Shown here piece by piece: positions 1 to 46,097 of a DNA stretch of 46,097 nucleotides. Source of the stretch: a virus. The notes beneath the pieces are model-generated. The model had not been told where the DNA came from, did not search any database, and worked only from the letters and a program-made list of their open reading frames with translations. Numbering within the stretch: position 1 is the stretch's first letter; every line of letters begins with the position of its first letter. The translations under genes were made by a program, and so were the position numbers. The stretch covers positions 1-46,097 of the IMG/VR virus record IMGVR_UViG_3300044490_000149; one strand, written 5' to 3'.

Positions 1-85
1 CGGAAAAGACAATCTGTTGAACTTTGGATTCAGTCGATCGTCGTGCCGGGGAGTAGTGGGTAATGTGATGCAGTTTCGGTCTTAT
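1..85. repeat. Terminal direct repeat (contig overlap, copy 1)
   Basis: Bases 1-85 are identical to bases 46013-46097. A perfect short overlap at contig ends is what an assembler leaves on a circular or circularly permuted genome, so the unit is 46,012 bp. It lies inside one continuous reading frame (45645 through 610). That argues for an arbitrary cut rather than a true packaged terminal repeat, although a short physical terminal repeat cannot be excluded from sequence alone. Confidence 0.93.
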
Positions 86-610
86 ATGATAGTGCTTATT
101 GCGCTGATCATTCAAAGCATACCTTTGGTAAAGAAGCGCGTAAAAGAGGCGTTTTGGATAGTAGCGGTGATATTGTTTGCCTATGCCTATGTTCATATGG
201 CCTTGCCGAAGTTTTTAATAAGCAGGGGCCCTGCCTGGTTTGAAACTTTCCGCACGTCTTTGGCTCATCCCTGGATCGGTTGGGGACTTGGTACTTATAA
301 AGCGACGTTTCAATCCGTATCCGGGATACTTCTTACTACTGCCAGATCCGAGGGTGCGTGGCTTACCGCGCACAACGATTGGTTGCAGGTGATGTATGAA
401 ATAGGAATACCGGGATTTATGCTCATGGTAGCGTATGCCTGGGACCTGATTAAGAAGTGTAAAGGGGCGCTCCTTCTTGGCGCGCTCATGGTTATATATA
501 CTCTGACGGTTCATTTTCCAATGCGAACAACGCAGATTGTTCCTCTTTTGATTTTGTTTATAGCGTACATTGAAAGGAAACATTCATATGCCGGCACCAA
601 GTCAAACTGA
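2..610 (+). CDS. O-antigen ligase/polymerase-like membrane protein (C-terminal part)
   Basis: This is the continuation of the gene that starts at 45645; joined across the circular junction it is 325 aa. The protein is very hydrophobic, with several predicted membrane helices. It contains the segment AHNDWLQVMYEIGIPGF, which matches the conserved His-Asn...Glu-x-Gly-x-x-Gly loop of the WaaL/Wzy (Wzy_C, O-antigen ligase) superfamily. That family transfers or polymerises undecaprenyl-linked glycans on the periplasmic side of the inner membrane. It is shorter than cellular members (about 400 aa). It sits between capsid and tail genes, so it is probably a late-expressed surface-modifying moron. 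Ligase versus polymerase cannot be told apart here. Confidence 0.75.
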   Translation, partial: GKDNLLNFGFSRSSCRGVVGNVMQFRSYMIVLIALIIQSIPLVKKRVKEAFWIVAVILFAYAYVHMALPKFLISRGPAWFETFRTSLAHPWIGWGLGTYKATFQSVSGILLTTARSEGAWLTAHNDWLQVMYEIGIPGFMLMVAYAWDLIKKCKGALLLGALMVIYTLTVHFPMRTTQIVPLLILFIAYIERKHSYAGTKSN

Positions 611-1214
611 AATAGTCAATATCGCTTTAGCGCATTTAAAGCAACGCAAGATAGCAAATTTGACGGAAAGTTCCGTCCAGGCAGTAGAGGCGAACCGATG
701 TTATGAAACCGCAAGACGCGAAACCTTGCGGTCTCATGATTGGGGATTTGCTACGGTTGTTAAGGCCCTGGTGCTTAATGCCACTTATGCTGTGTCGAGC
801 ACAGGCATATACGCAGGGAAGTGGTTATATGCTTATACATACCCTTCTAACGCTGTCGCTGTATGGCACGTATATAGCGAATCGACGGCGGACAAGGATA
901 ATGGGGAGCAGTTCAGGATAATATATGATCCTGATCATAACCAGAGAATAATACTGACAGATTGTTATCAGGCGCTTGGAGAATATACGTTTGATGTCCA
1001 GGATACTACGATGTTTGACGCTAATTTTGTAACGGCGTTTGCCTGTCGCCTTGCTTTTGATATGGCTCCGAACCTGACCGGAGACGACCAAGTTGCCGGA
1101 GAAATGTTGAAGTTGTTTAATATGGCTATATCCGAGGCCGAACGCATGAGTTCGTATGAGGCATATGATGATTCGCGCAAGAAAACGACCAGTACCTATG
1201 AGGATATTAGATAA
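588..1214 (+). CDS. Tail tubular protein A-like (head-tail adaptor)
   Basis: 208 aa. The ATG at 588 is chosen because AAAGGA at 573-578 is a well-spaced ribosome binding site; a TTG at 570 is in frame but lacks one. The N-terminus (MPAPSQTEIVNIALAHL) followed by a helical region with repeated aromatic and acidic residues resembles the T7 gp11/TubA-type adaptor family. That family forms the dodecameric ring joining portal to nozzle. The next gene is nozzle-like, the usual order in podoviruses. It overlaps the preceding membrane-protein gene by 23 nt. Confidence 0.72.
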   Translation: MPAPSQTEIVNIALAHLKQRKIANLTESSVQAVEANRCYETARRETLRSHDWGFATVVKALVLNATYAVSSTGIYAGKWLYAYTYPSNAVAVWHVYSESTADKDNGEQFRIIYDPDHNQRIILTDCYQALGEYTFDVQDTTMFDANFVTAFACRLAFDMAPNLTGDDQVAGEMLKLFNMAISEAERMSSYEAYDDSRKKTTSTYEDIR

Positions 1215-3862
1215 TGGCAAGTCCACTTCATGTATTAAAAAACTCCTTTGCCGGAGGAGAGGTAAGTCCGCAGTTATGGAGTAGAACGGATTTAGCGAAG
1301 TATCCTTCCTGGTGCAAGACCCTTAAAAATTTTATTGTCCATAGAGACGGATCTGCGTCTAACAGGCCTGGCACGTATTATATGGCTACGGCTAAATACG
1401 ACGGAAAGACTTGTCGTCTGCGTAAGTTCGTATTTGCCACAGATGAGACATACCAGATAGAATTCGGCGATTATTATTGCCGGTTCTACCAGGTCATGCC
1501 GTCGATCGAGGTTATCCAGGATGACATCAATGCTATTGGTGTATGGACGCTTAGTACGGTATATACCTATGAGCGCGCTTCCGGCACGATGAGCGTGGCG
1601 AAGAACGGCGGATTAATATACAGGTGTATAACTACGCATACAGCAAGCGCAACTGACGAGCCGGGAGTAGGCGCTAATTGGGAGTCATATTGGGTGCAAC
1701 AGGCGGTTTATGAGATACCTACTCCGTATTCTGAAACCGATGTAGACAATCTTAAATTTACGCAATCTGCGGATGTTCTTTTTGTAGCGCATCCGGATTA
1801 TACGACCAGGATGCTATCGCGGTATGGAAATACCGATTGGCGCCTGGAGACGTATCCTTTTGTCGGCGGCCCTTTCCAGTTGCCTAATACTGATTCTTCC
1901 ATAAGGATCGAGGCAAGCGCGGTGACCGGATTGGGAATAACGCTTACCGCATCGGCAAAAGCCTGGGTTACCGCTACCGCGTATCAGGTAGGAACGTATG
2001 TGACAGAATCAGGTACTGTGTATAAGTGCATAGTCAAGCATACGTCAGGCACATTCAGTACCGATTATCTTGCCAATAATTATTGGGTGATAGCGCCTTT
2101 GTCTGTATTTGATTCCGGGCACGCGCCGGATGCCACGACAGGAAATGTCGGGGCGTTGTTCCAGTTAAGGCATTATGTAGAGGCGCAGAAAGTATCTATA
2201 TCCGCTACCGCGAACCTTCAATCTTCTTCTATTAAATGCGGCGGCACCTGGAGAGTAGTATCTCATGGAACATGGACCGCTACGCTTAACATACAGAAGT
2301 CTACCGATAACGGAGTGACATGGACGCAGGTTCGGTCATTTGACGGAAAGAACGATTTTAATCCTAATACTTACGGAACAGAAGATATGTCCGGCAACGC
2401 GGAGCCGTTCCTTATAAGATTGACGGTCACAGGGTATTCTTCCGGGACGTTGAATGCCGACCTTACATCGGATCCGTTCTATCAAAGCGGAATAGTCCAG
2501 ATAACCTCATATACATCAGGAACGGTAGTTACAGGTGATGTTGTAAGGACGATAGCGTCTACGGATGCTACAGAAGATTGGACGGAGGGTTCATGGTCGG
2601 ATTATCGCGGATGGCCGTCAGTAATAGAGTTCAATCCGCAAGACAGGTTGATATTAGCCAATACCTATAATGAACCGCAAACATCCTGGATGACACAGAC
2701 AGGAAATTATTACGACTTTTCAAGAAGTGTACCTTTAGTTGATAGCGATGGTATTACTGTAAATCTGCCTTCAAGAGAAGTGAATGGTATTAATAATCTT
2801 GTTCCGTTAACGGCGTTGCTCGCCCTCACGTCATCCTCGGAGTGGTCAATCGGCGATCCTGGAACGGTCCTCACACCTACTGCTGTCGAGCAACGCGTTA
2901 ACGGATATGAAGGCGCAAGTAACGTAGACGCGGTTACCATAGGAAACAGGGCGATCTTTGTCCAGGCGATGGGCGGAGTAATAAGGGATCTTGGATACGA
3001 ATTGGCGACCTATTCGTTTACAGGGTCGGATCTTTCGATATTGGCGAATCACCTGTTTTTCGGGTATACGATAGTCGATATGGATTACCAAAAGTCGCCG
3101 GACAGGATCGTCTGGTGCGTCCGGTCTGACGGCGCGTTATTGTCTATGACCTATCTCCGGGAACAGGAAGTCCTGGCGTGGGCGCAGCATAATACGAATT
3201 CCGGAACAGATTCTTTTGAAAGCGTATCGTGCGTTCCCGCGGGAACATACGATCAGACGTGGTTTGTGGTAAAGCGCGGAACAAAGCGTTACATAGAACG
3301 CATGGTAGAACGCTTGGCGTCTACTGCTCCGGAAAATCAGTTCTTTATGGATTGTGGTGTTACCCTTACAAGTGTATCTCCTACTAAAACCTGGACAGGT
3401 CTTGATCACCTGGAAGGAAAGACGATAGCGATACTTGCTGATGGAGAAGTAAAGGGTCAACAGGAAGTAGTGCTTGGTTCTATTACCCTGGATGTGGCGG
3501 CATCCAAGATAAATGCCGGATTGCCTTATACATCAGATATGGAAACGCTCAATGTTGAGGCAAATCTCCGGGATGGAACGGCGCAGGGCCGGAGGATAAA
3601 GTTATCTCAATTTGTCCTGGGCGTATACAATTCAAGAGGCGGATGGATAGGGCCTAACTTTACTGACCTGTATGAATTGCGCGATAACTTCGTGACGAAT
3701 TACGGAACGGCGGTAGAATTGTTTACAGGAGAGGTAAAGGATACTATGGGCGGAGGCATGGGCGAAGGAGGCAGGTTCTGTTTCCGGCAAATAGATCCTC
3801 TTCCTATTACTATACGATATATTGCGGGTCTTGTCACTATCGGAGGCACGACCGGTGCTTGA
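1214..3862 (+). CDS. Tail tubular protein B-like (tail nozzle)
   Basis: 882 aa. The start shows the hallmark of the podoviral nozzle family: FAGGEVSPQLWSRTDLAKY, then NFIVHRDGSASNRPGTYYM, which corresponds to the conserved arginine-proline-glycine segment of gp12-like proteins. The body is beta-rich with many short Thr/Ser/Gly strands, as expected for a beta-propeller nozzle. It forms the distal tail tube through which DNA leaves. The ATG overlaps the stop of the adaptor gene by one base, and the length is typical for the group (about 750-900 aa). Confidence 0.82.
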   Translation: MASPLHVLKNSFAGGEVSPQLWSRTDLAKYPSWCKTLKNFIVHRDGSASNRPGTYYMATAKYDGKTCRLRKFVFATDETYQIEFGDYYCRFYQVMPSIEVIQDDINAIGVWTLSTVYTYERASGTMSVAKNGGLIYRCITTHTASATDEPGVGANWESYWVQQAVYEIPTPYSETDVDNLKFTQSADVLFVAHPDYTTRMLSRYGNTDWRLETYPFVGGPFQLPNTDSSIRIEASAVTGLGITLTASAKAWVTATAYQVGTYVTESGTVYKCIVKHTSGTFSTDYLANNYWVIAPLSVFDSGHAPDATTGNVGALFQLRHYVEAQKVSISATANLQSSSIKCGGTWRVVSHGTWTATLNIQKSTDNGVTWTQVRSFDGKNDFNPNTYGTEDMSGNAEPFLIRLTVTGYSSGTLNADLTSDPFYQSGIVQITSYTSGTVVTGDVVRTIASTDATEDWTEGSWSDYRGWPSVIEFNPQDRLILANTYNEPQTSWMTQTGNYYDFSRSVPLVDSDGITVNLPSREVNGINNLVPLTALLALTSSSEWSIGDPGTVLTPTAVEQRVNGYEGASNVDAVTIGNRAIFVQAMGGVIRDLGYELATYSFTGSDLSILANHLFFGYTIVDMDYQKSPDRIVWCVRSDGALLSMTYLREQEVLAWAQHNTNSGTDSFESVSCVPAGTYDQTWFVVKRGTKRYIERMVERLASTAPENQFFMDCGVTLTSVSPTKTWTGLDHLEGKTIAILADGEVKGQQEVVLGSITLDVAASKINAGLPYTSDMETLNVEANLRDGTAQGRRIKLSQFVLGVYNSRGGWIGPNFTDLYELRDNFVTNYGTAVELFTGEVKDTMGGGMGEGGRFCFRQIDPLPITIRYIAGLVTIGGTTGA

Positions 3863-4352
3863 TACTCTTCTTAAAGAAAATACGCATGTCGTTATAAGGG
3901 ATTCTACCTTATCTGATGTGGCGTTTTTGAAGAGTCGATTACGGCAGACCGATATAGACGAGATATGGGCCTCTAATAATCTTACTCCGGCAGAAGCGCT
4001 TACATTCTCATATTACCTGTCTAAAGTATGCCTTACTGTTGTATATGGCGAGCCGGTAGGTATGTTCGGAATAGTCGCTGATCCGGAGCGTTATGGCCGG
4101 GCGCTTATATGGATGTTGGGGTCGGAGCGCCTGGAGAAAGCGGCGCGGCATGTATTGAGGCAGACCAAAGATATTATAGACGGATTTATGGATGAGTATC
4201 CTTTGTTATATAACTACATCGATGCGCGCAACAAGAAGTCGATCCGGTGGTTGAGGCATTTGGGGGCCGAGATAAATCCGGCATTGCCGCATGGTAAGGC
4301 AGGTTTGCCGTTTCACTTTTTCAAATTTGAGAGGAATATCATACATGCGTAA
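3855..4352 (+). CDS. T7 gp13-like virion protein with GNAT-like fold
   Basis: 165 aa. The GTG at 3855 is preferred because GGAGG at 3842-3846 lies 8 nt upstream; the in-frame ATG at 3822 has none. It overlaps the nozzle stop by 8 nt. The pattern (N-terminal HVVIRDSTLSDVAFL, a central VYGEPVGMFGI strand, and a C-terminal NYIDARNKKSIRWLRHLGAE) matches acetyltransferase-like proteins of the T7 gp13/DUF2833 group. These sit just upstream of internal virion proteins. It is probably needed for internal core assembly; real acetyltransferase activity is doubtful. Confidence 0.68.
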   Translation: MLDTLLKENTHVVIRDSTLSDVAFLKSRLRQTDIDEIWASNNLTPAEALTFSYYLSKVCLTVVYGEPVGMFGIVADPERYGRALIWMLGSERLEKAARHVLRQTKDIIDGFMDEYPLLYNYIDARNKKSIRWLRHLGAEINPALPHGKAGLPFHFFKFERNIIHA

Positions 4353-5091
4353 TATTCATTTAGATTTCATGCAACGCGCGAGGTTCTGCGATCCAACAGG
4401 AGGGTATGCGACATTAGGTGTTATTATGGCTGTAGGCGGTGCTACAGGCGCTTATGGAGCATACAGCGAAGGTTCATCTACGTCAGCGATGTATCGGGCC
4501 GCCGCCAGGAACGCGGAGTTACAAAAAGATATTTATCGAAGAACGGCAGAGCAGAATACGGCCAGGACAAAAGCGGCTATGGAGCGCAATATAAGCGCTA
4601 CTATGATGGACGCGTCTATGCAGGCAAAAAGCGTTCAACAGATCGCAGAGGCAACTGCCGGAACGCAAAAAGCGACGAGCGCGGCTATGGGGGTAGGTGG
4701 CGGATCTGTATCGCAAGCGGATGCGTTACTTGATACATTTGATAAGCAGAAAATGGATGAAATGGCCATACGGTATAATGCTGATGCGGCCGCCGCAGGA
4801 ATAACTGATGAGGGTAATCAGCGATTGTGGGATATTCAATATGATCTACAAAATAAATTATGGGCCGCTGATGTTGAGAAACAGCAATATGAATATGCGG
4901 CAAAGAACGCCAAAAAAGCCGGAAACATTAAGGCGCTTGGATCGATATTAGATACCGCATCATCTATAGGTCAATTAGGCCTTCAGTATAAAAGATATGG
5001 ATCATTAAAAATGCCTACTGCAAAGACGAGCGAGAGTTTTACAAAGACACAAATCGCTAAAGCGGCCGGGACAAGGAGAATATACCAATGA
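4345..5091 (+). CDS. Internal virion protein (gp14-like)
   Basis: 248 aa, starting at ATG 4345 with GAGAGG just upstream; it overlaps the previous stop by 8 nt. An N-terminal hydrophobic stretch (TLGVIMAVGGATGAYGAY) is followed by long Ala/Gln/Lys-rich amphipathic helices with a small central glycine hinge (GVGGGS). This architecture and position (after gp13-like, before gp15-like) match T7 gp14. Gp14 is ejected from the capsid and forms a channel in the host outer membrane during DNA entry. The assignment rests on gene order and composition more than on a diagnostic motif. Confidence 0.68.
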   Translation: MRNIHLDFMQRARFCDPTGGYATLGVIMAVGGATGAYGAYSEGSSTSAMYRAAARNAELQKDIYRRTAEQNTARTKAAMERNISATMMDASMQAKSVQQIAEATAGTQKATSAAMGVGGGSVSQADALLDTFDKQKMDEMAIRYNADAAAAGITDEGNQRLWDIQYDLQNKLWAADVEKQQYEYAAKNAKKAGNIKALGSILDTASSIGQLGLQYKRYGSLKMPTAKTSESFTKTQIAKAAGTRRIYQ

Positions 5092-6743
5092 AAATTCCGA
5101 CCTATGATAGACAAGTTGGAATAAAAACGCCACAGGAAGGCATAGCGGAAGTCAAGGCGCCTGTCGTTCCGGATGTCCTTCCAGCCGCATATGGAGCGAA
5201 CGTAGGCCAGGCCACAGAGGCCGTAGGAACGAAAATCGTTTCAGAGGCGGATAAGTTCGGCGCTTATATGTTGAAACAGCGCGAATTGGATATGAAGGTT
5301 TTAAAAGCGAATGCTACCAATTTGGCTGATACACATATTCAGGAGGCAATGTATGACGATACTCCTGAAGAGTATGGTATTCCGGATCCTGTTACCGGAA
5401 AGTATAAGACAAGGCCTCGTGGAACCATGAACCAAGTCGGGGAAGAGGCAGAAGGCGGATATTCGCGCACAAAACAATTAACAAGTGATTATGTTAGCAA
5501 AATTGCATCATCTCTTCCGGCAGGTATTCAGGCAGAGTGGATCCAGGAATACGGATCTCATGCCAATACGATTCATGAATCTGCTTTAAAACATGAGGCA
5601 TCACAGAAACGGATCGGCAAAGCAAAAGATATATCAGCATCTATTACGAATCTTACGAAAAATGCCGCTATGGCGCAGACTCCAGAAGATCTTCAGGCCG
5701 CTGTTTCCAAAGCCGGTGAATTAGCAGATACACAGGCAGATATTTTAGGTATGCTACCAAGCGAGCGTCAAAAGACGAAAGATGAGGCGCAGGCCGCTGT
5801 AGCGGAAAGCAGTATTACAACGTATTTGCATAAAACGCGTGGCGATGCTGATGGAGCGAATTTATTACTTGCGCAGTTGAATCTTCCGGCCGCTACCAAT
5901 ACATTGCTCCAGGGTAAAATCGATACGATTAGTAAGGCAGAAAAGTCCAGGGTAGAATATGAAACCAAGCAGAAACAATTAGATGGTCAGGCCGATACTA
6001 TAGTCGATGTAGCGTTAGGAAAAGATTCTTTTCTGAATCCAAGTTTACAATTACAAGAGCGCGCCGCCGCTGATCCGGAAGGGTTGGGTAAGATACTTGC
6101 TCTTGTTAAAGAGAGCGGAGCCGCTACAAAGTTAAAAGGAGCATTTGAACAGGATTATACCGCTGAAACCAACAATCAGGGATACGCTGATTCTATTAAG
6201 CAATTAGCGTCTACAAAAACGTTGGCTGAATTAACAAAGACCGGATTAGAGATTTTAATAAAGAATCCTAAAATGGATGCCGATCTTAAAGCGTCAATTG
6301 CTTATTATATTGAGCAGAAACGCGCTAAAGTAATGCAGGAACATTATGATCCTTTAAAAGACGCTATTCAAAAAGATCCGCAACAGGCCGCTCATGATTT
6401 TGGAATAGTAAAAATCATGCAATGGGCAGATGATACTTTTCAAACACAGGCAACGAAAGACCAAGCGATATATCGCTATGAACAGGCAATAGCGCAGAAG
6501 AAAACACCAAAGCAGGCATATGATATTGCGGTAGATCATACGATACGTCTTGAATATCCTGAATTATCGTTAGCAGTAGATCAGGGATTGATTCCTAATG
6601 GAGTAATATCAAAAAAGGGAAAGGCGAATATCTTTCTTCCGAAAGAGTCAAAGGCAGTATCACACAAGATATGGAATCCAAAAACGTTCAAGTTTGAACC
6701 TAATCCTAATCGTAAGGCGGAAAGTGAAACTACTAAACAGTAA
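5088..6743 (+). CDS. Internal virion protein (gp15-like)
   Basis: 551 aa; ATG 5088 overlaps the upstream stop in an ATGA arrangement. It begins MKIPTYDRQVGI, a start often seen in podoviral internal core proteins. The rest is almost entirely helical, low in Cys and Trp, with many Gln/Lys/Glu/Ala residues. By position it corresponds to T7 gp15, which with the gp16-like giant forms the periplasmic part of the DNA ejection conduit. No enzymatic motif was seen. Confidence 0.66.
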   Translation: MKIPTYDRQVGIKTPQEGIAEVKAPVVPDVLPAAYGANVGQATEAVGTKIVSEADKFGAYMLKQRELDMKVLKANATNLADTHIQEAMYDDTPEEYGIPDPVTGKYKTRPRGTMNQVGEEAEGGYSRTKQLTSDYVSKIASSLPAGIQAEWIQEYGSHANTIHESALKHEASQKRIGKAKDISASITNLTKNAAMAQTPEDLQAAVSKAGELADTQADILGMLPSERQKTKDEAQAAVAESSITTYLHKTRGDADGANLLLAQLNLPAATNTLLQGKIDTISKAEKSRVEYETKQKQLDGQADTIVDVALGKDSFLNPSLQLQERAAADPEGLGKILALVKESGAATKLKGAFEQDYTAETNNQGYADSIKQLASTKTLAELTKTGLEILIKNPKMDADLKASIAYYIEQKRAKVMQEHYDPLKDAIQKDPQQAAHDFGIVKIMQWADDTFQTQATKDQAIYRYEQAIAQKKTPKQAYDIAVDHTIRLEYPELSLAVDQGLIPNGVISKKGKANIFLPKESKAVSHKIWNPKTFKFEPNPNRKAESETTKQ

Positions 6744-9700
6744 CACAAACGAAATCCTGGAATTCCCGGATGAGATGTCAAAGCCGGAAGTCGATAATGC
6801 CCTGGCGAGTTACAACGGTCAGGAGTACATACTCGATTATAAGCCGAATTTTTACGATCGAACAATAGCGCCTATGTTTAAAGAGGCCGGGATAGACATT
6901 AAAGATCCGTTGTCTGTGCCTATTCGTAATCCGCAGGATCTTACCTTCAACATTGCCGTAGATCTTGGAGTTAACTACGCAAAACAATTCGGCCGGGAGA
7001 ATGTCAGCGCTGCCGCAGTAGGAGCGCAAAAGACTATCTTGGGTATAAATCAGATGATTGAGAATCTGTTACCTGGCAAAAACACGAAGTGGTATTTTCA
7101 TGAAATGTTTATGCGCGGCGCAGAAGATTACGTTAATATGCGCGAGAAAGAATTAAGTCAGACGCCGGAAAGGTTCGGGAAGGATTTCTCCGGTGCGCTC
7201 GGCGGACTCGGCGCATCGCTTATCGTTGATACTCTTACAGGTGGATATGCAAAAGAGAAAATGCTGATGGATGCTACTTTTGATAAAGTAGCGCCATACC
7301 TGGCCAGGATACCGGGATGGGCGCTTGGATCAGGATTGCGCACATTTGCTGAACAGGCATCTACCGGTGATGTTGTTGGCGGGATGCTATCCGGCGTTGA
7401 GGCAACTGCGCTCAATACTCTTTATGGATCTGCCGGAACCGGTCTGCGGTCCATAGCGGCTATGGCAAGCATTGGATATATGGAATCATATTACAACGCT
7501 TTTAAAGAGGGCCGGATGCCGACGCTCGATGAAACCAATAAGAGCGTTACGCATGGTGTTGCGTTAGGAACGATATTTACTACCTTGCATATGATTGAGC
7601 GTGCCGCAAAACCTGATCAGAAGGCGATAATAGAACAGTATAATAAAGATCTCGCAAAGGCGATCGATACCAGGGATATGGATGTCATCACCAGGGTATA
7701 TCAGGATTTGCTTAATGATAAGCGTGTTAGCAAAGAGATTAAAGATGCTGTAGCGAATACCTATAATACCGCGCAGGAAGAATATATCAACACTCAAACG
7801 ACCGATAATGTGGCGCTGTCCAGGTCACTTGCGTTAAGTAAGGTTTTGGAGTTTTCCGGATATTCTCATGATATGAGAAGGCATTCGCTTGGCGAGTTGA
7901 CCAAGATAGTTGAAGATAATATCCGCGTTAATTGTCCAATAGCGGCCGATACGGTGGTAAAGAATGCCGCCGCTGATTTTGTATGTAATAGGGCGGATGA
8001 ATTAGCCAATACTGTGTTTACCGCACATACCGATATGAAAACTACGCTCATGGAAGTCGGTATGTCGGAACACCAGGCAGAACACAATGCGCGCCTATAT
8101 ACGGCCATGATCCGGCAGATCGCCAAGCGTGAAGGCCGGACGGTCCAGGAAGTCCACGAAGAGAAGATGCCGGAGATATTTAAGGCACAGGGTAAGCCGG
8201 GTGCAGAAGTTTTGGCGCAAGATAAAATTCCTACTCTTGAGGAGTATGTGAAGTCAGCAAAGAGAGGCAGGGTTATTCTTGCTAAAGATGGGATGAAAGA
8301 AGAGATAGATGCACTTAAAAAAGGTAAATCTGCTATAGCAGAATTTACTGTTCCGGAAGAGTTATCTTTTCAGTATGAAACAGGGCAGTTAAATAAAAAA
8401 TTAGAGAAATTAGGATTTTATATACACGATGAATACGGTAATTTCGTAATGGGGAAAGATAAAAAAACAGTTGATAAGTTTATCGAAAATAGGAAAAAGG
8501 TAAAAACAGCATATGATCTTGGGAAATTATATGAATATTCAGAGGATGACATAGCGGCATTTTATTTAGCGAGGCGAGGTGGGTTAGAAAAGCATGCTTA
8601 TGAGGAATATATTGAGGATAGAAAATCATCCCAAATCACCACCAAATACGAACAAAAATCAAAAATCACTACACAATATCTTGAAAAAACGTTTGGGAAT
8701 GATTATATACCTGATCACACAGATATGATGTTAGATGATAAGGCATGGATATTTCCTGATGGCAGGGCGGTAAGAGTTGGGGATCATGAAGATGCGGCTA
8801 ACGCTCTCGGTATAGCGCACTATGATTCCGCGCAGACGGATTTTGGATGGGTTCGTAAAAATAGCAATGGTCTTGAATATAGTTTATGGGCAAATTCAAG
8901 ATCATTTAAAATATTACAAGATAACGCAAGGGCGCTATCACAGTTAGCGTTTGGAGAATCAACGCGCCAGGAATATCCGCTTATTGTAGATATAGGGTAT
9001 AGAGATGGTAAGGGTGATACAAAAGTAAAAAATATAACGCTTACTCTTGATGAGGCGGAAAAAATAGATTTTGATCTTACTCGATTAAAAGAAGTTAGGG
9101 ATATGATTAAACACGCTGATATATATGAACAGCGTGATTTCGCCAATGTAAAACGCACCATCTCCGGCCTGTCAGATAAGATACCGCAATCAGAAGGCGC
9201 CGGTAAGATACCGGACAAAGTAAAAAATAGCGATACCGATGTTGAATTAGCGGCAGAAGAATTCCTTTCAATGGTATTCAGCAATCCGGATCGGTTTCCG
9301 GTGGAGGGCGGTAGTCCTATTCGACCTAATGCTGATTATGGGATAAATTTTGTTCCGGATTCTGTGTGCGCTAAAGGCAAGGCATTAAAAATTCAATTGG
9401 TTACTATGCGCCAGGTCTTGGATGATTATCTTCCGGAACCGAAAGGGCCTAATAAAAAATCAATCCAGGCATCAAATGCCGCTATTAAAACAGCCGTATC
9501 GCGCAAATTATTTGAGGCCGGAATTAAGCAAGGCCTTGAAACGCCATGTTTACAATGTTACGAATTTGAAAAACAGTTAACCGGATATCAAGCAAAACCA
9601 TTAAGTGTTGGTGTAAGGATTTACAGAACCGGACAGTTAGAAAATTATAAAGATTTTCTTAAAACTACAGGTATTTTGCGCGGATATGGAGTCGGTGATG

Positions 9701-12700
9701 TACAAGCATCTGACATTCCATCTTTGATTCGTCTTGGATACGATCTTCAAAAGATGAAAGCCGGTTATGGTCAGTATACAAAAAATCTTAATGCTGTTGA
9801 AATTTTCGGTGATACAGGTTTTAAGTTCTTAATATCTACAGGAAAGACATTGGATATAGGGTTACCGGTAAAATTAGCCACAAAATATGCTGAACGATAT
9901 CCTAATGTTGGAGTTATATATGTTGCCATAAATGAGGCAGATTTATTGTCTGCTCTTACTGATCCGCGTATTCATAAAATTATACCTGCACATCTTGGCG
10001 GAGGTACTCCAAAAGAATGGCTCCGGATGGCTACTAACTTGGATTTCGATAATTTCCAAAATCGACAATCTGAAAAAGTAATGTTTAAAGGAAAAAAACG
10101 TAATTTGGCATCTATTACAAATCCGAAATATGTTGAGGCAATGGAAATAATTAAAAAGGGTGCCTCTAAAGGTGATACAAAAAGTTATCTTAATGCCGTA
10201 GAAAAAGCATCAAAATTAATTGGAAAGAAGATAGAGCCAAAATTTAAAGATTATGTGGATAAGCCAGGATACGAAAAATTGATTGGGGTATATGGAGCCG
10301 AATATGGTAAGACGGCCGATATTCCTAAAATAGACATGAGCCGGATGAATATTGAAAAAGCGCGTGCCTATATGGAAACCGAAAACCGGGACATCTCTAC
10401 CGGATCCAATATATACGCAAGTATGGCCAGGTCGCTTATAAAGACCGCTTTGAGTCAAGGCGTAGAAGGCGTTGAGGCCGTAGATGCCATGATTCTAAAA
10501 CAGAAAGCATCCGGCGTAGGTAAGCCGCGTCCGCGAGGATGGATCGAGATTTCAAAGGATCCGGTTGTCCGGGATAAGATATTCCTGGCCGCAAATAGCA
10601 ATGCATCGACGTTTCAGCATGAGTTGGCGCATTGGTATCTGAACGATCTATTTAAGGCAAGTAAGAAGGGTCTTGTTGATGCGGATTATCGGGTCCTGGC
10701 CGATTGGTTGAAGATAAAGGATAATCAGACAGAATTGACCGCTCAACAGCACGAAATGTTTGCCAGGGGATGGGAGCGCTATCTCCGGGAAGGCCGGGCG
10801 CCGTCATCGGAATTGTCAGAAACATTTGCGCGGTTCAAACAATGGCTGACCAAGATATACGAAAGCGTAAAACAGTTACGCGTTCCGCTGTCGGATGATG
10901 TCAGGAAAGTAATGGATAGGATGCTTGCAGATGAAAACGAATCTGTAAATCGTATTGTTGGTGATAAGGAATTAACGCAGGATTTTGTAGAAAGTGTTTC
11001 CGGTGAATTTAAGGAAACTACGGTAAGCGAGGCGATCCGGGAAAGCGCTATGTCGGGTGCATCCACTAAACCATCTAAAAAAGAGGCGGCCAAACCTGCG
11101 CAGGCCGCTCCGGCTACTCCTGCCGCTCCGGCCGAACAGGCGCCTGCCGGTGAGGTTAAAACAGAAGGAGTCGCTCCACAGCCGATAACCAATATTTCCG
11201 GTGAGATCAAAGAGAGTAAGGCGTATAGCAGGGTCCTGGAACGGCATGAAGAATTGTTCTATCAAGGGCCGGTAACCTATACAAAGATGAACCTTGCTGA
11301 AGATGTGGCAAGGGGATGGAAGTTCGCTGACGAACAGCCGGACGCGGCCAGGCGCGTAGCGCTTGGCATAGATGCTCCGCCTCCTGGAGTCAGCGATACC
11401 GCTGTTTCTCTTGCTTATGCCGAAAAGATGAAGGCCGCAGGAAATATAAAGGAATGGTATGAGGCAGAACGTGCGCTATCCTTGCGCCGGACCAGGAGCG
11501 GACAGGAGATCGTAGCACTACGAGGCCGTATAGACGAAAATTCTCCGGAACATTTTGTAAATATGGTAGTTGATGCAAGGTTTAAGATTGCCGGAAAGAA
11601 AATATTCGGAAAAGATAAGCCAGGTTTCAATAAAAAAGTCATTACTGATTTCATAGATGCTGAAAAGATACTACTCAAAGAAAAAGTAGATGCGCAGGAA
11701 TTGGATATCAAAGAGGCGGATGAGATTTTACGTCTATTCCAACAAGATCTTGATCCTATCTCAATTGCCGGCCTGCGTAAAGCGATAAAAGACGGCAATA
11801 TTACTGTTAAAGACCTTATAAATGCAAAATCATCCGCAGAGCGGCGCGCTATGCTCGGAAAATATGTCAGCGAAGATATCGCCACGAAGGTAAATACCGG
11901 TTTTGAGAAGGCGATGGCCACCAAGCGGAAAGGCGCGTTAAAAGATTGGGCAGAAAAGACATTTAAAGGACGTCCGGAAGATAAGGCGTCTATTCTCGAT
12001 AAGATAGATGATCTCAAGGATCTTGGAGTCTTGAGTTCAGATCAGATGCAAACGGTTTACGAAGATCTTATAGCGGATAAACTTGGAATACGGCTAAAGC
12101 CGGCAGAGATCCAGGAGATCATAAAGCGCGCCACAGAATTACAGCAGGTATACGATACGGTATCGCAGAATATAATGACGTCTGATAAATATTGGGCCAA
12201 GCGCAAAGAGGTTGAAGATTATTTGCGTAGTTTAACGCCATCAAGCGCATTAAAAGTGACTACGTCCGTATCCGGACGCGGCGCCATGCTGTTATCGCTT
12301 AAATCTCCGCTTACTAATATCATCAGCAATACTGTCATGGGTGGAATACAGGCGTTTGAGCGCCGGATGGCAAGCAACACGTATACCGGCCTTAACAATG
12401 ACTTTGCTATGGAATACGTCAAAGCGGTCAATAAAATATATCAGGCATCCGGATACGACATTAGCCGTATGGATGGATCATGGCGTAGTGAGATGCGCCT
12501 CGGTGAAGAGATTACGCATTCGCAAGGGCCTGGAATCGCCAGGAAGATCGGCAGAGTATATGAAGATATTGTATTTAAGCAATTGATGGGCGCTCCGGAT
12601 GTTGCGGCATCTTCCATCGCTTTTGCCGATTCTGCGAACCTTGCGTCGTCTAAAATAGCAAGAGCGGAAGGCCTGGCCGGAGAGGCGGCGCAAAAGAGGG

Positions 12701-13968
12701 CGCTTGAAATATTTCAGGATGCAATTAAATTACGTCCGGCAACACCGGAAGGAGAGTTTGTTCGTAGCCAGGCAATTGCAGATGCAAGGTATTCCACATA
12801 TACGAATGAAGGTGGATATAGCAAACTTGCAATGGCTATAAGAAATGGATTAAACGATTTTACCGGTGACGTAAGGATTGGCGATCAGATTATGCCTTTC
12901 GTAAAAACACCGGCTAACGTAGTCCAGGCCGGTGTTGATTTTAGTGGGATTCCTGCTGTTATAGAGTTATTTAAACTTCCATATGCTATGAGAGAATTGG
13001 CTAATGGAAATAAAAAGCCGATACAGCAGGCAATAGATGCCGGAGTAAAGGGTGGAATAGGCCTGGTGATGTCAGCCGCTTTAGTTAGCATGATAAATCC
13101 GGACGACTTTACCGGTGAATATGATTCGTCTACAGATTCGGAAAAGAACGTTGCCAGGGTAAAGAATGCCGCTCCTAATTCTATTAAAGTAGGAGGCAAG
13201 TGGATCTCGCTTGATTATCTTGGTCCGTTAGGTGCGCCGTTTGTCGGTATGATGTATGCTAAAAAATATGGAACCGATCTTCCTACAATGGCATACCAAT
13301 ACGTAAAAGGTGCAGGAAAACAAGTATTAAAGGTTCCTGGCCTTAAAGAGATGGGAGATTTATACGAAAGTTTAAAGAAATCATTATCTGAACAAGATAT
13401 AAAGAAAACCATCGAAGGTCTTTCCAACGAAATGGTGGCGTATATAAGAGCGCGAACAATACCTGGAATAGTAAATGATATTGCCAAAGCGACAGATACA
13501 AACGTTCGCCGGACAGATACTTCCGCTATATCAAAAGCGCAGGCCTCTATTCCGGGATTGCGTCAAAAATTACCGGTAGCAGTATCTCAAGTAACCGGAG
13601 AGCCGATCAGGACAGAAGGAGCGGTATCAGAGTTATTATTCGGTAGCAGGGTTAAAACAGCAATTGATAGTGATGTAGTAAAGGAGATATCAAGATTGGC
13701 TGATGTTAATATGGCGCCGTCTGTATCTGATATAGACCGCACTTCTCCGCGCGTAAAGGAATTACGCAAGCAGATCGGTGAAGAAGAATTCCAGGCGGCG
13801 CTTGAATCATTTGCTGATAACTATTCATCCAAGTTATCAAAATTGATATCTTCATCGACATATAATCGTAAAAACGATGAAGAAAGAAAAAGGGAAATCA
13901 ATAAACTGCGTGGCGAACAGATCGATGCTATGTTAAAGCGATTTCACTATCGTAAAGAGAAAAAGTAA
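6724..13968 (+). CDS. Giant polyvalent injected virion protein with zincin metalloprotease domain
   Basis: 2,414 aa. GTG 6724 is preferred over ATG 6694 because AAGGCGG lies 4-10 nt upstream, and the start LLNSNTNEILEFPDEMS resembles N-termini of related phage proteins. It occupies the gp16 position. Visible parts: alpha-helical N-terminus; a lower-GC segment (about 8240-10300); a Cys-containing module with VCAKGKALK (about residue 880) and TPCLQC at 940-945, followed by VEIFGDTGFKFLIS and KIIPAHLGGG; a zincin-like site FQHELAHW with HExxH at 1299-1303; an Ala/Pro linker; a helical domain typical of large polyvalent proteins (RRTRSGQEIVALRG); and a late hydrophobic segment (GIGLVMSAALVSMI). 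It is likely ejected into the host with the DNA. Protease substrate unknown. Confidence 0.8.
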   Translation: MKLLNSNTNEILEFPDEMSKPEVDNALASYNGQEYILDYKPNFYDRTIAPMFKEAGIDIKDPLSVPIRNPQDLTFNIAVDLGVNYAKQFGRENVSAAAVGAQKTILGINQMIENLLPGKNTKWYFHEMFMRGAEDYVNMREKELSQTPERFGKDFSGALGGLGASLIVDTLTGGYAKEKMLMDATFDKVAPYLARIPGWALGSGLRTFAEQASTGDVVGGMLSGVEATALNTLYGSAGTGLRSIAAMASIGYMESYYNAFKEGRMPTLDETNKSVTHGVALGTIFTTLHMIERAAKPDQKAIIEQYNKDLAKAIDTRDMDVITRVYQDLLNDKRVSKEIKDAVANTYNTAQEEYINTQTTDNVALSRSLALSKVLEFSGYSHDMRRHSLGELTKIVEDNIRVNCPIAADTVVKNAAADFVCNRADELANTVFTAHTDMKTTLMEVGMSEHQAEHNARLYTAMIRQIAKREGRTVQEVHEEKMPEIFKAQGKPGAEVLAQDKIPTLEEYVKSAKRGRVILAKDGMKEEIDALKKGKSAIAEFTVPEELSFQYETGQLNKKLEKLGFYIHDEYGNFVMGKDKKTVDKFIENRKKVKTAYDLGKLYEYSEDDIAAFYLARRGGLEKHAYEEYIEDRKSSQITTKYEQKSKITTQYLEKTFGNDYIPDHTDMMLDDKAWIFPDGRAVRVGDHEDAANALGIAHYDSAQTDFGWVRKNSNGLEYSLWANSRSFKILQDNARALSQLAFGESTRQEYPLIVDIGYRDGKGDTKVKNITLTLDEAEKIDFDLTRLKEVRDMIKHADIYEQRDFANVKRTISGLSDKIPQSEGAGKIPDKVKNSDTDVELAAEEFLSMVFSNPDRFPVEGGSPIRPNADYGINFVPDSVCAKGKALKIQLVTMRQVLDDYLPEPKGPNKKSIQASNAAIKTAVSRKLFEAGIKQGLETPCLQCYEFEKQLTGYQAKPLSVGVRIYRTGQLENYKDFLKTTGILRGYGVGDVQASDIPSLIRLGYDLQKMKAGYGQYTKNLNAVEIFGDTGFKFLISTGKTLDIGLPVKLATKYAERYPNVGVIYVAINEADLLSALTDPRIHKIIPAHLGGGTPKEWLRMATNLDFDNFQNRQSEKVMFKGKKRNLASITNPKYVEAMEIIKKGASKGDTKSYLNAVEKASKLIGKKIEPKFKDYVDKPGYEKLIGVYGAEYGKTADIPKIDMSRMNIEKARAYMETENRDISTGSNIYASMARSLIKTALSQGVEGVEAVDAMILKQKASGVGKPRPRGWIEISKDPVVRDKIFLAANSNASTFQHELAHWYLNDLFKASKKGLVDADYRVLADWLKIKDNQTELTAQQHEMFARGWERYLREGRAPSSELSETFARFKQWLTKIYESVKQLRVPLSDDVRKVMDRMLADENESVNRIVGDKELTQDFVESVSGEFKETTVSEAIRESAMSGASTKPSKKEAAKPAQAAPATPAAPAEQAPAGEVKTEGVAPQPITNISGEIKESKAYSRVLERHEELFYQGPVTYTKMNLAEDVARGWKFADEQPDAARRVALGIDAPPPGVSDTAVSLAYAEKMKAAGNIKEWYEAERALSLRRTRSGQEIVALRGRIDENSPEHFVNMVVDARFKIAGKKIFGKDKPGFNKKVITDFIDAEKILLKEKVDAQELDIKEADEILRLFQQDLDPISIAGLRKAIKDGNITVKDLINAKSSAERRAMLGKYVSEDIATKVNTGFEKAMATKRKGALKDWAEKTFKGRPEDKASILDKIDDLKDLGVLSSDQMQTVYEDLIADKLGIRLKPAEIQEIIKRATELQQVYDTVSQNIMTSDKYWAKRKEVEDYLRSLTPSSALKVTTSVSGRGAMLLSLKSPLTNIISNTVMGGIQAFERRMASNTYTGLNNDFAMEYVKAVNKIYQASGYDISRMDGSWRSEMRLGEEITHSQGPGIARKIGRVYEDIVFKQLMGAPDVAASSIAFADSANLASSKIARAEGLAGEAAQKRALEIFQDAIKLRPATPEGEFVRSQAIADARYSTYTNEGGYSKLAMAIRNGLNDFTGDVRIGDQIMPFVKTPANVVQAGVDFSGIPAVIELFKLPYAMRELANGNKKPIQQAIDAGVKGGIGLVMSAALVSMINPDDFTGEYDSSTDSEKNVARVKNAAPNSIKVGGKWISLDYLGPLGAPFVGMMYAKKYGTDLPTMAYQYVKGAGKQVLKVPGLKEMGDLYESLKKSLSEQDIKKTIEGLSNEMVAYIRARTIPGIVNDIAKATDTNVRRTDTSAISKAQASIPGLRQKLPVAVSQVTGEPIRTEGAVSELLFGSRVKTAIDSDVVKEISRLADVNMAPSVSDIDRTSPRVKELRKQIGEEEFQAALESFADNYSSKLSKLISSSTYNRKNDEERKREINKLRGEQIDAMLKRFHYRKEKK

Positions 13969-13976
13969 GGAGCAAT

Positions 13977-14045
13977 ATGCTACCTGGCCTGTACTGGTGG
14001 TATGGTGGCGGAGCGAGCAGTGCCAACACAAAATATATAAGATAG
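13977..14045 (+). CDS. 22-aa micro-ORF sharing the fibre start motif
   Basis: A 22-residue frame with a good ribosome binding site (AAGGAG at 13967-13972). It starts MLPGL, exactly as the two following fibre genes do, and continues with Trp/Tyr/Gly-rich residues ending KYIR. It may be a leader peptide, a small tail component, or the remnant of a third fibre N-terminus. No family was recognised. Translation is supported only by the ribosome binding site and the shared start. Confidence 0.45.
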   Translation: MLPGLYWWYGGGASSANTKYIR

Positions 14046-14052
14046 GAGATTT

Positions 14053-15489
14053 ATGCTACCAGGATTAGTTACCTACAATAAGTTTACAGGAAATGGGGGC
14101 GCCTACGAGTTTACCTACACTTTTAAGATACTGACCACAGACGGATCAGATATTCTTTTGTATGTAACTGAGGGTGGAGTGACCACAGCAATCACATCCA
14201 ACTACTCTATTAACGTAGACAATTCGGTTGTCACATATCCTACTCTTGTATCGGGACTTCCAAAACTTACGGCATCACAGGTATTGACTGTTCAAAGACG
14301 CGAACCTTTAACGCAAGCCGTAGATCTCATTAACCACGGATCATTTGATGCAGAGGTTGTAGAGGCGGAATTCGATAAACTTACTGCAATTACACAGCAG
14401 TTGCAAGAGCAGATAGACGGAGGGTTTGATTCTAATAATACCGGGCCTACCGGTGCTTCCGGCGTTTCCGGTTATAGTGGATACTCCGGAGAGAGTGGGT
14501 TTTCCGGAGAATCGGGAATGTCGGGTTACGGAGAGTCCGGGTTCTCTGGGGTTTCGGGATATAGCGGAGAGAACCCCGGCGCATCCGGGTATTCGGGTGA
14601 TAGTGGGTTTAGTGGTTTCTCCGGGTTTAGCGGTTTCTCCGGTGCGCAGGGTCCGTCCGGTGGCGGTGCCATGCCGATAGGTTCGATAGTGGCTTGGAGC
14701 GAGGCAGACATTCCGGCAGATTTCCTGTTGTGCGACGGTTCTTCTCTTGAAAGGGTTGGTACATACGCTGACCTTTTCGCTGTAATAGGGACGACTTATG
14801 GTGCGGTAGACGGCGATCACTTTAACTTGCCGAATCTTAAAGGCAGGGTAGTGGTAGGCGAAGATTCGTCCTACAGCGGATTCTCTGGTCTTGGAGTTTC
14901 CGGTGGTGAAATTAACCACACTCTCTCCGTGGCAGAAATGCCAACGCATACGCATACTTTTACAAAAGGTACTTCTTCGGCAGATGCAGGACACGTTCAG
15001 TATTGTTCGCAGAATACTGGTTCTAATAGTACAAGCGAAGTTGGTGGTTCTGGAGCGCATAATAATCTTCAGCCGTACCTTACTCTTTACTACATCATTA
15101 AGTACCAAGTCACTCCCATAGCGACTACCGGTGCGTTGGAGTTGGTTATAGATGGCGGTGGGACTGCTATTACTACCGGTAAGAAGGTCCAATTTACAAT
15201 GCCATGGGATTGCGGTCTGGACGGATATGTGATGGTTGCAGATCAACCGGGAGCGATTGTAGTAGACGTTAATCGTTCTACGTATGCTGATTTCCCAACT
15301 ACCGCAAGCATATGCGGTTTGGGGAAAGAGTGTACGATAGCGGCAACGAATCAAAAATCGGAAGATTCTGATATATCGGATTGGACATCTGTAGACCTTG
15401 TAGAAGGTGATATAATAGAGTTAGAGGTAGACAGTTGCACAACGATACAGCGCTGTACTTTGTCGCTGTTATATCATAGGAATGTGTAA
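14053..15489 (+). CDS. Tail fibre 1: adaptor, pseudo-collagen, phage collar domain, C-terminal beta domain
   Basis: 478 aa; ATG 14053 follows AGGAG. Residues 1-125 form an N-terminal virion-attachment domain (FTGNGGAYEFTYTFKI, then VDLINHGSFDAEVVEAEFDK), like T7 gp17-type adaptors. Residues 133-205 are Gly-X-Ser triplets. Next is a Phage_Collar-type domain (PIGSIVAWSEADIPADFLLC, FNLPNLKGRVVVG, and a MPTHTHTF motif of the kind that binds metal or caps trimers). The C-terminal ~115 residues (ELVIDGGGTAITTGKKVQFT onward) form a beta domain common at phage fibre tips. Probably a host-recognition fibre. It shares its adaptor with the fibre at 15970. Confidence 0.85.
   Translation: MLPGLVTYNKFTGNGGAYEFTYTFKILTTDGSDILLYVTEGGVTTAITSNYSINVDNSVVTYPTLVSGLPKLTASQVLTVQRREPLTQAVDLINHGSFDAEVVEAEFDKLTAITQQLQEQIDGGFDSNNTGPTGASGVSGYSGYSGESGFSGESGMSGYGESGFSGVSGYSGENPGASGYSGDSGFSGFSGFSGFSGAQGPSGGGAMPIGSIVAWSEADIPADFLLCDGSSLERVGTYADLFAVIGTTYGAVDGDHFNLPNLKGRVVVGEDSSYSGFSGLGVSGGEINHTLSVAEMPTHTHTFTKGTSSADAGHVQYCSQNTGSNSTSEVGGSGAHNNLQPYLTLYYIIKYQVTPIATTGALELVIDGGGTAITTGKKVQFTMPWDCGLDGYVMVADQPGAIVVDVNRSTYADFPTTASICGLGKECTIAATNQKSEDSDISDWTSVDLVEGDIIELEVDSCTTIQRCTLSLLYHRNV
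14446..14664 (+). repeat. Pseudo-collagen Gly-X-Ser repeat, fibre 1
   Basis: About 70 codons of Gly-X-Ser triplets with X mostly Tyr, Phe, Val or Glu, interrupted once by ENPGA. The 9-nt periodicity is obvious, but individual copies use different Ser and Gly codons, so the DNA is not a perfect tandem repeat. Confidence 0.9.
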
Positions 15490-15959
15490 TGGCAAATATA
15501 GACATGTGTCTTGCGGCGAATGGGGCCACGTTAGCAGATTCTGCTGACGGATATATTAACGATAATAACTGGTTGACTGCATGTGGTAGATACCTATTCG
15601 TTAATCCCAGCGGTTCGGATGCAGCAAACTATTCCATACTTACGAGAGACTGTACAATTCAATCGATCGAGTGGGGTACGTATAACAATAACAATCTATC
15701 GGGTCCTACGGGCGGAGCGAATACATACTTGTATGTCACTTCTAACGGAGTGGAGACTTTAAGAGACGCATATCCGTATTCCTGGTCCGACAGAAATTAT
15801 GTGAACAGACGTACGATTAATATTACTTTAACGCACGTGACGAAGATTCGTGTATATATGACTTGTTGGACATCTCTCGGACTGGAAAGAGTCTGGTGTC
15901 ACGATGTTCAGGCATGGGGATTTGTACCATCTAAAGCAACGCAAGTAATTATTATTTAA
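15489..15959 (+). CDS. Uncharacterised fibre-associated protein
   Basis: 156 aa; ATG 15489 overlaps the fibre 1 stop codon by one base. It is beta-rich, with several Cys (CLAANG, TACGRY, TRDCT, MTCW, VWCHD) and many Asn, Thr and Trp residues. No family was recognised. Its position between two fibres suggests a fibre tip, a chaperone or an interchangeable receptor-binding subunit. It lacks an adaptor domain of its own. Confidence 0.55.
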   Translation: MANIDMCLAANGATLADSADGYINDNNWLTACGRYLFVNPSGSDAANYSILTRDCTIQSIEWGTYNNNNLSGPTGGANTYLYVTSNGVETLRDAYPYSWSDRNYVNRRTINITLTHVTKIRVYMTCWTSLGLERVWCHDVQAWGFVPSKATQVIII

Positions 15960-15969
15960 GGAGAGCAAA

Positions 15970-18900
15970 ATGCTACCAGGACTGACTACTTCAACATGGG
16001 GATATGGTGATGGCGTAGGGCCAATTGGAAACCGGAATTGGACTTACGATTTTAAGATTCAGCAAGATTCAGATATCCAGATATACATAACATCTCCGGC
16101 CGGTGCAGTAACGCAGATCACTTCCTCCTATCTGGTAGACAGTGTGCATAGTCAGGTTATCTATCCTACAGTCGGTTCCGGACTCGATCCTCTTCCGGTT
16201 GGGTGGACTATTGAACTTCGCAGGATACTGCCATTGACGCAATTAGTAGACCTTATTAATCACGGATCGCTTGATGCTGAAGTGGTAGAGGCAGAGTTTG
16301 ATAAGATCACTATGATATTGCAGCAGTTAAACAACAAGATGGGCATACAGGGTTATTCAGGTGTCAGTGGGTTTAGCGGACAGGCAGGAGAGTCCGGAAC
16401 AAGCGGCATGTCAGGCGACTCTACTTCTGGTTTTTCTGGGGCCTCTGGGGCCTCTGGTGCAAGTGGTTTTTCCGGAGAAGGAACTTCTGGTGTTAGCGGG
16501 TTTTCCGGTGAAAGTGGTTATTCTGGAACAAGTGGTTGGTCGGGAGTATCCGGGGCAAGCGGTACAAGCGGATTCTCTGGTGAGAAAGGAGATTCTGGCG
16601 TTTCCGGATTTAGCGGAGTATCCGGTTTCAGTGGAACATCCGGTTTTTCGGGAATGTCTGGTGTATCAGGGTATTCCGGAGAGGCGGCCTCTTATGAGTT
16701 CGTATGGAAAAATCCTGTTATAGAAAGACGGTCCTCTGATAGTGGCCTTACTCCGGTTGACGGAGATCGGTATATTATTATTCCTCCAGGTGAGGACGGA
16801 TGGCTCGGTAAAGATAGCGATGAAGTAGCAACATATGATACGGATCATTGGAACTATGAAATACCCTCGGATGGTTGGACCTTATATGTAGAAGATGAGA
16901 ACGCTATATATCACTATAACGGTGTAACGTGGATCAAGGTTTCAACTGGTGAGCCGATATCAGGATTCTCCGGATATTCGGGAAGTGGTGTATCCGGGTT
17001 TAGCGGCACTTCCGGAGTATCCGGTTATAGTGGCGCGGCAGGTGTATCCGGTTTTAGCGGATGGTCTGGAGTATCGGGATTTAGTGGAGAGTCTGGAGTA
17101 AGCGGGTTTAGTGGTTTTTCTGGAGCATCTGGAACAAGCGGATTCAGTGGGGTCTCCGGATATAGTGGAGAAGGTACGAGTGGTTGGTCCGGCGTATCGG
17201 GGTTCTCCGGCCAGAGTGGAGTAAGCGGATTTTCGGGAGAGTCTGGTTATAGTGGTACAAGCGGATATTCAGGAGAGCGAGGAGCAACAGGTGGTAGTTA
17301 TATAAAATCCTTTACGAATGCGGATCTTGTAGCGGGAATGCTCACAGTTGTACATAATTTAGGTGAGCAATATTATGTAGCAGAAGTTGTAGATAATAAC
17401 AATAAAGCAATAAATCCAGACGATATAACCTTTTCCACTGCTACTACCGCTATCGTATCATTAGTTTCTTTTGGTACGATTACCGGAACATGGCGTTGTG
17501 TTATTTCCGGAGGTGGGTTGAGCGGCTATTCAGGAACGGCTGGAGCAAGTGGTTATTCTGGAAGATCAGGATATAGCGGCAGATCCGGTTACAGTGGTGC
17601 CGGAACAAGCGGTTATTCCGGCAGGTCCGGATATTCCGGCAGATCCGGATACTCTGGAGGAAGTGGGTATTCCGGCAGAAGTGGTTATAGTGGAAGTGGT
17701 ATAAGTGGTTTCAGTGGAGCCTCTGGATATTCAGGAGTAAGTGGATTTTCCGGTGAAAGTGGTGTTTCCGGTTATTCAGGATCTGGTATATCCGGATTTA
17801 GCGGCACAAGTGGATTCTCTGGAGAGATCGGAGAATCAGGATATTCGGGAGAGTCAGGATATAGTGGAGATTCTACCTCTGGATATAGCGGTGTGTCTGG
17901 GTTCTCCGGAGTAAGCGGATTCTCCGGAACGAGTGGATACTCCGGGGTAAGCGGATATTCCGGAGAGGGGACATCAGGTTATTCCGGAGAGATTGGACTT
18001 CCTGGCGATTCAGGTTATTCGGGAATCAGCGGATATTCCGGAGTGTCCGGGCATTCGGGAGTGAGTGGTTTTTCCGGGACTTCCGGGTATAGTGGAATCG
18101 GAACGAGTGGATATTCTGGAACGTCGGGATACTCCGGTGAAAGTCTTGGGGAATCCGGTTATTCGGGTGAGAGTGGATATTCCGGCGTCTCCGGTTTTAG
18201 CGGAGTTAGCGGTTTTAGCGGAGTGAGTGGGTTTAGTGGAAAATCTGGTTATTCCGGTGAGGTAGGCGCCACAGGGACCAGTGGATACTCCGGCGAGGTT
18301 GGAGAATCCGGCTACTCGGGCGAAAGTGGAGTATCAGGGTATAGCGGATATTCGGGGGTATCGGGTTTTTCGGGTGTTTCAGGATTTAGCGGTAGATCCG
18401 GTTATTCCGGTCCAGAGGGTGGCACAGGGCCAAGAGGAGTGTCCGGTTATTCCGGGTATTCTGGAGTCAGTGGTTTCAGTGGTGTTAGCGGTTTTTCCGG
18501 AAGTGGGATATCCGGCTATAGCGGAGAAAGTCTTGGCGAGTCCGGATATTCCGGGTATTCCGGTGTCTCCGGGTATAGTGGAACGAGTGGCTATTCGGGA
18601 GATAGCGGAGTAAGTGGCTACTCTGGTACGTCTGGTTATTCGGGTTATTCAGGAGTCTCCGGTTATTCCGGGGACAGTGGATATAGTGGAGTAAGTGGCT
18701 ACTCCGGTGTGTCAGGATTTTCGGGTACTTCAGGATTTTCGGGTGTATCGGGTTATTCCGGAGTAAGCGGTTATTCAGGTAGCGCAGGTTATGATACCGG
18801 CACTCCCTTCTTTTTCCATCATGACGGTTCTGACATTCCTACGTATGAAGGACTCAAGCGTATCCCTGCGGAGAGTCCGGAGGACGACGAGGCGGTAACC

Positions 18901-19653
18901 TGTACTCTCGCCGATACTGAATATCTGGTTGATCCCTACATTACAATAGAAGGAGTTCCTGGGATAACTTCTCTTCCGGCCGGACTTTGGCAGTTCCATA
19001 TGTACCATTATGTGAACAATGCAAGCGGTGATTCAAGAGCCGTGTATAGGGTATTCAAGAGAACGACAGGCGGTAGCGAGACTGAAATCTTTAATGTCAC
19101 AAGCGATGAGATAAACGCAACATCTGTAGCGGAGTACATTACAAGTTATGTACTAACCTCTCCGTATGCTCTTGACGCAACCGACCGCATAGTGGTAAAG
19201 GTTTATGTAAAGTCCACGTCGGCAGGACGCATCGTACACTTCGTTTACGAGGGTACGCTCAACGTTTCGTACGTGATCACTTCTATGACGGTACCTGGCG
19301 TATCTGGTTACTCGGGTTATAGTGGAGTATCCGGCTTTTCTGGAGTATCGGGTTATAGTGGTGTTTCCGGTTACTCCGGAGTGTCAGGTTATAGTGGAGA
19401 TTCTACTTCCGGGTATTCTGGAGTTTCGGGATATAGTGGTTATTCCGGAGAATCGGGTTACTCTGGAACGAGTGGGTACTCTGGGATCGGGACATCTGGA
19501 TATAGTGGAGGTAGCGGTTATAGTGGTAGTGGTGGTAGTATGACCATCTACGGCCCATACTCAAACAATGCTGAAGCGATTGCGGATGGCAGAAGCGTTG
19601 GGGATTTCTATAGAACAGGCGATGACCCAGATACCGTCTGTGTGGTCCATTAA
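15970..19653 (+). CDS. Tail fibre 2: long pseudo-collagen fibre with inserted beta domains
   Basis: 1,227 aa; ATG 15970 follows AAGGAGAG. Residues 1-125 are paralogous to fibre 1 (MLPGL start, VDLINHGSLDAEVVEAEFDK). Four blocks of Gly-X-Ser triplets are separated by three folded inserts: a DUF2793-like module (about 240-325, GDRYIIIPPGEDGWLG...YHYNGVTWIKV), a small beta module (about 440-510, FTNADLVAGMLTVVHNLGEQ), and a larger beta-sandwich (about 940-1105, TPFFFHHDGSDIP...LPAGLWQFHMYHYV). It ends with YSNNAEAIADGRSVGDFYRT, a widespread phage C-terminal tag. Likely a very long trimeric fibre with lateral knobs. Confidence 0.83.
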   Translation: MLPGLTTSTWGYGDGVGPIGNRNWTYDFKIQQDSDIQIYITSPAGAVTQITSSYLVDSVHSQVIYPTVGSGLDPLPVGWTIELRRILPLTQLVDLINHGSLDAEVVEAEFDKITMILQQLNNKMGIQGYSGVSGFSGQAGESGTSGMSGDSTSGFSGASGASGASGFSGEGTSGVSGFSGESGYSGTSGWSGVSGASGTSGFSGEKGDSGVSGFSGVSGFSGTSGFSGMSGVSGYSGEAASYEFVWKNPVIERRSSDSGLTPVDGDRYIIIPPGEDGWLGKDSDEVATYDTDHWNYEIPSDGWTLYVEDENAIYHYNGVTWIKVSTGEPISGFSGYSGSGVSGFSGTSGVSGYSGAAGVSGFSGWSGVSGFSGESGVSGFSGFSGASGTSGFSGVSGYSGEGTSGWSGVSGFSGQSGVSGFSGESGYSGTSGYSGERGATGGSYIKSFTNADLVAGMLTVVHNLGEQYYVAEVVDNNNKAINPDDITFSTATTAIVSLVSFGTITGTWRCVISGGGLSGYSGTAGASGYSGRSGYSGRSGYSGAGTSGYSGRSGYSGRSGYSGGSGYSGRSGYSGSGISGFSGASGYSGVSGFSGESGVSGYSGSGISGFSGTSGFSGEIGESGYSGESGYSGDSTSGYSGVSGFSGVSGFSGTSGYSGVSGYSGEGTSGYSGEIGLPGDSGYSGISGYSGVSGHSGVSGFSGTSGYSGIGTSGYSGTSGYSGESLGESGYSGESGYSGVSGFSGVSGFSGVSGFSGKSGYSGEVGATGTSGYSGEVGESGYSGESGVSGYSGYSGVSGFSGVSGFSGRSGYSGPEGGTGPRGVSGYSGYSGVSGFSGVSGFSGSGISGYSGESLGESGYSGYSGVSGYSGTSGYSGDSGVSGYSGTSGYSGYSGVSGYSGDSGYSGVSGYSGVSGFSGTSGFSGVSGYSGVSGYSGSAGYDTGTPFFFHHDGSDIPTYEGLKRIPAESPEDDEAVTCTLADTEYLVDPYITIEGVPGITSLPAGLWQFHMYHYVNNASGDSRAVYRVFKRTTGGSETEIFNVTSDEINATSVAEYITSYVLTSPYALDATDRIVVKVYVKSTSAGRIVHFVYEGTLNVSYVITSMTVPGVSGYSGYSGVSGFSGVSGYSGVSGYSGVSGYSGDSTSGYSGVSGYSGYSGESGYSGTSGYSGIGTSGYSGGSGYSGSGGSMTIYGPYSNNAEAIADGRSVGDFYRTGDDPDTVCVVH
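16348..19540 (+). repeat. Pseudo-collagen Gly-X-Ser repeat blocks, fibre 2
   Basis: Four blocks, approximately 16348-16690, 16955-17295, 17518-18786 and 19297-19540, together encoding well over 200 Gly-X-Ser triplets. X is Tyr, Phe, Val, Thr, Glu, Ala, Asp, Arg or Trp; proline is nearly absent. Serine fills almost every third position. Codons are strongly shuffled between copies (Ser as agt, agc, tcc, tct, tca, tcg). Confidence 0.9.
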
Positions 19654-19664
19654 AGGAGAGCAAA

Positions 19665-20342
19665 ATGTCTAACGAAGCGACTGGCGGTTTATATTCAAGA
19701 GCAGAGGGTAAGAATGCCTTATCGCACCTTTACGGAGGTAGGACAAGACAGGTCTTTGAGATTACCCAGAGGGACGAAAGTTCAGGACAAGGCTCGGCTC
19801 AAATCCACGAAGTAATGCTTGCTGCGGAGTCTCCCGATACAGCGAATACCTCAGCAAACTTCCTTACTGGAGATTATAGCGAATTTTTCCTTGACGGAGT
19901 GGGCGGTTCTGAAAGACTTATAATCCCAGCAAACTGTGCTTGGAATTTCACAATAGAAATGGTGGCGAATGGTAAATATCCATCTACTGAGTTATATAAC
20001 ATTAGTAGTCCACATATTATAAATGGTGGCTCTATATGGAATGATGGGACAGAGTTAAGAAATCCTAACGCTAACCCATTATGTAATGCCAAGTTTAATC
20101 AGTCGGCAAACATTACCAATTTTAGGTATTATGATATGGACGCAGATACATTGACAACTGACCCGTCCTATAATTATTTTGGTGATAATATTCATGCCAC
20201 TTTTATTCTTTGCGTTGACACTACTCTCGGAGCATTGAGGATGTTTGTCAGAGAGCAATTTGCTGATTGCGCTACAGTATTTGTGGCACATATGAGGATT
20301 ATAGAGATTAAGTATTCATTCCCAAGTACAAGTTCTTCATAA
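19665..20342 (+). CDS. Uncharacterised fibre-region virion protein
   Basis: 225 aa, preceded by AAGGAGAGCAAA, the same ribosome-binding leader that precedes the fibre at 15970. The sequence contains VFEITQRDESSGQGSAQIHE and a strand-rich C-terminus typical of phage-encoded beta-sandwich receptor-binding or fibre accessory proteins. No named family was recognised. Base usage here and in the next gene looks different from the CCGG-rich neighbours, which suggests separate acquisition with the glycosyltransferase fusion. Confidence 0.55.
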   Translation: MSNEATGGLYSRAEGKNALSHLYGGRTRQVFEITQRDESSGQGSAQIHEVMLAAESPDTANTSANFLTGDYSEFFLDGVGGSERLIIPANCAWNFTIEMVANGKYPSTELYNISSPHIINGGSIWNDGTELRNPNANPLCNAKFNQSANITNFRYYDMDADTLTTDPSYNYFGDNIHATFILCVDTTLGALRMFVREQFADCATVFVAHMRIIEIKYSFPSTSSS

Positions 20343-20343
20343 T

Positions 20344-22422
20344 ATGGCTACTGAAAACCAGATAAAAGAGTTCAGAAAGTTGTTTGACGAAAAAGAGGGC
20401 AAGGACTTCCCCCTTCCGCAGTTTAGCGGCAAGGGAATAGTCACTACCGCAGGGGGTCATTGCTTTATCTGTATGGCGTATGCCTCTTTCAAACTATTAA
20501 GGCATTTAGGATGCACCTTGCCGATAGAGTGGTTTTACATTGACGATAAGGAGATGCCCGCCAGATACAGAAAATATATAGAGGACATCGGCAACGTAAA
20601 ACTCATTAAAGTCGATGGGATAAAGCAAAACAGCAGTTATTGGAAGGAAAAAGGTGGTTGGCAGTCAAAGGTCAAGGCGATAATGCAGTCCTCATTCAAA
20701 GATGTGTTGTTTCTTGACGCTGATTGTTTCTGTATTAAAGACCCGACATATCTCTTTGATGAGACGGAGTTCAAGCAGTATGGTGCGTTCTTTATGCCAG
20801 ATACGAGGAAGTGGGACACCGAGAGGTGGGCTACTTTGGGCGAGGTATTCGGTGTAGATTTTAATCCTGAACACCACGAGTTTGAGTCATCGGTCATAAT
20901 GGTTGATAAGGACAGGTGTTGGAAAGCACTTAACCTTGTAGACTTCATAAACGGACACTCCGACCTGATATACGAGTTCGTGTATGGCGATAAAGACACC
21001 TTCTACTTCGGGTTTAGGAAGGCGAAGAAGGACTACTTCATCAATCGTGGCTCGCTTATCAAGGCGGGCGGTCTTTTTATTCACAGGGACTACAAGGGTT
21101 TTCCGTTATTCAGACACCTCACCGGAGCAAAATTCTCTACCGTATCGGGCGGTTGGAAGCATAACCATAAGTTGTTTCCTTATACGACCCTCGCCTATTC
21201 GTATATGGACAGGATGAAACAGATACACTTGAAAGAGAAATTACCCGAACCTCAAGAGGTTAAACTCTCCGACATTTGTATCATGGTATCCACTTGCGAG
21301 AAATATAAAGACAGAGCGAAGGCTGTTCTTGAAACTTGGGGCCGGGGTTTAGATAACCTATACTTCATCGTGGATAAACCAATGGGACTTCCTAACGAAG
21401 TCGTTACTGGATTTTCCACCTATCACGAACTGTCGCAAAAAAGTGCCTTCATGTGGGATTGGGCATCCAAGCAAAATTACAAATGGTTCATCAAGATAGA
21501 CGATGATTCTTATTTGTGGACCGATAGGCTTGTTAAAGAACTTTGTAAATACGATCACAGAACTAAAATGGCTCTTGGTGATCTAACTAATATGAGTGAG
21601 TGTGCTAACTGGTGGGACATCTATTGGATTTCTGGCGGTGCGGGGATTGTTTTAAGCAAGCCCGTTCTCGCATATATCAGCGGCAATACTCCAGAGAAAT
21701 ATGCAGGGATGGAGGATGTATGGTTATCGGATATTCTCATTGGCCTTAAGGTTCCTATGCTTAATGTACCGGGGATGTGCCAATATTTTGATGACAATGT
21801 GAATTTTGAAAAACTGATTTCTCTGCACGAATTAAATCCGGAGGATTTGTACGCTCTGGATAAGGGCGAAAAAATCACCGCCCGATACCGCATACGCACA
21901 AGGGATTATTTACCTGCTTTCTTTGAGAAAGAAGGATACAGGGTGGGAGTGGAGGTCGGGGTTTGGGAAGGCGAGTTCTCGGAGCATATCCTCAAGCATT
22001 GGTCTGGTAAACTTTATTCGGTAGACCCTCTTAAAGAAGATAAGAGGTTGCCGAACATAGCCATGGTCAATCTTCCGCAAGAGAAACTTGACGCTATATA
22101 CGCCACCGCAATCTCCAGATTAAGCAAATACGGCGATAGGAGCGTATTTGTCCGCAAGAGTTCGATAGAAGCATCAAAAGATTTTGAAGACGGAAGTTTG
22201 GATTTCGTCTACATAGATGGACTCCATTATTATGACAATGTGATTGAGGATATCAAGGCATGGATCCCTAAAATCCGCAAGGGCGGTATAATTTCAGGAC
22301 ACGACTATTACGAAGACACTTGGGGATGTGCGGTAAGGAAAGCGGTCGATATGTTGGTTCCTAATGTAAGTCATACCCTTGAGAAGCGGGCAAGCGTTTC
22401 TTGGTATAAAATCATAGAGTGA
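20344..22422 (+). CDS. Three-domain fusion: GT71-like, GT31-like and methyltransferase
   Basis: 692 aa. Residues ~25-290 resemble the alpha-mannosyltransferase family (Mannosyl_trans3/GT71): GKGIVTTAGG, LPIEWFYIDD, WQSKVKAIMQSSF and the DxD motif LFLDADCF (DAD at 125-127). Residues ~300-510 resemble beta-glycosyltransferases of the Fringe/GT31 type (DICIMVSTCEKYKDRAKAVL, FIKIDDDSYLW with DDD at 386-388, ISGGAGIVLSK, GMEDVWLSDIL). Residues ~520-692 are a class I SAM methyltransferase of the Methyltransf_24 type (GVEVGVWEGEFS at 535, VYIDGLHYY, GGIISGHDYY). It probably builds and caps a short glycan. It lies directly behind the fibres, with different codon flavour. Acceptor unknown. Confidence 0.8.
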   Translation: MATENQIKEFRKLFDEKEGKDFPLPQFSGKGIVTTAGGHCFICMAYASFKLLRHLGCTLPIEWFYIDDKEMPARYRKYIEDIGNVKLIKVDGIKQNSSYWKEKGGWQSKVKAIMQSSFKDVLFLDADCFCIKDPTYLFDETEFKQYGAFFMPDTRKWDTERWATLGEVFGVDFNPEHHEFESSVIMVDKDRCWKALNLVDFINGHSDLIYEFVYGDKDTFYFGFRKAKKDYFINRGSLIKAGGLFIHRDYKGFPLFRHLTGAKFSTVSGGWKHNHKLFPYTTLAYSYMDRMKQIHLKEKLPEPQEVKLSDICIMVSTCEKYKDRAKAVLETWGRGLDNLYFIVDKPMGLPNEVVTGFSTYHELSQKSAFMWDWASKQNYKWFIKIDDDSYLWTDRLVKELCKYDHRTKMALGDLTNMSECANWWDIYWISGGAGIVLSKPVLAYISGNTPEKYAGMEDVWLSDILIGLKVPMLNVPGMCQYFDDNVNFEKLISLHELNPEDLYALDKGEKITARYRIRTRDYLPAFFEKEGYRVGVEVGVWEGEFSEHILKHWSGKLYSVDPLKEDKRLPNIAMVNLPQEKLDAIYATAISRLSKYGDRSVFVRKSSIEASKDFEDGSLDFVYIDGLHYYDNVIEDIKAWIPKIRKGGIISGHDYYEDTWGCAVRKAVDMLVPNVSHTLEKRASVSWYKIIE

Positions 22423-22433
22423 GGGAGAGGCCG

Positions 22434-22664
22434 ATGGATAAATACGGAGAATATGTCGCTAATGAGGGCAGGAAGTCTTTCAGAAGACAGCAGATTTTAC
22501 AAGAGTTGTCGGTATTAGATAGTAAGAGTTTGCGTTCGCTACGGTCAATTTCAGCAGGTGAATCATCTGAAGTGGATGGAACTACCTTGAGGGATTTGGA
22601 AGACAAGGCACAAGCGTTAAGGGTGGAGTTTGGAGAATTGGCTCCCAGTGAATATGTAGAATAA
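22434..22664 (+). CDS. Small charged helical protein
   Basis: 76 aa from ATG 22434, with GGGAGAGG at 22423-22430 just upstream. It is mainly helical and highly charged (KYGEYVANEGRKSFRRQQIL), with a Ser/Glu-rich middle. No family was recognised. It sits between two glycosyltransferase genes and may be an accessory or structural spacer protein. Confidence 0.55.
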   Translation: MDKYGEYVANEGRKSFRRQQILQELSVLDSKSLRSLRSISAGESSEVDGTTLRDLEDKAQALRVEFGELAPSEYVE

Positions 22665-22713
22665 GTTCGTCGGGGAGAATGAGCGTAACAATCAACAAGG
22701 AGGAGAGCGTACA

Positions 22714-23064
22714 ATGGTGTCGATAATCATACCGACCTACACAAATGCCAAAGGATTGGTCGAGTGTGTGGAAAGCGTAAAGAAGTACACGGATATGAGT
22801 CAGGTAGAACTCATAGTCGTAGCAAATGGCGCTCCGGAAGAGTCCAGGAAGTATGCCACGTTATGGTTTGACGAGCCGCTTGGTTATGCAAAGGCGGTTA
22901 ACGCCGGGATCCGCGCGGCAAAGGGTGATTATATAGTCCTGTTAAACGACGATTGTGTTCTGTTGCCACAGCCGGTAAACAAATGGATCGAGATGTTGAG
23001 GAAACCTTTTGATGATGATAGGAATAACCGGGCCGACGTTAGCATGGTCGGAAACGCAAAATGA
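22714..23064 (+). CDS. GT2 glycosyltransferase, N-terminal half only
   Basis: 116 aa; ATG 22714 has a strong AAGGAGGAG site. It shows the nucleotide-sugar-binding half of a GT2 GT-A fold: start VSIIIPTYTNAKGL, central GYAKAVNAGIRAAKGDYIVL, and metal-binding NDD at 78-80. It runs out into an unrelated tail after about residue 98. The acceptor half continues in the +1 frame from 23012. This is either a two-piece enzyme translated from overlapping genes or an old frameshift. Confidence 0.75.
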   Translation: MVSIIIPTYTNAKGLVECVESVKKYTDMSQVELIVVANGAPEESRKYATLWFDEPLGYAKAVNAGIRAAKGDYIVLLNDDCVLLPQPVNKWIEMLRKPFDDDRNNRADVSMVGNAK

Positions 23065-23347
23065 TTGGTGCGTAATATTCTATTGCGCGATGATACGGAG
23101 GAAGGTCTTTGAAGATGTCGGTTTACTTGATGAGCGATTTGGCGCGGGGAATGGAGAGGATGTCGAGTTTTGCATTAGAGTCCAGGATGCCGGATGGAGC
23201 ATTAAAGAGGCCGGCGATCCTATTAAATATACGCCGAACAGAATAATGGGTAAATTTCCGATAGATCATATCGGATCAGTAACTTTGGAGCCATATGGTA
23301 GGAATAACAGGGCCAGTTTTAGGATGGTCAGATCCGGCGCGCAGTAA
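23012..23347 (+). CDS. GT2 C-terminal half module A
   Basis: 111 aa from ATG 23012, with GAGGAAA at 22998-23004 (spacing 7), so independent initiation is plausible. It contains only the acceptor-side half of a GT2: IGITGPTLAW, IFYCAMIRRKVFEDVGLLDE and GNGEDVEFCIR (the conserved ED before the C-terminal helix). It completes the upstream half at 22714, which lies in the 0 frame. It is one of three diverged copies of this module (see 23295 and 24104). Confidence 0.7.
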   Translation: MMIGITGPTLAWSETQNDWCVIFYCAMIRRKVFEDVGLLDERFGAGNGEDVEFCIRVQDAGWSIKEAGDPIKYTPNRIMGKFPIDHIGSVTLEPYGRNNRASFRMVRSGAQ

Positions 23348-24119
23348 GTTCGTAATATTCTACTGCGCCATGATAAAGCGCGAGGTGATCGATAAGATAG
23401 GACTTCTTGACGAGTCTTTCCAGGAAGGTGCCGGGGAAGATACGGACTTTTGTGTAAGGGCATTGGATGCCGGATATAAACAGGCAGAGGTTCCGGATAA
23501 ACCAAAATTCATAGGAGGACAATTCTGCGGTGGGTTTCCTATATATCACAAAGGCGAGGCAACTGTTGGAAAGTTGGAAAACTGGAATGAGATATTTCAT
23601 AGAAACAGCGGGAGACTTGCCGACAAGTATAGCGATCGTCCTATCCGTCTTAATCTCGGTTGTGGTCCTTATTATATGGACGGTTACGTTAATATTGATC
23701 TTTTCAACGACGTGGCGGATATAAACTGCGATGCTACGGATCTGTCCAGGTATAAGTCCGGAACGGTGGATGAGGTATATGCAGGACATCTTTTGGAGCA
23801 TTTCTCTCCATACCGGGTGATGGCTATTTTACGTGAATGGGCAAGGGTGCTAAAACCGAATGGCCGGCTTGTTATGGAACTTCCGGATATAGAGGAATGT
23901 TGCAAGCAATATGCCGGAGCAGATAAAGGTAAGAAGTATGAGATCCTTACTTGCATATATGGACAATTGCCGGATGTTAAGGTTCCACATCAGTATGGAT
24001 GGGACCTGGAACTTCTTACAGATCACCTTACCTGGGCCGGATTTATTGATATAGTTAAAAAACCACAACAGGTTTATCATGGCGGCTATAACATGAGGAT
24101 AGAATGCAAAAAGGCGTAG
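23295..24119 (+). CDS. GT2 C-terminal half module B fused to a SAM methyltransferase
   Basis: 274 aa; ATG 23295 has GGAG 4 nt upstream and overlaps module A by 53 nt. Residues 1-105 repeat the GT2 acceptor half (VGITGPVLGW, IFYCAMIKREVIDKIGLLDE, GAGEDTDFCVR, GGFPIYHKGEATV). Residues ~115-274 are a class I methyltransferase (IRLNLGCGPYYMDGYVNIDL, then GHLLEHFSPYRVMAILREW and LKPNGRLVMELP), the type often found in LPS and capsule clusters. No nucleotide-sugar-binding half is present. The GT part would need a partner or serves as a binding module. Confidence 0.75.
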   Translation: MVGITGPVLGWSDPARSKFVIFYCAMIKREVIDKIGLLDESFQEGAGEDTDFCVRALDAGYKQAEVPDKPKFIGGQFCGGFPIYHKGEATVGKLENWNEIFHRNSGRLADKYSDRPIRLNLGCGPYYMDGYVNIDLFNDVADINCDATDLSRYKSGTVDEVYAGHLLEHFSPYRVMAILREWARVLKPNGRLVMELPDIEECCKQYAGADKGKKYEILTCIYGQLPDVKVPHQYGWDLELLTDHLTWAGFIDIVKKPQQVYHGGYNMRIECKKA

Positions 24120-25432
24120 GCATAACAGGAATCAGAGAGCATACAGAGGTAGGGATTCCTTTCCTGATAGGGTTTTGCTTGATGATTAAAAAAGAATGCC
24201 TGGATGAAATAGGCCTTATGGATGAACAATTCGGTATAGGCGCTATGGAGGATGTAGATCTATGCCATAGAGCGCGCCTTGCCGGATGGGGTATGAAGGC
24301 AGTCCAGGGCGTCAATATACAACATATTCCGGAGCAGACAGTTCACCATCTTCCGCAGGGCCGGCAATATTGGGAAGATCATTTTAAGAAGAATCAGGAT
24401 CTCCTGGCCAGGAAGTGGAATCTTAAACGGAAAGTGACGGTGGATATATGCACAAGAAACAGATATCAAACGACTCTTCCGCTTTGCCTCAATTCTGTCG
24501 CCATGCAAAGTTATGTGCCTTACGAAGTGATTATATACGACGATACGGATACGTCTTTCCGGAAAGATATGAGGCAGGATCCTGTCTTAAGTCATTGCCT
24601 TGTCCTATTACAACAAAAGGGAATCTCCTGGCGTGTGATATTCGGAGAAGGCCGGGGACAGGTGGAAGGACATAGGACAGCGCTAAAAGAGGCAAAGGGA
24701 GAGTTTATCTGGCGCTTGGATGATGACAATGTTCCGGAGCCGGATGTCTTGGAAAAACTGATGAAAAACTTTGAACCGGATGTCGGCGCGGTCGGCGGAC
24801 TTGTCCTGGATCCGGGTAAGGTATCAACGTCATCCATAGCAAGTAACAAGATAGAGGATATATATCTTGGCCTTAATGTTCAATGGTTTCGCCAGGATCG
24901 GAAGATCGAAGTCGATCACCTGTACTCTACCTTTGTGTATAGGAAAGACCAGGATTATTACCCTACAGGGTTATCGCGCGTAGGGCATCGTGAAGAGACG
25001 ATTATGACCTATAGGATGCGGAGGCAGGGTTGGCGCCTGATTGTTGATCCTGGGGCAATTACGTGGCATTTAAGGGGTCCTACAGGGGGTATTAGGGGCG
25101 AAAAAGGCGATTTTTGGGCAAAAGACGAGCAAATCTTCTCGCAGATGCTTATAGATTGGGGCGTCCGGCCGACTATATATAAGACCATAACGCTCGATAA
25201 TGGAATAGGAGATCACTATGCGTTTCGCAAAGTCCTTCCTAAAATATTGTCTCGTTATCCTAATTTTATACTTGCTTGTTGCTATCCCGACGTGTTTAGT
25301 TCTTTTCCTGTTAGGATTGTTTCGATAGGGGAGGCCAGGGCGGCAGGGTGGGGAGATAACATTTACCGGTTCATGGTGGAAAATAACTGGAAAGGAAATA
25401 TTGTAGAGGCGTATGAAAAGTATTATTGTTAG
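24104..25432 (+). CDS. GT2 half module C + complete GT2 + N-terminal GT9 segment
   Basis: 442 aa; ATG 24104 has GAGG 5 nt upstream and overlaps the previous gene by 16 nt. Residues 1-105 are the third copy of the GT2 acceptor half (VGITGIREHTEVGIPFLIGF, GAMEDVDLCHR). Residues ~110-345 form a complete GT2 (VTVDICTRNRYQTTLPLCLN, WRLDDDNVPEPDVL, GHREETIMTYRMRRQGWRLI). Residues ~365-442 look like the start of a GT9 heptosyltransferase fold (DNGIGDHYAFRKVLPKIL), which continues in the next gene. A composite multi-transferase. Confidence 0.72.
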   Translation: MQKGVGITGIREHTEVGIPFLIGFCLMIKKECLDEIGLMDEQFGIGAMEDVDLCHRARLAGWGMKAVQGVNIQHIPEQTVHHLPQGRQYWEDHFKKNQDLLARKWNLKRKVTVDICTRNRYQTTLPLCLNSVAMQSYVPYEVIIYDDTDTSFRKDMRQDPVLSHCLVLLQQKGISWRVIFGEGRGQVEGHRTALKEAKGEFIWRLDDDNVPEPDVLEKLMKNFEPDVGAVGGLVLDPGKVSTSSIASNKIEDIYLGLNVQWFRQDRKIEVDHLYSTFVYRKDQDYYPTGLSRVGHREETIMTYRMRRQGWRLIVDPGAITWHLRGPTGGIRGEKGDFWAKDEQIFSQMLIDWGVRPTIYKTITLDNGIGDHYAFRKVLPKILSRYPNFILACCYPDVFSSFPVRIVSIGEARAAGWGDNIYRFMVENNWKGNIVEAYEKYYC

Positions 25433-25865
25433 TCCGTGGTCGCATGGTCCGGATAATGCTAAAACGTATCCGCACATGCAGTCATTGTGCGATATGTTTC
25501 GCAAGGACTATAGGTTGATTCAGATCGGATTAGGCAACGAGTCCAGATTAACCGGATGTGACTACGCATGGAACCTGCGTCTTTCGGATGTTGAAAAATT
25601 AGTTAAAGAGGTAGGTTATTTTATATCAATAGATAATTTTTTGCATCATTTGGCGTATAACCTGGACGTACCTGGCACTGTTATCTTTGGGCCGTCGGAT
25701 CCAGAGATATTCGGGTATAAGACCCAGATCAATGTGATCAAAGACAGGTCACTCTTACGAACGGATCAATTCGGGTTCTGGAAAGGATATAAATGGCCTA
25801 ATGCTGATACAGGGTGGTATCCGGCCGAGGTCATCTATAAAATGGGGGTGATGTACTGTGTATGA
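25413..25865 (+). CDS. GT9 (heptosyltransferase-like) C-terminal half
   Basis: 150 aa; ATG 25413 overlaps the previous gene by 20 nt, with AGAGG 3 nt upstream. It contains SIIVSPWSHGPDNAKTYP and YFISIDNFLHHLAYNLDVPG followed by VIFGPSDPEIFGY. These are the nucleotide-sugar-binding features of GT9 enzymes such as ADP-heptose:LPS heptosyltransferases. The N-terminal half lies at the end of the upstream protein in another frame, so GT9 appears split as GT2 is. It likely acts on a surface or virion glycan. Confidence 0.7.
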   Translation: MKSIIVSPWSHGPDNAKTYPHMQSLCDMFRKDYRLIQIGLGNESRLTGCDYAWNLRLSDVEKLVKEVGYFISIDNFLHHLAYNLDVPGTVIFGPSDPEIFGYKTQINVIKDRSLLRTDQFGFWKGYKWPNADTGWYPAEVIYKMGVMYCV

Positions 25866-26130
25866 CGGACCGGAAAGGCGTAGAACGATGGATAAGGATA
25901 TTGTAGATTTGAAAGTGGAGATGGCCTCCCTTACTTCAATGGTTAAGACGTGGATGGTGGGTTCGGATGAGGTACGTAAAGATTTAAGGGATAAGCAGGA
26001 TGTTATAATTTGTAGACTCAATAAGTTGCCTTGCGATAAGCGAGAAGGTCGGTATGCGATGATGACCTGGGTATTTGTAACGATGATACTCGCTGTTGTC
26101 GCAGATATTATTATGAGGATCGTAAAATGA
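25858..26130 (+). CDS. Coiled-coil protein with C-terminal membrane anchor (lysis-associated candidate)
   Basis: 90 aa; GTG 25858 preceded by GGGGGTG. The N-terminus YDGPERRRTMDKD is typical of small phage lysis-region proteins. A short coiled coil (DIVDLKVEMASLTSMVKTW) leads to one C-terminal membrane helix (MMTWVFVTMILAVVADIIM). This resembles XhlA-type proteins that assist holins. It overlaps the GT9-like gene by 8 nt and opens the lysis region. Confidence 0.58.
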   Translation: MYDGPERRRTMDKDIVDLKVEMASLTSMVKTWMVGSDEVRKDLRDKQDVIICRLNKLPCDKREGRYAMMTWVFVTMILAVVADIIMRIVK

Positions 26131-26267
26131 AACCCTCGGTACTTCGACAAATAATACTTAGAATTCGATACTGGTTCTGGAAGCACCACGACTTTCATAA
26201 CTGCGATTGTAAATTATGTATTATGTGGAGAAGGGAACATTATGTCAGCAAACCCGGAGACTGGTAG
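26127..26267 (+). CDS. 46-aa basic Cys-containing small protein
   Basis: ATG 26127 forms an ATGA overlap with the preceding stop. The sequence is basic and aromatic (RIRYWFWKHHDFHNCDCKLC) with a CDCKLC cluster, and it overlaps the next gene by 26 nt. No family was recognised. The tight coupling supports translation; codon evidence is limited because of the length. Confidence 0.42.
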   Translation: MKPSVLRQIILRIRYWFWKHHDFHNCDCKLCIMWRREHYVSKPGDW

Positions 26268-26463
26268 AACAAGGGAAGAACGAATCCGAGAGTATGCGTA
26301 TACTTGGTATCAGTTTCGATGTGCTAATGGAGTGAAGGGAACCCCAGAAGGAGACTGGGCCAAAGCGGAACATATAGTGAACAGCGAGGACAACCTGACA
26401 TCGGACGGAGGAACGATGTCGTATCATGAAGGCAAAGAATATATTAAAGGAGTTGGATACTAA
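26242..26463 (+). CDS. DUF2934-like small protein
   Basis: 73 aa; ATG 26242 has AGAAGGGA upstream. The pattern REERIREYAYTWYQFRCANG followed by EGDWAKAEHIV matches the short DUF2934 signature (Arg-Ile-Arg-x-x-Ala-Tyr ... Asp-Trp-x-x-Ala-Glu) found in many bacterial and phage proteins of unknown role. It lies between lysis candidates. Confidence 0.6.
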   Translation: MSANPETGRTREERIREYAYTWYQFRCANGVKGTPEGDWAKAEHIVNSEDNLTSDGGTMSYHEGKEYIKGVGY

Positions 26464-26474
26464 AGGAGGCATAT

Positions 26475-26669
26475 ATGCAGGTAGTAGCGTTTATTCAGAA
26501 TCACTGGCAGGATATCGTCAACATCATATCCTATGCCATTGCGTTGGCTTCGGTCATCGTCAAATTAACTCCGACGTTGAAAGATGATAACGCTCTTTTG
26601 GGTGTCATAAAGTTCCTGTCGAAGTATATCGCGCTCAATACTCCGACTCCTACTGAACGCCCAAAATAA
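26475..26669 (+). CDS. Holin candidate
   Basis: 64 aa; ATG 26475 follows AAAGGAGG. One clear membrane helix (IVNIISYAIALASVIVKLTP), a possible second weak one, and a polar C-terminus (NTPTPTERPK). Size, topology and location next to an exported lysin fit a small holin that permeabilises the inner membrane. No motif proves this. Confidence 0.5.
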   Translation: MQVVAFIQNHWQDIVNIISYAIALASVIVKLTPTLKDDNALLGVIKFLSKYIALNTPTPTERPK

Positions 26670-26671
26670 CT

Positions 26672-26833
26672 ATGCCCTGGTCGCTGAAAGTAGCGCTCGG
26701 AATAATCGAGCGCTACTTCCGGACCGGGGACATACCCTTATGGTTGAAGATCCTTATCCGGCTACGATTCGGGAGGTTTGTCACGCCTGATGGCGTGGAG
26801 TATTTCGGTTTTAAGGTTTCTTTCAAGTGGTGA
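26672..26833 (+). CDS. 53-aa basic amphipathic protein
   Basis: Frame from ATG 26672 to TGA 26833, encoding a basic, aromatic-rich small protein (LWLKILIRLRFGRFVTPDGV). No clear Shine-Dalgarno site precedes it, so translation would depend on coupling to the holin candidate two bases upstream. No family was recognised. It ends just before the promoter at 26842. Confidence 0.42.
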   Translation: MPWSLKVALGIIERYFRTGDIPLWLKILIRLRFGRFVTPDGVEYFGFKVSFKW

Positions 26834-26841
26834 AAAAAGAT

Positions 26842-26870
26842 TTGACAACGGAGGATTTATAGTGTATATT
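26842..26870 (+). promoter_or_regulatory. Sigma70-type promoter
   Basis: TTGACA at 26842-26847 and TATATT at 26865-26870, separated by exactly 17 nt. Predicted start is near 26877, 45 nt upstream of the lysin ATG. The only consensus-quality promoter I found in the window. It would drive the lysin and the genes behind it. Confidence 0.75.
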
Positions 26871-26873
26871 ATA

Positions 26874-26892
26874 GGTGTCTAAACTAAACACC
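26874..26892. promoter_or_regulatory. Imperfect palindrome at the transcription start (operator candidate)
   Basis: GGTGTCTA and TAAACACC flank AAC: 8-bp arms with one mismatch, directly over the predicted start site. It could be an operator or a 5'-UTR hairpin. No repressor gene was recognised. Confidence 0.35.
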
Positions 26893-26921
26893 AAAACGAA
26901 ACAAAACGAAAGGTAGTGAAT

Positions 26922-27353
26922 ATGAAGATCGTAAGTCCACCACGCATGACAGTTTTTTTTATTTTTATGGCCCTGGTGACATTAAACTGTCCGCGCTGTT
27001 ATGGCGCGTCGCGTGGTGGCGACCAGGGCCTTACCTTTTATACGGAGGCATCATGGTATGACAGAGCAAGTTGTAGTAGAGAAGGAACGTCAGGAATCTG
27101 CGCAAACGGTGAACGGCTCGATGACCGAGCGCTCACAGCGGCAAGTTGGGATTTTACATTCGGAACCGTTTTACGGATTAAATGCGACGATCGGACGGTC
27201 TTGGTCCGTGTCAACGACCGAGGGCCGTCGAAAAAATTGTATCGAAAAGGCAGACGGATTGATTTATCGAGAGAGGCGTTTGCGCGTTTGGCGCCGCTTT
27301 CGCGCGGCGTGGTTAAAGTTTATGTCGAGGTAATAAGCGGAGGTTACAGATGA
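26922..27353 (+). CDS. RlpA-like double-psi beta-barrel lysin with signal peptide
   Basis: 143 aa; ATG 26922 is preferred (GAAAGG at 26908-26913, spacing 8) over GTG 26916. A signal peptide (hydrophobic core TVFFIFMALVTL, Cys then YGA near residue 29) precedes a DPBB domain: ASWYDRASCSREGTSG, NGERLDDRALTAASW, FGTVLRI, VLVRVNDRGPS and RRIDLSREAFARLA. This is the RlpA family of septal-ring lytic transglycosylases acting on peptidoglycan. The Asp of NDRGP (residue 99) is present. The position usually held by the catalytic His in RlpA appears to be Ser75. Likely the exported endolysin or a cell-wall-binding accessory. Confidence 0.75.
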   Translation: MKIVSPPRMTVFFIFMALVTLNCPRCYGASRGGDQGLTFYTEASWYDRASCSREGTSGICANGERLDDRALTAASWDFTFGTVLRIKCDDRTVLVRVNDRGPSKKLYRKGRRIDLSREAFARLAPLSRGVVKVYVEVISGGYR

Positions 27354-27520
27354 TTACATGTTCAATATGCGATAAGCATGTCTGTGTAGAGGATATCTTT
27401 ACGTGCGAGGTATGTAAGAGGCAAGTCTGCGCTGATTGTATAGCGCGTGACTTTAATGCACTGGACGATTTTAAAGATGTCTGCGATAGTTGCAGGGCAG
27501 ACAGATTTGAAGGGAGGTAA
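27350..27520 (+). CDS. Cross-brace zinc-finger micro-protein
   Basis: 56 aa; ATG 27350 overlaps the lysin stop (ATGA). Four CxxC pairs are visible: C4/C7, C19/C22, C27/C30 and C45/C48. That spacing is typical of two interleaved zinc sites, as in FYVE/RING-like treble clefs. Function unknown; possibly a host takeover or regulatory factor. It ends in the ribosome binding site of the next gene. Confidence 0.6.
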   Translation: MITCSICDKHVCVEDIFTCEVCKRQVCADCIARDFNALDDFKDVCDSCRADRFEGR

Positions 27521-27521
27521 T

Positions 27522-27728
27522 ATGAGATTCAGATTAACTTTTGCGGCTCCGGTTAATGGCATAACGCAGATTGAAAGTGATGCAAAGAGTCATCCGGCTT
27601 TTTTCGCACGAATGATCAAATTATTTGGATCAAGGGCAGTTCGTAATGCTACGCGTTTGGAGCAATTAAGAGAAGATGGTAGGGTAATATCGTGTTTTGA
27701 ATATAACAAAGAAAAAAATAAGGCCTAA
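27522..27728 (+). CDS. Small uncharacterised protein
   Basis: 68 aa from ATG 27522, with a strong GGGAGG at 27512-27517. It starts MRFRLTFAAPVNGITQIESD, suggesting a beta strand, then becomes helical and basic and ends in a lysine-rich tail. No family was recognised. It belongs to the early-type small gene run. Confidence 0.5.
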   Translation: MRFRLTFAAPVNGITQIESDAKSHPAFFARMIKLFGSRAVRNATRLEQLREDGRVISCFEYNKEKNKA

Positions 27729-27787
27729 TAGTCTATTAGCGCGACGATCTCCGTCGGGCGAGGGATATGATAAGGGGGTGATTACAG

Positions 27788-27973
27788 ATGGCTTATATCG
27801 TTGAGTCAAAGGTCAGGCAGTTCATCAACGAAAATGGCAGGCAGATTACGAAGGATGGGATGCATGCCATAGAAGTAAAGTTCGTTGAGTTTTTGTCGAA
27901 GTTGTGCCGGACGCATAATGGCGGCCACAAGCGCCTGGATGCGGATTACGTTAACTGTTTCAATAAATTTTAA
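27788..27973 (+). CDS. Candidate single histone-fold DNA-binding protein
   Basis: 61 aa; ATG 27788 follows AAGGGGGTG. Layout: short helix (ESKVRQFINENG), loop with QIT, long helix (KDGMHAIEVKFVEFLSKLCR), basic loop (GGHKRLD), short helix (ADYVNCF). This order, spacing and the Lys-Val-Arg / Gly-x-x-Ile-Thr / Asn-Gly-basic / Asp-x-Val pattern resemble minimal bacterial and phage histone-fold proteins. If correct it is a DNA-compaction or anti-nuclease factor expressed with the recombination genes. Alternative: another small helical DNA-binding protein. Confidence 0.5.
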   Translation: MAYIVESKVRQFINENGRQITKDGMHAIEVKFVEFLSKLCRTHNGGHKRLDADYVNCFNKF

Positions 27974-28109
27974 TGGTACCGGTGTGAGATATTATTGCCG
28001 AAAGAAGGACGAGAGCGTCAGTTATAGGAAGGCGCTTGAATATTGCATCGTTAAACGTCGCTGTCCGGAGTTGAGGATCCGGAGTGTGAAACCAAAAAGA
28101 AGGCGGTAG
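27939..28109 (+). CDS. Small basic Cys-containing protein
   Basis: 56 aa if started at ATG 27939, 41 aa if at GTG 27984; neither has a convincing ribosome binding site, so the start is uncertain. It contains VRYYCRKKDESVSYRKALEY and a very basic tail (KPKRRR). It overlaps the histone-like gene in another frame. Possibly a nucleic-acid-binding small protein. Confidence 0.4.
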   Translation: MRITLTVSINFNGTGVRYYCRKKDESVSYRKALEYCIVKRRCPELRIRSVKPKRRR

Positions 28110-28111
28110 TT

Positions 28112-28264
28112 ATGAAGAAAAAACCGACGATTAATAGTTTCGACGATCTATGTAAGGACCTGGATAACATCATCCGGGATATAGCACAGATCAACACTGC
28201 CCTGTCAAAAAAATTGATAGAGCAGGACATAACAAAGGCCATATCGACTTTACCAAAACGGTAA
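28112..28264 (+). CDS. Small helical protein
   Basis: 50 aa from ATG 28112, predicted to be almost fully helical (SFDDLCKDLDNIIRDIAQIN). The ribosome binding site is a weak AAGGCGG. It is followed by a GC-rich hairpin before the RecT-like gene. No family was recognised. Confidence 0.45.
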   Translation: MKKKPTINSFDDLCKDLDNIIRDIAQINTALSKKLIEQDITKAISTLPKR

Positions 28265-28306
28265 ACCGGCGCCGGCCCGTTGTCCGGCATAGTAGAGAGG
28301 TGTAGT

Positions 28307-28891
28307 ATGGAAGAGGTAAAAGCAGTAGAGGTAAAAAAGGAGTTGTCGTTGACGCTCCTGGAAGAGATGACTCCGCTTTGCGAGGTATTCGTGAAGTCGG
28401 GCATATTCCAGGATGTCAAAGACCAGGCACAGGCCATAGTTAAGGTCCTGGCCGGCCGGGAGATTGGGTTGACTCCGCTTGAGTCGATGATGAACCTTTA
28501 TATAGTTAAAGGTAGAGTCGCGGCGTCAGCGAAGGTTATATCTGCTTTGATCAAGAAGTCAAAGCAGTATGACTATGATATCGTCGAGTTGACCGACGAG
28601 AAATGCGCTATTCAGTTTGTCCGGTATGGCGCGGAAGGTCAGCCGAAGATCCTCGGAGTAAGCGAGTTTACGATCAAGGATGCGGCGAAGGCCGGGGTCG
28701 TGAACGGCGTCAATTGGAAGTCGTATCCGCGCAATATGTTGTTTGCGCGTGCTATGACCAACGGCGCCAGGTGGTTCTGTCCGGATGTGTATGCCGGTTA
28801 CGCGGAAGAAGAGTTGGAAGGCGTCCTGGTAGACAAGCCGAAGGACGTTGTTTCTATTGACCTTAACGGCGAGGTAAAGACCAATGGTTAA
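28307..28891 (+). CDS. RecT-family single-strand annealing protein
   Basis: 194 aa; ATG 28307 follows AGAGAGG. Diagnostic segments: VLAGREIGLTPLESMMNLYI, VKGRVAASAKVISALIKKS, and a C-terminal SYPRNMLFARAMTNGARWFC then YAGYAEEELEG. These match the RecT/Redbeta-like annealase group that pairs complementary ssDNA during phage recombination. A RecB-like exonuclease and an SSB-like protein follow, completing a two-component recombination module. The protein is short for the family (often 250-300 aa), but the core is present. Confidence 0.78.
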   Translation: MEEVKAVEVKKELSLTLLEEMTPLCEVFVKSGIFQDVKDQAQAIVKVLAGREIGLTPLESMMNLYIVKGRVAASAKVISALIKKSKQYDYDIVELTDEKCAIQFVRYGAEGQPKILGVSEFTIKDAAKAGVVNGVNWKSYPRNMLFARAMTNGARWFCPDVYAGYAEEELEGVLVDKPKDVVSIDLNGEVKTNG

Positions 28892-29117
28892 AACATATTC
28901 CTTTATCGAATTGGTAAAGGAATTAGATATAACTGTTCCCTGGTTGCAACGATGCTTGAAAAAAAATAATTTTTTTGGGCATCAAAATTGTGCGTATGGG
29001 AAAGGTTATAGGAGTGATTATCCGCAAGAGGTCTACGATAAAATAAAGGAGATAAGAGGTAGACAAATAGCGGAAATGAGAAAAACTGTATCAAGATGGG
29101 AGTTAAAACATGGCTAA
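28884..29117 (+). CDS. Small putative DNA-binding (MerR/excisionase-like) protein
   Basis: 77 aa; ATG 28884 overlaps the annealase stop and has GGCGAGG upstream. TYSFIELVKELDITVPWLQR looks like the first helices of a winged helix in which a helix-turn-helix chooses DNA, followed by a basic helix. It sits between annealase and exonuclease. Not confidently assigned; it could regulate or assist loading. Confidence 0.48.
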   Translation: MVKTYSFIELVKELDITVPWLQRCLKKNNFFGHQNCAYGKGYRSDYPQEVYDKIKEIRGRQIAEMRKTVSRWELKHG

Positions 29118-29808
29118 AAAAGAGCGCCGTAAATATGACAATGCCTACCCCTCGGTTACGCAGGTTCTCGATGTTCTGCGTAAACCGGGGTTGGAGCATT
29201 GGTTCAAGATCAATACTCCGCAGTATATCCAGGAGAAGAGCGAGAAGGGCAAGGAAGTAGGAACGCAGATTCACCAGGCCATAACGGCGCATATCGAGGC
29301 CAAAGAGGTCAAGGTAGAAACCGACTATGCTGAAGAGGTGATGAATGCGCTCAAATCCTTCATGCTTTTCAAGAAGGAAAATCCGGATATCATTTTGCAT
29401 AAGAGCGAAATGATGTTGACGCATGAGGGCTTGAAGTATAACGGCACTCTTGACGTCGTGGCGGAGTTGATGGGTAAGCCGGTGATAGGTGATTGGAAAA
29501 CCGGAGAGGCAAAGGCGAATGATAAGCCGAAGATATACGATGAGTATAAGGCGCAGTTATCGGCGTATATCCATGCTTATAACCATGTTGGCGCCGGCCA
29601 ATGGGATCCTATCTCAAAGGGATTCATAGTAGTCCTGGCTAAAGATAAGGTCGCTTATGACTATTATATCATGGATTCCGAAGAGATAACGGCGGAGTTT
29701 AACGGCATATTCGTGCCGGCTCTGACGATCTGTAACTATCAGCGCAGGAACATTCTGCGTAAAGCGGAGGAAAAGAAGAATGATGATAAAAGCAAAGTCG
29801 CTGTTTAA
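29110..29808 (+). CDS. PD-(D/E)XK exonuclease, RecB/Cas4-like
   Basis: 232 aa; ATG 29110 overlaps the upstream gene. It shows the RecB-like nuclease arrangement: GTQIHQ (H55), GTLDVVAEL (D115), IGDWKTG (D128, K130), and YKAQLSAYIHAY with the Gln of the QxxxY motif at 149. It likely degrades dsDNA ends to make the single strands used by the RecT-like protein, equivalent to RecE or lambda Exo in function. Confidence 0.8.
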   Translation: MAKKERRKYDNAYPSVTQVLDVLRKPGLEHWFKINTPQYIQEKSEKGKEVGTQIHQAITAHIEAKEVKVETDYAEEVMNALKSFMLFKKENPDIILHKSEMMLTHEGLKYNGTLDVVAELMGKPVIGDWKTGEAKANDKPKIYDEYKAQLSAYIHAYNHVGAGQWDPISKGFIVVLAKDKVAYDYYIMDSEEITAEFNGIFVPALTICNYQRRNILRKAEEKKNDDKSKVAV

Positions 29809-30100
29809 TATCGGCGATGTGGTAAAGTTTAAGGGCGCGGATACGCGGTTCGTAATAGGCGGGGTTACGGTAGAAGTATGTCCTGGCGGAACGCAGATCC
29901 ATTATTCAGGTATTGTGTTGGAAGTGGGAATAGGTATACGAGATCGGTATGCCGCCCAAAAAGATCATCGCGTGAATGAGATCTTTTTAGAGGTAATACC
30001 ACCTGTGCCGTCGGTCGAGAAGGAAAAGGATGTTAAGCGTCCTGGCTATCCATTGTCGGCCGGAATGAAGATAAGGGGGTTTAAACATGGGAAAATATAA
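29780..30100 (+). CDS. Uncharacterised protein between exonuclease and SSB-like genes
   Basis: 106 aa; ATG 29780 with GCGGAGG 9 nt upstream; a second ATG at 29783 is also usable. The N-terminal part suggests an SH3-like or small beta-barrel fold (FNIGDVVKFKGADTRFVIGG, QIHYSGIVLEV). The C-terminal part is a charged linker. No family was recognised; the context implies a role in recombination or replication. Confidence 0.52.
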   Translation: MMIKAKSLFNIGDVVKFKGADTRFVIGGVTVEVCPGGTQIHYSGIVLEVGIGIRDRYAAQKDHRVNEIFLEVIPPVPSVEKEKDVKRPGYPLSAGMKIRGFKHGKI

Positions 30101-30530
30101 GCATGACATGTCGCAGGAGAGGGAGCGCAAAGGCGCGCTACCGGAAGGGTGGCGCCGGTTTAAGATCGTCGCCTGTCAGGAGGGGATAAGCAAGGCCGGG
30201 AACGAGCAGTTTATAATGACGTTCCGGGATTGCGAAACACAGCAGGACGAGCCGGTCTATGCCATCGCTGTCCAGGGTAAGAGATGGTTCCTAAAGTCGA
30301 TCCTGTCTGCTTGCGGTATCGAGGCGGCGAAGGACGGAGTCTATGATTGGGATATCATTGATATCCTTGATCAGTACGTTCTTGGAAGGGTTGAGCATGT
30401 CCAGGAGGATCCGTGGATAGACCGGGAAGGAAAGACAAGGCCTGGAGCGACGAAAGGCAAGATAGTAGAGATCAAGCAGGATGATGGTTCGGGGGCACCG
30501 GACATACCAAAGGAAGAAACGCCGTTCTAA
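30087..30530 (+). CDS. Single-stranded DNA-binding-like protein (DUF669 type)
   Basis: 147 aa; ATG 30087 with AAGGGGGT upstream. The sequence LPEGWRRFKIVACQEGISKA and the following EQFIMTFRDCE have the OB-fold pattern of phage SSB-like DUF669 proteins. The C-terminus turns acidic and ends EETPF, like the protein-interaction tip of SSBs. It probably coats ssDNA produced by the exonuclease. A terminator hairpin follows 13 nt after the stop. Confidence 0.66.
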   Translation: MGKYKHDMSQERERKGALPEGWRRFKIVACQEGISKAGNEQFIMTFRDCETQQDEPVYAIAVQGKRWFLKSILSACGIEAAKDGVYDWDIIDILDQYVLGRVEHVQEDPWIDREGKTRPGATKGKIVEIKQDDGSGAPDIPKEETPF

Positions 30531-30543
30531 CATGAAAGGGTAG

Positions 30544-30588
30544 GCGCCGGGGCCGTAATATAGGCTCCGGCGTCTATTTATTTGTTGT
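30544..30588 (+). terminator. Rho-independent terminator
   Basis: An 11-bp GC-rich stem (arms 30544-30554 and 30563-30573, two G-U pairs) with an 8-nt loop, followed by a T-rich tail to 30588. It ends the recombination operon. The replication gene starts immediately after, so it may be partial or regulated. Confidence 0.75.
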
Positions 30589-31308
30589 ATGGACTGGATA
30601 AAAGTCAAGACAAGTCATGCTATTTTTGACATGGCGGGGGCGCCTTTGGTGGTGTTTCGGACCTGGATAATGATGATGGTGTACGTTGCGGCCATCGAAC
30701 GCGTTCCTACCGAAGAGCAGTTGGATGCGCAGTTAGGGAAGGCGGAGCATCGTCAACTTAAGGAATATTTACGAAAGACAGGAACATCGGAAAGTATTGT
30801 AATACAAAAGGTTATGGAAGATGTCGACCATATAAAGAGTAGGCGTAAGCACGACAGAGAGTATATGAGTGGATATCGTTGTAAGACCTTACGTAAGGAC
30901 TTACATGACGCCGTGTTAGTGGGTAAGATAAGAGAAGAGAAGATAGATAAGATAGATAAGAGCGATAAACGCACTTACACGTTTGACGATTTTTGGAAAG
31001 AATATCCAAAGAAGGTAGGTATGTCTATGGCTATACAGACATACCTGGCAACAGTAAAGACCGATAAGGACCATGAAGATCTTATGTCGGCCCTGGTCAA
31101 TTATAAGAGCAGTGAAGAGTTTAAGAAGGGGTTTATTAAAAACGGATCTAATTGGATAGAGGATTGGCGCGGATGGGTACCTGTTAAAAAACAGATCGTC
31201 AAAACACCGGCACCGAAACCGGCGGTAGAACCTAATCCTGAAGAGAGGGCAAAGGTCGCGGCGCTTATAGCCAATACAATGAAGGACTTAAATGCCAAGA
31301 ATAGGTGA
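30589..31308 (+). CDS. Phage replication initiation protein (winged-helix / DnaD-like organisation)
   Basis: 239 aa; ATG 30589 abuts the terminator and lacks an obvious Shine-Dalgarno site. The N-terminal ~75 residues look like a winged helix (FRTWIMMMVYVAAIERVPTE). A basic linker follows. The C-terminal part has FDDFWKEYPKKVGMSMAIQ and SNWIEDWRGW, a conserved tail of phage replisome organisers that load helicase onto DNA. The helicase would have to come from the host; none is encoded here. Confidence 0.62.
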   Translation: MDWIKVKTSHAIFDMAGAPLVVFRTWIMMMVYVAAIERVPTEEQLDAQLGKAEHRQLKEYLRKTGTSESIVIQKVMEDVDHIKSRRKHDREYMSGYRCKTLRKDLHDAVLVGKIREEKIDKIDKSDKRTYTFDDFWKEYPKKVGMSMAIQTYLATVKTDKDHEDLMSALVNYKSSEEFKKGFIKNGSNWIEDWRGWVPVKKQIVKTPAPKPAVEPNPEERAKVAALIANTMKDLNAKNR

Positions 31309-31789
31309 GTGCGTATATCTCACTATGGAAGAGATCGAGGCGGCTACGAGGCACGCCTTAAAGATCAAAGACGTGGATAATAAGGCCGGTATATATGACG
31401 ATAAGAAGGCCTCGTATACATCGGCTGAAGTAAATATACAGGGGTCTCTTGGCGAATTGGCGGCGCATAAATTATGGTGTATCTCCTGGATGCCGGAGGT
31501 ATTGCCGGGACCTACAAAAAAGGGCGATATATTGATACATGACAGGTGGTATGACGTGAAATGCCAGTTTCCGGCGAGTTTCGGAAGGGTGATGAATATA
31601 AACAGGCGATGCGAGCGCGCGGCAGTAGTCGGATTTATGTGCCTGGACCGAAAGGAGGATTGTTTTATATACCGGGGATTGATAAGCAAGGAAAATGCTA
31701 TATCACAGAAATACAGGACCGCGCATAAGAACGGAGATCATGGATACTTTTATGAAATTCCACAGAAGGATTTAAGGGAGATATTATAA
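31292..31789 (+). CDS. PD-(D/E)XK-like endonuclease
   Basis: 165 aa; ATG 31292 has GAAGGA upstream and overlaps the replication gene by 17 nt. Catalytic-core pattern: VNIQGSLGELAAHKLW with Glu, then KKGDILIHDRWYDVKCQF giving the D-x(n)-DVK arrangement. It may be a nicking, Holliday-junction or host-degrading nuclease. The exact class is not clear. Confidence 0.58.
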   Translation: MPRIGECVYLTMEEIEAATRHALKIKDVDNKAGIYDDKKASYTSAEVNIQGSLGELAAHKLWCISWMPEVLPGPTKKGDILIHDRWYDVKCQFPASFGRVMNINRRCERAAVVGFMCLDRKEDCFIYRGLISKENAISQKYRTAHKNGDHGYFYEIPQKDLREIL

Positions 31790-31804
31790 AAAAGGAGGGA
31801 TAGT

Positions 31805-31984
31805 ATGCGTTGTCAGTTATGCTTAAAAGAAACGGATAATATTATTTTAACGGCTGAGGCAATACAAAAAGTGGTGCCAATGGGCGCGCATTCGGAAAGA
31901 GAGGTTTATACTTTTTGTAATTTATGGTGCTTACTTAAATGGTTATGCGCGAAACTTGACGTCGCTTGGAGAGTAATGCGATGA
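31805..31984 (+). CDS. 59-aa protein with CxxC motifs
   Basis: ATG 31805 with a strong AAAGGAGG. It starts MRCQLC and has a second Cys group (FCNLWCLLKWLC), so one zinc site is likely. No family was recognised. Confidence 0.5.
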   Translation: MRCQLCLKETDNIILTAEAIQKVVPMGAHSEREVYTFCNLWCLLKWLCAKLDVAWRVMR

Positions 31985-32017
31985 AGAGATGGGAGGGCTA
32001 AATGGCAAAGACCATCT

Positions 32018-32041
32018 CGCCCACTCAACTAACAAAGGTGG
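32018..32041 (+). repeat. Near-perfect 24-bp direct repeat (partner 32706-32728)
   Basis: The 24 bases at 32018-32041 and the 23 bases at 32706-32728 differ by one extra A. They share CGCCCACTCA and CTAACAAAGGTGG. They bracket two small genes and two folded RNA elements. The 3' half contains an AAAGGTGG stretch that could serve as a ribosome binding site. Confidence 0.8.
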
Positions 32042-32159
32042 CTCGTGTCTTGGTCGACATATATGGTATGGGAAAATAGCGTAACAATTATGAGGGTGCT
32101 ACCTCACCAAATCCAGTAGTGGAAGAAGGGACGAAAGCCCTGCCAACCACCGAGCCACT
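32037..32159 (+). ncRNA. Candidate structured RNA 1 (multi-branched)
   Basis: A closing stem of 8-9 bp joins 32038-32045 (GTGGCTCG) to 32151-32158 (CGAGCCAC). Inside are a hairpin TGTC/GACA at 32046-32059 with TTGG in its loop, a hairpin TGAGG/CCTCA at 32091-32106, and a final arm GTGG/CCAC (32119-32122 with 32147-32150) enclosing AGGG/CCCT with a 7-nt loop. The 3' end is CCACTCACTAA, as in the element at 32567. No known family was recognised. Confidence 0.4.
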
Positions 32160-32170
32160 CACTAAAACAT

Positions 32171-32419
32171 ATGAACAAACAAACCCGAAATAAGATGTTA
32201 CGCTACATCGAAAACTCATATCACAAGATTGACTTTGTGATGATGGGAGCCCTCGCCTCTTGCGCCATAGAGGGTAATCCTATGTATAATCGTGTCGGAA
32301 AGGTTTATGGGTGGATATGGGGGGATGAGCGGATAAAGACCGCACCAACTGACCTTGAAATAGAGAGTGTGTATTTGTTAATGAAGAAGGTGAAAAATAA
32401 TGAACTGCCCAAAGTGTAA
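32171..32419 (+). CDS. Uncharacterised 82-aa protein
   Basis: ATG 32171 lies 12 nt after the candidate RNA element; the ribosome binding site is poor. It contains YIENSYHKIDFVMMGALASC and VGKVYGWIWGDERIK. Codon use (more AC-rich, fewer CCGG) differs from the virion genes. No family was recognised. Confidence 0.5.
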   Translation: MNKQTRNKMLRYIENSYHKIDFVMMGALASCAIEGNPMYNRVGKVYGWIWGDERIKTAPTDLEIESVYLLMKKVKNNELPKV

Positions 32420-32564
32420 TTATCCGCAGCAATGTCCTTGTAAGAACTGTAACCCGTCTGTCAAGCCGTGGATACAACACGGTGATATAATCGAATGTGC
32501 TGGCTGCGGATTCAAGGCTCATAGTGACTGGTGGGAACGTAAAGCGTTAGAGGAATTGGAATAA
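32400..32564 (+). CDS. Zinc-ribbon micro-protein
   Basis: 54 aa; ATG 32400 overlaps the previous gene. Cys pairs are MNCPKC, CPCKNC and ECAGCGF, followed by HSDWWERKA. This fits one or two zinc ribbons as in small transcription- or DNA-associated phage proteins. Function unknown. Confidence 0.55.
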   Translation: MNCPKCNYPQQCPCKNCNPSVKPWIQHGDIIECAGCGFKAHSDWWERKALEELE

Positions 32565-32566
32565 AC

Positions 32567-32714
32567 GAGTGGGCGGTGGCGTTCTGGCGAAAACGCTGGA
32601 ATAGATATTGAGTGAATATGGTGTTATCGGTAGATTATTTCTACTGATAAATTAAATGTCGGAAAGACAGCCCAAGCAAATATCAAAGCAGGTTCAAATC
32701 CTGCCCGCCCACTC
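32567..32714 (+). ncRNA. Candidate tRNA-like structured RNA with expanded anticodon region
   Basis: A 10-bp perfect closing stem pairs 32567-32576 with 32705-32714. Just inside it are T at 32577, a D-arm-like hairpin (GCGT/ACGC, 32579-32582 with 32593-32596, a 10-nt loop containing GG) and, abutting the 3' strand, a canonical T-arm (32688-32704, 5-bp stem with 7-nt loop TTCAAAT). In the anticodon position a 6-bp helix GATATT/AATATC (32604-32609 with 32679-32684) encloses an 11-bp hairpin (32624-32650) and a 4-bp hairpin (32657-32669). No standard anticodon loop and no encoded CCA. Possibly a tmRNA-like, intron-bearing or mimic RNA. Confidence 0.55.
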
Positions 32715-32779
32715 ACTAACAAAGGTGGTAATAGGGGAGTAAACATAGTAATAAAGGAGGACAGAGATGGAGGTGACAA

Positions 32780-32935
32780 ATGAAGTTTAATGAGGACGGA
32801 GTAAGTGATTGGAAATTGGTAGAGGATTTCTACAAAAAACTATGGGAACTTCACGATAGTGGTGCATTGCCGAATGACCAAGACGATATTGCGATTAAAA
32901 TAATCAATGCAATAGACAATATTATGGGGAGGTAG
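32780..32935 (+). CDS. 51-aa acidic helical protein
   Basis: ATG 32780 with a good GGAGGTG site. Acidic and helical (WKLVEDFYKKLWELHDSG). No family was recognised. Part of a run of tiny genes, each with its own strong ribosome binding site. Confidence 0.48.
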   Translation: MKFNEDGVSDWKLVEDFYKKLWELHDSGALPNDQDDIAIKIINAIDNIMGR

Positions 32936-32942
32936 GACTAAT

Positions 32943-33170
32943 ATGCCACAGGAGACGGTGAGAGAGATTATTAGAAACATATGTGCCAACTTTTCAAATG
33001 GGATAAGGATGGATTATATCGAAATCTCCGCCATCTCTAAACTCGCACAAGCGATAAGGGAGCGGAAGAAGAAAAATTCTTGGGCAGAGAACGACTTTGA
33101 GGGCAACCCGACATTGTGTTCTGGCTACAACCAAGCCATCGAAGATATCGCAAGGTGGATAGAGAAGTAG
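32943..33170 (+). CDS. Small helical protein, paralogue of 33209
   Basis: 75 aa; ATG 32943 after GGGGAGGTAGG. It begins MPQETVREIIRNIC and contains ISAISKLAQAIRER. The 43-aa protein at 33209 shows the same order (MPTTIRDEIDILC ... ILASISKLCSDRR) and similar upstream bases, indicating tandem duplication. Function unknown. Confidence 0.52.
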   Translation: MPQETVREIIRNICANFSNGIRMDYIEISAISKLAQAIRERKKKNSWAENDFEGNPTLCSGYNQAIEDIARWIEK

Positions 33171-33208
33171 ACCATTTTGTTGGTATTAACAATATGGGGA
33201 GGGATTAA

Positions 33209-33340
33209 ATGCCAACGACGATACGAGATGAAATAGATATATTATGCCAAAAGGTTTTGATAAGCGACTATAATGAAACAGACCTCTTGAAACAAGAAAT
33301 CCTCGCCTCCATCTCTAAACTATGTTCAGATAGGCGATAA
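33209..33340 (+). CDS. 43-aa short paralogue of the 32943 protein
   Basis: ATG 33209 is preceded by ATATGGGGAGGG, almost the same leader as the gene at 32943. It aligns with that protein at both ends but lacks the C-terminal part. No family was recognised. Confidence 0.48.
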   Translation: MPTTIRDEIDILCQKVLISDYNETDLLKQEILASISKLCSDRR

Positions 33341-33350
33341 AACAGAAGAT

Positions 33351-33809
33351 ATGTTTAAAGAGTTTATGTTAGGCAAAGGGATTGAATTGATAGATAAGCC
33401 ATACGGACAAACTGGACTTGATTTTGGGCGTAAAAACAAGAACGTTTTGTATGAAGTTAAGGGTCCGGAAAAGATACCCGACCGATCTTGGCATATTAAA
33501 AATCTTCCGGATTATGAATACCCAATAGTATTTGATATTGGCAAGATTCTACAGTATACAGAATTTTACAATAAACACCAAGACATACCGCAGTATATTT
33601 TTCTTCTCGCAAAATATGGCGGAGATTGGTCGCATCTTAAAGGGTGGTGGTGGATCCGGATGTATGATTTTTTAAATCAGTATTGGAAAGATAAGGCGTC
33701 CAACAGGGGATTTTATAAGCGCCACATGCGCACCGATGAATTATATACCGGTAAAACAAATCTAAATAAATGGCACATAGAGATACATAAATTTAAAAAG
33801 GTTTTATGA
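33351..33809 (+). CDS. PD-(D/E)XK-like small protein
   Basis: 152 aa; ATG 33351 with a weak purine-rich site. LDFGRKNKNVLYEVKGPEKI gives a D-x(n)-EVK core typical of PD-(D/E)XK nucleases. The C-terminal half is rich in Trp, Tyr and Lys (GGDWSHLKGWWWIRMYDF). No specific family was recognised; nuclease activity is plausible but unproven. It overlaps the radical SAM gene by 4 nt. Confidence 0.48.
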   Translation: MFKEFMLGKGIELIDKPYGQTGLDFGRKNKNVLYEVKGPEKIPDRSWHIKNLPDYEYPIVFDIGKILQYTEFYNKHQDIPQYIFLLAKYGGDWSHLKGWWWIRMYDFLNQYWKDKASNRGFYKRHMRTDELYTGKTNLNKWHIEIHKFKKVL

Positions 33810-34600
33810 GAATAGCGCGAGTATTTCCAAGTAAGACGAGCATGACTCCTATCGATCCGGATGCCTATTATGGTCCGCCGGATCTTTTTACGCCGCAGTA
33901 TGACGAGGTTCATATAAGTGTCGTGTTCACATGGGATAAGCCAAAGGCAGAGCGCCTGGCTCTGGAATGGCGCCGGTATGGGAGCGTCCGGATCGGCGGC
34001 CCGGCCATAGACGGCGAAAGTGCGGAGCCGATGATTCCAGGGCGCTATTTGCGGCCGGGCATTACAATAACGTCGCGCGGATGCATAAAGGCATGTTCAT
34101 TTTGTATGGTCCGGCGCGGCCTGGTGGAGTTGGATTCATTCCCGGATGGGAATATCGTCCAGGACAATAACCTATTGGCCTGCGGATGGGGTCACCGGGC
34201 CAGGGTATGGGATATGCTGAAAAAACAGAAATCTATAGAGTTTCGCGGTGGAATAGATAAATATCTTATGACAGATAAGATTGCGGCGGATATGAGGTTG
34301 CTATCAGTTAAAGAGATATGGATGGCATGCGATTCTAATAAAGATATTGAGCCGTTGCGTATAGCGATATCGAAACTGAATAAAGTAGGATTTACCAGAG
34401 AGCATCTTTACTGTTACGTTTTGATAGGCAAAGATATCGCGGACGATGAGGCGCGGCTCCGGGCAGTATATGCGGCCGGAGTGCTACCATTTGCGCAGTT
34501 ATATATTGACCGGGATAATTCAATAAAATATTCACGTGAATATCGCCGATTTGCTCGCATATGGTCAAGACCGGCGCTATACAGGAGGTTGTGTAAATGA
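33806..34600 (+). CDS. Radical SAM protein
   Basis: 264 aa; ATGA overlap with the preceding gene. The iron-sulfur motif is SRGCIKACSFC (C93, C97, C100; CxxxCxxC), followed by a partial TIM-barrel pattern (IEFRGGIDKYL, KEIWMACDSNKD, YCYVLIGKD). The N-terminal ~85 residues (MRIARVFPSKTSMTP...VRIGGPA) resemble phage and bacterial radical SAM proteins of unknown function. It is translationally coupled to a PAPS-reductase-like protein, suggesting a joint modification of DNA, RNA or a small molecule. Confidence 0.75.
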   Translation: MRIARVFPSKTSMTPIDPDAYYGPPDLFTPQYDEVHISVVFTWDKPKAERLALEWRRYGSVRIGGPAIDGESAEPMIPGRYLRPGITITSRGCIKACSFCMVRRGLVELDSFPDGNIVQDNNLLACGWGHRARVWDMLKKQKSIEFRGGIDKYLMTDKIAADMRLLSVKEIWMACDSNKDIEPLRIAISKLNKVGFTREHLYCYVLIGKDIADDEARLRAVYAAGVLPFAQLYIDRDNSIKYSREYRRFARIWSRPALYRRLCK

Positions 34601-35391
34601 GCAACATAATCACAGAAAGAACGTTATTCGATTTTGTTGACAAAGAAAAAACATCTATGGATCGCCTACGTCATTATGAGCCGCCGGAAGGGTATTGGTT
34701 GGCATTCAGCGGTGGAAAGGATAGCATCGTTTTGTATGATATCGCAAAGCGATCCGGTGTAAAATTTGAGGCGCATTTTAAAATGACAAGCGTAGATCCA
34801 AAAGAGTTACTTATGTTTATCAAAAAAAATTATCCTGATGTTATTTGGCATAAGCCGGTTACCAACATGTGGAAACTTATTGAAAAGCATGGGATACCGC
34901 CTACGCGAATGATTCGGTATTGCTGTAGGGAATTAAAAGAGGAAACAGGACATGCTGATAAGGGAAGATTTATTCTTACAGGAGTAAGATGGGCCGAAAG
35001 CGTAAAGCGGCGCGGACGGAAGATGGTAGACATATGTCTTAAAGATGGGCAAAAGAATTTTTTGCATCCAATCATAGATTGGAAGGATTCGGAGATATGG
35101 AAATATATCAGGCATTATAATATTCCGTATTGCGAATTATACGATCAGGGATTTACCCGAATCGGCTGTATTGGTTGTCCAATGTCATCGGCTAAAAAGC
35201 GCAAGATGGAATTTATCCGGTGGCCGCATTATAAGAAAGCATATCTAAATGCATATGCACGAATGATCAAGGCCAGAGAAGAAAGGGGTCTTGAGAAATT
35301 ATGGGATACTCCGGAGCAAGTAATGGCCTGGAATATGGAAGAATATAAAATCCATAAAGGACCGCCGGAGCCAACATTATACGAGTATTAA
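34597..35391 (+). CDS. PAPS reductase-like (PP-loop, adenylyl-sulfate reductase family) protein
   Basis: 264 aa; ATGA overlap with the radical SAM gene. The PP-loop is AFSGGKDS at 36-43. RYCCRELKE in the middle and IGCIGCPMSS near residue 190 give Cys groups seen in the PAPS reductase/DndC-like superfamily. Members reduce sulfate donors or thiolate nucleic acids. In phages the role is usually unproven; here coupling to a radical SAM enzyme favours nucleic-acid or metabolite modification. Confidence 0.75.
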   Translation: MSNIITERTLFDFVDKEKTSMDRLRHYEPPEGYWLAFSGGKDSIVLYDIAKRSGVKFEAHFKMTSVDPKELLMFIKKNYPDVIWHKPVTNMWKLIEKHGIPPTRMIRYCCRELKEETGHADKGRFILTGVRWAESVKRRGRKMVDICLKDGQKNFLHPIIDWKDSEIWKYIRHYNIPYCELYDQGFTRIGCIGCPMSSAKKRKMEFIRWPHYKKAYLNAYARMIKAREERGLEKLWDTPEQVMAWNMEEYKIHKGPPEPTLYEY

Positions 35392-35535
35392 ATGAGCGGA
35401 AAACTGATATTATTTTTATCATGCGTTAATATATGCGTTAGCATATTTGCTATGTTTGAGGGTAACTATTTAAGGGCGCTTTATTGGTTTGGAGCGTTCC
35501 TGATAAATTTAAGCGTGTATTTTATGAAAGGATAA
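35392..35535 (+). CDS. 47-aa two-helix membrane protein
   Basis: ATG 35392 directly follows the upstream stop. Two hydrophobic segments (LILFLSCVNICVSIFAMF and LYWFGAFLINLSVYF) separated by EGNYLRA. It could be an antiholin, a superinfection factor or a membrane peptide; no family was recognised. It is far from the lysis genes. Confidence 0.5.
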   Translation: MSGKLILFLSCVNICVSIFAMFEGNYLRALYWFGAFLINLSVYFMKG

Positions 35536-35536
35536 T

Positions 35537-35878
35537 ATGAATTGGTATCCAAAGCGAAGATCAAAATATAACAGCACCACATGCACATGCCAGGCCGGGC
35601 ATATGCACCATAGTCGCTTTGAGGCCGGGTATTGTAACGATCTGCACAGGTTAAAGCGCCAGGGTGAGGTCCTGGAGATCCGGACGCAGGTCAAATATTC
35701 TATGGATGTGAACGGCATACACATCACAAATTACTATGCCGATTTTGTGGTGACAGGCAAAGACGGAGCCGTATCCGTCCACGAGACGAAAGGGATGGTG
35801 ACCGATGTTTACATTATTAAGAAACGTTTGTTTAGCGCTTGTTATCCTGGCGTGCCTTTTCATGAGATCAAATATTGA
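35537..35878 (+). CDS. DUF1064-like endonuclease
   Basis: 113 aa; ATG 35537 after AAAGGATA. The pattern HHSRFEAGYCNDLHRLKRQG, YYADFVVTGKDG and VHETKGMVTDVYIIKKRL matches DUF1064, a PD-(D/E)XK family found in phage replication regions. Likely catalytic set: Glu in RFEAG, Asp in YADF, and E-x-K in ETKG. Probably a structure-specific or Holliday-junction-type nuclease. Confidence 0.7.
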   Translation: MNWYPKRRSKYNSTTCTCQAGHMHHSRFEAGYCNDLHRLKRQGEVLEIRTQVKYSMDVNGIHITNYYADFVVTGKDGAVSVHETKGMVTDVYIIKKRLFSACYPGVPFHEIKY

Positions 35879-35987
35879 CAGTGCTTACGCGGTAGGCATA
35901 TCCGGTATCGATGCGTCATGCGATCCTACACAGGAACCCATAGATGGTCAACCGGTGGAGGGCGTTCCTTGTGGCGAAAGGGAGTAA
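35805..35987 (+). CDS. Possible exported small protein overlapping the DUF1064 gene
   Basis: 60 aa in a different frame, overlapping the previous gene by 74 nt. It has a credible signal peptide (LLRNVCLALVILACLFMRS, then SAYA) and a short acidic Cys/Pro-containing mature part. The ILAC near residue 17 is a loose lipobox. An out-of-frame signal-peptide ORF is reminiscent of Rz1-type spanins, but it lies away from the lysis genes. Start uncertain; an internal ATG is also present. Confidence 0.38.
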   Translation: MFTLLRNVCLALVILACLFMRSNIDSAYAVGISGIDASCDPTQEPIDGQPVEGVPCGERE

Positions 35988-36162
35988 AAAGCGTTGGAAT
36001 AAGTCGGTTTTTATGGGAACAGATGAAGATATTCACAAAGCGTACGATGTTCTTGCGGCAGAGATATTTAAGTATGCTGTCAAGTCCTGGCGCAAAGGTA
36101 AGACATCGACGGAGAATTTGAAGAAAATTCATAATTATCTCTATGAGGAGAATTTCATATGA
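35971..36162 (+). CDS. Small basic helical protein
   Basis: 63 aa from GTG 35971, chosen because GGAGGG at 35957-35962 is 8 nt upstream; the longer frame from 35944 lacks a site. AKGSKKRWNKSVFMGTDED is followed by two helices ending YLYEENFI. No family was recognised. Confidence 0.5.
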   Translation: MAKGSKKRWNKSVFMGTDEDIHKAYDVLAAEIFKYAVKSWRKGKTSTENLKKIHNYLYEENFI

Positions 36163-36263
36163 TATACTATTAGGTGGAGGTAGACATGGAGTTTGCCTTT
36201 GCAGGGAGCGTTGGCCGTTAAGGCCCTGTCAATCCTCGGAACGGCTATAATATAAGGGCATAC

Positions 36264-36488
36264 ATGTTCGATTGTTCTGCGGCCTCTTGCGTCCGGCAGG
36301 TATCAGGAAAAAAGACCTATATTAATTTCTTGATAGAATCTGAATGTCGGCATGCAAAGGCCAATTCTTGTAAGTATCCGAAATACGTGCGTCGGCCGCA
36401 TCCGGGAGAAACCGGATCGAGGCAGACGCATTTTACGTCTATGGGTCGGGCGGTCCAGACTCATTTTAATAAGATAGCGGTGAGATAG
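36264..36488 (+). CDS. Small Cys/His-containing protein upstream of terminase
   Basis: 74 aa; ATG 36264 with AAGGG upstream. Cys and His residues (DCSAASC, ECRHAKANSC) suggest a metal site. No family was recognised. The 100 bases before it hold only an 11-codon frame (36186), a short GGCC palindrome and a lone TATAAT. Confidence 0.48.
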   Translation: MFDCSAASCVRQVSGKKTYINFLIESECRHAKANSCKYPKYVRRPHPGETGSRQTHFTSMGRAVQTHFNKIAVR

Positions 36489-36490
36489 CG

Positions 36491-36814
36491 GTGCCTTTTC
36501 CCAATACTGATACGCAATTTAAGCCAGGGAATCCAAAGCCAAAGACATCAGGCAAGAAGAAGGGATATTGCGATCCGGCTAAAGAGTTGGAAAAACTACT
36601 TGATAAGAAGATTGCTTACGAAGATCCTACCACAAAGAAAAATGTCAAAGGCAAGATAGGTGTTGCTGTTGCACTCCGGACAATATACAATGCGCTTGAA
36701 GGTGATCAGAAGGCATGTGAATACATCATGAACCGGATCGCCGGAAAGCCGGCAGAGAAACATGAGATCACCGGCGCTGACAATGGCCCGGTGATTATTA
36801 AATGGGAATCATAA
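36491..36814 (+). CDS. Terminase small subunit-like protein
   Basis: 107 aa; GTG 36491. It begins with FKPGNPKPKTSGKKKGYC, the basic Gly/Pro-rich start seen in DUF5681 and phage small terminase proteins. A helical segment (AVALRTIYNALEGDQKACEY) and a C-terminal AGKPAEKHEITG follow, both common in small terminases. It sits two bases before the large subunit, as expected for a DNA-recognition subunit of the packaging motor. Confidence 0.68.
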   Translation: MPFPNTDTQFKPGNPKPKTSGKKKGYCDPAKELEKLLDKKIAYEDPTTKKNVKGKIGVAVALRTIYNALEGDQKACEYIMNRIAGKPAEKHEITGADNGPVIIKWES

Positions 36815-36815
36815 A

Positions 36816-38144
36816 TTGCCTATCGTAACCATACCCTATAAACCGCGTTACCCTCAAGACATAATTCATCCGGCTATTGAAAAATGCCGCTTTGCTGTCC
36901 TGGTGGCGCATAGGCGCCTCGGCAAGACTGTTCTATCATTAAACCACATGATTAAAATGGCGGCGCAGAATACACTCCGGGATCCGCGCTATGCCTATAT
37001 CGCTCCGTTCTTGAAACAGGCCAAGTTGATTGCCTGGAATTATCTAAAGCATTACACAATGCCTATCCCTGGCGTAAAGGTCAATGAATCTGAATTATCA
37101 GTTGCATTGCCTAACGGCGCAAAGATATTCTTATTCGGCGGCGATAACCCGGATGCGTTAAAGGGAACATATCTCGATGGCGTAATCCTCGATGAATACG
37201 CTCAAATGAGGCCGGAGTTATTTGGCGAGGTTATCCGGCCCACGCTGACAGATCGTTCCGGGTGGGCGTTATGGATCGGGACACCGAAAGGGCAGAATCA
37301 GTTTTATGAAATATGGCAAACAGCGCAGAAGAAAGTCGCGGAAGGTGATGCGACATGGTGGGCCGGGATCTACCGCGCCGACGAAACCAGTATTATTCCG
37401 GAGGCAGAATTACAACAACTCCGGGACGTATTGTCTGATGCTACTTACCGGCAAGAGTTGCTGTGCGATTTTAGTGCGGCCGCCGACAACGTCCTTATCA
37501 CTATCGATCTCGCTACTACGTCACGCCATAAAAAATATACGGAAGGCGATGTATTCGGGGCGCCGCGTATCCTCGGGGTAGATCCGGCCCGGTTCGGCGA
37601 TGACAGGGCCGTAATCATACGGCGCCAGGGCCTCCAGGCGTTTACGCCTAAAGTATTCACCAAGATAGACAACATGACGCTTGTGGCCAAAGTTGTCAAT
37701 GAGATCGTAGAATGGAATCCGGACGCCATATTTATAGACGCCGGGCGCGGCGAGGGCGTTATAGATCGCTTGCGCCAGTTGGGATATGAGAACATATTTG
37801 AAGTAAACTTTGGCGGCACTCCGCTTGCGCCTGGCGCATACCATGACAAGCGTTCTGAAATGTGGGATCTATTGAAACAATGGATGATTGACGGCGGTGC
37901 CATACCGGATATGCCGGAGGTAGTGGCCGACATTGTTGTTCCTACTTATTCTTATGACGCCGCCAATCGTATGAAGTTAGAGGCCAATGACAAGATTAAA
38001 GAGCGTCTCGGTAAGTCACCGGATATCGGTTCGGCCCTGGCGCTGACGTTCGCAATGCCGGTGCGCGTCAAGGTAGACGCATTTGGTCGTAACATGGGTA
38101 AGAAGTTAGAGTTCGCCAAGACAACGGAAGACGTATTTGCATGA
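36816..38144 (+). CDS. terL: Terminase large subunit
   Basis: 442 aa; TTG start at 36816 immediately after the small-subunit gene. ATPase: Walker A AHRRLGKT at 31-38, Walker B GVILDEYAQM with the catalytic pair at 126-127, and a coupling-type IGTPKG motif. RNase H-like nuclease: GVDPARFGDDR near 250, AIFIDAGRGEG, and a late Asp in KSPDIGSALAL. This is the motor that packages and cuts phage DNA. Length and motifs are normal. Confidence 0.93.
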   Translation: MPIVTIPYKPRYPQDIIHPAIEKCRFAVLVAHRRLGKTVLSLNHMIKMAAQNTLRDPRYAYIAPFLKQAKLIAWNYLKHYTMPIPGVKVNESELSVALPNGAKIFLFGGDNPDALKGTYLDGVILDEYAQMRPELFGEVIRPTLTDRSGWALWIGTPKGQNQFYEIWQTAQKKVAEGDATWWAGIYRADETSIIPEAELQQLRDVLSDATYRQELLCDFSAAADNVLITIDLATTSRHKKYTEGDVFGAPRILGVDPARFGDDRAVIIRRQGLQAFTPKVFTKIDNMTLVAKVVNEIVEWNPDAIFIDAGRGEGVIDRLRQLGYENIFEVNFGGTPLAPGAYHDKRSEMWDLLKQWMIDGGAIPDMPEVVADIVVPTYSYDAANRMKLEANDKIKERLGKSPDIGSALALTFAMPVRVKVDAFGRNMGKKLEFAKTTEDVFA

Positions 38145-38578
38145 GTAATCTTAATATCAAATGCTATCACGAAATAATGCCCGGAGACGTTCTCCTGGAA
38201 ATAGAGGCTCTGGCCAAGACTTGCGGCATCAACGAAGAATATGATCGTGCTTGTGATCTGGTATATACATGGGTCATCGACGAGAAGATCGTCGCTGTAA
38301 TAGCGTTTAAGAAGGTTTTATTTACCGACGGCCAGACGATTCCGCGCCTGGAGCATATATTTGGCCTACCGGAAGTTCAAAAGACGAGGCGCGGCGTCAT
38401 ATTCTTACTATCCGTAGAACAACAAATAATGGAATACGGATTTAAGCAGATGTGGGCCTTTATCGACAGGACACGCGGATATATGTATGATTATGCAGTA
38501 AAGTTCGGATTCAAGGAATATGCCGCAAGTAAAGACGGCACTTACTTGATAAAGAACATAACAAAAAGGAGATTCTAA
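38141..38578 (+). CDS. GNAT-family acetyltransferase-like protein
   Basis: 145 aa; ATGA overlap with the terminase. It shows a GNAT-like order: strand AVIAFKKVLF, a helix after RLEHIFGLPEV, and C-terminal AFIDRTRGYMYDYAVKFGFK, equivalent to the region that closes over acetyl-CoA. Such genes often lie between terminase and portal in related podoviruses. Substrate unknown. Confidence 0.58.
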   Translation: MSNLNIKCYHEIMPGDVLLEIEALAKTCGINEEYDRACDLVYTWVIDEKIVAVIAFKKVLFTDGQTIPRLEHIFGLPEVQKTRRGVIFLLSVEQQIMEYGFKQMWAFIDRTRGYMYDYAVKFGFKEYAASKDGTYLIKNITKRRF

Positions 38579-38579
38579 T

Positions 38580-38816
38580 ATGTGCGGATCTAAACCACCG
38601 GCACCACCACCGCCTCCGCCGCCGCCGTCATTACCACCGCCGGCGCCGACACCGATTCCGTCAGAAGTAGCGCCACAACAGACTGCGGAACAGAGGCGTA
38701 ATCGTGTTAATGCGTTGAAGTTTGGCGCGGCGTCTACGATAAAGACATCGCCTCAAGGTCTTACCGGACAGGGTTCTGACCTTACCGGGACAGGGAAGAA
38801 AACGATAGGTTCATGA
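38580..38816 (+). CDS. Proline-rich virion-associated small protein
   Basis: 78 aa; ATG 38580 with AAAAGGAG. It starts MCGSKPPAP followed by eight consecutive prolines. The C-terminal part (LKFGAASTIKTSPQGLTG) is a conserved ending of small proline-rich proteins in podoviral head operons. Probably a minor virion or assembly component. Confidence 0.6.
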   Translation: MCGSKPPAPPPPPPPPSLPPPAPTPIPSEVAPQQTAEQRRNRVNALKFGAASTIKTSPQGLTGQGSDLTGTGKKTIGS

Positions 38817-39436
38817 AGATAACGATCGGATTGCCTTGCGGTGATATGGTATATACCGACTTTGCTATGTCGCTTAATGCGGCATGTATATATACTTTAC
38901 AGCAGGGCGTGGAGATCCGGGCGATAATCACAAAGAAGGGTTCGCTTGTCCACCAGGCGCGATGTTCGCTTGTTGAAGAGGCGCGCAATACCGGAGCAGA
39001 TCATCTTTTGATGGTAGATAGTGATCACATATTTCCAAAGGATATGATCACGCGCCTGGTTGGGCATGATAAAGACATTGTGGCGGTTCACAGCGTTACC
39101 AAGCGGCCGCCTGTAAGATCGAATTGTGAGGACCTCAAAGGGCAGAGGTTGACAAAGCCGGGTGCAGGTCTGGAAGAGGTCAGCCGGATCGGCACCGGGA
39201 TCATGCTTGTCAGCATGAAAGTATTTGACAAGTTGCGTCAGCCGTATTTTGAATACAAGTTTGAGAAGGGTCTGTTTAAGACGCCGCGATGGACAGGAGA
39301 AGATTATAACTTCTGCGAGGCGGCCAGGCACAAAGGTTTTAAGATATACTGCGATCATGATTTATCAAAAGAGTGTTATCACATAGGACCTGCTAACTAC
39401 GGTGTCCAGGAATTGGAGCGTAAAGATGGCAATTAA
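38813..39436 (+). CDS. GT-A type glycosyltransferase in the packaging operon
   Basis: 207 aa; ATGA overlap with the previous gene. It begins KITIGLPCGDMVYTDFAMSL; ADHLLMVDSDHIFPKDM contains the DxD-type VDSD, and WTGEDYNFCEAARHKG the conserved acidic motif of GT2-like enzymes. Phage-encoded transferases of this type occur beside portal genes. They may glycosylate virion proteins or host surface. It overlaps the portal start by 11 nt. Confidence 0.7.
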   Translation: MKITIGLPCGDMVYTDFAMSLNAACIYTLQQGVEIRAIITKKGSLVHQARCSLVEEARNTGADHLLMVDSDHIFPKDMITRLVGHDKDIVAVHSVTKRPPVRSNCEDLKGQRLTKPGAGLEEVSRIGTGIMLVSMKVFDKLRQPYFEYKFEKGLFKTPRWTGEDYNFCEAARHKGFKIYCDHDLSKECYHIGPANYGVQELERKDGN

Positions 39437-41186
39437 TACTATGCAAGGACAAGTTCCGGTATCGACTCCTGTTCCGAAAGGACATTACGAAAATACCGGA
39501 ATGGACAGATGGTTTTTTGTAAAGAGAAGTCAGGCGTTAAAGACAGAAGGCATGTTGTGGTATCCGGCCTGGCGCGATCTGTCTGATTACATATCGCCTA
39601 CTCGCGGATTCTTTTATGAAACAAGGCCGAATGTCGGCAAGAAGATAGATCACCAGAAGATGATAGATTCTTGTCCGGAAGAGTCGGCGGCAACGCTTGC
39701 GGCCGGTATGTTATCTGGCCTCACATCGCCGTCCAGGCCCTGGCTTAAATTGGAGTTGGAAGATACCGATCTCATGAAGTATGCGCCGGTAAGGGCATGG
39801 CTTGATGAAGTGACAAAGCGCCTATTGCGCATATATGCCGATTCAAACGTATACGGCGCGCTTTACACGATGTACGAAGAGTTGGCCTCGTTCGGGACGG
39901 CCTGTTCATTCTTACAGGAAGATTTCAATACTGTTGTCCGGATGCGCGTTTATACGATAGGCGAATACTATTTCGGCACCGGACCGGACGGCCGGGTGAA
40001 TGCGTTTTATCGCAGGTTCTGGATGACGGTAGGGCAGATGATCGATGAGTTTGGCGAAGATAACGTAACGCCTCAAGTCCTCCAGGCATTTCGCAACGGA
40101 ACGCCGGATCAGTGGCGCATAGTCAATCACCTTGTCGAATCAAATGATAATCGTCTGACAGATTACGAAGATTACAAGAACATGCCTTATCGTTGCGTCT
40201 ATTGGGAAGATGGCGCGATGATGGATAAATACCTGCGTATCGGCGGTTACAACGAGTTTCCCATACTTGGGCCTCGATGGTCAACGACCACAACCGCCGA
40301 TGCGTATGGTAGAGGGCCTGGGTGGAAGGCGCTCGGCCATAGTAAGATGCTACAGAAGATGCAGAAGGATTATCTTATTGCGTTGTCAAAGGTGATCCGG
40401 CCGCCTGTACAAGTTGACGCCTCCGTTCAGGGTGAAATCAACATGGCTGCTGACGGCGTTACCAGGTTCTCTGCTTTACTTCCAAACGCGGGAGTGAAAC
40501 CGGCTTATGAAATCAATCCTGACCTTGCGGCGATGGATCAAAAAATATTACGGACACAGCAGGAGATACAAAAGAAATTCTTTGTCGATCTGTTCCTTAT
40601 GCTTGCTGACGCGGAAAGGACAGGTAGAAACATTACGGCTTATGAAATAATGCAGAAGAAGGCGGAGGCCGTTCAAGTATTGGGGCCTGTCCTGGAAAAG
40701 ACGGAAGGCGAATTACTGAATCCTTTGAATGACCGGACGCTTATGATAATGGAGCGTAACGGCCTATTACCTATTCCTCCGCAGGAGATCGAGGGGATGG
40801 AGTTGAAGTTCAAGTATATCTCTGTTCTGGCGCAAGCGCAGAAGATGGCCGGAATAGAGGGTCTTGACCAGTGGCGCATGAGCGTAGAGCAGAGCGTTCA
40901 GATCAATCCGGAATGTATCGACATCATAAATTATGACGGCCTTAACGAAGAGAAGGCCGAAATGATGGGCGTTCCGGCTAAAGCGATAAACGATGAGCAG
41001 GCGATGGTCGCAAAGCGCAAGCAGAGGGCGGATGCAAATGAGAAAGCGCAGAATCTTGCCGCCTCTCAACAAATGGCAGAGGCGGCCGCAAAAGCCGGGA
41101 GTGCCGTAAAGGACGCCGGTACTACGCCTATGAATCAGGGATCGGCCCTTGATGCGTTACTGAACGTAGCAAGCGGAAAAAAATAA
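39426..41186 (+). CDS. Portal protein (head-tail connecting protein)
   Basis: 586 aa from ATG 39426 (GGAG 8 nt upstream). It matches the podoviral portal family (Head-tail_con type): LSDYISPTRGFFYE, MLSGLTSPSRPWLKLEL, ELASFGTACSFLQED and TYRCVYWED-like regions. The C-terminal helical barrel is rich in Ala, Gln and Lys. It forms the dodecamer at the capsid vertex and binds the tail tubular A-like adaptor. The longer upstream TTG frame has no ribosome binding site. Confidence 0.88.
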   Translation: MAINTMQGQVPVSTPVPKGHYENTGMDRWFFVKRSQALKTEGMLWYPAWRDLSDYISPTRGFFYETRPNVGKKIDHQKMIDSCPEESAATLAAGMLSGLTSPSRPWLKLELEDTDLMKYAPVRAWLDEVTKRLLRIYADSNVYGALYTMYEELASFGTACSFLQEDFNTVVRMRVYTIGEYYFGTGPDGRVNAFYRRFWMTVGQMIDEFGEDNVTPQVLQAFRNGTPDQWRIVNHLVESNDNRLTDYEDYKNMPYRCVYWEDGAMMDKYLRIGGYNEFPILGPRWSTTTTADAYGRGPGWKALGHSKMLQKMQKDYLIALSKVIRPPVQVDASVQGEINMAADGVTRFSALLPNAGVKPAYEINPDLAAMDQKILRTQQEIQKKFFVDLFLMLADAERTGRNITAYEIMQKKAEAVQVLGPVLEKTEGELLNPLNDRTLMIMERNGLLPIPPQEIEGMELKFKYISVLAQAQKMAGIEGLDQWRMSVEQSVQINPECIDIINYDGLNEEKAEMMGVPAKAINDEQAMVAKRKQRADANEKAQNLAASQQMAEAAAKAGSAVKDAGTTPMNQGSALDALLNVASGKK

Positions 41187-41196
41187 GGAGACGGAG

Positions 41197-41559
41197 ATGA
41201 AGAGGTTATTTGCATTAGTATTGGCGGTTGGATTATTGTTATCGTCTGTTGAGGCGTGGGCCGCGGCAGCGACAGTTACTGAAACCGAATACGGATATTC
41301 CGTTACCGGTGGAACGTCTGAAACCAGGATAGCGGCAGGCAGGATCCGCGTAAGGGTTATAGCGTATACCGCTACTACGGCGAATAACGTCGCGGCGTTC
41401 AGGTCCGGAGCGACAAGCGGATCGTACTGGTATATGAAAGCGGAGGCGGCGTCCGCTGCCGACAGGTGCTACATATACTTTGGAGATAACGGCGTAGTGT
41501 TTGACGAATTGTCGGTTACTCTTCCGGCCGTGACGGACGTAGTCCAGATATATAACTAA
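41197..41559 (+). CDS. Exported protein in the head operon
   Basis: 120 aa; ATG 41197 after AAGGAGACGGAG. A clear signal peptide (KRLFALVLAVGLLLSSVEAWA, cut after Ala) is followed by a beta-rich Thr/Ala/Ser domain with GYSVTGGTSETRIAAGRIRV. The mature part resembles small beta-sandwich phage proteins. Export of a head-operon protein is odd; it may coat the cell surface. Confidence 0.6.
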   Translation: MKRLFALVLAVGLLLSSVEAWAAAATVTETEYGYSVTGGTSETRIAAGRIRVRVIAYTATTANNVAAFRSGATSGSYWYMKAEAASAADRCYIYFGDNGVVFDELSVTLPAVTDVVQIYN

Positions 41560-41570
41560 AGGAGGCCTCT

Positions 41571-41609
41571 ATGCCTTGCGGTAAGGGCAAGAAGAAGAAA
41601 GGCAGATAA
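41571..41609 (+). CDS. 12-aa basic micro-peptide MPCGKGKKKKGR
   Basis: A strong GGAGG sits 7 nt before ATG 41571. Very short Lys/Gly peptides at this place occur in related podoviral head operons. It may be a real peptide or a translational relay to the next gene. Confidence 0.4.
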   Translation: MPCGKGKKKKGR

Positions 41610-41611
41610 TT

Positions 41612-42241
41612 ATGCGACATGGCGAGGCTATAATCAGCGCAAGATATAAGTTGCCGACATCGGATGGTTCGGCGGGGCAAGTGATAAGGACCGATGGCGC
41701 AGGCACCTGTTCGTGGGCAGGAGTTTCTACTACTCCGAATATGCAGATATTTACTTCTTCTGCGATGTGGACAAGGCCTGGTGGGGTCACGACTGTTGAC
41801 GTGGAATGCGTTGGGGGAGGCGGAGGAGGGGATTCCGCAGGGAATTATACCGGAGGTGGCGGTGGAGCGTATGTTCGCAAGATAGTAACAGTCTCCGGGG
41901 ATGTGATGGTGACGATTGGTGCCGGAGGTAATCAATCTGGAAATAATCCTGCCACACCGGGTCTTCCGACCGCTTTTGGTGGTTTGGTGATAGCGTCAGG
42001 CGCAATGGGAGCAGGTGTGGGAGGCTTGGCGACCGGTGGAGATATTAACATAGACGGAGAAACCACTTATTGGAAATACGGAGGAGACAGTCCGTTAGGA
42101 TTTGGTCGTGGCGGTAAGGTTTATACATCAGGGGTTAATATATACTTTTTATTTAAAAAGTGGGGATTTGGCGCAGGTGGTTCTTGTCTTGATTATCCCA
42201 ATTGCAACGGATTGCCTGGTGTATGTATTGTAAGGTGGTAA
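41612..42241 (+). CDS. Glycine-rich fibre-like protein
   Basis: 209 aa; ATG 41612 two bases after the micro-peptide. The segment FTSSAMWTRPGGVTTVDVEC, then a seven-residue Gly cluster and GGGGGAYVRKIVTV, is the glycine-rich domain common at fibre tips and adhesins. Its place between portal and Bbp19-like genes suggests a head fibre or decoration. No adaptor domain visible. Confidence 0.58.
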   Translation: MRHGEAIISARYKLPTSDGSAGQVIRTDGAGTCSWAGVSTTPNMQIFTSSAMWTRPGGVTTVDVECVGGGGGGDSAGNYTGGGGGAYVRKIVTVSGDVMVTIGAGGNQSGNNPATPGLPTAFGGLVIASGAMGAGVGGLATGGDINIDGETTYWKYGGDSPLGFGRGGKVYTSGVNIYFLFKKWGFGAGGSCLDYPNCNGLPGVCIVRW

Positions 42242-42580
42242 ATGATTGAAGATCCTTTTGCAATAGAGAATCAGGAAACACAAGAAGATGCCGAAAAGCG
42301 TAAGCGCAGGCACGCTCGTGAAATCAACGACCTACGGAAGATAATATCTATTCCGGAAGGCAGAAGGTATATATGGAAGTTGTGGGGGCTTACAGGCGTA
42401 TTTCGTGCCTCATATACGCCGAAGGACGCTAACCTTACGGCCTTTAAGGAAGGCCAGAGGGATATCGGCCTGGCCCTATTGCAAGATATAAATGAGGCGT
42501 CACCGACAGCGCTCGGCCAGATGAGGGCCGAATACCTGTCGGAAATGAAGTCAGAAAAGAAAGAGGACAAAGATGAGTAA
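42242..42580 (+). CDS. Bbp19-like head-operon protein
   Basis: 112 aa; ATG 42242 abuts the upstream stop. The signature DLRKIISIPEGRRYIWKLWG followed by AFKEGQRDIGLALLQDI matches the Bbp19-like family conserved beside portal and scaffold genes of BPP-1-type podoviruses. Role in head assembly unknown. The charged C-terminus overlaps the scaffold start. Confidence 0.72.
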   Translation: MIEDPFAIENQETQEDAEKRKRRHAREINDLRKIISIPEGRRYIWKLWGLTGVFRASYTPKDANLTAFKEGQRDIGLALLQDINEASPTALGQMRAEYLSEMKSEKKEDKDE

Positions 42581-43325
42581 TGAAACCGGAGCGCCGCAAA
42601 ATCCAACGCCGGCGCCAGGGCAGGATGCAGTAGGATCACCGGCTCCAAAGTCGGTGATGGATGATCCGAATGTAACCGGGCCGTCAAGCGATAAGTCCGT
42701 ATTGGACGGAGCGATTGACGAACAGGCACAGGCGGAGAGAGATCGGTTGCTGAAAGCGGATGAAAAGACCTTATCGACAGAAGATCAGATAAAGCGTAAG
42801 GCCTTATTGGATGCTGATGCGGCTGAAAAGGCAAAGTCGTTGCCGGAGAAGTATGACGTGAAAGTGCCTGATGACATGAAGGCAGATATGTCACTCTTGG
42901 ATAAGATGACACCGGCCTTCAAGGAATTAGGGTTATCACAGGCACAAGTCCAGAAGTTGGTCGATGTTTATGCGCCACAGGTAAAGGCGCAGACGGAGGC
43001 GCAGGCAAAGGCGTTTCAGGATGCCCAGGAGGCGAACTATAAAGCGTTCCTGGAAACAGAAAGAAAGAATACTTTGGAGAAGTTAGGCCCTAATGCGAAG
43101 GAACAACTTGCGTATGCGGCTAGGTCAAGGGATCGCTTTCTTTCAAAGGAAACGCAGGAGTTGCTGAACCATGCCGGGATATCGAACAACTTCAATTTCA
43201 TATCAGACCTTATCCGTATCGGCAAGTTGATCAGCGAAGATAAATTCGTTGATGGTAAGTCAAGGGCATCGGACCAAAGGACCGATGGTGAAGTTATGTA
43301 TGGCAAGAGTAACACCAAAGAGTAA
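42573..43325 (+). CDS. Scaffold protein
   Basis: 250 aa; ATG 42573 overlaps the preceding gene by 8 nt. A Pro/Asp-rich flexible N-terminus leads to long charged helices (AQAKAFQDAQEANYKAFLET) and a C-terminal KSNTKE tail. With its location right before the major capsid gene, this is the standard scaffold profile for guiding capsid assembly. No protease motif was seen. Confidence 0.75.
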   Translation: MSNETGAPQNPTPAPGQDAVGSPAPKSVMDDPNVTGPSSDKSVLDGAIDEQAQAERDRLLKADEKTLSTEDQIKRKALLDADAAEKAKSLPEKYDVKVPDDMKADMSLLDKMTPAFKELGLSQAQVQKLVDVYAPQVKAQTEAQAKAFQDAQEANYKAFLETERKNTLEKLGPNAKEQLAYAARSRDRFLSKETQELLNHAGISNNFNFISDLIRIGKLISEDKFVDGKSRASDQRTDGEVMYGKSNTKE

Positions 43326-43337
43326 AAGGAGAGAATC

Positions 43338-44372
43338 ATGGCAACTGCATTATCAACTGCGTGGCCCACGCTATTGGATTGGGCGAGGCGCATCGACCCG
43401 GATGGGAAGATAGCCAAAGTAGCAGAGATCCTGAATCAGTACAACGAAATACTCGATGATCTTCCGTTTATCGAGGGTAACCTCCCTACCGGTCATAAGA
43501 CGACTGTCAGGGCGAACATACCTACACCGACTTGGCGTCTGCTGAACAGAGGCGTTGTGCCGGTGAAGAGCACCTCGAACCAGATCACCGAAACGTGCGG
43601 CATGTTGGAGGCCTATTCTGAAATAGATAAGGACCTCGCTATGCTGAACGGCAACACCGCCGACTTCAGGCTGTCTGAAGATAAGGCGATCATCGAAGGT
43701 ATGGGCCAGGCGCTCGCCACCGCGCTCATATACGGAGATGTGTCCACCAATCCGGAGCAGTTCACCGGTCTGGCGCCGCGCTATTATGCGGTGTCGGGTG
43801 CGACCACATCGACGAACGTTATTGACGCCGGCGGAACCGGGTCTGACAACACGTCGATATGGCTCGTTGGTTGGTCGGATAACACCATACATGGCATATT
43901 CCCCAAAGGTTCCCAGGCCGGTCTGGCCTTCAAGGACCTTGGTGAAGTGACTGTGTATGACGGTCAGTCGTTCCCTGGAGCCGGTAGATACCAGGCCTTC
44001 AGGAGTCACTATCAGCACAAGGTAGGCATCGCGGTAAGAGATTGGCGTTTTGTCGTCCGTATCTGCAACATCGACATAAGCAATCTTGAAACCGCCGGAG
44101 ATACCTCCGATACGTCGGCTAACCTGTTCAAGTATATGAGCATGGCGCTCGACAAGTTCCCGCCGGTTGGATCCGTTCGCCCTGTGTTCTACATGAACCA
44201 GAGGGTGAGGGCAATGCTGCGCGTTAAGTTGATATCGAAGTCGAACCTTTGGCTGTCACTTGATGACATGAAGGGTCCGTCCGGTATCACCAGGCCGACG
44301 CTCAATTTCCAGGGCGTTCCGTGCCGTCGTGTCGACGCGATCACGAACGCGGAGTCGAGGATCACGACCTAA
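43338..44372 (+). CDS. Major capsid protein
   Basis: 344 aa; ATG 43338 after AAAAGGAGAG. It has the features of the BPP-1/Bcep22-like HK97-fold capsid group: ALSTAWPTLLDWARRIDPDG, GNLPTGHKTTVRANIPTPTW, EDKAIIEGMGQALATALIYG, and a late VRAMLRVKLISKSN. The context (scaffold before, cement protein after) agrees. Codons are unusually uniform and GC-rich, as expected for a highly expressed gene. Confidence 0.88.
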   Translation: MATALSTAWPTLLDWARRIDPDGKIAKVAEILNQYNEILDDLPFIEGNLPTGHKTTVRANIPTPTWRLLNRGVVPVKSTSNQITETCGMLEAYSEIDKDLAMLNGNTADFRLSEDKAIIEGMGQALATALIYGDVSTNPEQFTGLAPRYYAVSGATTSTNVIDAGGTGSDNTSIWLVGWSDNTIHGIFPKGSQAGLAFKDLGEVTVYDGQSFPGAGRYQAFRSHYQHKVGIAVRDWRFVVRICNIDISNLETAGDTSDTSANLFKYMSMALDKFPPVGSVRPVFYMNQRVRAMLRVKLISKSNLWLSLDDMKGPSGITRPTLNFQGVPCRRVDAITNAESRITT

Positions 44373-44394
44373 TTACCGGTAAGTATATCGGTAA
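44373..44394 (+). other. Hairpin between capsid and cement genes
   Basis: TTACCG at 44373-44378 pairs with CGGTAA at 44389-44394, extendable to 8 bp. No T tract follows, so an mRNA processing or stability element is more likely than a terminator. Confidence 0.4.
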
Positions 44395-44432
44395 TGTCAG
44401 CGTAGTGTAGTAGGCAAAAAAGGAGAAACAAG

Positions 44433-44843
44433 ATGTTTATAGACTATCAGGCAGTATTGAGCGATGCGCAGGTCATTACCAATGCCTCCGCCGACTCAAC
44501 GTATTACATCGACACGAAGGCCGCAGGGGATGCGATCCTTCCTGGCGCGTTTGTAGAGTTTCTTGTTGATACCGCTTTCACGACAAGTGATGCCGGGACG
44601 TTGAACCTGAAACTTCAGACTGCTACATCATCTGATCTTTCGACCGGCCTTGTCACGCTGTATCAGACAGGCGCAATCGCGGCTGCTACCCTTACCGCGG
44701 GTAAGGTGTACAGGGCGATAATACCGGAAGGTTGCCTCCGTTATCTGTTTGCGACGTATACGCTCGCGAACAACATGACGGCCGGTAAGATAGACGCCAG
44801 GATCGTCCTGGAAGGCGACAAGACACTCGATAAGTTGCTCTAA
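44433..44843 (+). CDS. Bbp16-like capsid cement protein
   Basis: 136 aa; ATG 44433 after AAAAGGAG. It matches the Bbp16-like family: MFIDYQAVLSDAQVIT, STYYIDTKAAGDAILPGAF, and the C-terminal IDARIVLEGDKT. In BPP-1 the equivalent jellyroll protein cements the capsid exterior. High-expression codon use like the capsid gene. Confidence 0.78.
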   Translation: MFIDYQAVLSDAQVITNASADSTYYIDTKAAGDAILPGAFVEFLVDTAFTTSDAGTLNLKLQTATSSDLSTGLVTLYQTGAIAAATLTAGKVYRAIIPEGCLRYLFATYTLANNMTAGKIDARIVLEGDKTLDKLL

Positions 44844-44855
44844 ACTAACTGTTCG

Positions 44856-44879
44856 GGCCGGAGGGTAAAACCTCCGGCC
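44856..44879 (+). terminator. Strong hairpin after the capsid/cement genes
   Basis: A 9-bp perfect GC stem (GGCCGGAGG / CCTCCGGCC) with a 6-nt loop. The T tract typical of intrinsic termination is missing, so it may attenuate or protect mRNA rather than end it. Confidence 0.5.
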
Positions 44880-44898
44880 TGGACATAAGGAGGAAAAG

Positions 44899-45360
44899 GT
44901 GAACAGATATTTACGGATAGGCATTATGGCTGTCCTGATGCTCACCGCCTTATCGACTGTCGGCTACTGCGCAGATTACAATAACTGGGGCAACACGGAT
45001 ACGTACCAGTTATTGGGCAGAGAATTGCCTTACGATTCGATCTATGCCGGTGTTCAGAGAGGTGGAGTTTCAGCGATGGTATCGGGGTCTACTACGATCC
45101 CCTTGACGTATGGGTACGTCACAAAAGCGATAGGCGAGGGCGTTGGTACTGTCCATACGTTGGCGGATGGTGTTCCTGGCCAGATAATAACTGTGTTTGC
45201 CATATCGAGAGCAAGTTCTGGAACGGCGGTCATTACTCCTACTACCAAGACCGGCTATTCCACAGTCACTCTTGATGCGGCATACGAATATGTAACGTTG
45301 TTGTTTTTAGATAGTACCAATGGTTGGGTCATAGTAGCGACGAACGGTACTGTAGCGTAA
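44899..45360 (+). CDS. Exported beta-rich protein in the head operon
   Basis: 153 aa; GTG 44899 with AAGGAGG. A signal peptide (RIGIMAVLMLTALSTVGYCA, cut near CADY) precedes a domain (TVHTLADGVPGQIITV, then VTLLFLDSTNGWVIVATNGT) seen in phage beta-structured decoration and fibre proteins. Like the gene at 41197, it combines an export signal with a virion-type fold. It could mask receptors or act as a surface adhesin. Confidence 0.62.
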   Translation: MNRYLRIGIMAVLMLTALSTVGYCADYNNWGNTDTYQLLGRELPYDSIYAGVQRGGVSAMVSGSTTIPLTYGYVTKAIGEGVGTVHTLADGVPGQIITVFAISRASSGTAVITPTTKTGYSTVTLDAAYEYVTLLFLDSTNGWVIVATNGTVA

Positions 45361-45374
45361 CAAAGGAGGTAACG

Positions 45375-45461
45375 GTGTTAAGTCTGTATCAGGCGGTCCT
45401 CGATATATGTTGCAGGGTTGGACATACTATCGATCAGATCTTCCGGTGTGTTATAAAGTAG
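45375..45461 (+). CDS. 28-aa micro-ORF
   Basis: GTG 45375 is preceded by a near-perfect AAAGGAGGT. The peptide has three Cys (DICCRVG, FRCVIK). Only the ribosome binding site supports translation; no family. Confidence 0.35.
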   Translation: MLSLYQAVLDICCRVGHTIDQIFRCVIK

Positions 45462-45474
45462 CAGGATAGGTTTC

Positions 45475-45499
45475 GGGCCGTTCCTATCAAAAACGGCCC
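45475..45499 (+). terminator. Hairpin upstream of the membrane-protein genes
   Basis: GGGCCGTT (45475-45482) pairs perfectly with AACGGCCC (45492-45499), 9-nt loop. Again no T tract. It separates the capsid block from the O-antigen ligase-like gene. Confidence 0.45.
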
Positions 45500-45507
45500 A
45501 ACATAAT

Positions 45508-45648
45508 ATGATATATGAATTCCTCAATAAATTAGACGCATTTGTAGAGACTGATCAATTTTTGCTTATTGAGGCCGCGTCTCTGTTGGTCGCTATCGTT
45601 GCAGGATTTATCATTAAGCACGTATTAGACTCAAGAGAGGTTGCTTGA
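45508..45648 (+). CDS. 46-aa single-helix membrane protein
   Basis: ATG 45508 to TGA 45648. A polar helix (MIYEFLNKLDAFVETDQF) leads into a membrane segment (LIEAASLLVAIVAGFIIKHV). The stop overlaps the start of the O-antigen ligase-like gene, so the two may act together or be translationally coupled. No family was recognised. Confidence 0.5.
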   Translation: MIYEFLNKLDAFVETDQFLLIEAASLLVAIVAGFIIKHVLDSREVA

Positions 45649-46097
45649 AAAACATAAAGACCTACCTTATTCTGGCTCCTATCATAGCAATGGCTTTAAT
45701 GCCTCCCATTGGAATGCACATCCCTTTTACAGAAAAGGTGGCCTGGGTATGGTTGGTATTGATATCAGGTTTTCTCGGTATATGTACGCTATTCTTTGAA
45801 ATAAATCTATACGTAAAGGCATTAACGGCGCTATGTTTTGTCAACACGTTTTTCTCCAAAGCGCCGTTTATATCGCAGTGGGCGTACATGCAGGTGGTTG
45901 GTTGTGTATATTTATATATAGCGTGTTTGCATATTGAAGATTGGTCAAAAGTATTCCGGGCATTGTATATAGTGCTTGGCATAAATATTTTGCTATTGCT
46001 CCTTCAGCATATCGGAAAAGACAATCTGTTGAACTTTGGATTCAGTCGATCGTCGTGCCGGGGAGTAGTGGGTAATGTGATGCAGTTTCGGTCTTAT
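45645..46097 (+). CDS. O-antigen ligase/polymerase-like membrane protein (N-terminal part)
   Basis: Starts at TTG 45645 with AGAGAGG upstream, overlapping the previous stop by 4 nt. It runs off the window end and continues in the same frame at base 2, ending at 610 (325 aa in total). This half has repeated hydrophobic helices (TYLILAPIIAMALMPPIGMH, VWLVLISGFLGICTLFF, LYIVLGINILLLLLQHIG). The conserved His-containing periplasmic loop is in the other half. Window base composition does not differ from the neighbours. Confidence 0.74.
   Translation, partial: MKNIKTYLILAPIIAMALMPPIGMHIPFTEKVAWVWLVLISGFLGICTLFFEINLYVKALTALCFVNTFFSKAPFISQWAYMQVVGCVYLYIACLHIEDWSKVFRALYIVLGINILLLLLQHIGKDNLLNFGFSRSSCRGVVGNVMQFRSY
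46013..46097. repeat. Terminal direct repeat (contig overlap, copy 2)
   Basis: Identical over 85 bases to positions 1-85; see that entry. Removing one copy gives the 46,012-bp circle. Confidence 0.93.

Follow-up and report, generated by a model that had tools for sequence, protein, structure and literature searches.

In many unrelated phages, long Gly-X-Ser pseudo-collagen tail fibres go with a conserved group of soluble glycosyltransferases (GTs). Given this joint occurrence of fibre and sugar enzymes, it is probable that the phage gives its own fibre a coat of sugars, and we put the probability that the enzyme cassette O-glycosylates the fibre serines at roughly 70%. The window, i.e. the whole stretch of viral DNA analysed here (46,097 nucleotides; IMG/VR record IMGVR_UViG_3300044490_000149), had given rise to the original prediction of a self-glycosylating fibre. 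Our data support this idea in part: the association is observed, and the serine O-glycans and the 'bottlebrush' form of the filament are what we infer from it.

Gly-X-Ser fibres of the window

The window encodes two tail fibres on the plus strand. Fibre A (14053-15489) combines an N-terminal adaptor with a short Gly-X-Ser shaft, a Collar knob and a Gp10_C domain; fibre B (15970-19653, 1227 aa), the presumed sugar acceptor, possesses the same adaptor and a far longer shaft. Counted in runs of at least four, fibre B holds 232 Gly-X-Y triplets (202 with serine in third position) and fibre A 24 (19 with serine). The resulting 221 Gly-X-Ser triplets bear out the earlier count of well over 200, and compare with a mean of 12 and a maximum of 37 in 500 amino-acid shuffles of the same composition. 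Both shafts are recognised as collagen by Pfam PF01391 (E 3.8e-79 and 2.4e-7). Nearly every third residue of the long fibre is a serine and proline is almost absent; the serines of the triplets are encoded by all six Ser codons. The actual repeat unit is a hexapeptide, in which aromatic and non-aromatic X residues take turns; 175 of the 215 neighbouring triplets follow this alternation, a value that none of 2000 shuffles reached. Small domains break up the repeats of fibre B, with DUF2793 at aa 253-321. The N-termini of the two fibres are 50% identical over 126 aa, and residues 6-120 of fibre A match phrog_1640 and other tail families of PHROG; judged by these similarities, both fibres start with a podoviral tail-protein adaptor. 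A 156-aa protein between both fibre genes (15489-15959, plus strand) has no Pfam match.

The enzyme block and its split GT2

The enzyme block (20344-25865, plus strand throughout) comprises GT71-, GT31-, GT2- and GT9-type enzymes and two methyltransferases. These enzyme types, proposed earlier, are upheld by Pfam, but the block does not lie directly downstream of the fibres as had been stated, since an ORF for a 225-aa protein without Pfam or PHROG match (19665-20342, plus strand) intervenes. The block begins with a 692-aa three-domain enzyme (20344-22422), which is GT71-like (PF11051), GT31/Fringe-like and carries a Methyltransf_24 domain. It is followed by a GT2 N-half (the nucleotide-sugar half with an NDD motif, 22714-23064), a first GT2 C-half with the catalytic-base motif GEDVEFC (23009-23347), a second C-half fused to a Methyltransf_11 methyltransferase (23295-24119), an ORF that unites a third C-half, a complete second GT2 and a GT9 N-half (24104-25432), and the GT9 C-half in an overlapping ORF of its own (25413-25865). 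The original assignment to the families GT2 and GT9 is correct, but the genes are partly half-genes. The highest 19-residue hydropathy of the block enzymes is 1.39, under the membrane range, and by this measure they are soluble and devoid of membrane segments; they share the orientation of the tail genes and lie downstream of them. The GT71/GT31 enzyme had been counted among the fibre-linked set; no relative of it occurs in any fetched locus, and it must be regarded as an accessory outside the conserved cassette. As a marker of this cassette we used the GT2-GT9N portion (24431-25432) of ORF 24104-25432.

The first GT2 of the window is broken up: behind a single N-half come three C-halves, whose reading frames overlap and are shifted. 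C-half 1, in the +1 frame, shares 56 nt with the N-half, and when joined the two read as one whole GT2; C-halves 1 and 2 differ with dN 0.36 and dS 1.68. Programmed frameshifting or a combinatorial use of half-enzymes was considered but seems less likely. Damage, rearrangement or an assembly error is the likelier cause, because among the fetched loci just one further GT2 is clearly split without lying at a contig end, and that one (L201) stands in a record with homing endonucleases inside genes. The activity of the first GT2 in the window is therefore uncertain.

The conserved cassette and a cultured phage

The conserved order is fibre, GT2 (often fused to a methyltransferase), GT2 joined to one GT9 half, and the remaining half of the GT9; it extends from the 38.7-kb cultured phage P19250A to records of 494 kb. 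P19250A, a siphovirus of a freshwater Methylophilaceae bacterium, follows the same order with a 281-triplet fibre, a methyltransferase, GT2-GT9N and GT9C. Searches with its proteins for a sister phage without the cassette gave no close relative, and the related phage Venkman (PMC8163748) was not found. In two loci (L140 and L143) the GT9 C-half is naturally fused to GT2-GT9N. The natural GT2-GT9N-GT9C fusion yields a confident predicted fold (pLDDT 88.5), and the GT-A domain of this predicted structure matches, weakly, mostly polypeptide GalNAc-transferases and also a collagen galactosyltransferase. No single ORF joining a fibre to a GT turned up in the fetched loci.

Co-occurrence in records selected by fibre

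When stretches were selected by their fibre, GT2-GT9N was present in 45 of 93 Gly-X-Ser stretches, compared with 0 of 27 other stretches caught by the same DNA pattern (Fisher test, 5e-7) and 0 of 120 proline-collagen stretches (2e-20). In whole records the figures are about 60 of 90 for Gly-X-Ser and 0 of 26 for the Gly-X-Thr type. The co-occurrence proposed for checking in the original prediction is thus borne out: the GT2-GT9 cassette accompanies Gly-X-Ser fibres and does not occur next to fibres of the Gly-X-Thr and Pro types, which had been collected by the same approach. The record L076 was dismissed as a positive of non-Gly-X-Ser type, as its fibre contains 34% serine, just below the fibre cut-off. 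Ten Gly-X-Ser records of at least 40 kb lack GT2-GT9N, four of them lacking any GT2, and the pair is therefore not obligatory.

GT9 enzymes are typically heptosyltransferases, GT2, GT9 and methyltransferases together are typical of O-antigen loci, and GTs gather in the fibre loci of other phages too. All this would agree with enzymes that remodel the host surface, altering O-antigen or capsule for superinfection exclusion, with their position beside the fibre reflecting a host-range hot spot. Such a role is also the usual published reading of phage GTs near tail fibres, in pelagimyophages (PMC7029224) as in jumbo phages (PMC7824862). We nevertheless consider it unlikely here, given the specificity for the fibre type: Pfam GT2 in general lies within 4 kb of the fibre in 28 of 117 Gly-X-Ser genes as opposed to 4 of 96 for Gly-X-Thr and 2 of 110 for the Pro-type, and GT2-GT9N never occurs in Gly-X-Thr or Pro-type records. 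Moreover, the block has no membrane-anchored Gtr-type enzyme, its genes sit in the tail operon, and no integrase match was obtained among the larger window ORFs scanned with PHROGs, in a record that may be incomplete. That the cassette keeps to one fibre type in many phage lineages suggests that its enzymes act on the fibre of the phage itself.

Co-occurrence in records selected by enzyme

Searches of viral contigs with the single proteins 24104-25432 and 20344-22422 found nothing, but a two-sequence profile (window and P19250A) detected hundreds of viral relatives of GT2-GT9N. Among the enzyme-selected records of at least 25 kb, 11 of 13 hold Gly-X-Ser motifs, compared with none of 50 proline-collagen records (Fisher test, 1e-10); the block is accordingly not one that occurs mostly without Gly-X-Ser fibres, the outcome that the original prediction had named as counting against it. 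A clade of 19 representatives in the enzyme tree shows no Gly-X-Ser fibre inside the fetched stretch; it is made up largely of short contigs, and two of its long records carry a strong Gly-X-Ser fibre elsewhere, a third a weak one. One relative without the fibre motif (L131) encodes a TPT-rich structural protein.

On the enzyme tree the fibre label clusters by relatedness, and the sole cultured example infects a freshwater host, the Methylophilaceae bacterium mentioned above. Both observations would suit a shared ecology, in which phages infecting the same hosts commonly carry both fibre and cassette, or the two happened to move as a pair, with no enzyme-substrate relation. This explanation appears quite improbable, because the pair is seen in the podovirus-type window, in a siphovirus and in records of 103-494 kb, and because the distance between fibre and enzyme is typically about 1 kb and 61 of 62 representatives have both on the same strand. 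Glycosylation of another virion part, the capsid or another tail protein, with the serines merely making a hydrophilic shaft, seems very improbable. Virion glycosylation as such is known in mycobacteriophages (Freeman 2023, as cited in PMC10955285), and the TPT-rich protein of L131 could be such a target, but the tie of the enzyme to serine rather than threonine or proline fibres would be left unexplained.

Comparison with known systems

The closest proven analogue of a fibre modified by its neighbouring enzymes is the SgtA/BclA3 pair of Clostridioides difficile, in which sgtA adjoins bclA3 and SgtA modifies the collagen repeats with GlcNAc at Thr, and at Ser too (PMC7157674). Both systems combine a collagen-like protein, hydroxyl residues in third position and a GT gene alongside. 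However, BclA3 is a spore (exosporium) protein whose repeats are of GPT type and for which one GT is known, whereas the window encodes a nearly proline-free phage tail fibre, with serine in place of threonine, and several GTs and methyltransferases. The window shows two traits of a BclA3/SgtA-type pair, namely an adjacent GT gene and an association that recurs across lineages and is specific for the repeat type. In mimivirus, likewise, the virus's own enzyme, the hydroxylase/glycosyltransferase L230, modifies its own collagen-like proteins (PMC9614988). L230 targets hydroxylysine by means of a GT25-like and a lysyl hydroxylase domain. The window block showed neither: the ORFs from 14053 to 25432 contain no 2OG-Fe(II) oxygenase or GT25/PLOD domain of Pfam. 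Mycobacteriophages reportedly decorate their own virion with phage-encoded GTs, as proposed here, but we know of no collagen-like Gly-X-Ser fibre or GT2-GT9 cassette described for them. The serine-rich-repeat adhesin loci of Gram-positive bacteria (Fap1/GalT1) also join a serine-rich fibre to its own GT cluster, and our GT2 profile matches the solved structure of GalT1 (5hea, E 7e-12), the enzyme linked to Fap1. These adhesins are cell-wall proteins exported by SecA2, and their repeats, unlike those of the window fibres, have no collagen-like character. The seroconversion clusters of phages (gtrABC) are phage-borne GTs as well, but they are membrane enzymes that modify the O-antigen of the lysogen, in contrast to soluble enzymes beside tail genes. 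For sugar coating of a fibre by the phage's own adjoining enzymes, we found no description in the literature.

A proposed mechanism and its implications

Late in infection, the cassette enzymes would take nucleotide sugars of the host and build short O-glycans on the fibre serines. One GT2 would place the first sugar on serine, the second GT2 and the GT9 would extend the glycan, and O-methylation would cap it; in the window, the GT71/GT31 enzyme would attach more sugars. If the nearly proline-free shaft forms a triple helix, sugars in third position would replace the stabilising role of hydroxyproline. The outcome would be a stiff, hydrated, sugar-coated fibre with possible benefits for protease resistance or surface adhesion. 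More tentatively, it is possible that enzymes are matched to fibre chemistry in general, with Gly-X-Ser fibres served by the GT2/GT9 cassette, Gly-X-Thr fibres by other GTs, and proline/lysine collagens sometimes by 2OG hydroxylases and GT25/PLOD as in animals and mimivirus.

The cultured member P19250A makes the fibre directly testable as the substrate. If fibre glycosylation holds true, it would add a layer of modification to receptor-binding structures, provide a source of small glycosyltransferases acting on repeat peptides, and hint at how proline-free collagens gain stability. Should the matching of enzyme and fibre hold as well, viral pseudo-collagens would make up an extensive and so far unrecognised class of virion fibres that are self-glycosylated, with sugars standing in for hydroxyproline.

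Gene order and fibres of the window

The record is classed as linear (46,097 bases), and every gene discussed lies on the + strand. Tail tubular proteins (570 and 1214), an internal virion protein (4291), terminase (36816), head-tail connector (39402), protease (42573) and major head protein (43338) follow one another in what is, judged from sequence, a podovirus layout. A 2424-aa ORF (6694-13968), whose sole PHROG match (residues 1280-1415) is to a large phage protein family of unknown function, is possibly an ejected virion protein. At 33806-35391 a phosphoadenosine phosphosulfate reductase-like protein adjoins a radical SAM protein.

The two fibre genes (14053-15489 and 15970-19653) have an N-terminal adaptor in common (50% identity) and encode 24 Gly-X-Y triplets in one case and 232 in the other, with serine in third place in 221. 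The long fibre, built on the unit Gly-aromatic-Ser-Gly-nonaromatic-Ser, retains a mean of 12 triplets when shuffled at the same composition. Downstream lie a GT71-GT31-methyltransferase protein, pieces of a GT2, another GT2 joined to one half of a GT9 (GT2-GT9N, 24431-25432) and the remaining GT9 half (GT9C, 25413-25865).

The enzyme cassette and its relatives

Viral contigs searched with single window proteins yielded no relatives. GT2-GT9N was matched at 37-41% identity in the cultured Methylophilaceae siphovirus P19250A, whose 1201-aa fibre, annotated as 'tape-measure protein', has 281 Gly-X-Y triplets (225 with Ser) and is directly followed by a methyltransferase, GT2-GT9N and GT9C. A profile of these two GT2-GT9N sequences recovered at least 291 relatives among viral contigs, 80 of which were fetched. 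One contig assigned to an archaeal Nitrosotalea MAG, and probably a mis-binned virus, also has the full cassette (216-triplet fibre, GT2, GT2-GT9N, GT9C; L324:3810-9405).

GT9C follows GT2-GT9N in 70 of the 81 representatives having room for it, and in 49 of 87 there is a GT2 ahead of the module or fused to it. Relative to its nearest fibre, the module sits downstream in 43 cases and upstream in 18. A single ORF joins GT2-GT9N and GT9C in two stretches, L140 and L143. In the structure model of the L143 fusion (pLDDT 88.5) the GT-A domain is similar to chondroitin polymerase, B4GALNT1, many polypeptide GalNAc-transferases and collagen galactosyltransferase; the similarity is at fold level only (TM ~0.3), and the PDB contains many entries of this kind. 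The GT9 C-half of the window scores just below the Pfam cut-off (21.8 against 22 bits), and eight of its relatives match Glyco_transf_9. Closest to the first GT2 are chondroitin synthase, heparosan synthase, RmlT and GalT1. In another stretch (L201:1210-8950) several homing-endonuclease-like ORFs (GIY-YIG, NUMOD3) interrupt or flank glycosyltransferase genes.

The first GT2 is whole in relatives, sometimes within multi-GT2 ORFs of 1265-1469 aa. In the window (22714-24420) a single N-half is followed by three C-halves in overlapping, shifted frames, all beginning at the same point (VGITG) and each keeping the catalytic-base motif; the first two (dN 0.36, dS 1.68) are offset by 280 nt, a distance not divisible by 3. 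The arrangement may have arisen by frameshift and deletion in a GT2 array or by faulty assembly, or it may serve some form of regulation. GT2-GT9N and GT9C lie outside the split and are intact.

Co-occurrence of fibres and enzymes

Searching DNA for a pattern encoding Gly-[Phe/Tyr]-[Ser/Thr] hexapeptides gave at least 120 stretches, 93 with Gly-X-Ser and 27 with Gly-X-Thr or other repeats, the latter serving as internal control. Among the matches listed, in fragmentary records from unevenly sampled environments and related, non-independent viruses, GT2-GT9N was present in 45/93 Gly-X-Ser stretches, 0/27 Gly-X-Thr/other stretches and 0/120 proline-collagen control stretches. When whole records were searched, the Gly-X-Ser contigs rose to ~60/90, and the controls stood at 0/26 (Gly-X-Thr/other) and 0/23 (proline-collagen). 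Counts of generic Pfam GT2 genes within 4 kb of a fibre agree with this: 28/117 for Gly-X-Ser, 4/96 for Gly-X-Thr and 2/110 for Pro-type. Several Gly-X-Ser records have no GT2. Gly-X-Thr fibres in five stretches (L048, L059, L070, L097, L121) lie less than ~4 kb from other GT2 proteins, which are often long, unlike those of the Gly-X-Ser cassette.

When records of at least 25 kb were chosen by enzyme instead, the Gly-X-Ser motif was found, among the matches listed, in 11 of 13 (one weak, and two being near copies of one phage), and in 0/50 proline-collagen records of that size. In a tree of 88 enzyme representatives, 52 members of a 58-member clade, many of which had been chosen by fibre, have a fibre nearby. 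A clade of 19 has none within the fetched stretch (0/19), and some of its long records carry a fibre elsewhere. One record with the cassette (L131), in which the Gly-X-Ser motif was not found, encodes a mucin-like sequence of ~24 TPT tripeptides in its T4 gp15-like tail sheath stabiliser (12181-14172).

At a proline-type collagen fibre (L220:2798-6962), the adjoining genes encode a 2OG-Fe(II) oxygenase and a GT25 + PLOD-GT + 2OG fusion protein; the same enzyme set is known for animal collagen, and mimivirus L230 is similar. This contig may come from a phage or from a eukaryotic virus.

Probable fibre glycosylation

Our literature search found no paper describing the cassette, and a review of prokaryotic collagens reports glycosylation to be absent in most cases (PMC8968730). 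The original prediction, that phage enzymes O-glycosylate the fibre serines, is in our view the best explanation, with a probability of roughly 0.7: in genomes from 38 to 494 kb the linkage is two-way and specific to fibre type, the enzymes are soluble and lie within the tail operon, and a precedent exists in Clostridioides difficile, where the glycosyltransferase SgtA adjoins the collagen-like glycoprotein BclA3 (PMC7157674). On this reading, the phages would themselves encode the glycosylation of their Gly-X-Ser fibre.

Follow-up and report, generated by a model that had tools for sequence, protein, structure and literature searches.

What could the acceptor half of a GT2 glycosyltransferase do when the donor half that should precede it is gone? 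This question is raised by a glycan-enzyme cluster in the window analyzed here, an IMG/VR virus record of 46,097 bases taken at its full length. In the cluster, a single donor half is followed by three homologous acceptor halves, two of which head larger proteins with other enzyme domains. To our knowledge, the GT-A fold is regarded as one formed by a single chain. Its acceptor half contributes the side of the groove that takes the acceptor, probably together with the general base, but has no donor site, so on its own it could bind an acceptor but could not transfer a sugar. The explanation favored here, with a probability of roughly 40%, is that the cluster is a remodeled GT2 array in which two acceptor halves have been retained as putative acceptor-docking modules, while the donor half and the remaining acceptor half form a GT2 that is either split or dead.

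Genome Setting and Parts of the Cluster

The record carries tail, portal, and capsid genes of the podovirus type, and the glycan-enzyme cluster sits downstream of the tail fiber genes. Positions 1–85 and 46013–46097 form an exact 85-bp direct terminal repeat, and given this repeat the genome of 46,097 nt may be complete; IMG/VR classes the record as linear despite the repeat. Elsewhere in the window, a single protein of 692 amino acids (20344–22422) combines Mannosyl_trans3, Fringe-like, and Methyltransf_24 domains, and a glycosyltransferase-like gene (38813–39436; phrog_1574, phrog_12406) adjoins the portal gene.

All parts of the cluster are encoded on the plus strand. The first, N (22714–23064), is the GT2 donor half, which binds the nucleotide sugar. 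It matches PF00535 at 1.2e-18 (68 bits against a cut-off of 23.3) and reaches 131 bits with the N model. The homology extends to about residue 100, and the final ~17 codons are an out-of-frame read-through into the next part, C1 (23012–23347; ORF 23009/23012–23347). C1 is an acceptor half with its own ATG that scores 110 bits with the C model over positions 1–94 of 113. It is therefore without the last ~19 module positions, and its final ~17 codons are again out-of-frame read-through, in this case into C2. It retains GEDVEFC and FPIDHIG.

Neither of the other acceptor halves has a donor half, and both are built into larger proteins. C2 (23295–23633; 146 bits with the C model) is the N-terminal module of P0003 (ORF 23295–24119), where it is fused to MT, a SAM-dependent methyltransferase domain (23634–24119; PF08241, 2.7e-8); fusions of C to MT are also found in relatives. 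C3 (24104–24430; 84 bits) is the N-terminal module of P0004 (ORF 24104–25432). It is followed by GT2b, a complete second GT2 domain (24431–25162; PF13641, 2.6e-17), and the protein ends in 9N, the N half of a GT9-like enzyme (25163–25432), which is conserved in 96 related loci. The C half of the GT9-like enzyme, 9C, is a separate gene (25413–25865; PF01075, 1.3e-4, just under the cut-off).

An earlier note, made from the letters of the sequence, had described three acceptor halves in overlapping genes and a single nucleotide-sugar-binding half. The second point stands, as a search of the entire 46 kb record found one N half and no second one. The first holds for C1, which has an ORF of its own, whereas C2 and C3 are modules of larger proteins.

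Halves of a GT-A Fold

The assignment of one GT2 donor half and three homologous acceptor halves to the ORFs at 22714, 23012, 23295, and 24104 is well founded. C1, C2, and C3 are mutually homologous, with shuffle Z values of 48 (C1–C2), 22 (C1–C3), and 28 (C2–C3), and in the same comparison none of them clearly resembles N or GT2b. All three begin at positions 110–112 of a 224-position N–C model, at the [V/I]GITG strand, which agrees with the common start point that had been proposed. In the fold, the acidic donor-site strand is followed by a helix, and the seam comes after this helix. A GEDxDFC-like motif had been placed at the end of each module; the motif is present but central in the acceptor module, with FPIxHxG further on, and in C3 it reads MEDVDLC. 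The C-terminal stretch beyond FPIxHxG is present in C2 and C3 and absent from C1.

C1, C2, and C3 have each retained the ED motif. In 67 aligned domains, D80 in the donor-site acidic motif of the N half and D149 in the ED motif of the acceptor half are invariant. The share of conserved acceptor-half positions that is kept comes to 97% in C2, 81% in C1, and 67% in C3, and to 83–94% in a group of phages (L018, L024, and L055) described below. C2 and C3 have diverged to 43% identity, C1 and C2 differ at 72% of synonymous sites, and there are no stops or indels within N, C1, C2, or C3. A proposed signal of relaxed selection on C1 and C3, taken from their long terminal branches, was withdrawn; the branches of the window's MT, GT2b, 9N, and 9C are equally long.

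N and C1 read through as one chain, and modeled with 66 relatives, give a GT-A-like fold (pLDDT 94.1, pTM 0.91); a few residues at its seam are arbitrary, being set by the way in which the two frames were joined. The top PDB matches of this model are GT2 structures (6p61, 9omm, and K4CP 2z86), and the expectation that the modeled halves would form a GT-A fold is thus borne out for this pair. Together with the fused halves found in relatives, the model and its matches support the view that N and C1, C2, and C3 are halves of a GT2 (GT-A-like) enzyme. The model of C2 with MT is less confident (pLDDT 83.8, pTM 0.72), and the best 50 Foldseek matches listed for it are methyltransferases only.

Fused Arrays in Relatives

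No close relative came up when N, C1, or P0004 was scanned as a single protein; alignment-based scans of viral contigs were needed and gave several hundred related loci. In the first locus set, 194 N–C pairs are fused in one ORF, and the only broken pair is N|C1 of the window. Once all loci are included there are 241 distinct full-length N–C domains. Many phages carry two to four of these domains in tandem, followed by the same MT or joined directly to the same GT2b, and then by 9N and 9C. The array types include N-C-N-C-MT and N-C-GT2b. By comparison, C2-MT and C3-GT2b of the window resemble the final parts of two chains of this kind, minus their donor halves.

The same arrangement was sought in related phages, as the earlier note had advised, and the window's own arrangement was not found in any relative. 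None of the 194 pairs is divided between two genes, and a gene for N alone occurs in none of the relatives. A scan of bacteria yielded no further clean case of a donor-less half; broken GT2s were seen at two loci of bacterial MAGs (L318 and L333). The open-access papers searched contain no description of such GT2 arrays.

Joints Between the Halves

From neighbor to neighbor the reading frame steps by +1, +1, and +2. N and C1 lie in different frames, and C2 and C3 are without an N. The differing frames had been taken to mean that this is not one simple frameshift, a view strengthened by the outright absence of two donor halves. The gene overlaps reported earlier are real at the N and C1 ORFs, both of which run ~50 nt past the next start, but they represent out-of-frame read-through and not a compact gene junction.

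Each acceptor half has an in-frame ATG no more than four codons from the seam, with a Shine–Dalgarno (SD) pairing of -5.6 to -6.2 kcal/mol, consistent with the claim that every copy has its own ribosome binding site. Among the intact joints of relatives (n = 173), an ATG close to the seam is present in 47, and only 4 combine an ATG with an SD pairing of -4 or lower. SD-like words are common in the background, where one-quarter of random sites reach -4.9, and for this reason the signals at the three joints are supportive but not decisive.

The longest run common to the joints is ~10 nt; the sequence they share, TAGGAATAAC, is no more than the coding sequence for the beginning of (V/I)GIT. An exchangeable cassette, as in a shufflon-like system, was rejected, with no near-identical repeats or recombination sites at the cassette ends. 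As regards a possible programmed +1 frameshift at N|C1 and C1|C2, no known slippery site was recognized by eye, and the relatives include no (0) frame-shifted N–C joint for comparison.

Donor-Less Halves and Seam Breaks in Other Phages

Donor-less acceptor halves also occur in other phages. In L018, L024, and L055, long polyproteins begin with one (MTKPMKITGPVKF, MITGPVKF, and MEVGVTGPVKF, respectively). The genes upstream of them are three different ones; on the downstream side, the lone half is followed by a methyltransferase in L024 and L055. In each of the three records the C halves outnumber the N halves by exactly one, and a search of these records found no free N half. The lone halves form one clade (FastTree 0.95; IQ-TREE 88.6/94) whose sister sequences have the N half. 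On parsimony, and with moderate tree support, this suggests that the donor half was lost once in their common ancestor. The lone halves have amino acid identities of 0.68–0.71 and dN values of 0.26–0.30, with saturated synonymous sites, and their conservation is close to that of the intact N–C and methyltransferase domains with which they share a protein. If there was a single loss, conservation past synonymous saturation means that selection seems to have kept the lone half over a long time.

Like C2 and C3 of the window, these lone halves start from the same seam with their own ATG and head a larger protein. They differ from the window in that each phage has one lone half, the other N–C domains are intact, and the C class is GPVKF.

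A further break at the seam is found in L083 (60–430), where the junction of the N and C halves of a GT2 carries an in-frame TGA four codons ahead of VITGP; the contig ends ~70 bases away. TGA is used as a stop elsewhere in this contig, and the acceptor half starts with GTG. Breaks away from the seam are few, with one in L401 and one in L044, the latter an HNH endonuclease-like insertion. The L044 insertion is a homing-endonuclease-like ORF (1210–1878) that lies inside a GT2 acceptor half and splits it. In a count that omits edge-limited and bacterial cases, five of seven break events fall within the ~15 of 224 positions at the seam (2.5e-5); with the window counted once, the figure is three of five (0.003).

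Proposed Explanations: A Remodeled Array or a Decaying One

We infer that the ancestor of the cluster most likely had three N–C domains, arranged as N-C1, N-C2-MT, and N-C3-GT2b. The second and third domains would have lost their donor halves by deletion, and N and C1 would have come to lie in different frames, all of these changes falling at the donor–acceptor seam. One deletion probably removed the C1 tail together with the donor half of the second domain, since C1 is without its last ~19 positions. The other would have taken only the donor half of the third domain, just past the end of the methyltransferase. C2 and C3 would then be translated from their own starts, with C2 holding a glycan for the MT behind it and C3 doing the same for GT2b. 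N and C1 would be made as two overlapping proteins, either paired as one split GT2 or dead.

Several lines of evidence favor the remodeled array: the fused N–C domains of relatives, their arrays that end in C-MT or C-GT2b as in the window, the conserved lone halves in L018, L024, and L055, the retention of 97% of conserved positions in C2, the ATG with SD at three joints, and the concentration of breaks at the seam. Counting against it are the loss of one-third of the conserved positions in C3, the loss of the C1 tail, and the ~50 nt out-of-frame ends. The conservation of C2 may also predate the window's own losses, and the out-of-frame overlaps and missing C1 tail point to accident in the case of N and C1. 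The earlier note had offered duplicated carbohydrate-binding modules as one of two explanations. That idea comes nearer to the remodeled array, with the amendment that the modules are GT-A acceptor halves and that binding is putative. A more general proposal can be put forward tentatively. The GT-A acceptor half might be an autonomous module that phages use as a glycan-docking domain on methyltransferases or other transferases, and in this cluster also as a separate chain beside one donor half.

The close rival is decay, a plausible if somewhat doubtful reading that stays close because the conservation seen in the window may be older than its own losses. The array would be in the process of being lost, the lone acceptor halves being vestigial leaders of the still-needed MT and GT2b, and N and C1 the fragments of a broken gene. 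Decay would account well for ORFs that end ~50 nt out of frame at two joints, for a C1 without its C-terminal stretch, for a C3 that keeps only 67% of conserved positions, and for an arrangement present in no relative. It accounts less well for the freedom of N, C1, C2, and C3 from internal stops and indels, for three breaks at one seam that all come with ATG and SD, and for a lone half in L018, L024, and L055 that is conserved past synonymous saturation. If the remodeled array is correct, it would become testable whether GT-A halves can be taken apart and used as building blocks in docking, in split enzymes, or in changing acceptor specificity. If there is only decay, the locus still shows where phage GT2 arrays tend to break.

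The other explanation in the earlier note, a split enzyme with interchangeable acceptor halves, is improbable. One N would pair in turn with C1, C2, and C3 to give three specificities, an idea that fits the ratio of one N to three C, the shared seam with separate start signals, the ED motif in all three C halves, and the GT-A fold of the N+C1 model. The relatives, however, include none with a separate N gene, and in the records searched the other donor-less C modules occur without a free N half. At 43% identity, C2 and C3 have diverged from each other, and both are tied to other enzymes, and no GT-A precedent was found in the open-access literature. The idea has gained no positive evidence.

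An assembly artefact, in which intact N–C domains were misjoined with two donor halves dropped and one frame shifted, is about as improbable: the record is metagenomic, its three breaks fall at a single structural point, and no second record covers the region, but ATG and SD stand at every joint, an independent donor-less clade exists (L018, L024, and L055), the record has 0 Ns, and the copies within relatives' arrays share just ~66% identity, their longest exact runs being ~12 nt. The last figures come from N halves within relatives' arrays (average over 96 within-array comparisons), which are no more alike than the C halves. Collapse of repeats (shared k-mers) was judged unlikely because such copies are diverged and their exact runs too short. 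L240, a contig from another dataset, matches the window only at 31728–45601; over these 13.9 kb it is 99.97% identical, with 4 mismatches and 0 indels, and the GT2 cluster lies outside the overlap. This is the same phage assembled twice. No near-identical record was found over the joints, and the other portal relatives are without such a cluster, one weak match aside. The joints are present in the assembled sequence and presumably exist in the living phage.

Comparison with Known Systems

The window shares an N half, a DxD-type acidic motif, an ED motif, and the fold of the N+C1 model with the GT2 family of GT-A fold (PF00535/PF13641), as represented by 6p61, WrtF (9omh–9omn), and the K4CP chondroitin polymerase (2z86/2z87). 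Whereas these enzymes have both halves in one chain, the window has halves on separate chains and two acceptor halves without a donor half. The tandem GT2/methyltransferase polyproteins of IMG/VR phages (L015, L016, L020, L039, L090, and others) have the same N, C, MT, GT2b, 9N, and 9C in the same order. In these polyproteins all 194 N–C pairs are fused, while in the window none is.

Donor- and acceptor-binding halves are found on separate chains in the two-chain GT-B enzymes Alg13/Alg14 and EpsE/EpsF (PMC8993221). The window resembles them in this respect; it differs in that they are GT-B and not GT-A, have a split that is conserved across lineages, and pair at a 1:1 stoichiometry. A conserved split of the Alg13/Alg14 type is not seen for N and C, with 0 of 194 N–C pairs of relatives in two genes and the L083 stop at the seam lying near a contig end. 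No split GT-A enzyme is described in the open-access literature, which is weak evidence of absence.

The cluster also has an apparent conserved two-chain glycosyltransferase of its own. Neighboring ORFs encode 9N and 9C in 107 of 110 loci, and the two halves are continuous in L052, L104, and L105. The pattern of 9N fused behind GT2 and 9C as a separate gene (25163–25865 in the window) extends over ~110 related loci, among them KX815270 (L009, 5995–7403). This last is Methylophilaceae phage P19250A, which differs from the window in having no acceptor half ahead of GT2b and no N/C1/C2 cluster, but which shares with it, in genes 0025–0026, a GT2b-9N protein followed by a separate 9C.
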